Below, one piece after another: positions 1 through 64,000 of a DNA stretch of 64,000 nucleotides; the stretch's first letter is position 1; each line of letters begins with the position of its first letter. The DNA comes from Phymorhynchus buccinoides. Its lineage: Eukaryota > Mollusca > Gastropoda > Neogastropoda > Raphitomidae. The position numbers and the translations under genes were made by a program. Location of the stretch: contig CM065686.1 of NCBI GenBank assembly GCA_017654935.2, positions 27,412,591-27,476,590 on the forward strand, given 5' to 3'. The notes under the pieces are model-generated. The model was not told where the DNA came from and did no database searches. It saw nothing but the letters and a program-made list of their open reading frames with translations.

Positions 1-201
1 TCCTGGAACAAACTTCCTCTTTCCCTCCGTCAACGACCGACCCTCTCTGCTTTCAAATCTAACCTCAAAACCCACCTGTTCCCCACCTGTTCATGGAAGC
101 TCCGCTCTCTTTCTCTTCTCTCTCTTGCCTTTAGGTCTGTTTCTGCTATATTCCATTTATATCATGCGTGTGTATTTGCTTTGTATTGCATTTTTGTTTG
201 A
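1..201 (+). pseudogene. LINE ORF2 C-terminal fragment (CR1/L2-like)
   Basis: Frame 1 is open from the first base to a TGA at 199-201. It begins SWNKLPLSLRQRPTLSAF and continues with FKSNLKTHLF. This W-N-x-L-P ... F-K-x-x-L-K-T-H-L-F signature is the extreme C-terminal tail of reverse transcriptases of CR1/L2/RTE-like non-LTR retrotransposons. The rest of the element lies left of the window or was lost by 5' truncation. Downstream, AGCGCCGTATAAAATACTG (220-238) followed by a (TGG)n run resembles the LINE 3' UTR and microsatellite-like tail of the same group. The clade is not resolvable from about 65 residues. Confidence 0.6.
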
Positions 202-243
202 TTTAATTTCTATCAAGATTCAGCGCCGTATAAAATACTGTAT

Positions 244-330
244 TATGGTGGTGGTGGTGGTGGTGGTGGTTTGTGTGTGTCAAGTCAAGTCAAGTCAAAA
301 TGATCTTTATTGATGATAAAGGAATAAGCT
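244..330. repeat. (TGG)n run and (CAAGT)n tail of an interspersed element
   Basis: A (GGT)n run at 244-270 is followed by CAAGTCAAGTCAAGTCAAAA (281-300) and a short unique stretch reading into TGATCTTTATTGATGATAAA. The reverse complement of this tail (AATAAAGATGATTTTGACTT and further TTGAC units) recurs at 47261-47292. This indicates a dispersed retroelement family ending in AATAAAGAT plus (TTGAC)n. Here the element would be read on the minus strand. Confidence 0.5.
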
Positions 331-814
331 AATCAAAGCTTTTTTTTGATCCTGTCATAAATAAATGAGAAACACAGTACTCGGTCAGGAGTTGGGGGGT
401 ACCTTGCACCCCCCCCCCCTCCCCCAGGGCTAAACCAGACTAAGTCTAAAATGTGCTCCAGGGCGTGCTGAATTCATTTATGCATGTTAACAGCAAAACA
501 TTTGGGTTGGTCTTAGAGTTATTGCCCTTGCCGCAAGGGTACCCCCTAAACCTCATTTCGGCAATCGCATTTTCAATAAGTAATCAAGTGGTATTAAAGC
601 TAAGAAAAGTATAATTTGCTTCCTAGTTTAGTGAAAGCAATGAGTAAGTATCATAAAAAGAGCATTACAAATAATAATAAGGCTATAACTTGGCTTCAGT
701 GACACGTGTTCTTCGCGTACTGTCATTTTCACGATTAAAAGAGGATGTCATCTCTCACACTTAAGAAATAATCAAAACATCCCTAACCTGGCATATATTT
801 GCACAAACTACAAT
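331..814. other. non-coding, nothing recognised
   Basis: AT-rich sequence with a C run at 409-424. I see no coding signature, RNA gene or repeat end that I can name. Confidence 0.5.
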
Positions 815-1060
815 GTACAGTGGTTGAACGTTTACCTGAAAGTCGGTTAAGCGAAACTTCTGATACCCGATACAGTACTCCCCGTTTATAGTAAACTCGG
901 TTATAAGAAATTTCGGTTACAGTAAAGGAAAGCACTGGTTCCCGGCCAAAGGTCTACTGTTTTATTACTAAATAGACCTCGGATAGTATCAACTCGGTTA
1001 TAACAAAAAACCTGCTATAGTAAAGTTACTTTTGGTTCCCCACAGGACTGGCTCCTCGGT
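815..1060. repeat. pogo/Tigger-like MITE end fragments
   Basis: Several TACAG-starting ends with TCGGTTAAGCGAAA, CCCCGTTTATAGTAAACTCG and CGGTTATAAGAAATTTCGG motifs are packed together (TACAG at 815 and 871, and an end near 950-962). Repeats of the type cggttataagaaa are the subterminal motif of TA-flanked pogo/Tigger-type non-autonomous transposons seen elsewhere in this window. No transposase reading frame is present. Boundaries are approximate. Confidence 0.45.
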
Positions 1061-1396
1061 TACAATAAAAAAAATTGTCCTCTTCATGACCTTTGTAAAT
1101 ACGTCACCAATGTATGCGTCAGTCTCACCACTCCCTCACCCATAATAACAACTGGGTTATAATTACGTAGTAAATAATATAGTATAATATAGTAAAGTCA
1201 TTTGTGGTTCCTCCTGGTTGCAAAAAAAAAAAAATGTCCTCTTCCTGACCTTTGTAAATACGTCATCAATGTATACGTCACAGTCTCACTACTCCCTCTA
1301 CCCACCTTCATCAACGAAATTGAAAGGCACTCAAAAACATGTTTCTTTCCCCTCATTACTTAGTGAAAAAAAATGAATCGGAAAAAAATATATATA

Positions 1397-2342
1397 CAGC
1401 CGAATCCGCTTATAAGAAACTCGCTTATAAGAAAACTCGCTTGCAATGAAGCAAAAAAAAATTCCATGCCGAACTTCTTCTTTCTTACCTATGATCAAAA
1501 CTGGGATATAAGAAACTCGCTTATAAGAAAACTCGGTTATAAGCAAGCAATTTTTTTCTCCCATCCGCAATGGAAACTTGGATATAAGAAAATTATGTCA
1601 TACAAGCGAGTTGGTTTGCAGTTCATTTTCTTATAAGCGAGTTCTATTTACTTATAAGCGAATTACCATTGACAACATTTTCTTAAAGACCCACCAGATC
1701 ACGTGTCAAAATCACGGGTTCCATGTGTTTTCCTTATAGCTGGTACAAAATCTTGTTTTGACCAGGTTTGACTCCCATACAAATGCCCCCAATTGAAAAC
1801 GAAACATTTTAAAGAGCAGCCTCAATTTGAAGTTTGGGGAATTTGTATGTGGGTCACAGCTACCCAGAAAAAACAAGGGATTTAATCGTGTTGGGTCAGT
1901 GTGTCTTTAAAAATGAGTTGGACCTGAACTGAAAGGATGTTCCGAGAAAATTGAAGTCGTTCCAAAAAGGGAAAGTGTACCTCATACCAGTTGTGTCACA
2001 GACATTCTAAACAGTACAGGCACTTGATTGCAAGACTAATTGGGTTGTTTTTGTTCCTTTATTCCATACTTTCCTTCAGTATTCTGTGCAAAATAAATGT
2101 TGAGCAGAAGAAGAAAATATGAGTATTTTTGTGTTGGTGGTAGAGAGACTGTCCATCCTTACATCTCTGCAATGGCAGAGAGGAAAAGGCAATTAATTTC
2201 TTTAAGAAGATAAATACAAATAACTGAATATGTGGACGAACATCCACATAAAAGCAAACGAGTTTCGGATATAAGAAAACTTGGATATGGTAATAAGCAA
2301 AACATCATCTCCCTTCGAAATTCTTATAACCGAGTGTTGCTG
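1397..2342. mobile_element. 946-bp pogo/Tigger-like MITE with TA flanks
   Basis: The left end CAGCCGAATCCGCTTATAAG and right end ATTCTTATAACCGAGTGTTGCTG form imperfect terminal inverted repeats, each bordered by TA (1395-1396 and 2343-2344). Both subterminal regions contain many copies of cTTATAAGaaaactcg in both directions. The interior shows no transposase. Its internal sequence (about 1680-2110) recurs in reverse orientation at 18979-20276, which confirms a multicopy family. TA duplication, a CAG start and TTATAAG repeats fit non-autonomous pogo/Tigger elements; the superfamily is inferred. Confidence 0.6.
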
Positions 2343-2766
2343 TATTTTGATTTTCTGATGTAAAACATGAGTCATAGGTCGCAAGTTTCCTTATTGTCCA
2401 TTGGCATTGTACAAACGCAAATACAAAATTGTCTTCCACTGTGTAAAGTAAGTTATACATCCAAATTAGAATATTGATTAAAAACAAGAAACAGAAATTT
2501 ACATTTAAACAAATATGTTACTCACACCACACCCACTCATTCATCTGCTCTCCGCTATCTTGCTCGCTCACACCACATCTGCCTTCATTTTAGTTTTTAA
2601 TTTTGTTCTGTTCTTTCTTTTTTTCCTCCTTTGTTTTTCCTTTTTTTCTTTTTTTTCATGCACCAATTTATGTAAAAGCATTTATTTCTTCGTTTTATGT
2701 TTCTGTTTGTCTTTTATTTAATTTTTTTCTCTTTTTCTCTTTTATTTTTTCCCTTTTCCCCCCATT

Positions 2767-2896
2767 CAACTCGGTTATAAGAAGAAAAAAATTCAAAATG
2801 TTTTCTTTTATCCAGAGTTTTGGATATAAGAAAACACGGATTTAAGAAAACAAAAAAATTATCTCCCTTCGATTTTCTTATAACTGGGTTTTGCTG
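2767..2896. mobile_element. truncated pogo-like MITE end
   Basis: The right terminus (TCTTATAACTGGGTTTTGCTG followed by TA) matches the right end of the 1397-2342 element, including the preceding ATCTCCCTTCGA. Upstream are GGTTATAAG and GGATATAAGAAAAC motifs. The left terminus is missing. Confidence 0.5.
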
Positions 2897-2944
2897 TAGC
2901 ATCATTAAAATGTGATATTTTATTGCAGGGATAATAATCTATTA

Positions 2945-3065
2945 TCAGGCATAATGTCTGTAGGCATAATGTCCAGTAGGCAAAATGTCCGGTGAGCATG
3001 GTGACCATAGGCATAATGTCCGTAGGCAAAGTGTCCATAGGCGAAATGTCCGCAGGCAAACTGTT
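2945..3065. repeat. degenerate (GGCATAATGTCC)n minisatellite
   Basis: About eight imperfect copies of taGGCAtAATGTCCg occur in tandem. The unit resembles the GGGGGCAAATG/GTCC modules that form the arms of the palindromic element at 31521-32463. Confidence 0.5.
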
Positions 3066-3339
3066 CTGTCACGGTGCGTGTGTGTGTGTGTGTGCGTGTG
3101 CGCGCATGCACGTGCGTGTGCATGCATGAATAGATTCAAAGGCGATTCTGGAAGTTAGAGGTTGTACACTATATGCTTTTACAGCTAGTTTTGTTTTGTG
3201 CACAGGGAAATATACCATGTATAAACCCAATCACCTTTCTGGACCTCAAACCATATGAGGAAGGGGTAGGATGGGTTTATATTTAGTATTTTACGTTAGC
3301 TTTGACTTTGAAAAACAACATCGGATAAGATAAAAAATA

Positions 3340-3600
3340 TCATCAAAACTTTACTATATCCGAAAATCGTTTATAAGAAAAACCTGTTATAGTAAAGGAA
3401 AAGCCTTGCTCCCCTGCACTTTACTATAAGCGGGGTGTACTGTAGCAATTTTCATTTCCCGACAAAAAGCCTTCTTTGGAAGACTAATTTCCCGACGGAT
3501 AAGTGAAACGACGGATAAACGAAACTTCGGATACCTGAAACGTATGTTGACATCCCGTACAGCCTCCAAGACGGATAAGCGAAAGTTTTATTAAAAACAT
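3340..3600. repeat. cluster of TIR-like MITE remnants
   Basis: Two kinds of pogo-type subterminal motif are mixed: TTTATAAGAAAAACCTGTTA with CTTTACTATAAGCGGGGTGTACTGTA near 3415-3444, and repeated GACGGATAAGCGAAAG/GACGGATAAACGAAAC at 3490-3585. This looks like overlapping ends of two related non-autonomous families. Confidence 0.4.
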
Positions 3601-3651
3601 GCCTGCACATAGACTAGTTTTCCCTGTTACAGAAAATGTGTGACTGAAGCC

Positions 3652-3655
3652 GCCC

Positions 3656-3720
<65 letters not shown>
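3652..3720. repeat. poly-C followed by (CT)n
   Basis: A run of C residues passes directly into about 27 CT dinucleotides. Confidence 0.95.
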
Positions 3721-3727
<7 letters not shown>

Positions 3728-4089
3728 TTCTTTCTTCTTTTTTCTTTTCCCTGTAGCAACCGCAGTCACTGCTGACTATTATGTCGCTGTATTTGGGAGG
3801 ATCTACAGGAATGCGCAAGACAACAAACTATCAAGAACATCTATAGTACTTAGTAATAGTAGATTTCTTTATGTCCACTTTTTGGAATTTCAACACCTTT
3901 TTCATCCAGGTACAGACTTGTTTACTCTACTCTTTTCGAGGAGTATTCTACTCAATTTGGACCTCTACTACTCTTCAAAATTGAAAATAATTCTCTAATT
4001 ACTCATTTTCAGTGAGCATTGTTTGATGGTTTAATGAAGAGGACTACTCATTTCACACTAAAACTACTCATTTCAGCCATCCAGACTAC

Positions 4090-4819
4090 TCAAGACTTGT
4101 GTAGGTGGTAAGCAGGTCTGCAGGTAACACAAACAGAAGAATGGTCACTACAACCCAAAATTTCAATTTTATTTGATTTTTGTATTAACGTATCTATTAG
4201 AGTTGCAGTGTTTTTTGTTATGCATGTTGGGCGATCTATTATCTGCTCTAACCCATGAGTTGCATAAATATGAGGCCATTTAATATTAGGAACTATCAAA
4301 TCTATGTTAAACTAAAGTCGCCTAAAAGGATAATTTCTTTGGAATCAATGTTAGCTGCATCTATCATCAGATTAAATCGATCAAACCAGTCAGTGATCTG
4401 AGCTGGATTTCTCTATTGAAAACCAACCATGACGGGTTTACAATGTTTAAGATTAATTTCAATCCAAACAGATTCTACGTTGATATTTTCTATTTTTGTA
4501 AGCATTTTATAGTTCACTGATTTAGCACAGTATAAAAGTAAGCCAGTTGATTTAGGTAAAATGGGATCGAGCCGAATTATGTCATAGTTAGAGGCATTGC
4601 CATATCACTATCTACAATAATGTTTGTTAGTCTGGATTCGGCTATGCAAAACATGTGACAATTATTTCCATTATTGTGTAAAATTGTTGCGATATCATCA
4701 AGCTTATTCCGTGCACTATTAATGTTTAGATAACCTACTCTAAATCCGTTTTTAGAGGGCCATGTATCTACTGTAGTAGTCATTATGTTAGACATAATGA
4801 ACACACTGTTGGACCACAA
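4090..4819 (-). pseudogene. LINE endonuclease fragment
   Basis: On the minus strand, 4819-4577 encodes FRVGYLNINSARNKLDDIATIL then a segment with FCIAESRL. This matches the start of an apurinic-like endonuclease domain (N-x-N-S-x-R-N-K ... E-S/T-x-L). In another frame, 4299-4090 encodes LEQIIDRPTCITKNTATLID followed by GCSDHSSV, the C-terminal endonuclease signature (I-D-x-P-T-R ... T-L-I-D ... S-D-H). Order and spacing fit one CR1/jockey-like LINE ORF2 whose middle is frameshifted and partly lost. No RT remains next to it. It is probably non-functional. Confidence 0.6.
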
Positions 4820-5285
4820 TAATACTTAAACACATTTAAACATAGCAAAGTACGTTAACTGATTGAAGACACTAGGCACATTGCAAACAACAAAATGAAT
4901 AACAATACATACTCTCCAAACACACACAGGATGGTCAGGGGGGAAGGGAATAAGGGACAGTGGCAAACAAATGTAAAGACAACGCAATCAGGATTATATA
5001 CAACTCACAAAAACACCTAATACAAATGTGATGGTGTGGAGTGGAAGGGTGCAGGGACAGACAGGAGTGCAGGAAGAGTGTACAACAGGAACAGTCAGCA
5101 AGAGGCAAACGGCAAACAGCAACAGGCAGTCAAGGCTGACCCAGGTCTCTCTCTCGCTCTCTTTATTTATTCTCTCTCTAGATGAGTCTCTCCAACAAGT
5201 CTGCCTAAATTTTGGTTGGTAGTGGAAGGTTAACGTCCTCATAGCCGAAGCTCTTATGGACAAGTTTCGCTGGTGCTGAGTCGGT
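4820..5285. other. non-coding; possible 3' UTR of the adjacent LINE
   Basis: No coding signature is visible. The part nearest 5285 is probably the 3' untranslated region of the minus-strand I-group LINE. I cannot place its 3' end because no clear poly-A or tandem tail is seen. Confidence 0.4.
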
Positions 5286-8200
5286 TTAGGCAGGGTCCAC
5301 GGAGCGGTTGATGATCTGGAGGTGGAGGGTCTGGGATGAGTTGGTGGAAGGCGCTGGGCGTCGTGGTGGTGGTGGTTGACATCTTGGTGGTAGGTCACAG
5401 GGGCGGAAGTCTTTTTTATTTTTATAAAACCATTCTTCCAGTCCTGAGACTAGTAGTGCTTCGGTCAGCAACCTCATTGGTGTGGTTCTGAGGGAGGGGT
5501 GAGGAAGCAGGAAATCTTGAAGTTTTAGTTTGTGCAGTTTACGGTACTGCCTGATGGAGTCCATGCTGTCTGGTAGGGCTGGGCAGTCGCTGAGGGCGTG
5601 GCTGAGGGAGGCTGGGGTGCCACATGGGCAGTTCAGGTTTAGGAGGACATGTCGGTGGAATCCTGTCCGTATTCTGCGGAGTATTTGATGGTGGCGTCGG
5701 GGGAGTCGTAGTCGATGTGAAGTTGTTGTTTTTTGTCTTGGGATGAAGATCCATCCATGTTCGGCGCAGCGCTCCTTCATGGCGTCATTTCTGATGGAGT
5801 TGCTGGCCTCTTTTAGTTTGCAGACGGTTTCTGCGAGGGACAGGCCAAGGTCGGTGTTTTTTCCGGTGTCGGGGGCGGTTTTTGCTGCTTTGTTGGCCAG
5901 TTCATTGCCGTGGATTCCGCAGTGTGAGGGGAGCCAGAATAGGGTTAGTTCTGTCCCTTTTTGTTGAATGTGGTGGGCCAGGGTCAGAGTTTCTTGTTGG
6001 AGTTCTTTTCGGTTGATTTTGCGTCCTGAAGCGAGGGCTTGGAGGGATGATTTAGAGTCGGTGAGGATCACAGCTGCCCTGGGTGGGGGATTTATGTTGT
6101 TGACGTAGTGGCAGGCTTGGAGGATGGCGTACATTTCTGCTGTGAAGATGCTGACACCACGGTTGAGGCTGTACTTTTCAGTAGCGTTGTGGTCGGGGAT
6201 GACCATGGCGCAGCCGGCTTTGCCGTCGTCTTGGATGGAGCCATCAGTGTAGATTTGGAGGTGGTTGGAGTAGCAGGTGTCTATCGTTTCTTTGGTGATG
6301 GTGGCCAGGTAGAGGGGGTTGTCCTTTTTGGTTGTCGTGGTCCCATAATCTGTGATGATTTTGGGTTTGAGGAGTTCCCAGGGGGGTAGCATGGTTGGCT
6401 GAGTTGGTATGATGTCATCGGGTTGGATGTTGGCCCTTTGCCAGATGGGTTTGGTGTGATTTTCCAATGGCGTCATTTTCTGGTGAAATTTTGGGTTGGT
6501 CCTTTTGAGGTGTCGTTGTCTGGCCATGTCTTTGGTATTCTGGTTGTGGAGGGCAGTTTTGACGTTGTTGTCGCTAGTTGTGACTCTGGCCTCGAAGTTG
6601 GCCCCTCGATTTAGGCATTCATCCCGGAGGGGAAGACAGCCAGCCTCTTGGTATACCAGGTCGTTGACAGCTGCGGGGTGGACGTCCATGGCGTGTTTTA
6701 AGGCGCAGAGTTCAGTTCTTTGTAGTAGTTTCCATTGGTTGTCGCTGGCGTTGAGAAGGACTTCATGCCCGTAGGTTAGACGGGAGTGGACAAGGGCGCC
6801 GGTGAGGTGGATTAGGCTTTCTGGAGTGGCCCAGGGTTCTTTCTTCAGGGTTTTGATGAGGCCGACAGCTCCCATGGCTTTTGATCTTTGTCGATTGATG
6901 TGACGGCTCCAGTCCAGGCCTTGGGTGATGGTGATTCCCAGGAATTTTGCCTCCTTGCTGGGTTTGATGGTGTGGTCTCCGAGTTTGATGCTGTAGTGGT
7001 TGCGTAGGTAGTTGGTTCTGGTGATAATTGGAATCCGTTTTCGGTCATGTAGGTTTTGATCCGGTTGATGAGGTTTTGGTACCATGCCATCTGATGAGAG
7101 TGGTGTGGCTCCGGAGACGTTTAGCCAGAGGGCAAGGTCGTCGGCGAAGAGTGAGATGGTTGGTACTTTGTTTGGACCGAAGTTTTCCGTCGTCTTTAGG
7201 ATGTCGTACAGCATGATGGTGAAGAGGGCTGGGGCAATAACGCTGCCTTGTGGTACACCCATGTCGAGGGTGTGGGTGGTGGAGAGGGAGGAGCCGACCT
7301 TTACTGCCATCTTTCTGGAGTCAAGGAAGGTGGCGATGAAGGCGTACATCCGTCCAGAGATGCCAATGGCGCTGAGTTTGTTGAGGAGTTTGGCGTGCCA
7401 CACTGTATCAAAGGCTTTTTATGTCAAAAAAGGTCGCCACAGTGGTTCTGTTCTTTTGTTTTGTCCATTTTTTGGTGTCCTCGAGTAGGTGGACGACGTG
7501 TTCGGTGCACTGCCTTCCCCGTCTGAAACCAGCTTGGCAGGTTGGGATCGTCTGGTTTTGGTCGAGGAAGAATTCCAGTCTCCGTTTGGTGATGTGTTCA
7601 TAGATTTTTTCCCAGGTGGGGCGTTAGGGCAATTGGACGGTAGCTGTCTGGTAGGTTGTGAGGTTTTCCGTCCTTGGGGATTGCAACAACAGCGGCAGTT
7701 TTCCAGGTGGTGGGGATGATGCCCTTTTCCCAGCATGTCTGGTAGAAGTTGGTAAGGACTTGTAGCATGGGCGGTGGGAGGTGTTGGATCATGTTGTAGG
7801 AGATCGGGTCCATGCCTGTTGCTTTGGTGACTGACTTTAGCCCAGTTATGATTGACTTTAGTTTGTCGATGGAGATGTCGTTGTTGATGGAGGCAGAGTT
7901 GTCTGGGGCTGGTGTGGTGAAGTTGGCCTCTGCCTCTCTGCGTTGTTGTTGTAGTTCTGGTGATAGATGCCTGGTTTGGCTGGCTTTGGCGAAGGTATCA
8001 GCAAGGGCTTCTGCCTTTTCTTTGGAGTCTTTTGTTAGTTGGCCGTTGATGAGGAGTTGTCGCTCAGGGTGGCGTCTTTTCTTGCGAAGTTGATTGACTT
8101 TTTTCCAGATTTTGGAGCCGTCCTGTGGGCCGCGGATTTCTTCTCTGCAGAATTGTTCCCAGTGGTCTTTCATGGCGGTTTCGGAGAGCTCCTTGAAGTC

Positions 8201-9442
8201 ATTTGAAGCTTCATGAAGGGCTTCTTGGTTGGGCTCTGATTGGTTCTTTTTGCAGTTACAGAGCAGGTGTTGTTTCTTTTGCTTGGCTTTTAAGCAGTCT
8301 TCAGTCCACCAGGCGTCGGAGTGTTGGTGAGGGAGGTTGTTGCTTGGCGTCTTCTTTGGAATGGTTGCATCGGCTGCCGTCAGGATCATCGTTCGGATGT
8401 TGCTGTAGTAGGTCTCGATGTCTGGGTGTGAGGGGTCGATGGTATTACAGGTCATGGACAGGTGACGGGCGAAGTTGTCCCAGTCGGCCTTGTGAAGTTG
8501 GTATTTTGGTTCCGTGTCAAAGTCAGTGGGGGTTGGGTCTGCGCTGTTCAGGACCAGATGCAGTGGGAGATGGTCCGATTGAAGGTGGTCTGTGCCCGTT
8601 GTCTATTATGCATCGTGGTAGAGGTCCGGGGTGGTGAGGGTTAGGTCGATGGCTGTGTTGCGTTGACCAGGACTCTGTCCAATTCTGGTGAAGGATCCGT
8701 CATTCAGGATGGTCAGGTTTGAATCGGTGATGACTTCTGCAAGTTGTTGTTCTTGTTGGGGGGTTTGACCGGTGTCCCAGAGGGAGTGACTGCTGTTGAA
8801 GTCTCCCCCGACTATCCAGCTGCTGCCATCAGAGCCCAGGTCCTTCATCCAGGTTTGGTCGTTGGGTTGGTTGCAGCCATCTGGGAAGTAGAGGTTGAGG
8901 AGATGGATGTTCCTGTTTTTCGTGGGTATGGATACAGCACAGGAGTTGAAACGGCTGGCTGTTTGTGCTGCTGGGGAAGGAGCCATGTAGAAGTTTAGTC
9001 TGGTGTTGACGTAGGTGGCTGTCATCACTCGGTCGTTTTTAGTGGCTGAGTGGCGTAGAAGCCATCCAGTTTCGGGAGCTTTTTTGGGGCGACATTGAGA
9101 GATTGTAGCATGAGGACGTCAGTTGTGGGTCGGGAACGCAGATAGTCGGTGAGGTAGGGTAGGTTTGTGTTGATGCTCCTGCAGTTCCACTGCAGCACGG
9201 ATAGTTGATGGGGGCGTGATGTTCTATTTGTAGAAGCCATCCAGTTTCGGGAGCTCTTTTTTTGCGACATTGAGAGATTGTAGCATGAGGACATCAGTTG
9301 TGGGTCGGGAACGCAGATAGTCGGTGAGGTAGGGTAGGTTTGTGTTGATGCTCCTGCAGTTCCACTGCAGCACGGATAGTTGATGGGGGCGTAATGTTCT
9401 ATTTGTGTCTTCCATTTTGGGTTTCTTGGAAGATTTCTTCAT
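5286..9442 (-). pseudogene. LINE ORF2: endonuclease, reverse transcriptase, RNase H (broken)
   Basis: The endonuclease part (9442-8606) shows LSVLQWNCRSIN, IVGGDFNSSHSLWD and, past two stops, LQSDHLPL. The RT part (8455-7600, then 7403 onward) shows DSYRPIALTPHLGK, CQAGFRRGRQCTEH, DMGVPQGSVIAPALF and the catalytic SLFADDLALWL. RNase H follows with IYTDGSIQDDGKAG, TAEMYAILQAC, LTDSKSSLQAL and WLPSHCGIHGNELANKAAK, then a C-terminal CPCG-x8-H-x4-C motif. Breaks seen: a 175-bp duplication at the start, adjacent in-frame TAA TAG near 8603-8608, one extra A in an A run near 7605, and a frameshift near 7418 before KAFDTVWHAKL. The 5286-7403 stretch is an uninterrupted 705-codon frame. Codon use is GC-richer than the flanks. 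Confidence 0.85.
9055..9405. repeat. 175-bp tandem duplication in the LINE endonuclease start
   Basis: Bases 9055-9229 and 9230-9404 are near-identical copies, each beginning GTAGAAGCCATCCAG and encoding (minus strand) HQLSVLQWNCRSINTN through LPKLDGFY. 175 is not a multiple of 3, so the duplication shifts the frame. Confidence 0.9.
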
Positions 9443-10506
9443 GGGCAGGTTGCTCAGTGACGCCGTAGTCCCAGTTTGTTTTCATAATTGTCGGTGTAGG
9501 TGTGCCTCTTAGGTTGTGGTCCACAGTTTTCTTGGGAGTTCTTGGAATGGAGGTGTTGGTTGGTTTAGTCTTCGTTGTTGTTGGTGGCTGGTCCTTTTGA
9601 GGTGGTTGGTCTGGTTGGTTTGGCTGGTTCTTAAGCAATTTCTGTTTCAGGAGGACGTTTTCCTCGCGGAGGGAGTGGACTTCTTCCCTCAGTTCTCTCA
9701 GCTCCTGTGTCATGAGGGCGAGCTGGTCGGCAATGCGGTCGACCGGGGTCGAGCAGTTCTGATTGGTGTTTGAAGGCTGTGGGGCTGGTGTCTGGGAGTC
9801 TTAGGTTGGTTCCTGGGTGATCGTGGGCTGGTTGTTTCTGGTTTGGACGGCCCTGGGTCGCAGGTTTTGCTGGAGTTGTCCGGCATAGCTGGAAGGTGGC
9901 GATTTCCTCCATGGTGTTGGTGGTTGGGATTCGTTTTGGGTAGGTGGTAGGGCCATTTGTTGTTTGGAGAAGATGGTCTTGGCTTCTCTGATGGCAAGGG
10001 CCCGAGGCATATCAATCTCGGCTCGTAGGCGGTTTGCCAGGGCCAGCTGTTTCCTAGCTGGACACCCCATGTAGCTGGAGGAGTGTTGGCCCCTGCAGTT
10101 GGTGCATCTCCTAGCTGGACACCCCATGTAGCTGGAGGAGTGTTGGCCCCTGCAGTTGGTGCATCTCCTGGCTGGACACCCCATATTGTTGGAGGAGTGT
10201 TGGCCCCTGCAGTTGGTGCATCTCCTTTGGGTGGCAGTGCAGTCCTTGGGGGCGTGGCCTGGTTTACTGCAGACAGAGCAGTATGGTAATCAGGCTCGGC
10301 AGTCTACGTTGAATGTGGCCTAGGCGGAAGATTATCTTGATGGCTTTTGATGGGCTGCCGTCTCTTAGGGTCAGCCTGGTAGCAGACCGGATGGGGCAGT
10401 CGATTCTTGTCTTTTCAAGAAATTCTTCATTGCTGACGTGTAGTGGAATGCCGCGGATGACTCCAGCTGTGGTTGGCACCGGGATGGTGCACTTGACGGT
10501 TGTGGT
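9399..10506 (-). pseudogene. LINE ORF1 (gag-like, zinc knuckles, coiled coil), 5'-truncated
   Basis: The N-terminal remnant (10506-10330) reads VIRGIPLHVSNEEFLEKTRI, typical of the RNA-binding part of I-group ORF1 proteins. It is followed by zinc knuckles: CSVCSKPGHAPKDC (C-x2-C-x4-H-x4-C) and CTNCRGQHSSNNMGC (C-x2-C-x3-H-x6-C), the second repeated. A middle portion is proline-rich. The C-terminus (9713-9399) has a short leucine-zipper-like coiled coil, LREEVHSLREENVLLKQKLL. Frames change several times between 10330 and 9713, so the product is not intact. The protein would normally package LINE RNA. Confidence 0.7.
10053..10223. repeat. three 57-bp copies of a zinc-knuckle-coding unit
   Basis: Three direct repeats start at 10053, 10110 and 10167 with CCTAGCTGGACACCCCAT or a variant. 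On the minus strand each encodes CTNCRGQHSSSYMGC plus PARR, one zinc knuckle and its linker. 57 bp is 19 codons, so the reading frame is kept. Confidence 0.9.
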
Positions 10507-12868
10507 GGCGATAATAATAAAAATAACAAAATAATAATAAAAAAAATACAATGCACAAACTTTCATTTGCATAAATTTCAAGTCTCAATTCAATCTATAA
10601 AGTTTCTAATTTGTGTCCTGAAATTCGATAGAAAACACAAGTCGAATTCCTATTTCTAGACTCCATCTTTAATCGTAAAATATTCTAAATCTATAAGGTC
10701 CAAAATTATTTAAAATATACAAAACTAGTTTTGTTAGTTATTAGAACGAAAACATAGGAGCGAATCGAAATAAAATTACTTAATTTAGAAAATCAGTATT
10801 TCAAATCGAAAGGCAGTTCAATCGGTCTTCGCCCCTAATATAGGCCTTACATAGTAGACAAAGGACTCGGGAGATTCGCAAATGGCTACAACCTGTTACG
10901 ACTGCATTCATTTTGCAATACTACAAGTTTATGCGGAAAAGACCCATAGCATGTCATATATGAAACGAAAGGGGATAGATTATAAATTTAGGTTGCATAA
11001 TTAGAAATTCAAACATTTGATTAGATTTTGAATAAGAATAAAAAACATACGAAACGACCGGGAATATTTTGATCTGATTGTTCATTTTACCGATCACAAA
11101 ATCTTGAATTGTCAGGCTATGCGAGCATTTCAGTTAATACAAATGTGTGGGATAAAATCTATGATTTTTTTATGCATCTTATATCAATACAAACTTAAAA
11201 TACAAAAATATGATAAAATACAATTTAGTTAGAAATAAATCTCAACAAGGGAGTTAACTTGGGCAGATAACTCCAATAGCAAAAATAGGCGTCTGCTACG
11301 AGTAGCCTAAAGAGCAATAGGCCTAGTAGCTGTGTTAGCACACTGCTACACAAACCAGAGAGAAAAACGTCACAAAATAGCGAACTAACTTTAAGTGATG
11401 GGAAAAACAAACAAAAAACAATGGCACAAAAAGCGCAAAATCAAATCAACACTTCATCCGGTATCCCAAAGAACATTTTTTTAAATGTAAAAAAATACAA
11501 TACAAAATCAAATGCTCACTGAGAAAAACCAAGGCTGCATGTAATCCACATGCAACACACAACCAGTACAATGTACTGGGCATTGGGGCAAGCATGCTTA
11601 TGCATATATATATATCTGTCACAAACGTGAATACCCTGAACTTTAGCGTGCATACACTAACTTTCACGGGCACAGTTTTGGCCTGAATGTAGGTTATCTT
11701 TAGCTGGTTGTTTTTGTGAGCGTTGCACGTGAAAGTTGAATTTCAATTTAACTCCTGTTTTCTGATTCGTAGTATGAATAGATTTTTCTTCAGTTCTGTT
11801 TCTGGTTGTCAATATGGAAGGTTGTCGAGGAAAGAACTCCGTCCTCTAGTTGTTTGTGAGGATGTTTTATGTTTAACCCAGTAACAAGAGCACTTGTATC
11901 TGGTGTTTGTAATTATAATTTATGCTGATGATTGTATTTTGTACTACTAGTAGTAATGATTATGAGATGAATGTTTACTATTTTGCGCAGAACAAAATAC
12001 TTTTGAGAAAGACATTCGTTGTTTGTGTTCTGCATTTGATTAATATTAGTAAATAATAAAGGGAGACAATAATTATTTAACAGTCGTTTTTGCTACCCAT
12101 ATTACTTGAATAATATTCGACTGTTTCATGTATTGCGTGTGTATTTCTATTAGCAAAACAATTCCTTGTTTTGTATTTTGTTTCGAAGATATATACATTT
12201 TCCCACATGATTGAGTAGAGGGGTTAATTGTGGGGAGTTAACTTCAGGCATATAGACTGAAAATAGTATTGTAGTTTTCAGTGCTGGGTCTAGGAGTCGG
12301 GACACGTCACGGAGGGCTGGCTGTTAGGCTTCTCAAGTCTGCTCCATGAGGCATGCCTCGCCGACTGAACGTGTGTGCCTGATACATCCCTGCACTGCTG
12401 AATGGTCGTCGCCGTCGTCGTCGACGTACCTGCGTTACTGGTGACCTTGATGTGGTCGCTGGTATGTGGCCTTCATGTGGCTACACTTCCTGGTGTGTGG
12501 CCTTGGTGTGGCTACACTCTAATCTGCAAGATCACCGTCGCCGTGGGCATCTTCAATGTGGTGATCCCCCCTGAGTGCTGGCAGTGGGTGCCAGGATTGT
12601 GTTTTGCACCAGCAATGCGAGACAACTGAGTTGTCTACAACTGAGTTGTCTTCAGAGTGGTGCCTATCTTCCCCATCATTGTCCCCTTCCAAAATCGTCG
12701 TCCCTCTTGGTCGTCGTCCCCTTGTTTTTCCACAGCATCATCGTTTTCAGCATCACATCAAACTGTAACAGTCTTCGTCATCACCGTCTCCAGTCTTCAT
12801 CGTCCAGTGTTTATCTCCCTTATTTTTAACATTCATTAGTGTGTTTAGTACTTAATACTTGTATTTCA
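10507..12868. other. AT-rich non-coding stretch, nothing recognised
   Basis: Starts with an (AATAA)-like run at 10508-10550 and stays AT-rich to about 12280. The segment 12280-12840 is GC-richer, with repeated GTGTGGCC/ATGTGGC phrases and a doubled CAACTGAGTTGTCT near 12625. No protein family, RNA gene or transposon end is recognised. Confidence 0.5.
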
Positions 12869-13000
12869 TTATTAGTCCCCGAGCCGAAGGTTCGGGGAGC
12901 TATTGTTTTTGTCTGGTCCGTCCATCCGTCCGGTGTCCGTCCGTCCGGCGTGCCTCCGTTATATTTTGTGTCTGAATATTTTGCTCTTTCATTGGTTTAA
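12869..13000. repeat. interspersed-repeat-like head (CCGAGCCGAAGGTTCGGGGAG)
   Basis: CCCGAGCCGAAGGTTCGGGG contains a short perfect hairpin (CCGA..TTCGG). It is followed by a (GTCCGTCC)n-like stretch. This arrangement resembles the head of a dispersed repeat, but I cannot name a family. Confidence 0.35.
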
Positions 13001-13149
13001 TAGTTAACGTTTTGAACTTACAATCGACTTTCGTTTGCATTATTTAGTGTGTTGCGTGAATGAGGCGTGAAAGGGCAATCTTTCTACATTCAACAAACAC
13101 GCACATGCATTCTGTATAAACCAGTCTGTAACAATATTATGTCAACAAA

Positions 13150-13352
13150 CCTACACACGCGCGCGCGCACACACACACACGCACACATGCAGGTACGCAT
13201 GCACGCACAAACACACACTCACTACTGACATTATTCCAAACTACTACAGGAAACATAAAGAATACAGCTTTGGAAGAATTCTGGGTCCTGCATTTTACTG
13301 TCCATTTTCACATTTTAAAATGTTTACATAATTACTCTTTCGCGCATGCACG

Positions 13353-13387
<35 letters not shown>

Positions 13388-13450
13388 GCGCACACACACA
13401 CACACACATACACCGACGCACATGCGTTATTATGTGTGTGTGTGTGTATA
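13150..13450. repeat. (CA)n/(CG)-rich microsatellites
   Basis: CA-rich tracts at 13155-13220 and 13340-13410, and a short TG tract at 13433-13448, separated by unique sequence. Confidence 0.9.
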
Positions 13451-14334
13451 ACACGTTGGTGAGAAAAGTTCATTGCAGATAAAAAGAACACAGTTCGGGA
13501 ATAGGCTAAGCCATTTAGGCCAAATACTGCAGCCCTTTATAGTAAAACTAAAAGCCTTCCGTAACTTGGCCTAAAATCTATTCAGTTACTCAGCACAACA
13601 CCACAAATTTGTTATCCAGTTCCTGAGTGTCTGATCAGCTAGGAAGGAGGCCTACTGCTTAGTAATGCTGTAGATTTATTTACTGGGGTAGTCTGCAAAA
13701 TAGTAACCCGATGTACTTGCACACTTTTATTTGGGGGGATACGATGCCAACATCAGTTCCAGGCAGCCATGTTGTGTTTACAGCAGACAATCCTGTGGTG
13801 ACGTCACTTTCGGTTTTCAGCGCTCACAGGAATTTTCAGGTGTATGGAAACCGTTTTTATTAAACTTAATATACAAACGGTTGTTTAGGGCAAAATTCAT
13901 TGCCATGTATTTAGTTTATGGCACAAACAAAATCTTTTACAGCAATAAAAATCTTTCTCGCTTGTTGATCTTTAATTGAAATTGTTGTCATGTCTGCTTT
14001 TGTTGCATAGTCATTTTTTTTCCATCCAGGATTGATGAGCTAACCCTATAAAGGAGAGTCTGTTTTTGTCATTTTGATTTGTATGCATGTCTCTGCCTGT
14101 GAGCATTGAGTTTGCTTGGAAAGCTATGGGTGGATTTTGATGAGTTATTAAGATAGAAGACAAGTTAACTTTTTCACCAACACGATCATACTTTTGCACC
14201 ATTTTCACAATAATAGTACCCGCGAATACCGATTCACTAATAACAATGTGAAGTAAGGGTTATTTTTCCACTAAAGTAATGCTCTTGATTTTAGGGTACC
14301 GATAAGTGTCATATTTTGTATATCATTTAATAAT
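13451..14334. other. non-coding, nothing recognised
   Basis: AT-rich; no coding, RNA or transposon signature that I can support. Confidence 0.5.
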
Positions 14335-14760
14335 AATAATAATAAAGGTCGCTTGTATAGCGCAACACCTCTCAGTTAACTGGAGCTCTTTGCGCTTGAC
14401 ATAATCTACATCTAACATATATATAAGCACAGAACAAAGTACTTCACACTGAGTACATGGGAAATACAACAGCACAATAGTAAAATCTACAAACATTAGA
14501 CAAACACTATCAAAAATTAAATCTTAAACAGCTCAAATCCCAGCTTCATTTTTTCCCACGGACACACACACACGCGCGTGCAAACACCCACAAGCACGCG
14601 GAAACACATGCACAAACAAAAGTAAAACAAACAACCCACACGCAGAGGCACACACACACACACACACAAACACACATGCTCACACACACACACACACACG
14701 CACACCCACACACACACACACGCACGCACGCACGCACGCACGCACGCACACGCGTAGGGG
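14335..14760 (-). repeat. LINE/SINE 3' tail with (TAA)n plus (CA)n tracts
   Basis: (TAA)n at 14328-14344 followed by AAGGTCGCTTGTATAGCGCA. Its complement, TGCGCTATACAAGCGACCTT then (TTA)n, is the form of 3' ends of CR1/L2-type LINEs and derived SINEs. Similar tails occur at 39320-39395 and, less clearly, 46820-46905. (CA)n and (ACGC)n tracts fill 14560-14752. Confidence 0.5.
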
Positions 14761-15110
14761 TTCAATTAAAGAATTATAGAATTTGAACAGGTAAGTTTTA
14801 AGAGCTCTTTTGAAAGATTCGGCAAAATTGGAATGTCTCACTTCATAGGGGAGAGAATTCCAGACAGTTCATAAGGGAATTTCATAATGGAATACACAGT
14901 ATTATATAAACCATATTTAACCACCTAATCAAGTTTAATGGGAGTTGTAATTTTAGTCTGGTGGTAAAAAGTTTAAACAGCTTTTGTTTGTTTGTTGATG
15001 TTTTTTGTGTGTGTTTTTGCAAATGCTATCCTGAAAAGGGATTAAACAACTTCTGACAAATGGCCAGGTGCGAAAAAGTGGAGCGACTTCTTTCTTTTTT
15101 TGTCATTGAT
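14761..15110. other. non-coding, nothing recognised
   Basis: Unique AT-rich sequence between the microsatellites and the exon-copy array. Confidence 0.5.
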
Positions 15111-15113
15111 TAT

Positions 15114-15818
15114 CCTCAACAGATCCTGTGCTTCCGGGCATTGGTGTGTGAGCGTCAGCTGCTGGGTGTGTGCTACACAGTGGTGAAATAGTTAAACTAT
15201 TATGATTGTCATCCTCAACATATCCTGTGCTACAGGGCGTCGCTGAGCGAGCGTCAGCTGCTGGGTGTGTGCTACACAGTGGTGAAATAGTTAAACTATT
15301 ATAATTGTCATCTTCAACAGATCCTGTGCTACCGGGCATCGCTGAGCGAGCGTCAGCTGCTTGTTGTGTGCTACACACTGGTGAAAGAGTTCAGTTAAAC
15401 TATTATGATTGTCATCCTCAACAGATCCTGTGCTTCCGGGCGTCGTTGAGTGAGCGTTGGCTGCTGTGTGTGTGCTACACAGTGGTGAAAGAGTTAAGCT
15501 ATTATGATTGTCATCCTCAACAGATCCTGTGCTACCGGGCGTCGATGAGTGAGCGTCAGCTGCTGGGTGTGTGCTACACAGTGGTGAAAGTTAAACTATT
15601 ATGATTGTCATCCTCAACAGATCCTGTGCTACTGGGCGTCGTTGAGCGAGCATCAGCTGCTGGGCGTGTGCTACACAGTGGTGAAATAGTTCAGTTAAAC
15701 TATTATGATTGTCATCCTCAACAGATTTTGTGCTACCGGGCGTCGTTGAGCGAGCATCAGCTGCTGGGCGTGTGCTACACAGTGGTGAAAGAGTTCAGTT
15801 AAACTATTATGATTGTCA
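15114..15818 (+). repeat. seven tandem partial copies of the adenylyl cyclase exon at 15829
   Basis: Seven head-to-tail units of 97-104 bp begin at about 15114, 15212, 15311, 15415, 15514, 15611 and 15715. Each has a polypyrimidine/acceptor-like TCCTCAACAG (CAT in unit 2), then about 60 bp homologous to the first part of the true exon (ILCYRASLSERQLLGVCYT in unit 2). It then leaves homology at GTGGTGAAA and runs through an AT-rich intronic spacer. The eighth unit is the true exon, which instead continues GTGATGGTGATCCTG. Most copies meet an in-frame stop soon after VVK, so none could substitute for the exon. Confidence 0.9.
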
Positions 15819-15828
15819 TCCTCAACAG

Positions 15829-16107
15829 ATTTTGTGCTACCGGGCGCCGTTGAGCGAGCGTCAGCTGCTGGGCGTGTGCTACACTGTGATGGTGATCCTG
15901 CTGGTGATGGTGCTGACGCTGACGCTGGACAGCCGGCCCCACGATGCCTTCAGCGGGGCCTGGAGCACCCTGTTCTTCATCTACCTGATCTTTGCCTTCC
16001 TCCCCGTGCGCATGCACCTAGCCCTGGCCAGCGGGGCTGTGTTGTCCCTGGTGCAGCTGGCTGGGGCTGTCGGGTTTAGCTACTCCCAGCCCTACATTGC
16101 CAAACAG
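15829..16107 (+). CDS. adenylyl cyclase exon A (first membrane domain)
   Basis: 93 codons, phase 0 at both ends, between acceptor CTCAACAG and donor CAG|GTGACC. It encodes the second half of the first six-helix membrane cassette of a class III membrane adenylyl cyclase: a hydrophobic helix VMVILLVMVLTLTL, then WSTLFFIYLIFAFLPVRMHL with the F-L-P-V-R-M motif of vertebrate AC5/AC6, then ALASGAVLSLVQLAGAV. The enzyme converts ATP to cAMP at the inner face of the plasma membrane. Earlier exons (N-terminus, first helices) are not found in the window. Exon GC content is far above the flanking intron. The first ~60 bp are tandemly copied upstream. Subtype is uncertain: AC5/6-like by motif, AC1/AC8 not excluded. 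Confidence 0.85.
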
Positions 16108-17371
16108 GTGACCTGGTGTTTTTTTTTTGGGGGGGGGGTTGCAGTCTAAAATAATAAAACAATGACAATGAAACAACAAAAAGGCAGAACAAAGCAAGCC
16201 AACAAAAAAGTCTTTTCCTGTAGTTTTTATGCAAGCTTAGTATGTGGAGTCTCTGTATGAGACGATAAACTGAGGTCCCGTGTACCCATGCACTTAGCAC
16301 ATGTTAAATAAACCCAGTGGCAATGAAAAAGTTGTCATTTGGTCAAAATTTAGCCCCCCCCCCCCCCTCCCATTCCTTCCTCATCAGTCACACAAAAAAT
16401 CACATGCAAAAAAAAAAAGGGTGGCGCGCCTCTGGCTGCGACGCACTCTCCAGGCAACCTGAATTTCACAGAGACGCCTCTGTGACTATATAAAGTACAA
16501 ATACCAAAATACCAAATAAAACATTTTGGCAAAATAAAAGCAATTAAAATCTGAGGCAACAAACTACAATTCAAAGACAGTTTTAACCCTTTCACCGCCA
16601 GCCATATTTCAACCAAAAATGTCCATTACATTTACCTGGGTAGAGAACAAAATCCATCTGCAGTATTGGGGATTCTTCTGTGACATATATAAAATAAGGT
16701 CTATCCTTACTTCCCAAAACTAAGACAATAGGGTCTTTGGATAATGTACCCCAATTTGATGCCTTTTAGTGACATGAGTGTCAAATCACTGTGGTGCTAA
16801 AATGCGACTTTGGCGGTGAAAGGGTTAAACAAAGCAAAAACAAATGCAAAGCGCCCCCCCCCACCAAAAAAAAAAAAAAAAGCAGAAAAAAAGCACCCCC
16901 CAAAAAAAAACACCCCTCAAAAGCAACCAAAAAGTGTAGGGGAATAAGAAGAGAGAGAGGGGGGGGGGGTGGGGTGGAGGGTAGGAAAAAACTTTCAAAG
17001 CTGTGCCTTATGAATGAACCCCAAAAAAGCTCACTGAAAACTTTACATTGTGCAATAAGGAAAATTCTACTTAAGCCCATGCATGTGTTGAGTATGAGCA
17101 CTTTTTTTTTGGGGGGGGGGGGGGGGGGTTGAGAAGGTTACTGATTCCACATACCTTTTATGCGACCTTGTCCCATGAATAAAACCAACAGTGTGGATTG
17201 AGAGGGTTTAAGGTTGTTTTTATAATTTTTGTTAAAGTAAAGATATTTGACATCAGTATTTAAACAACTTCTTGCAAGTTAAAAATAATAAACACAGAAG
17301 TAGAATGAATCAAGGACTTAAGAAATGGATAGATCGTGGTATAAAAGTTTTTTGTGTGCGGGTGATTTCAG
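16108..17371 (+). other. adenylyl cyclase intron A
   Basis: GT-AG intron. It contains poly-G and poly-C tracts near 16125 and 16354, the TTAA-flanked MITE at 16583-16828, purine-rich A/G tracts at 16860-16985 and a 20-bp poly-G near 17110-17128. No other gene is seen. Confidence 0.7.
16583..16828. mobile_element. TTAA-flanked MITE, copy 1 (piggyBac-like)
   Basis: TTAACCCTTTCACCGCC at the left and GGCGGTGAAAGGGTTAA at the right form perfect 17-bp inverted ends including TTAA. Interior is non-coding. Homologous copies lie at 21469-21692, 26018-26268 and 33246-33463. TTAA target duplication and a CCC-start TIR are the pattern of piggyBac-type elements. Confidence 0.75.
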
Positions 17372-17521
17372 GTTGTGGCCAACCTGTTTGTGTACCTGTG
17401 TGCCAACCTGGCGGGGGTGTTCACCCACTACCCTTCCGAGATGGCCCAGAGGCAGGCCTTCCTGGAGACCCGCAAGTGCATTGAGACCCGCCTGACCATT
17501 CAGAGAGAGAACCTGCAGCAG
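17372..17521 (+). CDS. adenylyl cyclase exon B (TM6 and signalling helix)
   Basis: 50 codons, phase 0 on both sides: acceptor TGATTTCAG, donor CAG|GTGAAA. It encodes VVANLFVYLCANLAGVF, the last transmembrane helix of cassette 1. This is followed by THYPSEMAQRQAFLETRKCI and ETRLTIQRENLQQ, the amphipathic helix linking the membrane domain to the catalytic core. The T-H-Y-P-x-E and Q-R-Q-A-F-x-E-T-R elements are shared with AC5/AC6; V-V-A-N-L-F-x-x-L-C is also close to AC8. The reading frame continues from exon A (..AKQ|VVAN) and into exon C (..LQQ|ERLLL). Confidence 0.9.
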
Positions 17522-17734
17522 GTGAAAGCATAACCATAGCTGCCAACCATTCCGAATTCCCCGGAATTTTTCCGTTTTCCAGCCGCGATTCAGCATTTCG
17601 AATTATGACAATAAAATTCCGGATTCTGAAATCGCAAGAAATGCCAATCCAATATGTATTATCCCAGAAACCATAATCTGCGCATGTGTGATAAGCTTTT
17701 CTGCTGAACAAACAATATTGTCTAAAAGACTGCG

Positions 17735-17865
17735 AAGTTGCGTCGAGTTTACCGAAGTTTGTTCCTTGGTATAGAGAAAAATTTCCCATCAACGATGTGT
17801 CCCATGAAGAGGATAGTTACGCTTTCTGCACTGTGTGCCAACGCAACTTTGACTGGGTGGACTGT
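17735..17865 (+). pseudogene. TTF/BED-like zinc-finger scrap of a hAT-type transposase
   Basis: One frame reads KFVPWYREKFPINDVSHEED then SYAFCTVCQRNFDW. A W-x5-FP ... Y-A-F-C-x-V-C-x-x-x-F pattern is the start of the TTF-type zinc finger found in hAT-related transposases and derived proteins. Only the first CxxC half is present. At about 17866 the sequence switches to a LINE. An AATTCCGG-rich stretch at 17550-17630 precedes it. Assignment is tentative because the segment is about 45 codons. Confidence 0.4.
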
Positions 17866-18981
17866 GGTGTCGAAATCAACGCCGGGAAGACTGTCTCCAC
17901 TTGCTTCTCACTATCCACCAAACGAGAGAGCTATCGGCTTCAAATCAAAGACAAGGACCTGCCACAGACTGACACCCCTACTTACTTGGGTGTCACTTTT
18001 GACAGAAGGCTCACTTGGAACAACCACGTCCAGAGAGCAGAGAGAAAAGCAACTAAACGCCTCTCATGAATAAGCTTGCCGGCTCCTCTTGGGGTGCCAA
18101 CAGCCGGATTTTGAGGACCGTCTACACGGGATCAGTGCGCCCAGTGATGGAGTATGGCATGTCGGCATGGTCTACAGCTGCCAAGACAAACACCAGAAAG
18201 CTGGACAAGATTCAAAATGCCGGGCTATGCATCATCACTGGAGCCATGAAAACAACCCCCATCAGAGAAATGGAGACCTTTTCCGATCTTCATTCCCTCA
18301 ATGAAAGAAGAGAAGAAAAGGTCCTTGTCCACACAGAGAAGTTGAAGCGACTCCCATCTCACCCTGCTCACGACAAGATCAGTGAGCTCACAAAAAAACA
18401 GGCTGTAACGTGCAAGCTTCAACCATGTCTCAAGAGAACTTAGCAAGAAACTCGGGGACATCATCAGCCACGACCCTGCCAAGCAAGAACCCCTGTCAGC
18501 AGTGGAAGAGGTTGAGACTCTGCGCCCAGATGTCCAGGTCACCACAACAGTACATGTACCTGGTATTGCCAAGTAGGGAGACCAGCAACCTCACCAACTC
18601 AAGGCCCTGACACAGGAAATGCTTGACAGAGACTACAACCCCTCTGTATGGACACATGCATTCACACATGCATTCACAGGCGGCAGTGCAGAGGACGCAG
18701 TGAGAAATGGTGGCAGTGGGTTCTACATCCGATTTCCAGATGGAAGACGCACCTCCCAATCCCTCCCATCTGGCAAGCTGTCCACCAACTTCCGAGCAGA
18801 ACAGATCGCCCTGCTGGAAGCACCTAACTCCCTCTGCACCGTAGAGAACCCTGGAAAGCATGTCGTCCTCCTGACTGCAAACTGTAAATCAGTGCTAGAA
18901 AACATCCAAACACCAGCAAAGGACACCACCACCAAAAGTCTGCAAAAATCCCTTTCCACCCTCGCCCCAACTTCAAATTGA
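17866..18981 (+). pseudogene. LINE ORF2 C-terminal part with RNase H (frameshifted)
   Basis: Three frames succeed each other. The first is EINAGKTVSTCFSLSTKRE leading into TDTPTYLGVTFDRRLTWNNH, the thumb-side motif Y-L-G-V-x-F-D-x-x-L-x-W. The second is RTVYTGSVRPVMEYGMSAWS and KLDKIQNAGLCIITGAMKTT. The third is an RNase H-like piece, GGSGFYIRFPDGRRTSQSLP, NFRAEQIALL and VVLLTANCKSVLENI. The order RT tail then RNase H fits I- or jockey-like LINEs that carry RNase H. The RT core with its F-A-D-D box is absent, so this is a truncated, frameshifted copy. It is followed directly by the MITE end at 18979. Confidence 0.7.
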
Positions 18982-20276
18982 GGCTGCTCTTTAAAATGTT
19001 TTGTTTTCAATTTGGGGGCATTTGTATGGGAGTCAAACCTGGTCAAAACAAGATTTCGTACCAGCTATAAGAGGGAAAACATGTGGAACTCGTGATTTTG
19101 ACGTGACCTGGTGGGTCTTTAAGAAAAAGCTGTCGATGGTAATTCGCTTATAAGAAAATAGAGCTTGCTTATAAAAAAAAAACTAACTGCAAACCAACTC
19201 TCTTGTATGACATACTTTTCTTATGTCCAAGTTTCCACTGTGGATGGGAGAAGGAATTTGCTTGCTTATAACCGAGTTTTCTTATAAGCGAGTTTCTTAT
19301 ATCCGAATTTTGATCATAGATAAGAAAGAAGAAGTTCGGCAGGGAAATTTGTTTGCTTCATTATAAGCAAGTTTTTTATAAGCGGATTCGGCTGTATCTT
19401 TCTATGTTAAGGTTAGAGTGTCTGTGACGTAGCTGCTCTGACGTACATTTTCCTCTTTTTTTGTTTGTTTTGTTAGAACCACTGCATTTTGTGGAACATC
19501 CTTTCAGTTCATGCCCTAATTATAAAAAATCGCTTATAAGAAAATCAAACTCGCTTATAAGAAAATGAACTGCAAACCAAACTCCCTTGTATGAAATAAT
19601 TTTCTTATATCCGAGTTTACATCGCGGATGGGAGAATGAATTTGCTTGCTTATAACTGAGTTTTCTTATATCCGAGCTTTGATAATACATAGGAAAGAAT
19701 GAATTCGGCTGGGGAAAATAAATTGCTTGCTTATAAGCGGGTTTTCTTATAAGCGAGTTTCTTATAAGCGGGTTCGGCTGTATTTTTCTATATTAAGGTA
19801 GGCTACTCTACTAAGTCTCACTACAACTAACACAAAAGTACAGGCATTCATATTTTTTCTTCTTCTCAGCATTTATTTTGTACAAAATACTGAAGGAAAA
19901 CAAAAATAACTCAGTCTTGCAATCAAGTGCCTGTGCCTGTAGAGTGTCTGTGACGTAACTGCTCTGACGTAAATTTTCCTCTTTTGTTTGTTTTGTTGGA
20001 ACATCCTTTCAGTTCATGCCCTAATTTTTTTTAAATCCCCTATAAGAAAATCAAACTCGCTTATAAGAAAATGAACTGCAAACCAACTCCCTTGTATGAA
20101 ATCATTTTCTTATATCCGAGTTTACATTCGTTCGAATTTGCTTCATTATAACCGAGTTTTCTTATAAGCAGTTTTCTTATATCCGAGTTTTGATAATACA
20201 TAAGAAAGAAGGAGTTCGGCCGTGGGAAAAAAATTGCTGTCTTATAAGCGGGTTTCTTATAAGCGGGTTCGACTGT
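18979..20276. repeat. three successive reverse-oriented pogo-like MITE ends
   Basis: Ends GGATTCGGCTG|TA at 19394, GGGTTCGGCTG|TA near 19778 and GGGTTCGACTG at about 20276 terminate three consecutive segments (about 18979-19394, 19397-19778, 19779-20276). All are homologous, in reverse complement, to the element at 1397-2342. The first includes the internal stretch matching 1680-1840; the second and third include CATCCTTTCAGTTCATGCC, which matches 1926-1945. Segments one and two are followed by nearly the same TTTCTATgTTAAGGT, which points to tandem duplication rather than three insertions. Confidence 0.65.
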
Positions 20277-20580
20277 GCCATGAGAACTGAAAGCAGAAGT
20301 CTTCAGTTCAGTTGTGAAAACGATCGTGATAACATTCTAGTCATGATATAGTGCTTCGTTATTAAAACGGCTTTCGTTTGCATATTTCATTATTGTTTCC
20401 CAAAACTGACAATCAAAATGACAGATTTTATAGTCAGTCTTAGTCTTAGATAAATGAAAGAAAAAGAAAAGGTACAGATCTGAGGAACTTGTATGGTGTA
20501 CTTAATTAACCATTTATAGCAAGTTTCCTTGATAAATGTTTGTTTTAGCAATGACATGCAGTGCTATGGTTTGTTTTCAG

Positions 20581-20702
20581 GAGAGGCTGCTGCTGTCTGT
20601 ACTGCCCAGTCACGTGGCCGTAGAAATGAAAAAAGACTTGTCCAAGAAAGCGGAGGAGTCCATGTTTCACAAGATCTACATCCAAGGCTACACCAACGTC
20701 AG
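20581..20702 (+). CDS. adenylyl cyclase exon C (entry to C1a)
   Basis: 122 bp, starting in phase 0 after TTGTTTTCAG and ending with two bases of a split codon, AG|GTCAGT. It encodes [20 protein letters not shown] then [28 protein letters not shown] and M-F-H-K-I-Y-I-Q are conserved just before the catalytic domain in AC5/AC6 and AC1. The split codon AG+C restores the serine of N-V-S-I-L-F-A-D across the 12.8-kb intron. Confidence 0.92.
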
Positions 20703-21329
20703 GTCAGTGCTCTGCTTTGAGCTCTTGCATTGCACCTTTTTGTGAAGGTCCAAATAGATATTTAAGGAAGACTGTTAAGGCACACCTATTGCAATATAAA
20801 ACTGATTTTATTTTTCTTTCTCCTTTTTATTCAATATGCCAAACGATTGAAATGGAAAATCACATTCCTCTGTGTAAGGGCGTTGGGCAAGTCAATGACA
20901 TAATGGACAAACTACGAGAATGTATTATAATATTCCTGCAATTCCACTCGGCCAAAAGCAAGATGAGAAAAAAAGGGGATTTGGTATGCATGTAAAGGTG
21001 TGCCTGTCCTCAGGAAGTATGAAAATGTTTTTAGTATTTGAAGCTTTGCTGTATTTTTCAATTTCACTATAATTTGTGCACTGTAAATGCTTTCTATGCT
21101 TGAACACATTCATGAGTAAGAAGATGACAGAGAGTAGGTAGACAAAGACAAAGATAGAGAGAAAGATAGAAACAGACTGACTGAGACATATATAGAGAGA
21201 GACCAAGACAGAGGGAGTGTTCGATGACACAAGAGAGAAAGGAAATTAATTAAGTTAGATGTGCTTCAAGGAAAACAAAAGACCAAAAAATAGTAAAGGT
21301 GGTGGGGAAAAAAAAGAAGTAAAAAAGGT

Positions 21330-22225
21330 GTGCTTCAAGGCTTCATCAGGACAGATGTGATCCTGACAGTGGGGTATTTATTGCAGTATTGATCCTAGAC
21401 CTATTACACACCCACACATGAATCACTGTATATCTGTGTCCTTTGCCGACTAGAAATTTGTCATGTTTTTAACCCTTTCACTGCCGATGTCGCATTTTGC
21501 ACCACACTGATTTAACACCCATGTCACAAAAAGGCATAAAATTAGGATCTGTTATGCAATGACGATATGTTGTTAATTTGTGGAGATAAGGAAAGGCCTT
21601 ATTTGATACATGTCATTCACAGTATTGCAGACGCCAATTTTTCTGATCCCATGCAAGTTTGGCTGAAAAATGGCTGGCGGTGAAAGGGTTAAATTCTCTT
21701 TTTGTGTGTGTGTGTGTGTGTGTTTTGTTTGTCTGTCTGAGCTGTAATTCGTTTTTATGTCTATGTACATTTTGACTGAAGAGAGAGAGAGAGAGAGTAG
21801 AGACAGACAGACAGGCAGATCACAAGAGAGAGAGAGATGGAAAAAATGAGTTTAGATGCACTTCAAGGTCAAAGGATTCATCAGGACAGATGTGATCCTG
21901 ACAGATTAGCATTTATTGCGGTATTGATCCCAGGCCTGTCACTCGTACACTGACTGCGGTCCATCTTGTTATCTTTACTCCTTTATGGTTTGACTGATGA
22001 GAGAGAAGGAGAGAGAGAGGAAGGGAGGGAGTAGAGGGGAAGAGGAGATAAACACTGGGGACACATGTATGAGAAAGAGAACCAAAGAAAAGGGAGAGAG
22101 ACAGAGACAGAGACTGAGACTTATTGAAATGATGTGCTACAACTTCAAGGCAGAAGAATTCATCAGGACAGGTGTTATACTGATGGTGGAGTATTCATCG
22201 CGGGTATCGATCTCAAGCCTATCAC
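21330..22225. repeat. three diverged copies of a CTTCAAGG...CATCAGGACAG unit with GA-rich spacers
   Basis: Copies near 21334-21415, 21862-21945 and 22140-22225 share CTTCAAGG, TTCATCAGGACAG, TGTGATCCTGACAG and a TATTTATTGC-GTATTGATC core. Between them are (GA)n-rich tracts introduced by TTGACTGA(A/T)GAGAGA. The array is split by the MITE at 21469-21692. Confidence 0.6.
21469..21692. mobile_element. TTAA-flanked MITE, copy 2
   Basis: Ends TTAACCCTTTCACTGCC and GGCGGTGAAAGGGTTAA. Its interior (CACCACACTGATTTAACACC, AAAAGGCAT, GATAAGGAAAGGCCTTATTT) matches the reverse complement of copy 1. Confidence 0.75.
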
Positions 22226-22477
22226 ACACAGAGACCGCTGTTGGTTTTTCTTTCTTTCTCTCTCTAATTATAGACAGGGAGAGAAAGAGGGCATACCATT
22301 AATGATTATAAATACAAAGCCATGTACATGCCTGCACACAAGAGTGAATGCACAGCATGCTTCAAGGGCATGTGTGCTCATGCAATGAATAATCTGTATA
22401 GCATGAATTTACATTGACTTGCCTTTGCATACCATCACATGCACAACACACACATACACACGTTGTATTACATGTAC

Positions 22478-22660
22478 ATGTCACGGGAAATATTGGAATC
22501 CAGGAAAATTCCGAATTTTTCCGGGAAAATTCCGAATTGTCCCGAGTTTGGGACAATTCGGAATCTTCCCGGGAAAATTCGGAATTCTGATTTTTCCCGG
22601 ATTGGTCTCTGGAAAATTCGGAAGTCGGAATTTTCCCGGAATTTTCCCAAGCTTACAACA
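22478..22660 (+). repeat. foldback repeat of GGGAAAATTCGGAA modules, copy 1
   Basis: A GTCACGGGAAA head is followed by about eight alternating direct and inverted GGGAAAATTCCGAAT / ATTCGGAATCTTCCC modules. The tail ends AATTTTCCCAAGC. The module pairs can fold into nested stems. A homologous, inverted copy lies at 23880-24082. Confidence 0.7.
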
Positions 22661-23019
22661 AAGTTAAATGAATTGTGTGTAAGAGAGAGAAACTTGAAAC
22701 CTGAAATGTTTAATGAGGATGAACTGAATAAGCATAACATCATCAAGAATGACGATAGGAATATTAATAAACAAAAGTAATAAAATCTATAATAATAATG
22801 ATGATAATGATAATAAACAGCAATATCCAAATGATTCATAATGCCGTATGTAACAGTCAAATATAACAAAATCCAAGCAATATAAAACATAAATCAGAAC
22901 ACGTGTTGATAAAGATAAGCTTACATCCAACCATACGCACTTACACTCGTACAAACACAAGTACTCACACACGCACGCACGTGCGCGCGCGCACGCACGC
23001 ACACGCGCATGCACACGCG

Positions 23020-23103
<84 letters not shown>

Positions 23104-23202
23104 ACCTATAACTATGAGAGAGAGAGAAATATAGACAGACAGACAGACAGGCAGAATGAGAGAGAGGGGGGGGGGGTGAGAAAGAGAGAGAGAGAGAGAA
23201 AC

Positions 23203-23235
<33 letters not shown>

Positions 23236-23255
23236 TGGTTTTATTGTCTCGTAGT
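23020..23255. repeat. (CA)n then (GA)n microsatellites
   Basis: About 40 CA units at 23024-23100, followed by GACA and GA-rich tracts to 23235. Confidence 0.95.
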
Positions 23256-23879
23256 GTGAAGCGAAGCAACACGACATTGTAATTCATATTCATACATATG
23301 AACCGGTCAGACAGACAGACAGACAGGCAGCGAGGTAGATGAAGATATGTGCCCTCGCACAATTTTAGTGTCCTCTTCTTTTTGTTGTCAAATGAAACAC
23401 TTCGCAAAACATTATGGAACACCCGCAAAGAACGTTTTGTCATGGAAAGGTATCGTTAGAATCTGATATAAATTGATACACTATTTATATTTCATGTAGT
23501 AATTTACCAATAAAACATTTCATTCTTAGCTATATTTGATGTGGAATGTTCGACATATAAGATACGAATCCATAATTGATAATTAGGTGTGTTTGTGCAC
23601 GAGTTCCTAATGTATTTGTGTTAAGTGCATTGTGATCACTACAAAATAATTTGGACTCTACATTTTTGTTTTCATTAAAAACTAGAAACCTGTTCTGGAA
23701 ACGTAGTGGATTGTTATGGGCCAACACTAGATGTGTGAAATCTTTAAAAAAAACTGCTTCTCCGGCTATCAGTATGCCTCACTCTTCCCTTGTCCCTTCT
23801 CTGTCTCTCTCCGTCTTTCTCTGTCTGTCTGTCTGCCTGTCTCTCTCTGTGTGATTTATTTCGTTTTTTATAGCATGCC

Positions 23880-24082
23880 GCTACTTGCTTGGGAAAATTC
23901 GGAATCTTCCCGGGAAAATTCCGAATTTCCCCAAGGCTGGGAAGATTCAGAATCTTCCCGGGAAAATTCGGAATCTTCCCAGCCTTGGGAAAATTCGGAA
24001 TCTTCCTGAGGAAAATCGGAATTCTGATTTCCCCCGGGAAGATTCCGAATTTTCCCGGATTCCGAATTTTCCCGTGACATAC
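23880..24082 (-). repeat. foldback repeat of GGGAAAATTCGGAA modules, copy 2 (inverted)
   Basis: Begins GCTTGGGAAAATTCGGAATC and ends GGATTCCGAATTTTCCCGTGAC, the complement of the head of copy 1. Internal modules alternate in orientation. One arm pair reads GGCTGGGAAGATTC / GAATCTTCCCAGCC. Confidence 0.7.
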
Positions 24083-24270
24083 ACATACATGCACACCTGT
24101 GCACAAATGCTTGCATTGCCCACACATACATGCAAAATGCAAAATACTCCTCTCGACCCACTCCCACCCACACATTCACACTTTCTCTCTGTCTGTCTGT
24201 CTCTTTTTTCCTCTGTCTCTGACTGACTCCCTCCCTCTGTTTCCCTCTTTCTCCTTTCTCCGCATCTCTA

Positions 24271-24271
<1 letters not shown>

Positions 24272-24340
<69 letters not shown>
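24272..24340. repeat. (CT)n microsatellite
   Basis: CT repeat interrupted once by TTTCT. Confidence 0.95.
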
Positions 24341-24341
<1 letters not shown>

Positions 24342-24674
24342 TTTCAAATCTAGCTTACAATATGCAGGAGGTCTCCTCTGGAACGGCATTTTTTCCCAAA
24401 TTAACGTTCATGTTTGTTTAAACACATTCCAAAAAAAATATCATCGAGTCTCGTTAATTGATGTAATTTATCTTATTTATATGCCTTGCACGGTGCGTCC
24501 GTTTACGACCTTGATTGAAGGTTGAGTTTTTTCTTGTATTTTGCAATGTCTTTTTTTTTTGTATTTGTATTTTGAAAATTTCTTTTCTTTTGGTTCGGAG
24601 GGCCAGATGATAAAAAGCCGGTATTGTGCTTATTCTGCTTTTCCTCAATAAAAAACATTTGTTCGTTCGTTTGT

Positions 24675-24781
<107 letters not shown>

Positions 24782-25050
24782 CACTGCCTCTCACAAGAGT
24801 AAAGACAAAAGTCTTATAAATACTATAGCTCTTCTGGGGGGGAAGTCTGATAAGGAAGACAGACAAGAGAGAAAAAGCGCAGAGATTAACAGTGTTAAGC
24901 GGAGGTAAATTGAATGAGGCTGTCAGTTGTGACGGCTTGCTTTTTTCTTCACATACTTGCAACTCGACAAGCAGGATTCTCTTTATGTTCAAACTTGGTC
25001 ACTGCAGCTCATCCGCTAATAAGGGGCTGTCAGCAAACTTGTACTTTAGA

Positions 25051-25108
25051 CCCCCCCCCCCCCCCCCCCCCGGGGATACTGTGTGTATGTGTGTGTGTGT
25101 GTGTGTGT
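25051..25108. repeat. poly-C and (TG)n
   Basis: A 22-base C run followed by GGGGATACTG and a TG tract. Confidence 0.9.
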
Positions 25109-25264
25109 CTTCCATACAAATACTTCCCCCACCTTCTGGAAGTTCTGTGCTTATAACTTCCTCTAATCTGCCACTTTCTTTGACTCTGCCTTTTCCCTTT
25201 GCTTTCTATGATCTACTATCTTTCTGACTTATTGGCCCATTCTTCTGCCTTTTTTCCAAAAAAG

Positions 25265-25417
25265 TCTTCCAAATAATTTTTCTCCTTTGAGCTCCTCCGA
25301 AATCGGAATGTGTAGGCTGTACGCAGCAGGGAGACCAGTGAAAACTGAAAACCGGACATATACGTACTTTGCCCATTGTGGCCATATGGCCTGGGAACGC
25401 AGAAGAAGAAGAAGAAG
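25265..25417 (+). repeat. interspersed repeat with (GAA)n tail
   Basis: The segment ends TGGCCATATGGCCTGGGAAC then GCA(GAA)n. A GC-richer body followed by (GAA)n/(TTC)n is the look of a LINE/SINE 3' end. The family is not identified. Confidence 0.35.
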
Positions 25418-26017
25418 ACACCCCTCTCATGTTTACGACACTGACATTTTTTATGAAAATACCTATAATCCCAGGCTGATCCTAACCCTATCCCTTTCCC
25501 GAGAATGGCAGAATGTTGCTTTTCAGTGACATTTTTTTAATGCAAAAAGTTGAGATAAAGGGGTGTGTGGGGGTGGGGGTGTTGATGCATAAAGCACAAG
25601 ATAGCGGGCCTGTCTTGCAAGAAAGGATTAAAACTCAGAAAAAACCCTCTTTATATTTCTTTGAAAAGCACTTGATTTGGCATACCCCACCACCCCCTTT
25701 TTATTTACCACATTTATTTCTCCCCCACCCTCCCTTGTCCCTCAGTGACCCCGCTTCCCCTTTCTCGTAGCATCATTAACAGACACTATGAGAAATTCAT
25801 TATAAGATGCATAGTTTAGAACTTGGAAATTACTGTAATTTATAAAAAAAAAGTTATAATGATGATTAAAGTTGTTTTAATGGAAAATTGTTGGATTATG
25901 AAATCCTTCCAATTTGCATGATTTTCGAAAGCTGGGCAATTCAAAATGTGATTGGTTTCTTTTGTTTGCCTTACGGATATGCATTAAAAAAAAAATTAAT
26001 TGACCTCAGTATCCATT

Positions 26018-26268
26018 TTAATCCTTTTGCCGCGGGTGTCATTTCTGCACCACACTGATTTTACACCCTATTTTGTTACTAAAAGGCATGAAAGTAGGAT
26101 CTGTTATTCAATGAGCTTATGTTGTTATTTTTGGGAGATAAGGAAAAGCTTTATTGATACATGCCATAGGATGATTGACAGTATTGCCGATGCAAACTTT
26201 TGTTTACCCACGCAAGTTTTTCAGACATTTTTGGCTGAAAATTGTCTGGCGGCGGGCGAAAGGGTTAA
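26018..26268. mobile_element. TTAA-flanked MITE, copy 3 (diverged)
   Basis: Left end TTAATCCTTTTGCCGCG and right end GGCGGGCGAAAGGGTTAA; interior CACCACACTGATTTTACACC and AAAAGGCATGAAAGTAGGAT match copy 2. Confidence 0.7.
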
Positions 26269-26460
26269 GCAAAATTTTCCCCATTCCTCCTGAATAGTTG
26301 CTGCCTCCTGCTATCTTGAAGTCATTAAGTTGGAAACGACAGACTAGCATATTGTTGTAACCATGTGCTTATGATATTAATCAGAGAGTACATCTGGAAG
26401 TTATTTCAGTGTGGCTTAAATGTTTGAGTGGTTTGCATGCTCTTGCTCCAATGCTTGTTT

Positions 26461-26926
26461 CAGGGATGTGAGAGCTACGCGTAAGCGCGTAAATGCGCTT
26501 TTTCTATTTGGAGAGAGAGATTGTCAAGTTAGGTAGCCTTTCTTTGCGCGCACACACAGTGAAAACGAAAGCAGTTTGTAGCATGAGTACAGTCCCTTTA
26601 CTGAATTTTATAAGCTTCTCTGTGGTTGGCCAGTTACTCCAATGGCAATGCGTCATTTTTATATGTACGGCTATGATTTCGAAGGAGGATTTTGATGTTT
26701 TCAAAGCCATAAAAATGTTTATCACACCATAGATGTGAGGAAAGAGGAGATTGACTAAGGATGCCAGCACAAATTTGACAGGGCTTGGCTGGATGAAACT
26801 GTATGGACAGTAAGATCCGTGTAGGCGAGCTGCGAAAAAATTGATGTCAGAGGCAAAAGTTTTGTTTGAGTACTTTGACGATACCATCGGCTACGCTTTT
26901 TTATTTGGGGCCCTCTCACATCCCTG
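26461..26926. mobile_element. hAT-like MITE (CAGGGATGTGAGAG ends)
   Basis: CAGGGATGTGAGAG at 26461 and CTCTCACATCCCTG at 26913-26926 are perfect 14-bp inverted ends. The next bases (CTACGCG / GGCTACGC) remain partly complementary. Sequence on both sides includes TTGTTT, an imperfect candidate target duplication. The CAGGG start is typical of hAT elements. No transposase is seen. Confidence 0.6.
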
Positions 26927-27184
26927 TTGTTTTAAAATTTAAAGAAATTTAACTAGGTGTGAAGGCTGTGAATACATTCATCACATTCAGTGGTGCTGAT
27001 GCACTAATTGTAGTTAATTGTAAGCGATCACTCTATATAATATATTTGTTTCCCACCCTTTCCACATTCACTTTCACCCCACCATGTTTGCCATTTTGCA
27101 TAATTGACTGTTAGCACAAGCCCAGCATGCATTCATCAATGCGCAACTTTTTATGCAGAGTATAATAAATAATATTCATATGCA

Positions 27185-27186
<2 letters not shown>

Positions 27187-27276
<90 letters not shown>
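27187..27276. repeat. (TG)n and (GA)n microsatellites
   Basis: TG run 27187-27207 then GA run to about 27274. Confidence 0.95.
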
Positions 27277-27279
<3 letters not shown>

Positions 27280-28700
27280 AGAAAACATGCAGACACAGAC
27301 AAACAGACAGACTTGTAAGCAACAGACAGACAGTCAGCCAGAGCCACTCACTGAGTGACTTGGTGAAAGTGAATGAGAAAAAGAGAGAGATCTATCTATA
27401 GAGAGAGATTCTGTAGGAAAGAGATAATTTACCAACAATAGGAGATAAAACCAGTGCGGGTTGCCAAGGGTGACCGACTGTTCTAGCATCCATCAGACAT
27501 TGGAGGCCCACTCGATGTCCGCTTGTCTGCAACATCAGCCCAGCCATTAGCTGAAGTAGTCTGCTGCGCTGGAAAATATGTCGGTTTTGAATGGCCTTGC
27601 TATATTTAACCCTCATAGCAGTTTGACAATTTAGCTTCCATTTATTCTCGTTGTCGTCCATTATGGAAGTTAAATGTGTGTTTTACCCTACTTCTGAGTT
27701 TTGATTTATAGAGTTGGAATTTTGTGGTTTTTAGTCTGACTTTTTTTAAGTGCTGGTTTTTCTTACGGTCTTGTTTTCTTGGTTAGTTTACATCTATTTC
27801 AGGTTCTGTCATTGCTTTTCTTACTTTTTCCCCCTCTTTTTTTTTTTATATCATTGGCATACACATGTAGCCTTGTTTATATGCTTCTAGACTATCCACA
27901 TAATATCTGAATCTCAGTCTGCCTGTGTCTCTTTTCCCGTCTTTCTGTAGCATTGCTTGTTATTTAGTTTTTCTCTGTTCAAACTATGACCAACTCTCTC
28001 TTTCCTGCATCCTACCTTTTTTGCTTTGTCACTGTTGAAACCTGCTTAAAGACAACAACATACAAGTAGTGTTATCCTCCCAACGAATGAACAAATATGC
28101 GTGTTATATGTGCGTGCATGCATGCACAGTGTTTGTGTGTGTGTGTGTGTCAGTGTCTCAATATTCCTCCCATTCATAGTTCTTTACCACAAGCATTAAC
28201 AAGCAAAGATAAAATGGGCTTCATTAGCCCTCTTAGCAGAGTGCTAGGGTTTCAAAGAGATCCACCAAATCATCTGAGAATCAAACGCTGCCCCTTGGGG
28301 CTAGGGGAGGGAATATGGTGGGTGGGGGGGGTATAAGTATGTGTGCTTAGGGTACATGGAATGAGTGGGAAGAGAGGGGAAGGGGTAGGGAGGAATGCTA
28401 GCTGTAGGATACTGATGGTTGTCTGGTCATCAATCATCCCTGCGTTGGTGTAGTTTGTCACAGGGCACCGAAAGATATCCACTTTCCTACCTTAATCAGA
28501 CATGCAGATGTGGCGACAGTCTGGGATAGTTACAATGAGTCATTTGTCACTCCCATCAAAAAACAAAATCATTTATGGCCCCAAGAAACGAGTGGCGTGT
28601 CACTTGAGGGTGTTTAATTGCTGTTATGAAAGAAAATAACAGGACAAAAAGTAATTGGGAAAAATATTAGAAAAAAAAGATATTACTGAATTTGAGTGAA

Positions 28701-28701
<1 letters not shown>

Positions 28702-28738
<37 letters not shown>

Positions 28739-28883
28739 ATGCTTGCCAAAAAAAAGTGTGCACATGTTTGTATTAGTATGTGCACATGTTCATGGTGTAT
28801 GTCTGTGTGTGCGTGCACACGCACGCATGTTTGTATCAATAGGCCAACATGTGTGTTTTGTGCGTAAATGTGTGTGTGAGTGG

Positions 28884-28914
<31 letters not shown>

Positions 28915-28931
28915 TTGGGGGGGGGGGGGGT

Positions 28932-28979
<48 letters not shown>

Positions 28980-28980
28980 G
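28702..28980. repeat. (GT)n and long poly-G tract
   Basis: GT run 28702-28738. From about 28887 to 28978 the sequence is almost pure G on the + strand, broken only by TT near 28915 and single T near 28931. This is one of the longest G homopolymers in the window. Confidence 0.95.
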
Positions 28981-29156
28981 TTTACAGGGGGTCTGGAACT
29001 CCCCTCCTTCCAAATAATATTTTGAAAAAGACAGAAAAAAATAAGAAGAGGGAGAAATGTAAATTATATGCCTTAGTTTTAGCTTATTCTCCCAGGAGAG
29101 GCCTTCGTTGCATCTTTTAAAACAATATTGTTTCCCCCCAAATCCCCCAACTGAAC

Positions 29157-29381
<225 letters not shown>

Positions 29382-30372
29382 TGTAAGTGTCAATCACTTT
29401 CAGAGGTGAGACTGAGTTTTGAGACCATATATGATTACCAGACATAGCAAAGCACTATTAACAATGTAAAAAGATCATTCATATTTTAGGTATGTTTTTG
29501 TCTGATAGCAAAATAAATTAAAAGTGCTGTACATGAAAAACAGAAGTATATAAGAAAGTCCAGTCTAAAGTTGGTGAGACTTACTATTTTTAAATGTAAA
29601 ATAAAGCATGCTGAGACTGCCTGTAACTTCAAAACCTATTTATTCTATTATCATTGACAAACAAGACACGGAATTACTAAGGTCACTGACTGGTTAACTG
29701 TCAATCACTTGTTGTTACCAGACCATAGTAATAGAGCCCAGACAATGTCAATACATCAGAATTGAAACCGTCACTTTATAATTAAAATTAATATATATAG
29801 TTTATTTGCTGTGTATACTATACAAGCAAATGGTTTTTTTTGTTATTCATTATCCAATTAGTTTAAATAGGAAAGTTCAAAGCGTCTTTGTGCACGATGA
29901 GTCATTTGGCATCATTAATGGGCTAATTTTTAAGACGTTTCTCTTTCACTTTGAGTCTGCACAATGCTAGATTCATATTTAAGTCAACTGTCCAAATAAA
30001 ATACCCAGGAGTGGTAGCTCATTCTAAACATATTAGTTAAAACAAGTTACATTTTGTAGATCATGAGCATGTTGTGTTTTGTTTTTCTTTTCACAAACTA
30101 AATTGGTTGTGGGGAGAAAATCAACTGCGTAATCACAGTTAGGCTTCAGATAATGTGAACTGTCTCCAGCAAACTTTTATCCATAACATTCCTAACTCCT
30201 ATACAGAGCTATGGCAAATACTTTACAGTATCCTCTACCAGATTTGTTTAGTCAAAATATAGTGTGCTTAATGATGATCTGTTATTTGTTTTTGGGTGTT
30301 TTTTTATGAGTAAGAATAAATTACAAAAACTATTTTGTTTCATTTTCAATACCTGGTATTTAAAAAAATTAC

Positions 30373-30545
30373 TAGATGTCATATTTTACGGATTACAATG
30401 CAATACTTATTTTCAAAACTGAGACTCCCAGCACCTTATAATTTGACTAATGTTTTAGTAAGAAGAAATTATTATAACAAAATCAGAATGTTGTGCCAAA
30501 ACTTAGGGGAGTGCCTCATAATGAGGTGCACCTTATATACTCCGA
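30373..30545. repeat. short MITE-like segment with TTTTACGGATTACAATGC / GCACCTTATATACTCCGAG ends
   Basis: The left edge (CATATTTTACGGATTACAA) and right edge (GGTGCACCTTATATACTCC) resemble the ends of the elements at 33880-34475 and 55998. The right edge also overlaps the extended terminal repeat of the Tc1-like element that starts here. Confidence 0.4.
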
Positions 30546-30889
30546 GAAATACGCTGCTCAAAATTTGCTAAGGATAGACTTTTATGACTTTGATTGCTAA
30601 AAAGGTGGTGTAATTGTAAGCAATAAAAATTATTTGACCGGAAAGAGCAATCATCCATGAACACAAGCTCACTCAAACTTGTTTTATCCAACTCCCTGTT
30701 CACGTGCATCAGATGGTTTTTGTATGCCACCCCCCAAAAGTGTCATTTCGCTGAAATGGAGTGAAAAAATAAAAGTGAGTAAAATTGTCAGAATCTACAA
30801 CATTTCTTGCTCACATCGTAAACGTCGTACAAGAGACAAAGTTTCATGGTCAAAATGAGATAATGACGTCATTTGACACGCAAAGAGTT

Positions 30890-32760
<1,871 letters not shown>

Positions 32761-33245
32761 AAAATGGCGTTTCCAAGCTAGAATTGCAGTGAGGGGATCT
32801 CGCACATGCTTATCCATGACGTTTTTTGCTACAAAAAAATCTGAAAATGAAAAATTTGCTCCATTCAATTGTTTTATGCATTTTGAAGGAGTATCACAAA
32901 CGTTCCTTGAGGTATGCCAATACAATCATTCTCAGACCTTGTTTTCTATCAAAATGTGAAGACACACATACACACACACCACATTAAGCTGAACAAGAAA
33001 AAACCTAATGGCTTTATGTTTATCTTTGAAAATTTTGTGTGCTTAAGATAATATCCTTAGCAAATTTTGAGCAGTATATAGTATCATTCTATAAGGTGCA
33101 GGGATGAATTATTCTGTAGAAAAAATTATTGCCAAAATATTTTTTTGTAATTTTTTATCTTGATTTTTAGGGCAGAACCCAATTATGGATACAGATGCCA
33201 ATGGGGGGGGGGACTGTTTATTCTTAAAGCAAAAATTATAAATTG

Positions 33246-33463
33246 TTAACCCCTTCACTGCCTGCCCTGTGGTGTGTGATGCCATTGATGATGTCATAAC
33301 GTTTGATGTCATATTCCTGGAATGCTTGCTAATTATTGGTTTAGACAAGTCAGGAAAGATATTTCTAGACCATTTTCTCAGATTGAGTCTAAAAGGTCTT
33401 TTAAATTTTATAATAAGAGAATCGATAATTTCTCCCATTTTTCTGTGGCAGGGAAGGGGTTAA
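33246..33463. mobile_element. TTAA-flanked MITE, copy 4 (diverged)
   Basis: TTAACCCCTTCACTGCCTGCC at the left and GGCAGGGAAGGGGTTAA at the right. The interior has diverged from the other copies. It ends 52 bp before the cyclase exon at 33516. Confidence 0.6.
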
Positions 33464-33515
33464 ACATGCATTTCAAATCATTGCTTTCTTTCATGCACCT
33501 GTTTGTCCTTTTCAG

Positions 33516-33755
33516 CATCCTGTTTGCGGACATCTGCGGGTTCACCTCCCTCTCGTCCAACTGCACGGCCCAGGATCTGGTGCTGATGCTGAACGAGCTA
33601 TTTGCCCGCTTCGACAACCTGGCTGCGCAGAACCACTGCCTGCGCATCAAGATTCTGGGCGACTGCTACTACTGTGTCTCGGGCCTGCCCGACCCCCGCT
33701 CAGACCACGCCCACTGCTGTGTGGAGATGGGGCTGGATATGATTGATGCCATTGC
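33516..33755 (+). CDS. adenylyl cyclase exon D (C1a catalytic core)
   Basis: 240 bp: acceptor TCCTTTTCAG, donor GC|GTGAGT. With one base completing the serine codon and two bases beginning an alanine codon, the frame is exact. It encodes [20 protein letters not shown], the first metal-binding aspartate (F-A-D-I) of class III cyclases. It continues with [20 protein letters not shown] and [20 protein letters not shown], holding the second metal-binding aspartate (G-D-C-Y-Y-C), then [15 protein letters not shown]. Both catalytic aspartates of C1 are present, so the domain is expected to be active when paired with C2. The residue between I and G in F-A-D-I-x-G-F is cysteine, where E, V or K is commoner. 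Confidence 0.96.
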
Positions 33756-33879
33756 GTGAGTGTGTGACAGTACAGTGTTCTTGCCGTAAAGGCCATGTTT
33801 GTGTGTTGGCAGAGGAGGAGGGGGGGGGGGGCAGAAGGGTTTTGTGTTGTGTGTGTGCACCTGCGCGTTTGGGCAGCAT

Positions 33880-34275
33880 ACATTACGGACTACAAGGCGC
33901 TTCTAAGGCCCACCCTCTGAATTTAACAATATGTGAATTTAAAGTTAAACATACACAATATTTTAAGGTGCATGCAAAATATCGAACAAAAGCAAAAAAA
34001 TAGATTGATAACACGAGGTCGACTCAAACAAAGGAGATTGGTATTTTGCCTAGTTCTGTCAAAACAATCTTCAGAACGACAGAAGTTATGCTCACTCTGA
34101 TATCCGGATATCCATATGATGAAGCACTTTTACTGTGTCAGAGAGCCCAGAAAAGTCGGAATTGAAAAGCACGGAGTAGATTTCTACAATGAATTTCACT
34201 CCAGTAGCCAATGTCTGCCAGGTTTGTTATTGTCTTTTGCTGTTGAAATCGAGGCTGCAACGTTATATCCTGATT

Positions 34276-34313
<38 letters not shown>

Positions 34314-34475
34314 CTGTGTCGTCTGCTTCAGTGGCTTCATTCACGATTTCGGCCTGATAATTGATCTCAATATGTACGATATGAGTGGAATTCACAACTT
34401 TGTTTGATCAGATTTCAGTCATACACTAGGCTCAATTGAGGAAAAAAGTATCACCTTGTAGACCGTAAAATATGG
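33880..34475. mobile_element. MITE with TTACGGACTACAAGGCGC-type ends
   Basis: The left end CATTACGGACTACAAGGCGC and right end CACCTTGTAGACCGTAAAAT are imperfect inverted repeats of a widespread hAT-like MITE type. The interior contains a (CA)n tract at 34279-34310 and no coding signature. Boundaries are approximate. Confidence 0.5.
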
Positions 34476-35580
34476 TGTGTATGTGTTTTAAAGTAAATTT
34501 GTTACGGGTACTCTTAATATTTAAGAAAATGTTGTATACTCCAGCGTTAAGTACTGGTTAATTTATGTTTACTGTTTGCAATGAGCTTGAACATGTAGAG
34601 AGTGCAGAAATGCAAAGACACAGGAAAGAACTGCATGTTTGTTCACATGCAAGCTTTTTGTTTATTTAAGTAAATGAAAGGTAAAAACAAAAATCAAATA
34701 ATTATGTTTATTGAATGTACATGTACATTGAATTTGTAATCATGGAGAAAGGGCTTTCAGTGTTTTGGGCACTTGACTGTTTTTGGTTACATGATAAGAC
34801 CCAATCACAAAGCCATCTGCATGTAGGACTGTCAGAAACCATGTGACTGTCCATGTAACTGATTCTGGTGGATAAACTGCAATCCCAGAAAGCCAGAAAT
34901 TTTGTTTAGAGATTGAACTTAGGAGGATTGTATTCATTGTTGCGTTAGTCTTGTGCGTTGTCTTTGCCTTGTATTGTCCTTTAACACACACCCCACCCCT
35001 CCCCCGATCCTTTTTCTTCTTTTTTTTTGTGCAGGAAAATTCCCTATTCTGGTAAAGTTGTGTGCTGACCTTTATGCAGTGGTGTGTGCGCGTGTGCGTG
35101 CGTGTGCGTGTGTGTGCAACGTTGCACTGAGCATAACAATAACACTGACTGGATAGAATCACCTCATCAACATAACACATTTGAAACTGGAAGTTATAAT
35201 TTCATGTATTAATATGTCGACACATTATGTTCTAGAGGTGTTCAACTAATAACTAAAACTGGTGTTTTTGTTGACTAAAGAGTAGCATTAGTGTCTTGCT
35301 AAAGATGTTATTATATCACTGCACATAAACTGATAAAGTGTTGTTTGTCCTGTCAAGTATTAATGGAAGACTAACAACATGTATGATGTTTCTGTAGGTT
35401 TGGTTGAGTGTTTATCTATTCTCTTTGTAAAGATTTTATGTATCACACATACAAATATGCACATATACATCACCTGATGTGTGTTGATTACGTTTAAGAT
35501 GTTTACTCTAGTAATTCTTGTAAAATATAACTAACTAAGCATACATTATAGCTTGCATGTGTTAGTGATTGAAATGACAT

Positions 35581-35584
<4 letters not shown>

Positions 35585-35626
<42 letters not shown>
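35585..35626. repeat. (GA)n microsatellite
   Basis: About 20 GA units. Confidence 0.95.
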
Positions 35627-35630
<4 letters not shown>

Positions 35631-36166
35631 TAATGCTCAGTATAAAAGTACACCATTGTTCCCTTAATGTCAAGCAAAAAGCAATGCAATATCTTGATTT
35701 AAAATAAAATAAAAAGTAACAAAACCTGATGTAGGTGGTTTTGATACAAAGGGAACTAATTAGCAAACTCTCATTGCCATATTCTGAAAACACAATGAGT
35801 CACTTCCCTTTGATCCCTTTCTTTCCCATACAATGACTATTATCCTGAACATGATTCCGCATCTTTGAAGTCTTGTCCTGTTGGAAATTAGAATAGTGGG
35901 GTACCCCCTCATTTTTTCCATCATTACCTTCTATAACGGCTTTCATCTTTATTAGATTCTTTGTGTTCCTTTTATCTTTTAATGCCATTATTATGTTGGT
36001 AGTTCCTTTGTTTTTATATCATCATCGTCATCATCATCACCATCATCATCATCTTCTTCTATTTCTTTGATTTTTTTCTGTATTTCAAACTGGGTCCAAT
36101 TTGGAAGACAAAATTTTCTAAGCAACTGTAAACCTTTGTCTGTCTTTAGGTCACTATCATCTACAT

Positions 36167-36300
36167 AGCCACACGTCCACTAAAATCGCACAACTGTACG
36201 ATTCGATCATGGGGTCTCGAAGAACAGATGTGATTGGCGCTTTGAAACCACGTGATCGAATCGTATCGTACAGTCATATGATTTTGATGGATGTATGGCT
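36167..36300. mobile_element. 134-bp palindromic MITE
   Basis: AGCCACACGTCCACTAAAAT ... CTGTACGATTCGATCA on the left pairs with TGATCGAATCGTATCGTACAG ... ATTTTGATGGATGTATGGCT on the right, leaving a loop of about 45 bp. A single RNA or DNA strand could fold into a long hairpin with few mismatches. No coding content. Confidence 0.65.
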
Positions 36301-36745
36301 GGCCCTTTAGTGAGAAGTTAGTACAGTGAGGCGTCATACCAAGTAGGACCCAGTGTGTAAAAATAACAGTTTTCTGTTTGAAGAAATGTCAGTATTAAAG
36401 TGCCAATGAACACTTGACAGTTGCAATATCACTCAACATGTGGATATTTTTTGTTAACATGATTTATTTTTCAAAATGTATTTGCTGCCACGAAGGTTTT
36501 CAGTTTAAATAGCATAATGTCTTTTATAAATACATGTAACATGGAAAGGAAAGGCTATGGTATCAGCACACATTCTGGCTTGGAAAGAGTAATTCTTCTG
36601 AAACTAATAATTTCAACCAGGAATTGCTGTATACCAGAATGTTTAATTTTATTTGTTGAAAATGTCTGGCCTATTTCCGCTTCCACTTCCAGTAACTTTT
36701 GCTACTCAACCAAGGCACCCTTCCCTGTCATTCCTACTACATGTA

Positions 36746-36850
<105 letters not shown>

Positions 36851-37679
36851 ACCCCCATTCTCCCTTAATCAGTGACATTTTAATTATCAAATTGTTAAAA
36901 ACACACACACACACACACAAGAAAAACAGACAAACACAGTGTCAGTCTCAGACAAACAGCCAAACCAACAACAAACAAAAACAGGACATGATGGCCAAAA
37001 TCATTAGTTTATTCCATATCCCTAGACACTCAGAGCTGCTTCTCAGGCTATCATCAGATTTTGCTGCGTCTTAAAATCAGTTTTGGTTGTGTTCTTCTTA
37101 TTTTTTTTATTAACAACTGTCCTGTTTAGGGTTTGTTTTGCTACACTCCTAATGATGCAAGCCATTGATGGTGACGGCAGAATGTTTGAAAAGAAAAGTG
37201 TTGTGGTGGTGCAAAGTGGTAAAAACAGCGTCATTAGGATTAGTTGGGTTATTTTGTGTGGAGAAAAATGCAGAATAATCTAATTTACCTTCTGGGCCAT
37301 TTGACAGCTCTGGATAAAAGATGGGGAACCTTTTTTTAGCATGCAGCGAAATGTTGTGCATATTATCTTTGAAATTTTGTCCATTTTTCTGAATTAAATC
37401 TGAATTATGATCATCCTTAGGTACACTTGTACGCATATTATTATTATTGTATGACGCTTGCTTCTCACACAACGCAAACACTGTGCATTATTTTTGCCTT
37501 GTAAAAGAACTTGTTTTGTTCTCATTCAATAACGCTAAGGTATGGACAAAGTTGACACATTGTTATTAGTGTTATCATTGATTTTTATCACTTTGTTTGA
37601 TGATAAAAATGCCTTTCATAGTAGAGGAGTTTAGTCTTCTAATGCATTTAGCTACTTTGTAAGTAGAAATATACACCCC

Positions 37680-37732
37680 ATGCATACACTCACACGCACG
37701 CACACATGCACACACGCACGCATGCATGCACG

Positions 37733-37808
<76 letters not shown>

Positions 37809-37822
37809 CACACACACACAGA
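37680..37822. repeat. (CA)n microsatellite
   Basis: CACG/CATG-rich lead-in, then CA run 37739-37805. Confidence 0.95.
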
Positions 37823-38699
37823 GACGTGACAGAGATAAATCCCTGTACTTAAGAAGTGTGTTCATGTGTTTTATTTTTTATTATTTCTGCTGTCCAAAGT
37901 TTTTCAATGCTTTCAAGCTCAGAATATGTTTGTACTGTTTATTTTTTCACTTTTATTTTTTCTGTTAGGTTCCAACTGTAGCAAGCAGTGCAAGCCTTTT
38001 ATAAAACCTGTAGAAATAAATCATTGCTGTGCACTTTTACATTTGAGGTATTGCTGAATTGAACCTGAAAGCACATTGATGCACCTTTTGATTACACAAT
38101 GCTAAATTATTGCTTTATAAGTGCTATGGATATACCAACATGCATATTGCCATGCTTGTGTTTGTTAATGAATAAGACACTTAAGCACACATGTGCATGC
38201 ACTAACATTGATGTTCCATGTATACATGTGATTTGCTTTGAATATACAGAGATGAAGATTTCTAGAGACCAAAAGATGACCATTTGATGCTAAAATTAAT
38301 GTGATCAACACAACTACTGAGCTGGTTTTGCAGAAATTCAAAAAAAGTAGTTCTCAAAGTCTAAAGACGATCTCGTATTAACAATCGAACGTTAATGGAT
38401 TTAACGGCAAAAAGTCTCAATTTCCACTGCGGTAGACATCAATATTTTGCAAGGGAAATAAAGCAGGACCACAGATTATTAACAGAATTGGATTTGCTTC
38501 CCTTGTTTGCTTTTTTTTTTGGGGGGGCCCATTTGAAATGGTACATACTATGAGTAGTTTATGTGTTTCCATTTTATGATAAAATGTGTTTATATTTTGT
38601 ATGCAATGCAGTCACTGTGAAGTGACATCTCTGTTGAAATGTTCAAGAAGATGGAGAATGGTGGATGTGATTGAAACTTGTTTTTCTTTTTTCCACCAG

Positions 38700-38858
38700 G
38701 CTGGTGAGGGATGTGACCACAACGGATGTGAACATGAGGGTGGGGATCCACACGGGGCACGTGCTCTGCGGGGTGCTGGGGCTGCGGAAGTGGCAGTTTG
38801 ACGTCTGGTCCAACGACGTGACGCTGGCTAACATCATGGAGGCTGGGGGCCTTCCGGG
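38700..38858 (+). CDS. adenylyl cyclase exon E (C1a, nucleotide site)
   Basis: 159 bp between TTCCACCAG and GG|GTAGGT. One base completes GCG (Ala) from exon D and two bases start the next Gly. It encodes [20 protein letters not shown] then [20 protein letters not shown] and [19 protein letters not shown]-x-[22 protein letters not shown] and M-E-A-G-G are the highly conserved C1a signature; W-S-N-D-V-T matches AC1/AC5/AC6 rather than AC8 (W-S-W-D-V). I-M-E-A-G-G replaces the commoner H-M-E-A-G-G. Degraded copies lie at 39052, 46206 and 46337. Confidence 0.96.
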
Positions 38859-39051
38859 GTAGGTTCTGATCGAGGATGTTTGTCCTGCCCCATACCAAGG
38901 TCTCCATTTAGACTACAATTGGCGTACAGGATGCATGCTATGTGAATTCTTTCATCCATCCCATCGGCACACACCCCATCTCTTTTGTTTTACAAAGGGT
39001 AGGTAGGGGTTTAAACAGGGTGTTGTCCTTTTGGATTCAGGGGTCATCAGT

Positions 39052-39114
39052 AAATGGCGGTTTGATCTACATATCTGGACCAACCACACAAAGCTGGCCA
39101 ACATGCTTTATGAG
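39052..39114 (+). pseudogene. relic copy 1 of cyclase exon E
   Basis: Reads KWRFDLHIWTNHTKLANMLY plus E, aligning to [18 protein letters not shown] with one inserted codon. GGATTCAGGGGTCATCAG precedes it, and the downstream text TGGATGTGTGGTGCAGAT is shared with copies 2 and 3. No stop in the aligned part. Confidence 0.75.
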
Positions 39115-39319
39115 TGTGGATGTGTGGTGCAGATTAGGGATTTGAACAGGGTGTTGAGTTATGGGATACGGTGGATTTAACAGCAACACTGATTAGTCTT
39201 GAGGAGAGTTTTTATTAATGACAATGCATCTTTCTTTAACCAGACTAATGCTTCCAAGAAGAGAAACTCATGTAAGATGACTCTTTCAGTTTGAATGATT
39301 CCAACGTTGCAAGAGAAGT

Positions 39320-39395
39320 TTGTAATAATAATAATAATGATAATACTACTACTAATAATAATAAACGGATACTTATATAGCGCTTTTTAATGAGC
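39320..39395 (-). repeat. LINE 3' tail with (TAA)n
   Basis: The complement reads AAAAAGCGCTATATAAGTATC then (TTA)n-like runs, the usual CR1/L2-type 3' end. Flanking 39210-39500 also has three copies of GTAAAGATGACTCTTTCAG(T/C)-like text. Confidence 0.55.
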
Positions 39396-39688
39396 ACAAA
39401 TGTCAATGTAAAGATAACTCTTTCAGTCTGAATAATGATTCTAACAAGAGAAGCTTGTAATGTAAAGATGACTCTTTCAGCATGAATAATGCTCAAAGCA
39501 GAGAAGCTTACGAAAACAAACCGTACTTTATCATGTTTACATTTGTAAACTCACGAGAAAAAAACCCTTTTTAAATGTATTATGTTGAAAGAACATGAAC
39601 GACAAGGACACTCACACAACCATTAACGTACATAAATATCAAGTACCTTAGAATGAAAATCCCGCCTTGCTCTCACTTGGAAAGGAAC

Positions 39689-39689
<1 letters not shown>

Positions 39690-39722
<33 letters not shown>

Positions 39723-40375
39723 TGACAAATCATATAGATACATATCATCCACACACACCCATGCACACTCATGCACTCACACACTAGTACACATGCACGT
39801 ACAAAACATGCACGCATGCAGGTACACAGATGGTTCCGTGTTGTCACAGAGAGAGAGAGAGAGAGCATGCATAACGTAATTAAGAGGCATAGTTCAAATG
39901 TTGTGCACACATAGAGACGTATATCAATGCACGCATGCAAACACATTGGCACTTGTACACACAGACACACATACACACACGTAGACAGAGAGAGAGAGAG
40001 AAGGAGAGAGAGCATGCATAACGTAATTAAGAGGCATAGGTAAAGAAGGGCAAAATGTGATAGAGAACACATTTCAATAAAGGAAAAACATCTTGCATGC
40101 TGAAAAGCTTACACACACATACGCATGCAATCACACACGCAGGCGCAATCAGTATGGACATACACACGCACGCACGCATGCGCACACACATACACACACA
40201 TGTATGCACCATAGAAGTTGATGCAGGTAGAAGAACAAAAACAGAAATAGCGCGATAGGCTTGCATGCATCGGCCGATTGCAACAGTTCAAATGTTGTAC
40301 ACACATAGACACGTATATCAATGCACGCATACAAACACATTGGCACGTGTACACACAGACACACATACACTATGG
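39690..40375. repeat. duplicated GA/CA-rich segments
   Basis: GTTCAAATGTTGTGCACACATAGAGACG followed by TATCAATGCACGCATGCAAA occurs at about 39890-39960 and again, slightly changed, at 40287-40360. AGCATGCATAACGTAATTAAGAGGCATAG occurs at about 39864 and 40011. GA tracts lie at 39691-39719, 39848-39866 and 39986-40012. Confidence 0.7.
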
Positions 40376-41856
40376 ACGCACAAGCCCTACGTCATTATTG
40401 CCCCCATTATAAAATCAGCCTATTTTCAGTAGTTTTCAGATTGTGTTAGTGTTGCTGTTTGTGAATGTATTGTCTTAAAATAAAGTGCACATTAAAGACG
40501 AAACTTTGATCTTTTGAGTCGTGTATCTGGTGTGTTTATATGAGGCCTGAATTTGTTTAACGATTTTTATAAATACACAAGGTGTAGGTGTCGGACGATG
40601 ACGTTGTCACATTCCCGATGATCGGAAAAATCCGCGTAGTCACTTCGCGCTGTTAGCCACAAATTTCCATCACTCGTAAGCATTTACAACGGTCACAGTT
40701 TTTTTCACCAGTTAATTACCTTCCGTTTGATATATGTTTGACCGAATTAACATGAAATAAACTGTAGAAAACTTTAAATAGTTTGTTTTGAAGTGAATTT
40801 TTACCTAAAACCCGACACGGAAATCTACACAGCAGACATCCGTTGGATAGGTCTATTTTTACACTATCTTGCTTTTTGTGCCGTTTCTGCTGTGACGTCA
40901 CAGAAATTTGTGGCTTTCCCGTTGAAGATAGGTGTTCGTTTGGCTGGCTGACGTAGGCTGTGCTAAAAGACAGAGTCGCGGCCGATGCTCCATGCTGAGT
41001 GAAAATCAACGCGATTTCAGTATAATAGTACATTCAGAACCTAAAACCATTAAAGATAACGACTAAAAACATTAATAATTGCCGGGAAAGCAATCCAGTT
41101 CAATAAGTTGCTGTGATCGTTTGCTATTTTGCTTCCAAAGGCAGTCTGCTCAAGGAAGCCTTGCTTCCAGCAAAGCCACCATTTGTCAGGATCAGTAAGG
41201 AGCATTCAACTGTTGAATTAACAATATTCCGATCTCTATAATGATATCGCTTGACCAAAAATCATTTTAATAGGGTTTTATGTGTTAGCTTATTTAATTA
41301 TAGCTTTGGATGGCAAGTATCTTATAAATAACGGGTTTAGAAAGTTCCGAGTTGAGCATCGTGAAAAGCAGCAATAATGAACGTCAACAGCTGATCTCAA
41401 GTCGTAGGCTAGATGTATACCGAAGTTAAGGTCATGTTGTTTTCTCGCAGTGCAAATTGTGCGCTTTTAATCGATTAATGAATGTTTCCCAATAATTTCT
41501 TACTCCCAGTGTAACAAAAACACATAATATAAAAAAGTGATCACATATATGTGGGCTTTTTTTTTTAAAACAAAAGAGGTGGGAGGGGGAAGCTAGAGTG
41601 TGGTGGGTGGGAGTGGGGGGTGGAAAGCCTAATGGGGAGAGGATTAATTTAATATCACCAAAAAACCAAAACTTTTTCTTAATAACGTTACATATTAATG
41701 CGGGTTTTTTTTGTAATCAGATAAAAAAATGTATAAGTCAAAAAGTGAGTTATTTGATTAGGATATAGGGGGATGGGGTTGGGGGGAGGGGGTGGATACT
41801 CATGATTGGGTAGATATATTCGCGCGTGTGTGTGTGTGTTTCTTTGTTTCTGTGTG

Positions 41857-42045
41857 CGGGTAAAATATGATGTTCAATAGGAAGGTTTATTGATGTCATT
41901 TGAATGTTCACACTGAGCTGAAGAAAATACACTTTGCATTTTTGGGGTAAAATATAATATTCAATACATGCAGGTTTATTTATGTCATTTGAAAGCTCTC
42001 AGTTAACTGAAGAAAATGCACTTTACATTTTTAAAATCGGATAAC
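41857..42045. repeat. two tandem copies of a ~90-bp unit
   Basis: GGTAAAATATGATGTTCAATA...CACTTTGCATTTTT (41858-41943) is followed by GGTAAAATATAATATTCAATA...CACTTTACATTTTT (41946-42030). Confidence 0.75.
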
Positions 42046-42406
42046 AGATGTTTTTTTTAGCCAATTTGACCCGTTTTGCCACCTATCAAAAATGAGAAAA
42101 TTGGCTACTTTGAGTTGTTGGAGTGTCAAAATGAACAAAGGTATTAACCTCAAATTAAATCAGCTTTATCTACAAAGATCAAATAATAAATCCTCTTGTT
42201 TTTATTCAGTTAAAGGAAGTCGCTGTCAGAGTCCTCCAAATGTGACAAATTTTCGGCCACGAAAACAGAATTTTTTCTCATACATTTATGGCCATATTTC
42301 TGGTTCTAATTGACATAGAGTCAACATTTTTGTTGTGTTGTGTTTGTCTTATTATCCGCTCTCTGACTGTGTGGGGTTAGTTTCCTTTCCTTTTGCCCTG
42401 CTGGTA

Positions 42407-42964
42407 CAGACAAACCCCTATTTTACGACCCTCTGTTAAGCGACCACCTCTCATTTGAGACCGGATTTGTTGGCACGGATGCATTTTACTACGACCTCTC
42501 TTAAACGACTTCCTCTAAAACGCGACTTACGACCGCCATTTTTTTTTTTTTTACGACCGTTGTTGTCGTCTGCATAGACTTCGAGCAAAGGGAAACAACC
42601 ACGGTCAAGGGCCTGAAAGCGGAGTCGCTTCCCTTGTTGTAGAAAAGATGGCGGAAAGCGTAGGAAAAGCACGAAAACCACTGACTTTGAAAAAGAAAAT
42701 CGCTGACTTTGGACGAGAGTGGAGGTGATTAACAGAAGTCGGCGAAGTGAAACTGTAATACATCGATTGCACAATTCTATGGAGTTGGAAAGACCCAAAT
42801 CCAGTTTTAATATGTCATTGTATGTGTGCATGAAGAAGAGAGTATGAACTGTGCTGAACTTTTTCTTTCTACGGCTGCCAGTGAAAACCTCCGTCATACG
42901 ACCCCTCCAATTTACGACCGATTTTTCTGGACATTTTGGAAGTCTTAAAATAGAGGTTTGTCTG
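42407..42964 (+). mobile_element. 558-bp Tigger/pogo-like MITE with transposase HTH remnant
   Basis: CAGACAAACCCCTATTTTACG at the left and TTAAAATAGAGGTTTGTCTG at the right are inverted ends flanked by TA (42405-42406, 42965-42966). At 42648 an ATG opens MAESVGKARKPLTLKKKIAD followed by FGREWR and a TGA (42726-42728). R-K-x-L-T-L-x-x-K is the beginning of the CENP-B/Tigger N-terminal DNA-binding domain. The rest of the transposase is deleted. This anchors the pogo/Tigger assignment of similar TA-flanked elements in the window. Confidence 0.75.
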
Positions 42965-42969
42965 TACAT

Positions 42970-43260
42970 ACATACACACACACATAGACAGAGAGAGAGA
43001 GAGAGAGAGAGAAGGGGGCATGCATGCATGCATGCATAATGTACAACAAAAAGACCGAGGGGGGGGGGGGGAGAAAGACAAATATGCATACAGACAGGCA
43101 TAAGGACATACACAGACACACAGATGCGCGCGCATACATGCACATGCACACAAGTACGAGCACAGGTACACCCAGACGCAAACAGGCCACAGACACATTG
43201 GACACGCACACACATGCGCACATACACACACGCACGCACACACGCACGCACACGCACACG

Positions 43261-43297
<37 letters not shown>

Positions 43298-43320
43298 GGA
43301 GACAAGGAGTCACACACACA
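42970..43320. repeat. GA, poly-G and (CA)n microsatellites
   Basis: GA run 42989-43012, a GCATGCAT run, G run near 43060, and CA/CACG-rich tract 43100-43300. Confidence 0.9.
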
Positions 43321-43585
43321 GAGACAATGGGTATGTTGTTTTTTTAACTCACGTTGTGATGCCGGGAAATCCCAGGATAATCCATTTTGTTGTGTCCTCA
43401 GTTCAGCACACATTTTCTCCCACACAACACCTTTCTACTCACTCAATCTAACACTCATAAATTTGGCCTACAGTTACTTAAGATTATATTTTCCTATGTT
43501 TTATTTTTTCCCTCTTCCATCTAACATGAATTTACATTAGCTTTGTGAAGAAAAGAAATGGATCTGATCTAAAGGAGAATCTACC

Positions 43586-43610
43586 CCCCCCCCCCCCCCC
43601 CCCCCCCCCA
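43586..43610. repeat. poly-C tract
   Basis: About 24 C residues. Confidence 0.95.
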
Positions 43611-43933
43611 CCCACCCCCACACCCCACTCTCAGTCATTTTTATTGAAACAAAGCCTTACACTTTGCAACAATTATTAATATTGTACCTCTTCTCATGAG
43701 GCAACGATATTTCTATGAATAAATGTAATGATCCCCTCTCTCTCTCTGTGAGTGTGTGTGTGTACGTGTGCGTGCGCGCGCGCACGTGTGTATGTGTGTG
43801 TGCGTAAAAGAACAGAACTGTTCATATTTGGAATAGCTTTTGGGGTAAATCGATGCCTTTTTTCAGAAGAAGGCTTGTACTATCAATTTTACAACACAAA
43901 TAAAAATGTATACAAAACAAATCACTCCAGACA

Positions 43934-43937
<4 letters not shown>

Positions 43938-44004
<67 letters not shown>

Positions 44005-45271
44005 GTACGGTAATGTCGAAGTGCAAGTAACAAACAGCTACAAATATTTAGGATTAGTCTTTACGACTAAATTAAGCATGAGTAGGGCATGGCAAGAAAT
44101 GTATAGGAAAGGAAGAAGAGGTGTGATTGATATTTTACGATCATTGAAAAGACTGAAGTGTATTGATCCAGCTACTTTTTGGAAACTCTTTGATACCCAA
44201 GTGGAACCAATGATAACCTATGGAGCAGAAGTATGGGGGCTATTGAAAAATGAATTGGTGGAAAAAGTGCACACGTTAGCCATTAAGCGTTTTCTAAATA
44301 TCCCCTTACATAGTTCTAATAAAATGGCATACGGGGAGACAGGAAGATATCCTTTACAGTTACGCACAAAGGTTAAATGTATTAGATATTGGCTGCGCTT
44401 AGCTAAGCTTCCAATAAGTAGAATAAGCAAACAGGCTTACAACATGTTATTAAACCAGCATGAGAATGGTAAGCAAAACTGGGTATCGGATATAAAGACG
44501 TTTCTTTTCCAAAATGGGTTTGGTTTTGTGTGGAATAACCAGGGAGTTGAACATGATAAGGCCTTTATTTATGAATTGAGAGAACGCTTAATTTCATTGT
44601 ATCAACAGACTTGGCATTCCGAAATGGACAACAAAGAAAAATATGAATGGTTTTTGCGTTTTAATAGCAACCTACAGCCCGAAAAATATCTATCTATTGT
44701 AACAAGAAAATGGCATAGGGATTCGTTTGTACGTTTTCGTACGAGAACTCTTGGTCTGTATTGTAATAAGCGATGGTATAATACCAAAATGCAGTATGAC
44801 GTTAATTGTCCAGTGTGTAAATTGAATGTGGTAGAAGACGAGTTTCATTTCTTCTTCCAATGTGAACTGTATGAAAATGTACGAAAGAAATGTGATGTTT
44901 TCAAATCATTCTGGGCTGCGAGACATGACTTGATGGCTTTGCTGCAAACAAAGAAACAAGATTATATAAAATCAATAGCAGAATTTGTAGCAGAGGCATC
45001 TAAACTACGGAAAAAGAAACGACATTGTAGTATAATCACAAGTGATCATGTAAACTATGTCTTGTTATTTAGACCTGCTGGTCGCTTAGTATTGGTATAT
45101 ATAGATTATGCTTGTAGATTCATTTTTGTCTTTTAGTTATGTGGAAAAACTTTGTTAGTTTCTTTTTATTTTATTTTTCTGAACTAATATGTTAAAATTG
45201 TGTGCCTCTATGTCAAATGGCATGTTAACTGCTGATGACATTAAAACACTTTCATTTGTCATTTTGTCATT

Positions 45272-45353
<82 letters not shown>
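43938..45353 (+). mobile_element. 5'-truncated LINE lying within a (CT)n microsatellite
   Basis: A CT run (43938-44001) ends at CGTGGTACGG. Then comes a LINE 3' portion with a single open frame (44021-45136), about 125 bp of 3' UTR, the short tail TTTGTCATTTTGTCATTTGTC, and immediately another CT run (45275-45353). The element thus separates two CT tracts in the same orientation, as expected if it inserted into one (CT)n array. Confidence 0.75.
44021..45136 (+). CDS. LINE ORF2 C-terminal region (RT thumb and Cys-rich tail), 371 codons open
   Basis: The frame begins within coding sequence: VTNSYKYLGLVFTTKLSMSR matches the Y-K-Y-L-G post-catalytic motif of non-LTR reverse transcriptases. It continues FDTQVEPMITYGAEVWGLLK and AIKRFLNIPLHSSNKMAYGE (Y-G-A-E-V-W-G and the R-F-L ... 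N motifs), and ends with a Cys/His motif CPVCKLNVVEDEFHFFFQCE (C-x2-C-x7-E-x-H-x4-C). The catalytic F-A-D-D box is absent because of 5' truncation, so no active enzyme is made, but there is no internal stop or frameshift in 1.1 kb, suggesting a recent insertion. Codon use is AT-rich, unlike the DIRS or I-group elements. Clade unresolved. Confidence 0.8.
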   Translation: MQVTNSYKYLGLVFTTKLSMSRAWQEMYRKGRRGVIDILRSLKRLKCIDPATFWKLFDTQVEPMITYGAEVWGLLKNELVEKVHTLAIKRFLNIPLHSSNKMAYGETGRYPLQLRTKVKCIRYWLRLAKLPISRISKQAYNMLLNQHENGKQNWVSDIKTFLFQNGFGFVWNNQGVEHDKAFIYELRERLISLYQQTWHSEMDNKEKYEWFLRFNSNLQPEKYLSIVTRKWHRDSFVRFRTRTLGLYCNKRWYNTKMQYDVNCPVCKLNVVEDEFHFFFQCELYENVRKKCDVFKSFWAARHDLMALLQTKKQDYIKSIAEFVAEASKLRKKKRHCSIITSDHVNYVLLFRPAGRLVLVYIDYACRFIFVF

Positions 45354-45356
<3 letters not shown>

Positions 45357-46205
45357 CGCTAATCGATTGTATACAATTTAATTTGGTATGACAAAACATC
45401 ACTAATATTTTGCTCTAAAATATGTATATAGCTGCTACTAAATCAAAAGACAAGGCCTGGTATTTGTTAAGGTTGTTATAATTACGTGAAGTTAGATAAT
45501 AGAATAAGCAGTAAACTGATATTTCCAATTGTTCACTTCTGATTGAATTGGTAATGAAAAGAAATTTTGAAAAATAAGATTTATGTCATTCAAATCTCAA
45601 GAGCGAATTACAAATATTGTAGTTTGATGAAGACTATTTATTCCTTGAGTGATAAACTGCAAAATCTGATTTTATAAACACACTCGATGTGTTTTGCAAA
45701 AAGGTCATCACCAAAGGTCACGCGAACCCAGAAGGTCGCCGGAAAGCTAGGCTAACACGCACTGTGCACGTGATCAGCTAAAAGACGCTACTCGGATACT
45801 GAAAAGTTCACACTAAAAACGATTAATCTCCACTTACGATGATTGCATCCACGTCTCCTTTGGTCAATTATATAACAAAGCACACGTAGCTATGCGCCTA
45901 TTCAATCTCTGTACTGTCGATAGTATTTTAAACACTAAATCAGGATTTGAATTTGCCGCAAACACAACAAAGAATCACACCATCACAAAAACCATGGAAC
46001 TAGAGGCAAAGGGAGGGGAGGAAAAATTGGTTTGGCTGCGGTGGTGGTTCACTGGGAAAGAAACAGCCGAGTGCAAGAGGGAAAGAGAGCATGCAACTAA
46101 ATGTGAAGAGCTGGACGGAACTCGACTGCCATGCTGTGTAGGTTTATAAAGTGTTGGTAGGGATTTGAACAGGGTGTTTGTCTTATGAGACACAGGGGTT
46201 TCAGC

Positions 46206-46253
46206 AAGTGGTAGTTTGATGTCTGGTTCAACGATGTGACACTGGCTCACATT
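46206..46253 (+). pseudogene. relic copy 2 of cyclase exon E
   Basis: Reads KW*FDVWFNDVTLAHI; the asterisk is TAG in place of the CAG codon for Gln. Nucleotide identity to exon E is high over the 48 bp. Confidence 0.8.
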
Positions 46254-46336
46254 AATTTATGGTTTATAAAGTATGGATGTGTGGTGCAAATATGGATTTG
46301 AACAAAATGTTTGTCTTATGGGGCACAGGGTTTTGC

Positions 46337-46392
46337 AAGTGGCAGTTTGACATCTGGTTTAATGTCATGATTGAGGCTGGTGACCTGCCTGG
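46337..46392 (+). pseudogene. relic copy 3 of cyclase exon E
   Basis: Reads KWQFDIWFN, then a 7-codon deletion, then VMIEAGDLPG, ending GG|GTAGGT, the same donor as true exon E. It has no stop. Copies 2 and 3 are 131 bp apart and share the flanking text TTTATAAAGT...GGATTTGAACA. Confidence 0.8.
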
Positions 46393-47260
46393 GTAGGTTT
46401 ATAATGTCTTTTTATTATACACGAGTGTAGCACGCATGAACTTAAGATTCCAGGAGGAAAAAAGTTCATATCCAATGAAGCTCTCCGTTCTACTAGTAGG
46501 CGGGATAATAATTTCCGTTAGTTTTACAAGAAAGAAGACAGCCACAAGAAGAGATTGAAAAAAATGCTGTACTAGAGATAGAGAGAGAGAGAGAGAGGGA
46601 GGGAGGGAGAGCATAATTAGAAAATTGTACATCACAATAATCAAGTTATCATTCCCTCTCTTCCCCTATGGGCTGCCACTACAGGATTGGGGAACTACGC
46701 CCCGCGTTGTTTTCCCATGAGGTGGCCACATAGGACAAAGCAAAACTCTGATCTCCTGTATATAAAAAAAAGTCCACTAGTTTGCAAATCAGCTGGGGGT
46801 CAATATGTATTATTGTGTTCCTTTATTCATTTATTATTTATTTCTTAAGAACATCTACGTAGCACTTATCCTTTAAGCTGTAAGTGCTTTACAATTTCAC
46901 TAAAATGCTAAAACATTAAAACCAAACCCTTACATATATGCACAGACATAATGCCCTTACACCCCCACCCCCTCCCCCATCCCTCATATTCTTACACGCG
47001 CACACTCCAATACCCAGAAAGATGAACTATTAGTGTAGTAAAACGTGACATGACAAAGCATTGTAAAATGTGCACAATTGGTTGAAATTAATTTACATCA
47101 AATTATATACTTGTACCGATGAACACACACTTGCACTGCTGGATGCAGACAGGCATGCACGTACCCCCACCCCCACCCATATCATTATCACACACACATA
47201 TCACACACACACACACACATATCACACACACACACAGACACACGCTTATTCTTTAACCCT

Positions 47261-47292
47261 CAATAAAGATGATTTTGACTTGACTTGACTTG
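47261..47292 (+). repeat. AATAAAGAT(TTGAC)n retroelement tail
   Basis: CAATAAAGATGATTTTGACT then further TTGAC units; the same tail in reverse lies at 281-330. Confidence 0.55.
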
Positions 47293-47559
47293 AAGCATTC
47301 AAAATAGAAAACACAGCGACGTACATGCACACACGCACGCATATCACATGCATGCTGGATGTCCCTGCTGATGTCAGTTATAAGCTTTACTCGTCCAAGG
47401 TACATTTTAGTGCATATTGTTTGAGACAGTTTTTGGCTCACGTCGTTTTTTAAAACAAAGTGAGTCTATAGTATCGTACATGTTCGGTTGTGTGTCTGTG
47501 TGTATGTATGTGTGTGTGTATGTGTGTGTGTGTGTGTGTTGCGTCCGTGGCCCCGACCT

Positions 47560-48200
47560 TTAACCTTAACTCAAACCTTAACGTTGTCATTTTCTCTAAA
47601 CATATAAGGCGTTAGAGGGTTAAAGTTAGCAGGCTACTTGATTTTGACGTGAGCCTTCAAGTCACGACGATCAAAGCAGTCAGATACATTGATAAAGAAC
47701 AAAATAAAGATAATCATTTGTTGCAGAGATTACTGTTGTGCAACCTTTAACCTTGACTCAGTCACACTCTTCAAACTAAAGAAGACTCACTCTCCACTGA
47801 AACTTTAACGTTGTCATTTTCTCAAAAAAACCATAAGATGTTAGAGGGTTAAAGTTAGCAGGATACTTGATTTTGACGTGAGCCTTCAAGTCACGACGAT
47901 CAAAGCAGTCAGATACATTGATAAAGAACAAAATAAAGATAATCATTTGTTGCAGAGATTACTGTTGTGCAACCTTTAACCTTGACTCAGTCACACTCTT
48001 CAAACTAAAGAAGACTCTCACTCTCCACTGAAACTTTAACGTTGTCATTTTCTCAAAAAAACCATAAGATGTTAGAGGGTTAAAGTTAGCAGGATACTTG
48101 ATTTTGACGTGAGCCTTCAAGTCATGGCGATCAAAGCAGTCAGATACATCGGTAAGGAACAAAAGAAAGAAAATCATTTGTTGCAGAGATTACTGTAACT
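47560..48200. repeat. 229-bp tandem repeat, about 2.8 copies
   Basis: CAACCTTTAACCTTGACTCA starts units at 47741 and 47970; a partial, more diverged unit precedes (about 47560-47740). Each unit contains GTTAGAGGGTTAAAGTTAGC and TTTTGACGTGAGCCTTCAAG. Units 2 and 3 are almost identical. Confidence 0.9.
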
Positions 48201-48959
48201 GTTGTGTTGTACCGAGTAGGAGATACATACTGGAAAGAAGACTCTCCATTAGATATACAAAAACGCTCTTTAAAAAGAAACACAAGACTTCAGGTGTGTA
48301 CAAATAGGTACATTTTAACGTCGTCAACTTATATTTTCTGTAACAAATGGATGTACCGAGTGTGTGCGTTGACGGCCCGGTTGTTTAGCTTTATTTGCGC
48401 CTTTGAGTAACGGTTGTTCGTGTTCAGTTGCACATCATCTCTGCGCATAACTTAGCCTACCGCACTTCCGGCAACAAGGCCTAGGTCTAGAGTCCATGCC
48501 TTACCTCATAATCAAGACGACGTACTTAACATTTAGCCCACATTCATTTCAGTCTTGAAAAAAAATATACGGAAAATCCAGGGTTCGTCGATTTCACTGC
48601 CTTCGACGTACGAATCCTTTGTTAGGCCTAGACGATTGATCACCATGAGCAAAGACTGTACAGGGGAAGATAAACATGGATGAGCTTGCTGGCTGTGACC
48701 TTGACCTTTGCTTTGTGGCAGAGGGGGGGGGGGGAATTAACGAAACGAAAATAAAATATTAGGACTAATATAAAATATCTTACAGAAATGTAGATGATGT
48801 GGAACAAGTTTTCATCGCATGAACAATCAGTTTAAAACAGTAACAGATCAGGAGTATGGCCTTACGAATCACGCAACTTCAATTATTAATTTTCTAAGAG
48901 TAAGAGGCAAAGGCAAAGACTAGGCCTACTACAGGTGTCCGTAGACCCCCCTTACCCCG

Positions 48960-48989
48960 GTGGGGGGGGGGGGGGGGGGGGGGGGGGGA
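48960..48989. repeat. poly-G tract
   Basis: About 27 G residues after CCCCGGT. Confidence 0.95.
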
Positions 48990-49213
48990 TTGGTCACAAT
49001 GTTTTTTCTGAAAGCTTGGTCAATATGCTTTTCAATTTTACTTGTTTGCCAAAAATAAAAATAGGGCTCCACTATGTTACATGCGCATACATATAATTAA
49101 ATTTTAAAGAAAGGGGTAGGGGTGCATAGAAATAATTTTAATTTACACAGTAAAATAAAAATTAATTCTGTTTTCAGATGCACAAGTGTCTACATAACAG
49201 TATTCTCTCTATA

Positions 49214-49249
49214 CAGGCATGGGAATTGTCATGGGAATTCCCATGCCTG
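49214..49249. repeat. 14-bp perfect inverted repeat (hairpin)
   Basis: CAGGCATGGGAATT and AATTCCCATGCCTG are separated by 8 bases; outside them CTATA/TATAG nearly extends the stem. Confidence 0.8.
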
Positions 49250-49279
49250 CTATAGTAATAAAAATCAGACGTGAGCCTT

Positions 49280-49720
49280 GCAGGCTTTGCCTCTTGTTAT
49301 CTTTCTCTTGAAGATGCTTCAGAAAATCTTTAAATTTATTACTGTATACAAGAAAATAAAGAACACAAAAGCCCATATTCTAGTTTGAAGCAAATTTTCA
49401 AGTGTCTTACACACTTTTCTTCAGGCCCTATTGTGATACCACAGTAAATTTATTACTGTCAGAGTTTTCCAGAACCAACCAAAAAGTTGCAAAGTTGAGA
49501 TCTTTACACATGAAACACCATGTTTATAAAGACTATTGGCCAAACCATGTTCATTTTGACGTATGGCTTCTGAGAACAAGTATGACCTGTTTGTCCGCTT
49601 GGTAATCGGGTACAATATCTGCAAAACATGATATTCTTCTCATTGGTTGTCATGAAGAGAAAATGTGTTTGCACACACTCACGCGCACGCACGCACGCAT
49701 GCACACACACATACACACGC

Positions 49721-49766
<46 letters not shown>

Positions 49767-50185
49767 ATGTATACAATACAACACAACACAACACAACACA
49801 ACACATACAAAAATGTTACAGAAAGATGTCCCTGCTGATATCAGTTCTAAGCTTTAAATAGACACATTACACAACACACACACACATTACACAACACAAC
49901 ACACAATCAATGATGTTGAAAAAATATGTCCCTGCTGATGTCAGTTCTAAGCTTTACTCATCCAAGTACATGTAAAACACACAAATATCATGGAATATAC
50001 ATTACACAATCCAATTTCAATCAAGGTCAATTTGCATAAACAAATTTCACATTCATACTGACCTTCTGAAACTTTAATTACAGAGGCATGCATGCAACGT
50101 TTACAAGCATTCAAAGTAGAAAACGCAGCAACGTAGACATGCACACATGCATGCACGCACGAACACACAATTAAGAGAAAATGTG

Positions 50186-50258
<73 letters not shown>

Positions 50259-50519
50259 GCATACAATACAACACAACACGACACACGTGCACACATGTAT
50301 GATATTCTTCTTGTTGGTTCTCATAGAGTTTCCTCAAAGCCTGTTTGTACGTTTGCTTTCATAAATCAAAGTTCGTTACATTTGAACAATAGTGAACAAG
50401 TAGGTATGTTTGGGGGGAGGTTTATACTGCTGTAGCAAAGACACTTTGTTTTTCATCATCTTCGTTGCAAATGGTGCAGGCCCACTGTAATATATCTAAT
50501 TCTGAATCTTTAAATCAAG

Positions 50520-50580
<61 letters not shown>

Positions 50581-51880
50581 TCACATACACACACATTACA
50601 CAACACAACACACACACAAGGATGTTGAAAAAATATGTTCCTGCTGATGTTAGTTCTAAGCTTTACTCGTCCAAGTCATTATGCATGTAAAACACATACA
50701 TTTCATGGAATCATATAGTAAAAAGCCAAGTGTCCGTCCGTGTGTGTGTGTGTGTGTCTGTGTGTCTGAAACACAAAACAGGCCTTATAACTCCGCCGTT
50801 TTTCGACTGAATCGCTTCAAAATTGCTGTGAGCCCTAACGGGGCGATGGCAACGGCAACCGAGGCGGCCGTATCATTTGCGCGGTTTCGCAAAGGCGCGA
50901 AACGCGCATCCGCCGGCCTCTCGGTGCCCGTATCTCCGGCGTTTTTGGACCGATTGCCTTCGAATTTGGCAGGTACATGACGGGGGACGGTGATGATCGT
51001 TGTGCCAAACCGGAAGCGAATCGGTTCAGAAACGCGTGCGCTATACACCGCTTCACCTTTTCACGAATAACTCTGCCGTGTCTTAACCGAATCGCCTCAA
51101 ATTTGCGGTCAGGCTTTCTATGGCCTGGGCAAAGCCTGGCAGCAAATTGGAAGAGAATCGGGAGAGCGCGTCACTCTCAGAGCAGCGCCAACGGGAAACG
51201 GGGCCTTATAACTCTGCCGTTTCTTAACCGAATCGCTTCAAATTTGCTGTACTCAGCGTTACCAGTACTTGGCGTTACCGTTAATAGGCGTTACCAGTAC
51301 GGTGCATTGCCAGTACTAGGCGTTGCGCCAGTATACATTAAACAATCCAATTTCAATCAAGGTCAATTTGCATAAACAAATTTCACATTCATTATGACCT
51401 TCTGACACTTGAATTACAGAGGCACATGCATGCAAGGTTTACAAACATTCAAAGTAGAAAACACAGCAACGTACACACACATGCACACACGCACACATAT
51501 CGCATGCACGCAGGGTGTCCCTGCTGATGTGAGTTTTAATCTTGACTCGTCCAAGGTACATTTTAGCGCATATTGTTTGAGACAGTTTTTATCTTTCTCT
51601 TGAAGATGCTTAAAAAATCTTTAAATTTATTACTGTTAGAGTTTCCCAGAACCAACCAAAAAGTTGCAGAGTTGAGATCTTTACACCTGAAACGCCATGT
51701 TTATAAAGACTTGTTCATTTTGACGTATGGCTTCTGAGAACAAGTATGACCTGTTTGTTCGCTTGGTAATCGGGTACAATATCTGCAAAACATGATATTC
51801 TTCTCATTGGTTGTCATGATAGAGTTTCCTCACAGCCTGTTTTTCGTAAATCAAAGTTCGTAACATTATTTGAGCAATAG
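49280..51880. repeat. segmental duplications of a composite intronic unit
   Basis: TTTATTACTGT...CAACCAAAAAGTTGCA...GGTAATCGGGTACAATATC occurs at 49445-49650 and 51624-51825. GTCCCTGCTGATGTCAGTTC with flanking text occurs near 47362, 49825, 49928, 50637 and 51518. CAATCCAATTTCAATCAAGG...CATTCAAAGTAGAAAAC occurs at 50007-50123 and 51343-51460. CA tracts (49690-49760, 50190-50250, 50526-50577) separate the blocks. Confidence 0.8.
50775..51265. repeat. GC-rich tandem repeat, unit ~140 bp, four copies
   Basis: The core ATAACTCnGCCGTTTnTtnACCGAATCGCTTCAAATTTG (allowing changes) recurs at about 50785, 50930, 51063 and 51207, spaced 133-146 bp. Between cores the DNA is rich in CpG (GCGCGAAACGCGCATCCGCC). 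Composition is sharply different from the surrounding AT-rich intron. A short TACCAGTAC/GGCGTTACC repeat follows at 51255-51330. Confidence 0.65.
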
Positions 51881-51965
51881 TGAACAAGTAGTGAAGCAAT
51901 CAGCCAGTGTTGAATGAGCTAAGATAGGTGAACAGGGACTTTCTTTATTAGCTGCAGCACCTTGG

Positions 51966-53310
51966 TTGGTACTTGGTTGTCTGTAAAAAGCAGACTTGAC
52001 TGCTGTTGTCTGTAAAAAGCAGGCTGGCTGCTGTTGTCTGTAAAAAGCAGGCTGACTGCTGTTGTCTGTAAAAAGCAGGCTGACTGCTGTTGTCTGTAAA
52101 AAGCAGGCTGACTGCTGTTGTCTGTAAAAAGCAGGCTGGCTGCTGTTGTCTGTAAAAAGCAGGCTGACTGCTGTTGTCTGTAAAAAGCAGGCTGACTGCT
52201 GTTTGTAAAAAGCAGGCTGGCAGCTGTTGTCCATAAAAAGCAGACTGACTGCTGTTGTCTGTAAAAGCAGGTTGGCAGCTGTTGTCCATAAAAAGCAGGC
52301 TGTCTGTACAAGGTCGGCTGGTTGATGGTGTATGTACAAGGTCGGCTGGTTGATGGTGTATGTACAAGGTCAGCTGGTTGATGGTGTATGTACAAGGTTG
52401 GCTGGTTGATGGTGGCTGTACAGGGTCGGCTGGTTGATAGTGTATGTACAAGGTCAGCTGGTTGATGGTGTATGTACAAGGTTGGCTGGTTGATGGTGTA
52501 TGTACAAGGTCGGCTGGTTGATGATGTATGTACAAGGTCGGCTGGTTGATGGTGGATGTACAAGGTCGGCTGGTTGATGGTGTATGTACAAGGTCGGCTG
52601 GTTGATGGTGGCTGTACAAGGTCGGCTGGTTGATGATGTATGTACAAGGTCGGCTGGTTGATGATGTATGTACAAGGTAGGCTGGTTGATGGTGGCTGTA
52701 CAAGGTCGGCTGGTTGATGATGTATGTACAAGGTCGGCTGGTTGATGGTGTATGTACAAGGTCAGCTGGTTGATGGTGTATGTACAAGGTCGGCTGGTTG
52801 ATGGTGTATGTACAAGGTCGGCTGGTTGATGATGTATGTACAAGGTCAGCTGGTTGATGTTGTACAAGGTCGGCTGGTTGATGGTGGCACAAGGTCAGCT
52901 GGTTGATGATGTATGTACAAGGTAGGCTGGTTGATGTTGCATGTACAAGGTCAGCTGGTTGATGATGTATGTACAAGGTCGGCTGGTTGATGTATGTACA
53001 AGGTCGGCTGGTTGATGATGTATGTACAAGGTAGGCTGGTTGATGGTGTATGTACAAGGTCGGCTGGTTGATGGTGTATGTGCAAGGTCGGCTGGTTGAT
53101 GGTGTATGTACAAGGTCGGCTGGTTGATGATGTATGTACAAGGTCAGCTGGTTGATGATGTATGTACAAGGTAGGCTGGTTGATGGTGTATGTACAAGGT
53201 CAGCTGGTTGATGGTGTATGTACAAGGTCGGCTGGTTGATGGTGTATGTACAAGGTCAGCTGGTTGATGTCCGTACAAGCTTGGCTGATTGATGTTTTTT
53301 TGTACAAGGC
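51966..53310. repeat. 28-bp minisatellite, two related arrays
   Basis: Array 1 (51966-52310) repeats a unit of the form GTCTGTAAAAAGCAGGCTGR about 12 times. Array 2 (52310-53310) repeats GTATGTACAAGGTCGGCTGG with TTGATGGT about 35 times. Consensus units of both arrays align at about 20 of 28 positions, so they are one family. The array ends 270 bp before the cyclase exon at 53580. Occasional 24-26-bp units break the register. Confidence 0.95.
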
Positions 53311-53579
53311 CAGCTGGTTGACAGTGTCTGATTTTGTTTTAAAAAATGTATATTATTATTATTATTACCATCTTTTTATGAACAAGGCTCATCTATTTTT
53401 TCAATCATTTTGATAAAGAAAAAAGGAAGTAGCACCTTGCCATCCCAAAAGTACAGCAGACTGACAATCGGCCAAATGTCTGCTTTCTCTTTCGAGTAAT
53501 CTGTCTACATTTATGCTGGCTGCAGCTTGAATGTCAATGAAAAGACACAGCTTACAACTGTGGTTTGCTTTGCTTTCAG

Positions 53580-53715
53580 ACGAGTGCACATCACGAATGA
53601 AACTTTGAACTGTTTGAACGGAGACTACGAGGTCGAGCCGGGCAACGGAGGGGAGCGCAACGCCTACCTCAGAGACCACAACATTCAGACTTATCTCATC
53701 AAATCCGATGTCAAG
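53580..53715 (+). CDS. adenylyl cyclase exon F (C1a end)
   Basis: 136 bp: acceptor TGCTTTCAG, donor AAG|GTACCC. The first base completes the Gly codon of L-P-G. It encodes [20 protein letters not shown], then [20 protein letters not shown] and KSDVK. R-V-H-I-T and [19 protein letters not shown] are the end of C1a and are nearly as in AC5/AC6; the H-N-I-x-T-Y-L-I ending also resembles AC8 and AC1. It completes a full C1a domain from exon D to F. Frame ends in phase 0. Confidence 0.96.
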
Positions 53716-55818
53716 GTACCCCCACTTTGTGGAATTCCTTTATTTGATTTTGTTGTGTAAGTCAAGTGTTGTGTTATGATAGTTATGTCTGTGATAGTTT
53801 TGCTAGTAAATTTGTGTATGCTTGTGTGCGTGTGTATGTGACTTGTATACATGCGTTTGAGTTAGTACGCGGAAGGGAAACAGTAAATGGATAATATTTT
53901 TTACACCTTGAATTCTTATCACTGCTACTGTTTTTGTTTTTTCTTGGAGTGTGACTAGTATTGTCGGCATTTGGAGGCTTTGCACCGAGGAAGAGACATG
54001 GTCTTGAAATATTTGCAATTTTAATAAATGTTTTAACAGTTATTTCCATTTGTTGTGTTTTCTTTATTTTTTCTGCTATATATTATATATTATAGGTATG
54101 AAAAATTTCAGTTTACTGCTGGCACCGTTAGTAAAGAAAAACTGAAATTTTTCATACCTATTACATCCCTTTGGATACTATTTCAGTTGCCGACCCTCTC
54201 TGGTCGTGTCGCTTATTTTTTCATATTTTAAATTTTGGAACATTCTTATGTTCACACTTTTACTTAAGATTTTTATCATTTCTAATTTAAGAGTGCTGGT
54301 TTGGTTTTTTGGAGCCTTTTACCAATATACAGGAAGAGACATTCCATTTGTGGAAGTCTTCTTGTTGAGGGGAGAGTAGTTCCACCTTGGTAGGTTAAGA
54401 CCCCATCCAGTGCCGAGCTGATGAGACTCCCTAGAGTCGAAACAGCTGTCCTCGGCTGGGTTCTGCCACTGCCTCCCTAATAATGAGGAGAAACTAAGCT
54501 AGCACTCTTTATGTTTTTTAGAACATAGATCAAGATGCCAAGTTAGCATATAACTGGTTTTGGGTTTTAATTTCCTTTCAAAAACATAGGGACAAAAAGG
54601 TTTTAAACAATTTTCCTATATATATATGCATTCTATTAAGGATGTACTTATGTGCGTGTGTGCGTGCATGCAAACATGTGTGTGTGTGTGTTGGGCTGTG
54701 AGTGTATGTGTCAGTGTGTGTGCATGAGAGAGAAAAGAGAGAGAGAGAGAATGAATGAATTTTTTGCTTTTTAGCTACAAAGAGAGAGAGAGGGGGGGAG
54801 GAAAGAGAGAGAGAAAGAGAGTGCATGTATGTATAATACAAGTAAGTGTCTGCATATGTATGTAGGTATATGCAGGCTTATGAGTGAGTGTGTAATTGAG
54901 TGGAGAACATTGTAATAATGAAAACAGTAATTATATTGTTACTTTGTTTTAATTTTTTAATTTGTTACCTCATTTCTTTCCATCCTTCTAGTTCCTGCTT
55001 ATCCCATTTGTCCCCTTGTACTTTCTGATCTGAGGAACTCTTCTTTTTCTTTTTTTCTTTTACTCCATTCTTTCTATTTTACAGTGAACTGGGGTTTTTT
55101 CATGAGATTTAACCTGAACGTGAAACTTATGTCAATATAAAAATTAAAAACCCACTGATAAAATAGCAATATTTCGTTTTATTTTTTTAACCTTCGACGG
55201 GCAAAGCACCAGGGCTACTTCTGAAACTCATGTGTGAGTGATTTGTTTTTAAAAATGTCTTCATAAGATTTAGCCTCGAGTGTGGCACACACAGCGTATT
55301 TTAATTTAGTCCAGGGAAGTCAATAAATTTCCGAAATATTACCAGCAACAACGTGGGCGTTCAGGTTTTTGTTCATCATCGTGTTATGATGTCATTTCCG
55401 AAACGGTAGACTGACTGACGGTTTTGTTTTTGTTTTGGTCTCTTGCTTTGCATTTGATTTAAAATGCTCTTGCTTGTCACTTAACTCTCTAGAGTGTACA
55501 GGAATTGTGCTGTTCATCCAGCTGCAAACGGGATACAGTTGTGAATTTTTTTGAGGGGAACCCTTTGATTGCCAGACATTTTTTAGCTAAAGCTGTCGGT
55601 CAAACTTTCCTGCATCTGAAGTATTGGGGACATTTATAAAACGGCCTGTCATACACTTAAGTGAACATGTTGTTTTCATGAATTTCCACTTCTGTTTCAC
55701 TTGCTTTTTTTAAATTATTTTTTTAGTTTAGTTTAGAATGATTTATTGATTTGTTTAATTGATGTAATAAAGTCTCTGATTTGTTGTTGCTGTAAAATCC
55801 TCCGTTTGTTTGAATCAG
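53716..55818 (+). other. adenylyl cyclase intron F
   Basis: GT-AG intron of 2.1 kb, AT-rich. It contains a strong hairpin at 54092-54161 and GA/TG microsatellite-like sequence at 54650-54830. Nothing else is recognised. Confidence 0.7.
54092..54161. repeat. 23-bp perfect inverted repeat, pre-miRNA-sized hairpin
   Basis: ATAGGTATGAAAAATTTCAG with TTT (54092-54114) is perfectly complementary to AAACTGAAATTTTTCATACC with TAT (54139-54161). The intervening 24 bases contain an inner pair, TTTACT (54112-54117) and AGTAAA (54130-54135), that competes with the last three pairs of the main stem. A transcript of the host intron would fold into a stem of about 25-29 pairs with a 12-24-base loop. It could be a short foldback MITE. 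Confidence 0.7.
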
Positions 55819-55910
55819 GTTCACACAGCCAGAGCCACAGAGACGCATGTCACCTGCAACCCCAGGGAAGAGAACAGGGAAGACAAAATGGCCCGCAACA
55901 TCCACAACAA
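55819..55910 (+). CDS. adenylyl cyclase exon G (C1b linker start)
   Basis: 92 bp from TTTGAATCAG to AA|GTATGT, starting in phase 0 and leaving two bases of a split codon. It encodes VHTARATETHVTCNPREENR then EDKMARNIHNN or K. This is the beginning of the poorly conserved C1b region between the first catalytic domain and the second membrane cassette. It has no strong family motif. The call rests on correct splice sites, exact frame joining to exon F and position. The sequence is polar and charged, as C1b linkers are. The next exon lies beyond the window. Confidence 0.7.
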
Positions 55911-56720
55911 GTATGTTCCAAGTTTTTATTAGCTATCATTAAGATTGCACTAAGTCATGAAGAAATCCTGACATCTCATCACCCTCGTTAAACATTACTG
56001 TATTTTCCGGTCTACAAAGCGCACCCCCTAATTTTATTAAATTTATGGAAAAAACAACGATAAAGCAGCATTCAGTGTCTAAGCCACAAGAGACTGAGAA
56101 AAAACCCAACGAACCTCAGCTGACGAGCGGACGAACAGTCGAAAGCCACGGAAACTTTGACGGCCCATGTTGCTTTCACACTCAAACTAAACAGCACAGA
56201 CCTAATCTTCATCATAACGGACCTACTAAATACTGGATTCTGCACAATGACACAACACAGCACAAAACATGACAAAGTAACGCACTGGCAGTTCATTTTC
56301 AGTCAAAGTTTGCACACACGAAACTTTCACTGCACATCCAACTCGGCTGGCATTAAGCAATCCGCAGATGTGTAATCACGGCAAGCACTAACGCGCCAGC
56401 TGTTTTCATTTATTGCATTTTGTTAGTTGTTTGCATTGCAAAAAGTTGTGATGGCGGCCGCCTAGCAGGCAGGGCTCCATGTCGCTCCTAAAGTTTGACT
56501 TGTTTACATGTGTTTAAGTGCCAGAGTGTGTGTTTGATTGTGTATTATTTGTGTGCCATGGATCCATCTTCACTTTTGTGGCTTTATGGAGCCCCCTTAC
56601 CACACAGGTTTTTCTTTCTGTTGTTTTTAATGACAGCAAGAAATTCTGTCCCAGTGTAGGCCGACATTTTCGCTGGCCGGCCCTCCATCCCTTCACGTTG
56701 GACCTAGGCATTCCTTCACA
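55911..56720 (+). other. start of adenylyl cyclase intron G
   Basis: After the donor GTATGT the intron continues to the end of the window. An isolated MITE-like end, TACTGTATTTTCCGGTCTAC followed by AAAGCGCACC (55996-56025), is of the same type as the element at 33880. No partner end was found. The rest to 56720 is unrecognised. Confidence 0.55.
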
Positions 56721-56869
56721 GTGCCTTCGGAGCCTGGCAACCATTTCTCTGGCCTTAAAGACCACAGGCGCCCGCTTGGACGAAATGTTATTGCCTGTCT
56801 GAAAAGCCTAGGCATAGGTGTCAACCTTCCCTGCAAACGTTCCTGTCGTGGTGGCAGAAGAAAACAGAA

Positions 56870-57607
56870 GCAGATTAGCATCATCTGCGGTTCACCCATC
56901 AACAATGTCAGTGCTGGCCCAACCACCCACCATGGCCCTGCACCACCCTCCATCCTCTGTGACCTCACTGCTCTGCCTCCTCCGCCCCGGGGCTCAAATC
57001 CATCCAACCTCATCACCATCCCACTCCAAAACATGACCACTCTGCCCCGTCAGCTATCTATGTTGGCCCCTCCACCAAGCAATCAGCCATATACGACTTC
57101 ACCATTGACTGCGACGTGGACATTCTCCTGCTGACTGAGACCTGGCTTCGTCACTCGGGTGATGAGGCAAAGTGTCGTGACCTGACTCCCCCTGGCTATA
57201 CGATGTTCTCCCTCCCCACTAGGGTGACCCGAGGAGGTGGCATGGCCATCATCCTCAAGGACACCCTAGCTCAACACTGTGCCATAACAACAGTTCCCTT
57301 TCCCTCATCCCGTGTGATGGATATGCCCAAAAGATGTGCCAACAGTTAGATTTATTTAGTCTTAAGCAAAGTGTTAGAGAGGCAACTCATACATGTGGAC
57401 ATATTTTAGATTTAGTTATTCATAGACATGATGATAATGTTGTTCTATCTACTGATGTATGCCATGATCTTGTCTCTGACCATTATGCTATTGTGTGTAA
57501 ACTAGCCTTACAAAAACCCACACATAGTTCTTAATTTGTCTTTCGACGTCCGCTTAACAAAGTCAATCATGATAATTTAGCAAATTATATCGTGCAGTCC
57601 ATAACAC
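56870..57607 (+). pseudogene. LINE ORF2 endonuclease fragments, interrupted by the DIRS element
   Basis: 56970-57060 reads NPSNLITIPL (pre-endonuclease text); after a frameshift 57080-57300 reads CDVDILLLTETWLRHSGDEA then RGGGMAIILKDTLAQH. L-L-L-T-E-T-W-L is the catalytic-glutamate motif of CR1/L2-like endonucleases. From 57334 an AT-richer part reads CGHILDLVIHRHDDNV and DLVSDHYAIVCKL, the terminal S-D-H motif. About 80 residues between are missing, and base composition changes at about 57330, so this is either an internal deletion or two LINE copies joined. Text homologous to the LINE ends at 57607, where the DIRS left terminus begins. Confidence 0.65.
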
Positions 57608-57652
57608 CCAATCTACTTTAACCATACTGTACCAACACCTGAAACAATTGCA
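57608..57652. repeat. DIRS left terminus matching the ICR
   Basis: These 45 bp, beginning CCAATCTACTTTAACCATAC, are the exact reverse complement of 63651-63695. Confidence 0.92.
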
Positions 57653-57804
57653 TTAGCGTTAAGCGACCTGGAGCTATACCATAGCACATAGAAAAACGAA
57701 AGTAGGCATCTGGCCTTGACCCCTAGCCGGATGTGGGGCGGGAGTGATCCCCCCTTACCGGTCTAGCAGTGGCTAGGCCAATGAGCGCCTACTTCCGCCA
57801 TTAC
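57630..57804. repeat. DIRS left inverted terminal repeat (175 bp)
   Basis: Reverse complement of 63813-63987 with no mismatch or gap that I can see. Contains ACCAACACCTGAAACAATTG and CCCCTTACCGGTCTAGCAGT. Promoter activity for the element would be expected here or in 57805-58037. Confidence 0.93.
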
Positions 57805-58037
57805 TATTTTCCAGCGTTCATGGCAAGACCTGGGCTACCAGCACTCTGACTTTTTTCTTCTATTGCACTCTAACTAGGTGGGTTTGTTCCATTTCCTCCT
57901 ATCATCGGACATAGGGTGTATCTGAGTCTCGATTGACTCAGTTTTTATAGTTCTCTCTTTTCTAGAACTTGAGATATAATTTTCTTTGTCGCGTCGCTCA
58001 CTCGCCGTGCTCCAGTGCACGCGCGCACGCACTCGAT

Positions 58038-60389
58038 ATGGCCACTTCTGGCTCAAACTCGAATGTTTCTCCTAAAGTTCAGGTTGACCCCGTGGTCCAT
58101 TCTCCTCTTCCTAGGGACGAAGCAGGCCGTTTCCGTTCTAAGGAATCTTCGGATAAATCCATCCGTTCAGTTTCTCACAAATCGAGGTCCAAGCACTCGA
58201 AGTCTCAGCGCTCTCATTCTCAGTCTTCACCGTGTGGGCCTCCTAGGCCCTCTTCGGTCCCAGTGTTGTCGGGTTTCACATTCTCACCACCGAAGTGTAA
58301 GGCCTCTCGGCCAGATTCGTCTTTAGGTCCGGTTGTGCCTTTCTGTTCAGACAGGAGGCCTCTCTCCACCAAGGCCACCACCTCTACCCGGGCTTCGACT
58401 TCAACTTCGTGGGATAAGTCGCAGCCGCGCATGTCTGTCGCCCCGAGTGGCAAGTTTGCACTCGGGGGCCCGCCTAGTCTCCCCACCCCTTTCGAGGGAG
58501 GGCGAAGGAGGTCCCCTTCCGACCATAGGTCGAGGTCTTACGACTGGGGCCTCGGGCAGACATCCCGGTGTCTCGAAGGGAACTCGAGCCCGGAAGGCCG
58601 TAGGCCTCTCGACACCTCCCCGGCCGGGGAGCCCGAGGCCTACCGGCTAACACCCCCTCGTCGTCGGAAAGTCTCCGACGGCGTGAAGGGTGCCTCTCAT
58701 GGACGCTTCGCCCTGGCCGCGGGCCTCTGTCCGAGAGGTTCTCCCGGTGATCCCCCCAATGGTGGGGACACCGGTCGAGTCTATTCCAGGCCTGGAGGCC
58801 CTACACCTCGGCTCCGGATGGACCCGGAGCCGGTGGACGAAGGCCTCCCCGCCAGTGCAGCCTATCGCCGTTCGGGCCACCGTAGCCCCCGGTCGGCCGA
58901 CCGTGGTGGCAAGCGGCCCCGCTCGGCCTCTCCGTCTCCCTCGGGCCTCCCCCACCGGGCCTCCCTCAGGCCCGGGCCTCCCTCGGTAGGAGGCCTCGGG
59001 GGCCATGGCCTAGTAGGCCGCGGCCTCCCCGGCACTCCAGGCCGCGGACAGGATGGGCCTCCCCCGGCGGGTCACCGGGGAGGCCTCGGCCTCCCTGGCT
59101 CCCCGGGCCGCGGGCAGGATGGAGCCCTCTCCCCACAGTCTTCCGTTGGCGAACCAGATCTAGGCCTCTCTCGGCCGGGTTCACCCATGAACCACGGATC
59201 CTCGGAGGCTTCTTTGTCTCCGACACGTTCTCCTCCGGCATTTGACGAACGTCTTCTCAAAGCCATCAGGGAATCTTTTCGCAATCTTCCTCCTCCAGCT
59301 TCACCCGTCGACCCTCCAGTTGTGCGGGACTCTTCCAACCAGGCCCTCCTGGACGTGATCGGCGGGGCGTGCCCGGATGTGGTCCGCCTCTCCGCTCCCG
59401 TCTCGGCCTCGGCCACAGGCCAGTCGGCTGGCTCTTTCCAGCAAGGGAAAGACCATCTTTTCCTTCAGCCTCCCTCCTGCCTCCAGGAGTCTATTCTCCG
59501 GGCGGAGGAATCGTTGCGTACAGGAAGGCTGATGGACGACAGGCGCTTCGCTCAAGGCCACTCTGTGCGCAGTCGCGAAGAGTCTTCGTCCTCCGGCTCT
59601 TTCTTGGTTCCCCAGTTCCGGACGGTTCTGGGTCTCCATGACGACTATCTCCCTTTCGCCCGTTTCTCAAAACCCTCGGGGGTAGAGAGTGACAGACTCA
59701 AGTGTTCGGAAGGATGTCACTCTTTCACCCTCAAGGCCTCCTCCTTCAGGACCCTCGAAGTAGCTCTTTCGGACGCTCTCAAAGGCTGCGGGGTCGCGAG
59801 TTCTCTCGCTCAAACCGCTTCGGACTCCTTGGGGAGCTCTGCTCCCTCTCGGTCCCCGATGGACTTTCGCTTGTTCGAGCAAGTCGACGAACCGGCTGTG
59901 GGAGTCTCTCTCGCCGCGCTCGGTGAGGCTCTCCAGAGTCTTACGGATGTCCTCGCCTCCCTCAAGGTCCAAACCTCCGCGATCGCAAGGGACAGCTTTC
60001 TCGCGAAGGCAAAAACCCTCTCGGCAAGGGAGAAAGAGCAACTCCGTTCCCTTCCTCTTCCCCTTTCGGGCCTCTTCGGGGAGGAAGCTCTCGGCTCGGT
60101 GATCAAGCTGTCTTCGGAGCGTAAGGCTCAGGACGGCCACGAGGCCATGTTGGCTCTGCTCGTCAAGCAGGCCAGGCAGAGCTCGGAATCGCACTCTGCT
60201 CGGTTCAGGCCAGGGGGTCGGTCCCTGGAGCGCAGAAAGCGCTCAATCTTCCCGAGGACTCAGGACTCCAAGTCCTCTCAGTACGTGGCTAGGCACACGG
60301 GAGGTCACCGTCCTTACCGCCCTCGCAACCCCTCTACGAGGGGCTCTTCCCGACCGGCCGGCGGGAAGCCGCAACAGTCTTTTCGGTAG
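58038..60389 (+). CDS. DIRS ORF1 (gag-like protein, 783 aa)
   Basis: ATG at 58038 (MATSGSNSNVSPKVQVDPVV) is chosen over the in-frame ATG at 57969 because sequence before it is not gag-like; the upstream one cannot be excluded. The N-terminal 150 residues are Ser/Arg/Pro-rich (SRSKHSKSQRSHSQSS). Residues of about 170-390 are Gly/Pro/Arg-rich, with a doubled GLPGTPGRGQDG / GLPGSPGRGQDG motif. The C-terminal half is more ordered, with FDERLLKAIRESFRNLPPPA, FRTVLGLHDDYLPFARFS and LSAREKEQLRSLPLPLSGLF, and ends in a basic tail (SLERRKRS ... RPYRPRNPSTRGSSRP). DIRS ORF1 proteins are presumed nucleocapsid proteins that bind element RNA. No zinc knuckle is visible. GC content is about 60 percent or more, far above the host introns. 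Confidence 0.8.
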   Translation: MATSGSNSNVSPKVQVDPVVHSPLPRDEAGRFRSKESSDKSIRSVSHKSRSKHSKSQRSHSQSSPCGPPRPSSVPVLSGFTFSPPKCKASRPDSSLGPVVPFCSDRRPLSTKATTSTRASTSTSWDKSQPRMSVAPSGKFALGGPPSLPTPFEGGRRRSPSDHRSRSYDWGLGQTSRCLEGNSSPEGRRPLDTSPAGEPEAYRLTPPRRRKVSDGVKGASHGRFALAAGLCPRGSPGDPPNGGDTGRVYSRPGGPTPRLRMDPEPVDEGLPASAAYRRSGHRSPRSADRGGKRPRSASPSPSGLPHRASLRPGPPSVGGLGGHGLVGRGLPGTPGRGQDGPPPAGHRGGLGLPGSPGRGQDGALSPQSSVGEPDLGLSRPGSPMNHGSSEASLSPTRSPPAFDERLLKAIRESFRNLPPPASPVDPPVVRDSSNQALLDVIGGACPDVVRLSAPVSASATGQSAGSFQQGKDHLFLQPPSCLQESILRAEESLRTGRLMDDRRFAQGHSVRSREESSSSGSFLVPQFRTVLGLHDDYLPFARFSKPSGVESDRLKCSEGCHSFTLKASSFRTLEVALSDALKGCGVASSLAQTASDSLGSSAPSRSPMDFRLFEQVDEPAVGVSLAALGEALQSLTDVLASLKVQTSAIARDSFLAKAKTLSAREKEQLRSLPLPLSGLFGEEALGSVIKLSSERKAQDGHEAMLALLVKQARQSSESHSARFRPGGRSLERRKRSIFPRTQDSKSSQYVARHTGGHRPYRPRNPSTRGSSRPAGGKPQQSFR

Positions 60390-62299
60390 AGCCCGCGCGC
60401 TGCCGGGAACCGGCAGGCGTCGTGGCGTCCAGCGTGGATGCCCTGTCTCAGGCGTATCCCGCTTGGCGCTCGCTTGTCGACAACGCCTGGATTCTCGGCG
60501 TCGTGCGGGAAGGGTATCGGTTCCCCTTCGAGCTAGAACCGCCACTCTCGGCAAAACCGATCGCTTTCTCCCCCCCGGCAGACCCAGTACGGTTGGCGAT
60601 ACTGCAACAGGAAGTCGACTCTCTGGTCGTCAAGGGCGCAGTCTCCCGGGTCCCTCTTCCAGGACCCGGTTTCTACTCGCGTCTCTTCACGGTCACGAAG
60701 AAGTCGGGCGGTTACCGCCCTGTTCTGGATCTGTCTCCGCTGAACAAGTTTCTTCACAAAACCAGGTTCAAGATGGAAACTCCGTCCACGGTCCGTTCGT
60801 TCATACGTCCAGGGGACTGGGCAACCTCAGTGGACTTGCAAGACGCTTACTTCCATCTGTCCATCCACCCTTCCCGCAGAAAGTTTCTCCGCTTCGTCTG
60901 GAAGGGAGAAACTTTCCAATTCAACGCCCTACCGTTCGGTCTCTCTCTGGCCCCCTGGATCTTCACCAAGGTGACCAGAGAGCTGGCCGCTCTGGCCCGC
61001 TCGCAGGGGCTGCGGTTAAAGGTCTTTCTCGACGACTGGCTTTTACTCGCATCCTCTCGCGCTCTCTCGCTCGACCACACCCGAGTTCTTGCGGACCTCT
61101 CGCTTCGGCTGGGGTTCCGCATCAACTCCAAGAAGTCAGATCTGACCCCCTCTCAGACCTTCACCTATCTCGGCATGTGCTTCGACACCGTGAACTTTAC
61201 GGTCACGGCGTCCGAGGGCAGGCTTTCAGCCATTGTCAGTCTCGTGGCCGACCTCTCAGAGGCGAAGTCGGCCACGTTTCGCCGACTCCTCAGCCTTTTG
61301 GGCCTCATGGAGTCGGTAGCGGAGCTCCTCCCGTTGGGCAGAGTGCGCAAAAGGCCACTGCAACGGGAGTTGACGGCGCGCATCCTGGACCCATCCCACT
61401 TCGACCAGCAGGTCGCGTTGGGGGATTGGTTTCGGAAGGCGGTCATGGCTTGGACCGACCCGTGTTGGATGAACAGCATGGTCCCAATCAGTCGTTTGGG
61501 TTCCCAGCTGTTCATCCACACGGATGCCTCCCTAAGCGGGTGGGGAGCCCATATGGAGACGGAAGAAACCTCGGGCGTGTGGACAGAGCCACAAACACGT
61601 CTCCATATCAACTGGCTCGAGTTGGAAGCCATCCGGCTGGCCCTGATCCACTTTCTCCCCGCGATTCGGGGAAAGGAGGTCACGGTCTGCGGAGACAACT
61701 CGACCAGCTTGGCGTACCTCCGTCGTCAGGGGGGCACCCGCTCAGCCTCCCTGTCTCTGACGGCGGAGGACACTCTGGTTTGGGCCGACAGCCACGGGAT
61801 CTCCCTGTCAGTGGAGTTTGTCCCGGGAAAACTCAATGTTCTGGCGGACCAACTCAGCCGCTCTCATCAGGTGCTTCAAACGGAGTGGACGATTGCGCAT
61901 CGGGCCTTGACCCCAGTCTGGAGACGCTGGGGCAAGCCCATGGTGGATCTCTTTGCCACGAGGTACAGCAATCGTCTACCTCTGTACGTGTCCCCAGTCA
62001 GGGACCCTCAGGCCTTGGCCCGCAACGCCTTTGCGATGTCTTGGTCGGGGATGTCGGTTTACGCCTACCCCCCGACTGCGTTGCTCACGAAAGTCTTGGC
62101 CAAGTGCCTCCTGGAAAGACCAGACATGATCCTCGTCGCGCCCCATTGGCCGACTCAACACTGGTTTCCAGAACTGCTGGCTCTGGCCAGGGACGGCCCC
62201 CTCATGCTGGGGCTCACACCCAAGACCCTCCTCCAGCCAAGGAGCGGTCTAGGCCATCCAAACCCTTTCAGGCTAAACCTGGCCGCATCGAAACTATAA
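60293..62299 (+). CDS. DIRS reverse transcriptase / RNase H (ORF2)
   Basis: Open from just after a TAG at 60290 to 62299, in the -1 frame relative to ORF1 and overlapping it by 97 bp. RT motifs in order: YSRLFTVTKKSGGYRPVLDL, ATSVDLQDAYFHLSIHPSRR (motif A aspartate), FNALPFGLSLAPWIFTKVTR (motif B), VFLDDWLLLAS (motif C F-L-D-D at 61025) and FTYLGMCFDT. RNase H: IHTDASLSGWGAHM, NWLELEAIRLAL, VCGDNSTSLAYL and LNVLADQLSRS, giving D-E-D-D. The C-terminal MVDLFATRYSNRLPLYVSPV with AFAMSWSGMSVYAYPPTALL is typical of DIRS pol downstream of RNase H. There is no ATG before motif A (first Met is in FKMETPS), so translation probably depends on ORF1 (frameshift) or another non-standard route. Confidence 0.93.
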   Translation, partial: AHGRSPSLPPSQPLYEGLFPTGRREAATVFSVEPARCREPAGVVASSVDALSQAYPAWRSLVDNAWILGVVREGYRFPFELEPPLSAKPIAFSPPADPVRLAILQQEVDSLVVKGAVSRVPLPGPGFYSRLFTVTKKSGGYRPVLDLSPLNKFLHKTRFKMETPSTVRSFIRPGDWATSVDLQDAYFHLSIHPSRRKFLRFVWKGETFQFNALPFGLSLAPWIFTKVTRELAALARSQGLRLKVFLDDWLLLASSRALSLDHTRVLADLSLRLGFRINSKKSDLTPSQTFTYLGMCFDTVNFTVTASEGRLSAIVSLVADLSEAKSATFRRLLSLLGLMESVAELLPLGRVRKRPLQRELTARILDPSHFDQQVALGDWFRKAVMAWTDPCWMNSMVPISRLGSQLFIHTDASLSGWGAHMETEETSGVWTEPQTRLHINWLELEAIRLALIHFLPAIRGKEVTVCGDNSTSLAYLRRQGGTRSASLSLTAEDTLVWADSHGISLSVEFVPGKLNVLADQLSRSHQVLQTEWTIAHRALTPVWRRWGKPMVDLFATRYSNRLPLYVSPVRDPQALARNAFAMSWSGMSVYAYPPTALLTKVLAKCLLERPDMILVAPHWPTQHWFPELLALARDGPLMLGLTPKTLLQPRSGLGHPNPFRLNLAASKL

Positions 62300-63363
62300 A
62301 ACTCGGTTTCCGGCGACAGGGCTTCTCTTCGAGAACCGTGGAACTTCTGCTGACCTCTCGGCGCCAATCCACCAATGCCTTGTACGATTTGCGCTGGAAG
62401 GCATGGTTCTCTTTCTGCGCGCGCAAGAAATTTGACGCGCTGCGCCCTTCCACAGTCCAGTTTGTGGAGTTCTTGTCACATCTGCACAGAACTAAGGGCC
62501 TCTCTGCTCAGACCCTTTCTGGCTACAGGGCCTCTCTCATCAACACCATTTCGTTAGCTTTGGGTTTTGACCGAACCTCTAAGCTTTCCGCTCCGCAGGT
62601 TTCCCACTTCCTGGACGCGGTGCGTTTACGGGCCCCGGCGAGGACTGTCCGGGTCCCTCAGTGGGACGTGTTTCTTGTGTTGAATTATTTAAGGGATCGT
62701 TGTGAACCTCTCTCTTCCCTTTCCCTCAAAGTCCTCACTCTCAAGACGGTTTTCTTGATTGCTTTGGCATCGACCAGACGGGTCAGTGGCCTCCACGCCC
62801 TTAGCGGACTCCCCAGGGACGTGGAGTTCTCCGGGGATTTTTCGTCGGTTTCTCTTTGCTTTCTGCCCGAGTTCAGGGCCAAAAATCAACCCGGCGATGT
62901 CGAGTCACCTCTTCTCTCCATCCCCAGTCTTAGGACTATCCTCTGTCCGGATGACGCCGACCGCTTCCTTTGTCCGGTCCGCGCCCTCAGGTCCTATCTC
63001 TCCAGAACCAAGGGTTTTAGGGGTTCTAGGAGGAGACTGTTTCTCTCTATCAACCCTAAGTACACTAAGGACGTTTCAAAGAACACGGTTGCTAGATGGT
63101 TGCTAGACTGTATCAAGCTTTCCTATTCTCAGTCTCCAGTTAGCCTGCCATCTGGCTCTGTCAGGGTCCACGAGCTCCGCGCAATCAGCGCCTCGCTCGC
63201 TCTGGTTAAGGGGGTGCCCATGGTTAAAATAATGTCATCCGCTTACTGGAGGTCGCTCAACACCTTCCTCAGCTTCTACCTGCGGGACATCTCCACGCAG
63301 CACGACGACGACTCCTTCACGATCAAGAAGGTAGTTGTCGCCCAGACCTCCGTCTCCCTCTAA
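62221..63363 (+). CDS. DIRS tyrosine recombinase (ORF3)
   Basis: Frame is -1 relative to ORF2; the part shown is about 380 codons ending at TAA 63361-63363 and overlaps the end of ORF2 by 79 bp. The frame stays open far upstream, but recombinase homology starts near RIETIKLGFRRQGFSSRTVE (62284). Core-binding domain: LYDLRWKAWFSFCARKKFDA, VEFLSHL and LSAQTLSGYRASLINT. Catalytic domain: LIALASTRRVSGLHALSG (Arg I, 62776-62781), VRVHELRAISASLAL (H-x-x-R, His codon 63169) and WRSLNTFLSFYLRDIS (nucleophilic Tyr, codon 63277). It would integrate the circular DNA intermediate. No ATG lies between the upstream stop-free region and the core that would give an obvious start. Confidence 0.92.
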   Translation, partial: QDPPPAKERSRPSKPFQAKPGRIETIKLGFRRQGFSSRTVELLLTSRRQSTNALYDLRWKAWFSFCARKKFDALRPSTVQFVEFLSHLHRTKGLSAQTLSGYRASLINTISLALGFDRTSKLSAPQVSHFLDAVRLRAPARTVRVPQWDVFLVLNYLRDRCEPLSSLSLKVLTLKTVFLIALASTRRVSGLHALSGLPRDVEFSGDFSSVSLCFLPEFRAKNQPGDVESPLLSIPSLRTILCPDDADRFLCPVRALRSYLSRTKGFRGSRRRLFLSINPKYTKDVSKNTVARWLLDCIKLSYSQSPVSLPSGSVRVHELRAISASLALVKGVPMVKIMSSAYWRSLNTFLSFYLRDISTQHDDDSFTIKKVVVAQTSVSL

Positions 63364-63650
63364 AACCAGTGAGTACGGGGACAAGCTCCCATCAGCCACC
63401 CCCTATGTTGTTTTTTAGTGGGTATATCATTGCAATGATGTTTTGGGGCAATATTGGGGCACACACACCCCACCCCCCCTTTTTCCCCAACTCTTTTGCC
63501 TAGGATTACCTAGTTGTCTAAGAGGAAAAAAGGGAGTACAGGGGTTCTGTTTTTCAGAAGAGTGTTCGTGGGAAAAAAGCTCCCAGGTTCTTGCTCTCAC
63601 TCTGTGGTTTGGGGGTATTGAAGCATCTACCCTCCTCCACTTTGGTAATC
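63364..63650 (+). other. DIRS 3' untranslated region
   Basis: Between the recombinase stop and the ICR. It holds a C-rich tract (CACACCCCACCCCCCCTTTT near 63463-63482) and no coding signature. Confidence 0.6.
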
Positions 63651-63754
63651 TGCAATTGTTTCAGGTGTTGGTACAGTATGGTTAAAGTAGATTGGTGGAT
63701 TTTTATTAATCCCTACTATCTATTTAACTTAATACTTACCAACACCTGAAACAA
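63651..63754. repeat. DIRS internal complementary region (ICR)
   Basis: 63651-63695 is the exact reverse complement of the left terminus 57608-57652, and 63724-63754 is the exact reverse complement of the last 31 bases of the window (63970-64000). 28 bases (63696-63723) join them. This is the ICR architecture of DIRS1, where the ICR is complementary to the two ends brought together and templates closure of the circle. Confidence 0.92.
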
Positions 63755-63812
63755 ACGAGGTACCCTCCCTTGTATCCTCCCTCACTAATAAAGATGCTTC
63801 CTGTAAAATTGC

Positions 63813-63987
63813 GTAATGGCGGAAGTAGGCGCTCATTGGCCTAGCCACTGCTAGACCGGTAAGGGGGGATCACTCCCGCCCCACATCCGGCTAGGGGTCA
63901 AGGCCAGATGCCTACTTTCGTTTTTCTATGTGCTATGGTATAGCTCCAGGTCGCTTAACGCTAATGCAATTGTTTCAGGTGTTGGTA
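63813..63987. repeat. DIRS right inverted terminal repeat (175 bp)
   Basis: Complement of 57630-57804 without a visible difference. The remaining 13 bases to 64000 belong to the right-end-specific sequence repeated in the ICR. Confidence 0.93.
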
Positions 63988-64000
63988 AGTATTAAGTTAA

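Follow-up and report, generated by a model that had tools for sequence, protein, structure and literature searches.

The 64-kb stretch of Phymorhynchus buccinoides DNA analysed here, which we call the window, carries exons of an adenylate cyclase gene, and directly 5' of one of them, exon A, lie seven tandem units that each repeat the start of that exon together with its splice acceptor (Table 1). Exon A matches residues 286-377 of ADCY5 (chain 8sl3_A, E 1.6e-11) and exon D matches the ADCY5 C1 domain (8sl3, E 1.2e-43), so that the gene, matched over both its membrane and C1 regions, is of the ADCY5/6 type. Exons A to F join into an open model of 362 codons with GT..AG borders. Among the best 120 of 7922 protein matches, the 362-residue model is 89% identical to an adenylate cyclase type 5-like protein of Babylonia areolata and 90% identical to a protein of Nucella lapillus, and none of the 120 matches listed exceeds 90% identity. 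In a second protein search none of the 120 matches listed, of 1190, exceeds 80%; no match in either listing is therefore taken to be the snail's own protein. The exon that precedes exon A was not found in the window upstream of 15120 by tblastn with Babylonia, Nucella, Haliotis and Patella proteins (E 1e-3). An Rfam search of the 64 kb at the gathering cutoffs and a tRNA search of the same stretch each returned zero matches.

Table 1. Features of the cyclase locus; positions are those of the window, row starts of copies 1-7 are the starts of their acceptor motifs, and unit lengths are the spacings of those motifs.
Feature	Position	Strand	Unit length (bp)	Exon-like part	Codons before stop, if joined to upstream phase-0 exon	Remarks
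Pyrimidine run	15087..15101	+				15 nt, cttctttcttttttt; -36 to -22 of copy 1
Whole array	15112..15828	+	97-104			seven tandem units 5' of exon A; TRF, BLASTN, acceptor spacing
Copy 1	15113..15182	+	99	15123-15182	22	acceptor tcctcaacag; most distant copy from exon A (11/60 differences)
Copy 2	15212..15281	+	99	15222-15281	22	acceptor broken (caacat)
Copy 3	15311..15380	+	104	15321-15380	25	acceptor tcttcaacag
Copy 4	15415..15484	+	99	15425-15484	59	open through copy 5
Copy 5	15514..15583	+	97	15524-15583	26	
Copy 6	15611..15680	+	104	15621-15680	22	
Copy 7	15715..15784	+	104	15725-15784	25	nearest exon A (3/60 differences)
Last spacer	15785..15828	+				holds the real acceptor; final 20 bases identical to copies 4-7
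Exon A	15829..16107	+				real exon; 93 codons, phase 0-0; ADCY5/6-like membrane segment; donor CAG/GTGACC
Exon B	17372..17521	+				same cyclase gene
Exon C	20581..20702	+				same cyclase gene
Exon D	33516..33755	+				C1 catalytic domain
Exon E	38700..38858	+				same cyclase gene
Exon F	53580..53715	+				same cyclase gene
Probable further exon	55792..55911	+				tblastn match, Babylonia residues 577-613; borders approximate

Structure of the array and its surroundings

TRF detects the repeat at 15112-15888 with a period of 104, 7.7 copies and 90% matches (score 1152), and BLASTN with exon A plus 40-base flanks as the query finds all seven copies at E values of 1.5e-16 to 3.6e-34, which rules out chance. 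Each unit is made of exactly 60 nt (20 codons) of the start of exon A and an intron-like spacer of 37-44 nt, which runs from GTGAAA to the next exon-like part and ends in the acceptor; exon A's own acceptor motif begins at 15819. Homology with exon A stops at +60 to +63, where exon A has ACTGTGATGGTGATC and most copies have ACAGTGGTGAAA. The arrangement described in the initial annotation, seven tandem copies of an exon start and its acceptor ahead of the real exon, is thus borne out by TRF, BLASTN and the spacing of 97-104, and its coordinates hold apart from the left edge, which lies at about 15112 and not at 15114. The units lie head to tail and are longer than about 10 bp (TRF), and the exon-intron boundary falls inside the unit, with the AG lost in copy 2. 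In these respects the array is a boundary-straddling minisatellite, the border of exon A on which that assignment depends being backed by protein relatives.

The decoy copies differ pairwise at 3 to 10 of the 60 exon positions, or 3 to 11 if the real exon is included, and in a tree of the array units the five support values run from 0.27 to 0.90 and are mostly weak. TRF also gives a period of 300, equal to three units, with a score of 1243. This hints at a strict three-unit higher-order repeat, but the mean differences, 9.0 at lag 3 against 7.43 at lag 1, do not, and we do not claim one.

What did the founding duplication look like? A clear match between the flank of copy 1 and the spacer is confined to the last 11 bases, ATCCTCAACAG; farther upstream the flank does no better than chance, 222 of 500 shuffled sequences scoring at least as high. 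BLASTN, with a gap, extends the copy 1 alignment 23 bases upstream of the exon part, which makes the left edge of the array less definite than the shuffles imply. A stretch of about 33 bases, gtgaaagagttcagttaaactattatgattgtc, is absent both before copy 1 and within exon A, and a search for its source across the 64 kb found none (best outside match 11 bases, E 0.29). Most of the spacer therefore seems confined between the units, and a simple clean duplication does not yield it. Since gtgaaagagttcagttaaactattatgattgtc is found in neither place, these bases may have been added at the founding junction, or matching sequence before copy 1 may have been lost later.

A duplication of this sort is not unexpected here, since the window holds six arrays with a period of at least 50, the cyclase-exon array included, for ~2.2 kb in total (TRF), and since exon E also has decayed partial copies. 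The latter, at 46195-46252 and 46328-46399, are degenerate versions of that exon's 3' part; they lie ~7.3 kb downstream and belong to a tandem unit of ~133 bp. An in-frame TAG interrupts the first, and the second keeps the GGGTAGGTT donor region. Their local scores are 37.5 and 36.5, and the best of 300 shuffles, which were of the second stretch only, is 19.

Several other features lie in the window. Two 28-bp minisatellites of 11.9 and 36.9 copies occupy 51976-53321 and end ~260 bp before exon F (TRF). On the minus strand, 5286-9118 holds retrotransposon remains: four frames of that strand were examined at 5286-10289, and two of them have matches to reverse transcriptase, RNase H and endonuclease. 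Near them TRF finds two tandem repeats, one of 175 bp at 9055-9406, its units 96% alike, and another of 57 bp at 10052-10226. A large GC-rich stretch on the plus strand, at 57966-63363, has a layout that looks DIRS-like, and its frame at 60293-62299 has a reverse transcriptase match; for the 807-residue frame that precedes this one, a protein search gave no scored relative.

Splice signals of the copies

Splice sites were scored with matrices hand-set from general consensus values and untrained, so that the scores are rough. As initially annotated, the acceptor is kept in six of the seven copies, copy 2 having CAACAT in place of an AG-ending site. Copy 1 has an acceptor score of 6.24, copies 4-7 and the real exon score 4.86, and copy 3 scores 4.51; the other five real acceptors of the gene score 4.97 to 13.78. 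Apart from the pyrimidine run ahead of copy 1, the longest such run at the array acceptors, the real one included, is 5. The last 20 intron bases are identical in copies 4-7 and exon A, and local acceptor strength consequently cannot explain the use of exon A. The AG of the real acceptor is separated by 28 bases from the AG that precedes it, both within the same spacer; by the AG-exclusion idea (PMC1431707), each unit would then need its own branch point. RNA accessibility was considered as a reason for the choice of the real site, with a mean unpaired probability of 0.52 for the real site against 0.21-0.46 for the copies, and was set aside, the difference being small and coming from a single sequence without a control.

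The 60 nt of each copy are followed directly by a GT, a feature that the initial annotation did not mention. The junction reads GTG/GTGAAA, or CTG/GTGAAA in copy 3, and GTGAAA is also the start of the intron after real exon B. These donor-like sites score 4.28 (copy 3, 5.28), and 4.28 lies at the 90.7th percentile of 4184 GTs. The weakest real donors, those of exons D (4.31) and F (4.52), lie close to this value; for A, B, C and E the scores range from 7.38 to 8.73.

What would splicing to a copy produce? In the frame fixed by protein relatives, inclusion of any of the seven copies, even copy 2 with no AG of its own, would bring in an early stop, as expected of a poison or decoy exon. The claim that the copies usually run into a stop within a few codons needs correction: in this frame stops follow all seven, after 22 to 59 codons, copy 4 being the longest. 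With stops so placed, use of a decoy acceptor would truncate the cyclase, as had been proposed.

Divergence of the copies and the order of events

The coding part of the copies had been thought well conserved, and that conservation perhaps a sign either of function or of homogenisation. When copies 2-7 and the real exon are compared with one another, 137 of 1260 pairwise positions (10.9%) differ in the exon parts and 33 of 822 (4.0%) in the spacers, these counts being derived from the computed fractions 0.109 and 0.040. The better conserved part is thus the spacer and not the exon part, although by variable columns (17 of 60 in the exon part versus 4 of 30 in the spacer) the difference is not significant (Fisher P 0.19). 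Decay of CpG might help to explain why the exon parts diverge more: variation is seen in 6 of 12 CpG-linked columns and in 13 of 48 others, which is suggestive only.

Are the copies constrained as coding sequence? There are 22 distinct changes from the array consensus. Three, all synonymous, are common to decoys and real exon, two are confined to the real exon (one synonymous), and the remaining 17 are confined to decoys, where 11 are nonsynonymous, one is a nominal stop step and five are synonymous. The neutral expectation, computed with transitions weighted fourfold, is 33% synonymous, and the probability of five or more synonymous changes among 17 is 0.72. The nominal stop step sits in copy 4, where an adjacent change turns the codon into Trp. 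The 60 nt of every copy are free of indels and of in-frame stops; the probability of seeing no stop step in 17 neutral events is 0.54. By distinct events no coding constraint is detected on the decoy copies, and the argument from conservation to function finds no support, as the decoy-only changes look unconstrained and the spacer is more alike. A cruder copy-by-copy count, which tallies shared changes repeatedly, gives 13 synonymous and 14 nonsynonymous changes, a nonsynonymous deficit under equal rates (P 0.016) but none with transitions only (P 0.43).

Codon 7 bears on the order of events. It encodes Ser in copies 2-7, Leu in copy 1 and Pro in the real exon (15847-15849). In 12 relatives compared by eye, the residue is Ser in six (Babylonia, Nucella, Haliotis, Patella, Saccostrea and Mercenaria), Thr in three, and Met, Leu and Ala in one each, with Pro in none; two further relatives, P0012 and P0014, have Phe. 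Four of the five gastropods named have Ser, and Gigantopelta has Ala. Because copies 2-7 hold the Ser common to those four, the duplication probably predates the change to Pro in exon A. At this codon no copy has taken over the residue of the present exon, and so recent homogenisation to it finds no support there. The Pro of exon A may have become fixed, may be polymorphic or may stem from an error in sequencing.

Interpretation of the array

What best accounts for the seven copies? Our preferred reading, which we hold at a probability of roughly 0.73, is that the array is a neutral minisatellite straddling the intron-exon boundary. It would have begun with tandem duplication of part of an exon, and unequal exchange or slippage would later have spread the units. 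Splicing would go mainly to the last acceptor, because no other acceptor of the array leads into a complete exon body that ends at a good donor. The decoys would be mostly ignored, their rare use leading to an early stop and probably to decay of the transcript, and the array would have no selected function. In favor of neutrality we count the spacers being more alike than the exon parts, and the five synonymous changes among the 17 confined to decoys. Against it we count the survival of six of the seven AGs, the lack of any indel or stop within the 60 nt and the copy-by-copy P of 0.016. A further point against it comes from the rough matrix, by which the decoys are not obviously weak: the highest acceptor score in the array belongs to copy 1, and copies 4-7 score the same as exon A.

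A rival reading, which we regard as unlikely, is that the copies are functional splicing decoys. Here the extra acceptors would recruit splicing factors, the long intron upstream would be removed more slowly or by another route, and cyclase output would fall through early stops and transcript decay, by poison splicing or intron retention. Six acceptors are intact, and over their final 20 bases four of these match the real one exactly; the sole long pyrimidine run of the array stands ahead of copy 1. Decoy exons that act in this manner are described for OGT and other human genes (PMC12017769, in part). By distinct events, however, the exon parts lack clear constraint, even if the cruder count leans the other way, and copy 2 has lost its AG. 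Moreover the OGT decoy, in the available part of the same paper, is a cassette exon with both splice sites, whereas the donor-like sites of the array are weak by the rough matrix. A bolder proposal is that the seven decoys compete with the real exon, the copy number of the array setting the amount of full-length cyclase, as a splicing rheostat on cAMP signalling. The original branch point and pyrimidine tract would then have been left before decoy 1, and the real exon would have obtained a makeshift acceptor. We consider such a rheostat improbable.

Might each copy instead be a symmetric micro-exon, of 60 nt and phase 0-0, adding 20 residues to the membrane segment and keeping the frame? Every copy has an exon part of exactly 60 nt without a stop in frame 0, and the GTGAAA that follows these parts, as it follows exon B, scores close to the real donors of exons D and F. 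But the introns between adjacent copies would be 37-44 nt, and introns of that length are too short for ordinary animal splicing. The changes follow a neutral pattern, copy 2 has no AG, and the insert would probably disrupt a membrane hairpin; we give this reading very little credence. It is also most doubtful that the copies are what is left of complete alternative exons that once stood here in tandem and were later cut down. Exon E likewise has degenerate copies, and animals are known to duplicate exons in tandem and to choose one at the exclusion of the others (PMC9013439, in part), but each of the seven copies stops at +60 and the spacer is common to them all, which argues for one partial unit multiplied and not for independent decay. 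Finally, tandem arrays are prone to assembly errors, but an assembly artefact or stacking of alleles is a slight prospect here, because stutter would give identical copies and these differ from each other in their exon positions and in unit length (97, 99 and 104).

On the reading as a neutral minisatellite, the kind of structure is already known, as tandem repeats at exon-intron boundaries (PMC2812944, in part) and as a donor minisatellite in the human gene IFI6 (PMC4526556, in part). The IFI6 (6-16) minisatellite (Turri et al. 1995, as cited in the available part of PMC4526556) resembles the present array: in both, a tandem repeat on the border of an exon has given a single gene several copies of a splice site. 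It differs in that IFI6 repeats donors, and its downstream units are used in mRNA, whereas the units here are acceptors with 60 nt of exon. Internal tandem repeats of human segmental-duplication genes are likewise minisatellites at exon-intron boundaries that alter gene structure or splicing; as given in the available part of PMC2812944, their mean unit is 30 bp in four copies, they occur in recent paralogs and they have transcript evidence, against ~100 bp in seven copies in a mollusc gene here. The OGT decoy exon, which promotes intron retention, would be a parallel if the acceptors of the array recruit the spliceosome without productive use, but it is a cassette exon of tested function (PMC12017769, in part). 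Mutually exclusive exons (PMC9013439, in part) share with it the placing of exon copies in tandem beside the original. Such exons are whole, with both splice sites, the same frame and the capacity to substitute for one another, whereas the copies here are the first 60 of 279 nt, end in stops and cannot replace exon A. Intron creation by tandem duplication within coding sequence also involves a splice signal; that process makes a new intron, whereas the present array multiplies, within an intron, an acceptor that was already there. Among the papers listed in a small literature search, judged by title and the start of the abstract, none shows an acceptor-side array, and we claim no priority.

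Spliced-read aligners are known to be misled by tandem repeats, and gene catalogues through them; with short reads they can place false introns between neighbouring repeats (PMC10632439, in part). The array illustrates how little homology to an exon start, even with an intact AG, says about whether an alternative exon works. Five acceptors, those of copies 4-7 and the real one, have identical last 20 bases, and that of copy 1 scores higher by the rough matrix; if the eighth acceptor is chosen all the same, the choice would have to come not from the acceptor but from the exon body, from pairing with the donor or from the order of intron removal. Should the cell still pick the eighth acceptor, this locus would be a clean natural test of exon definition.
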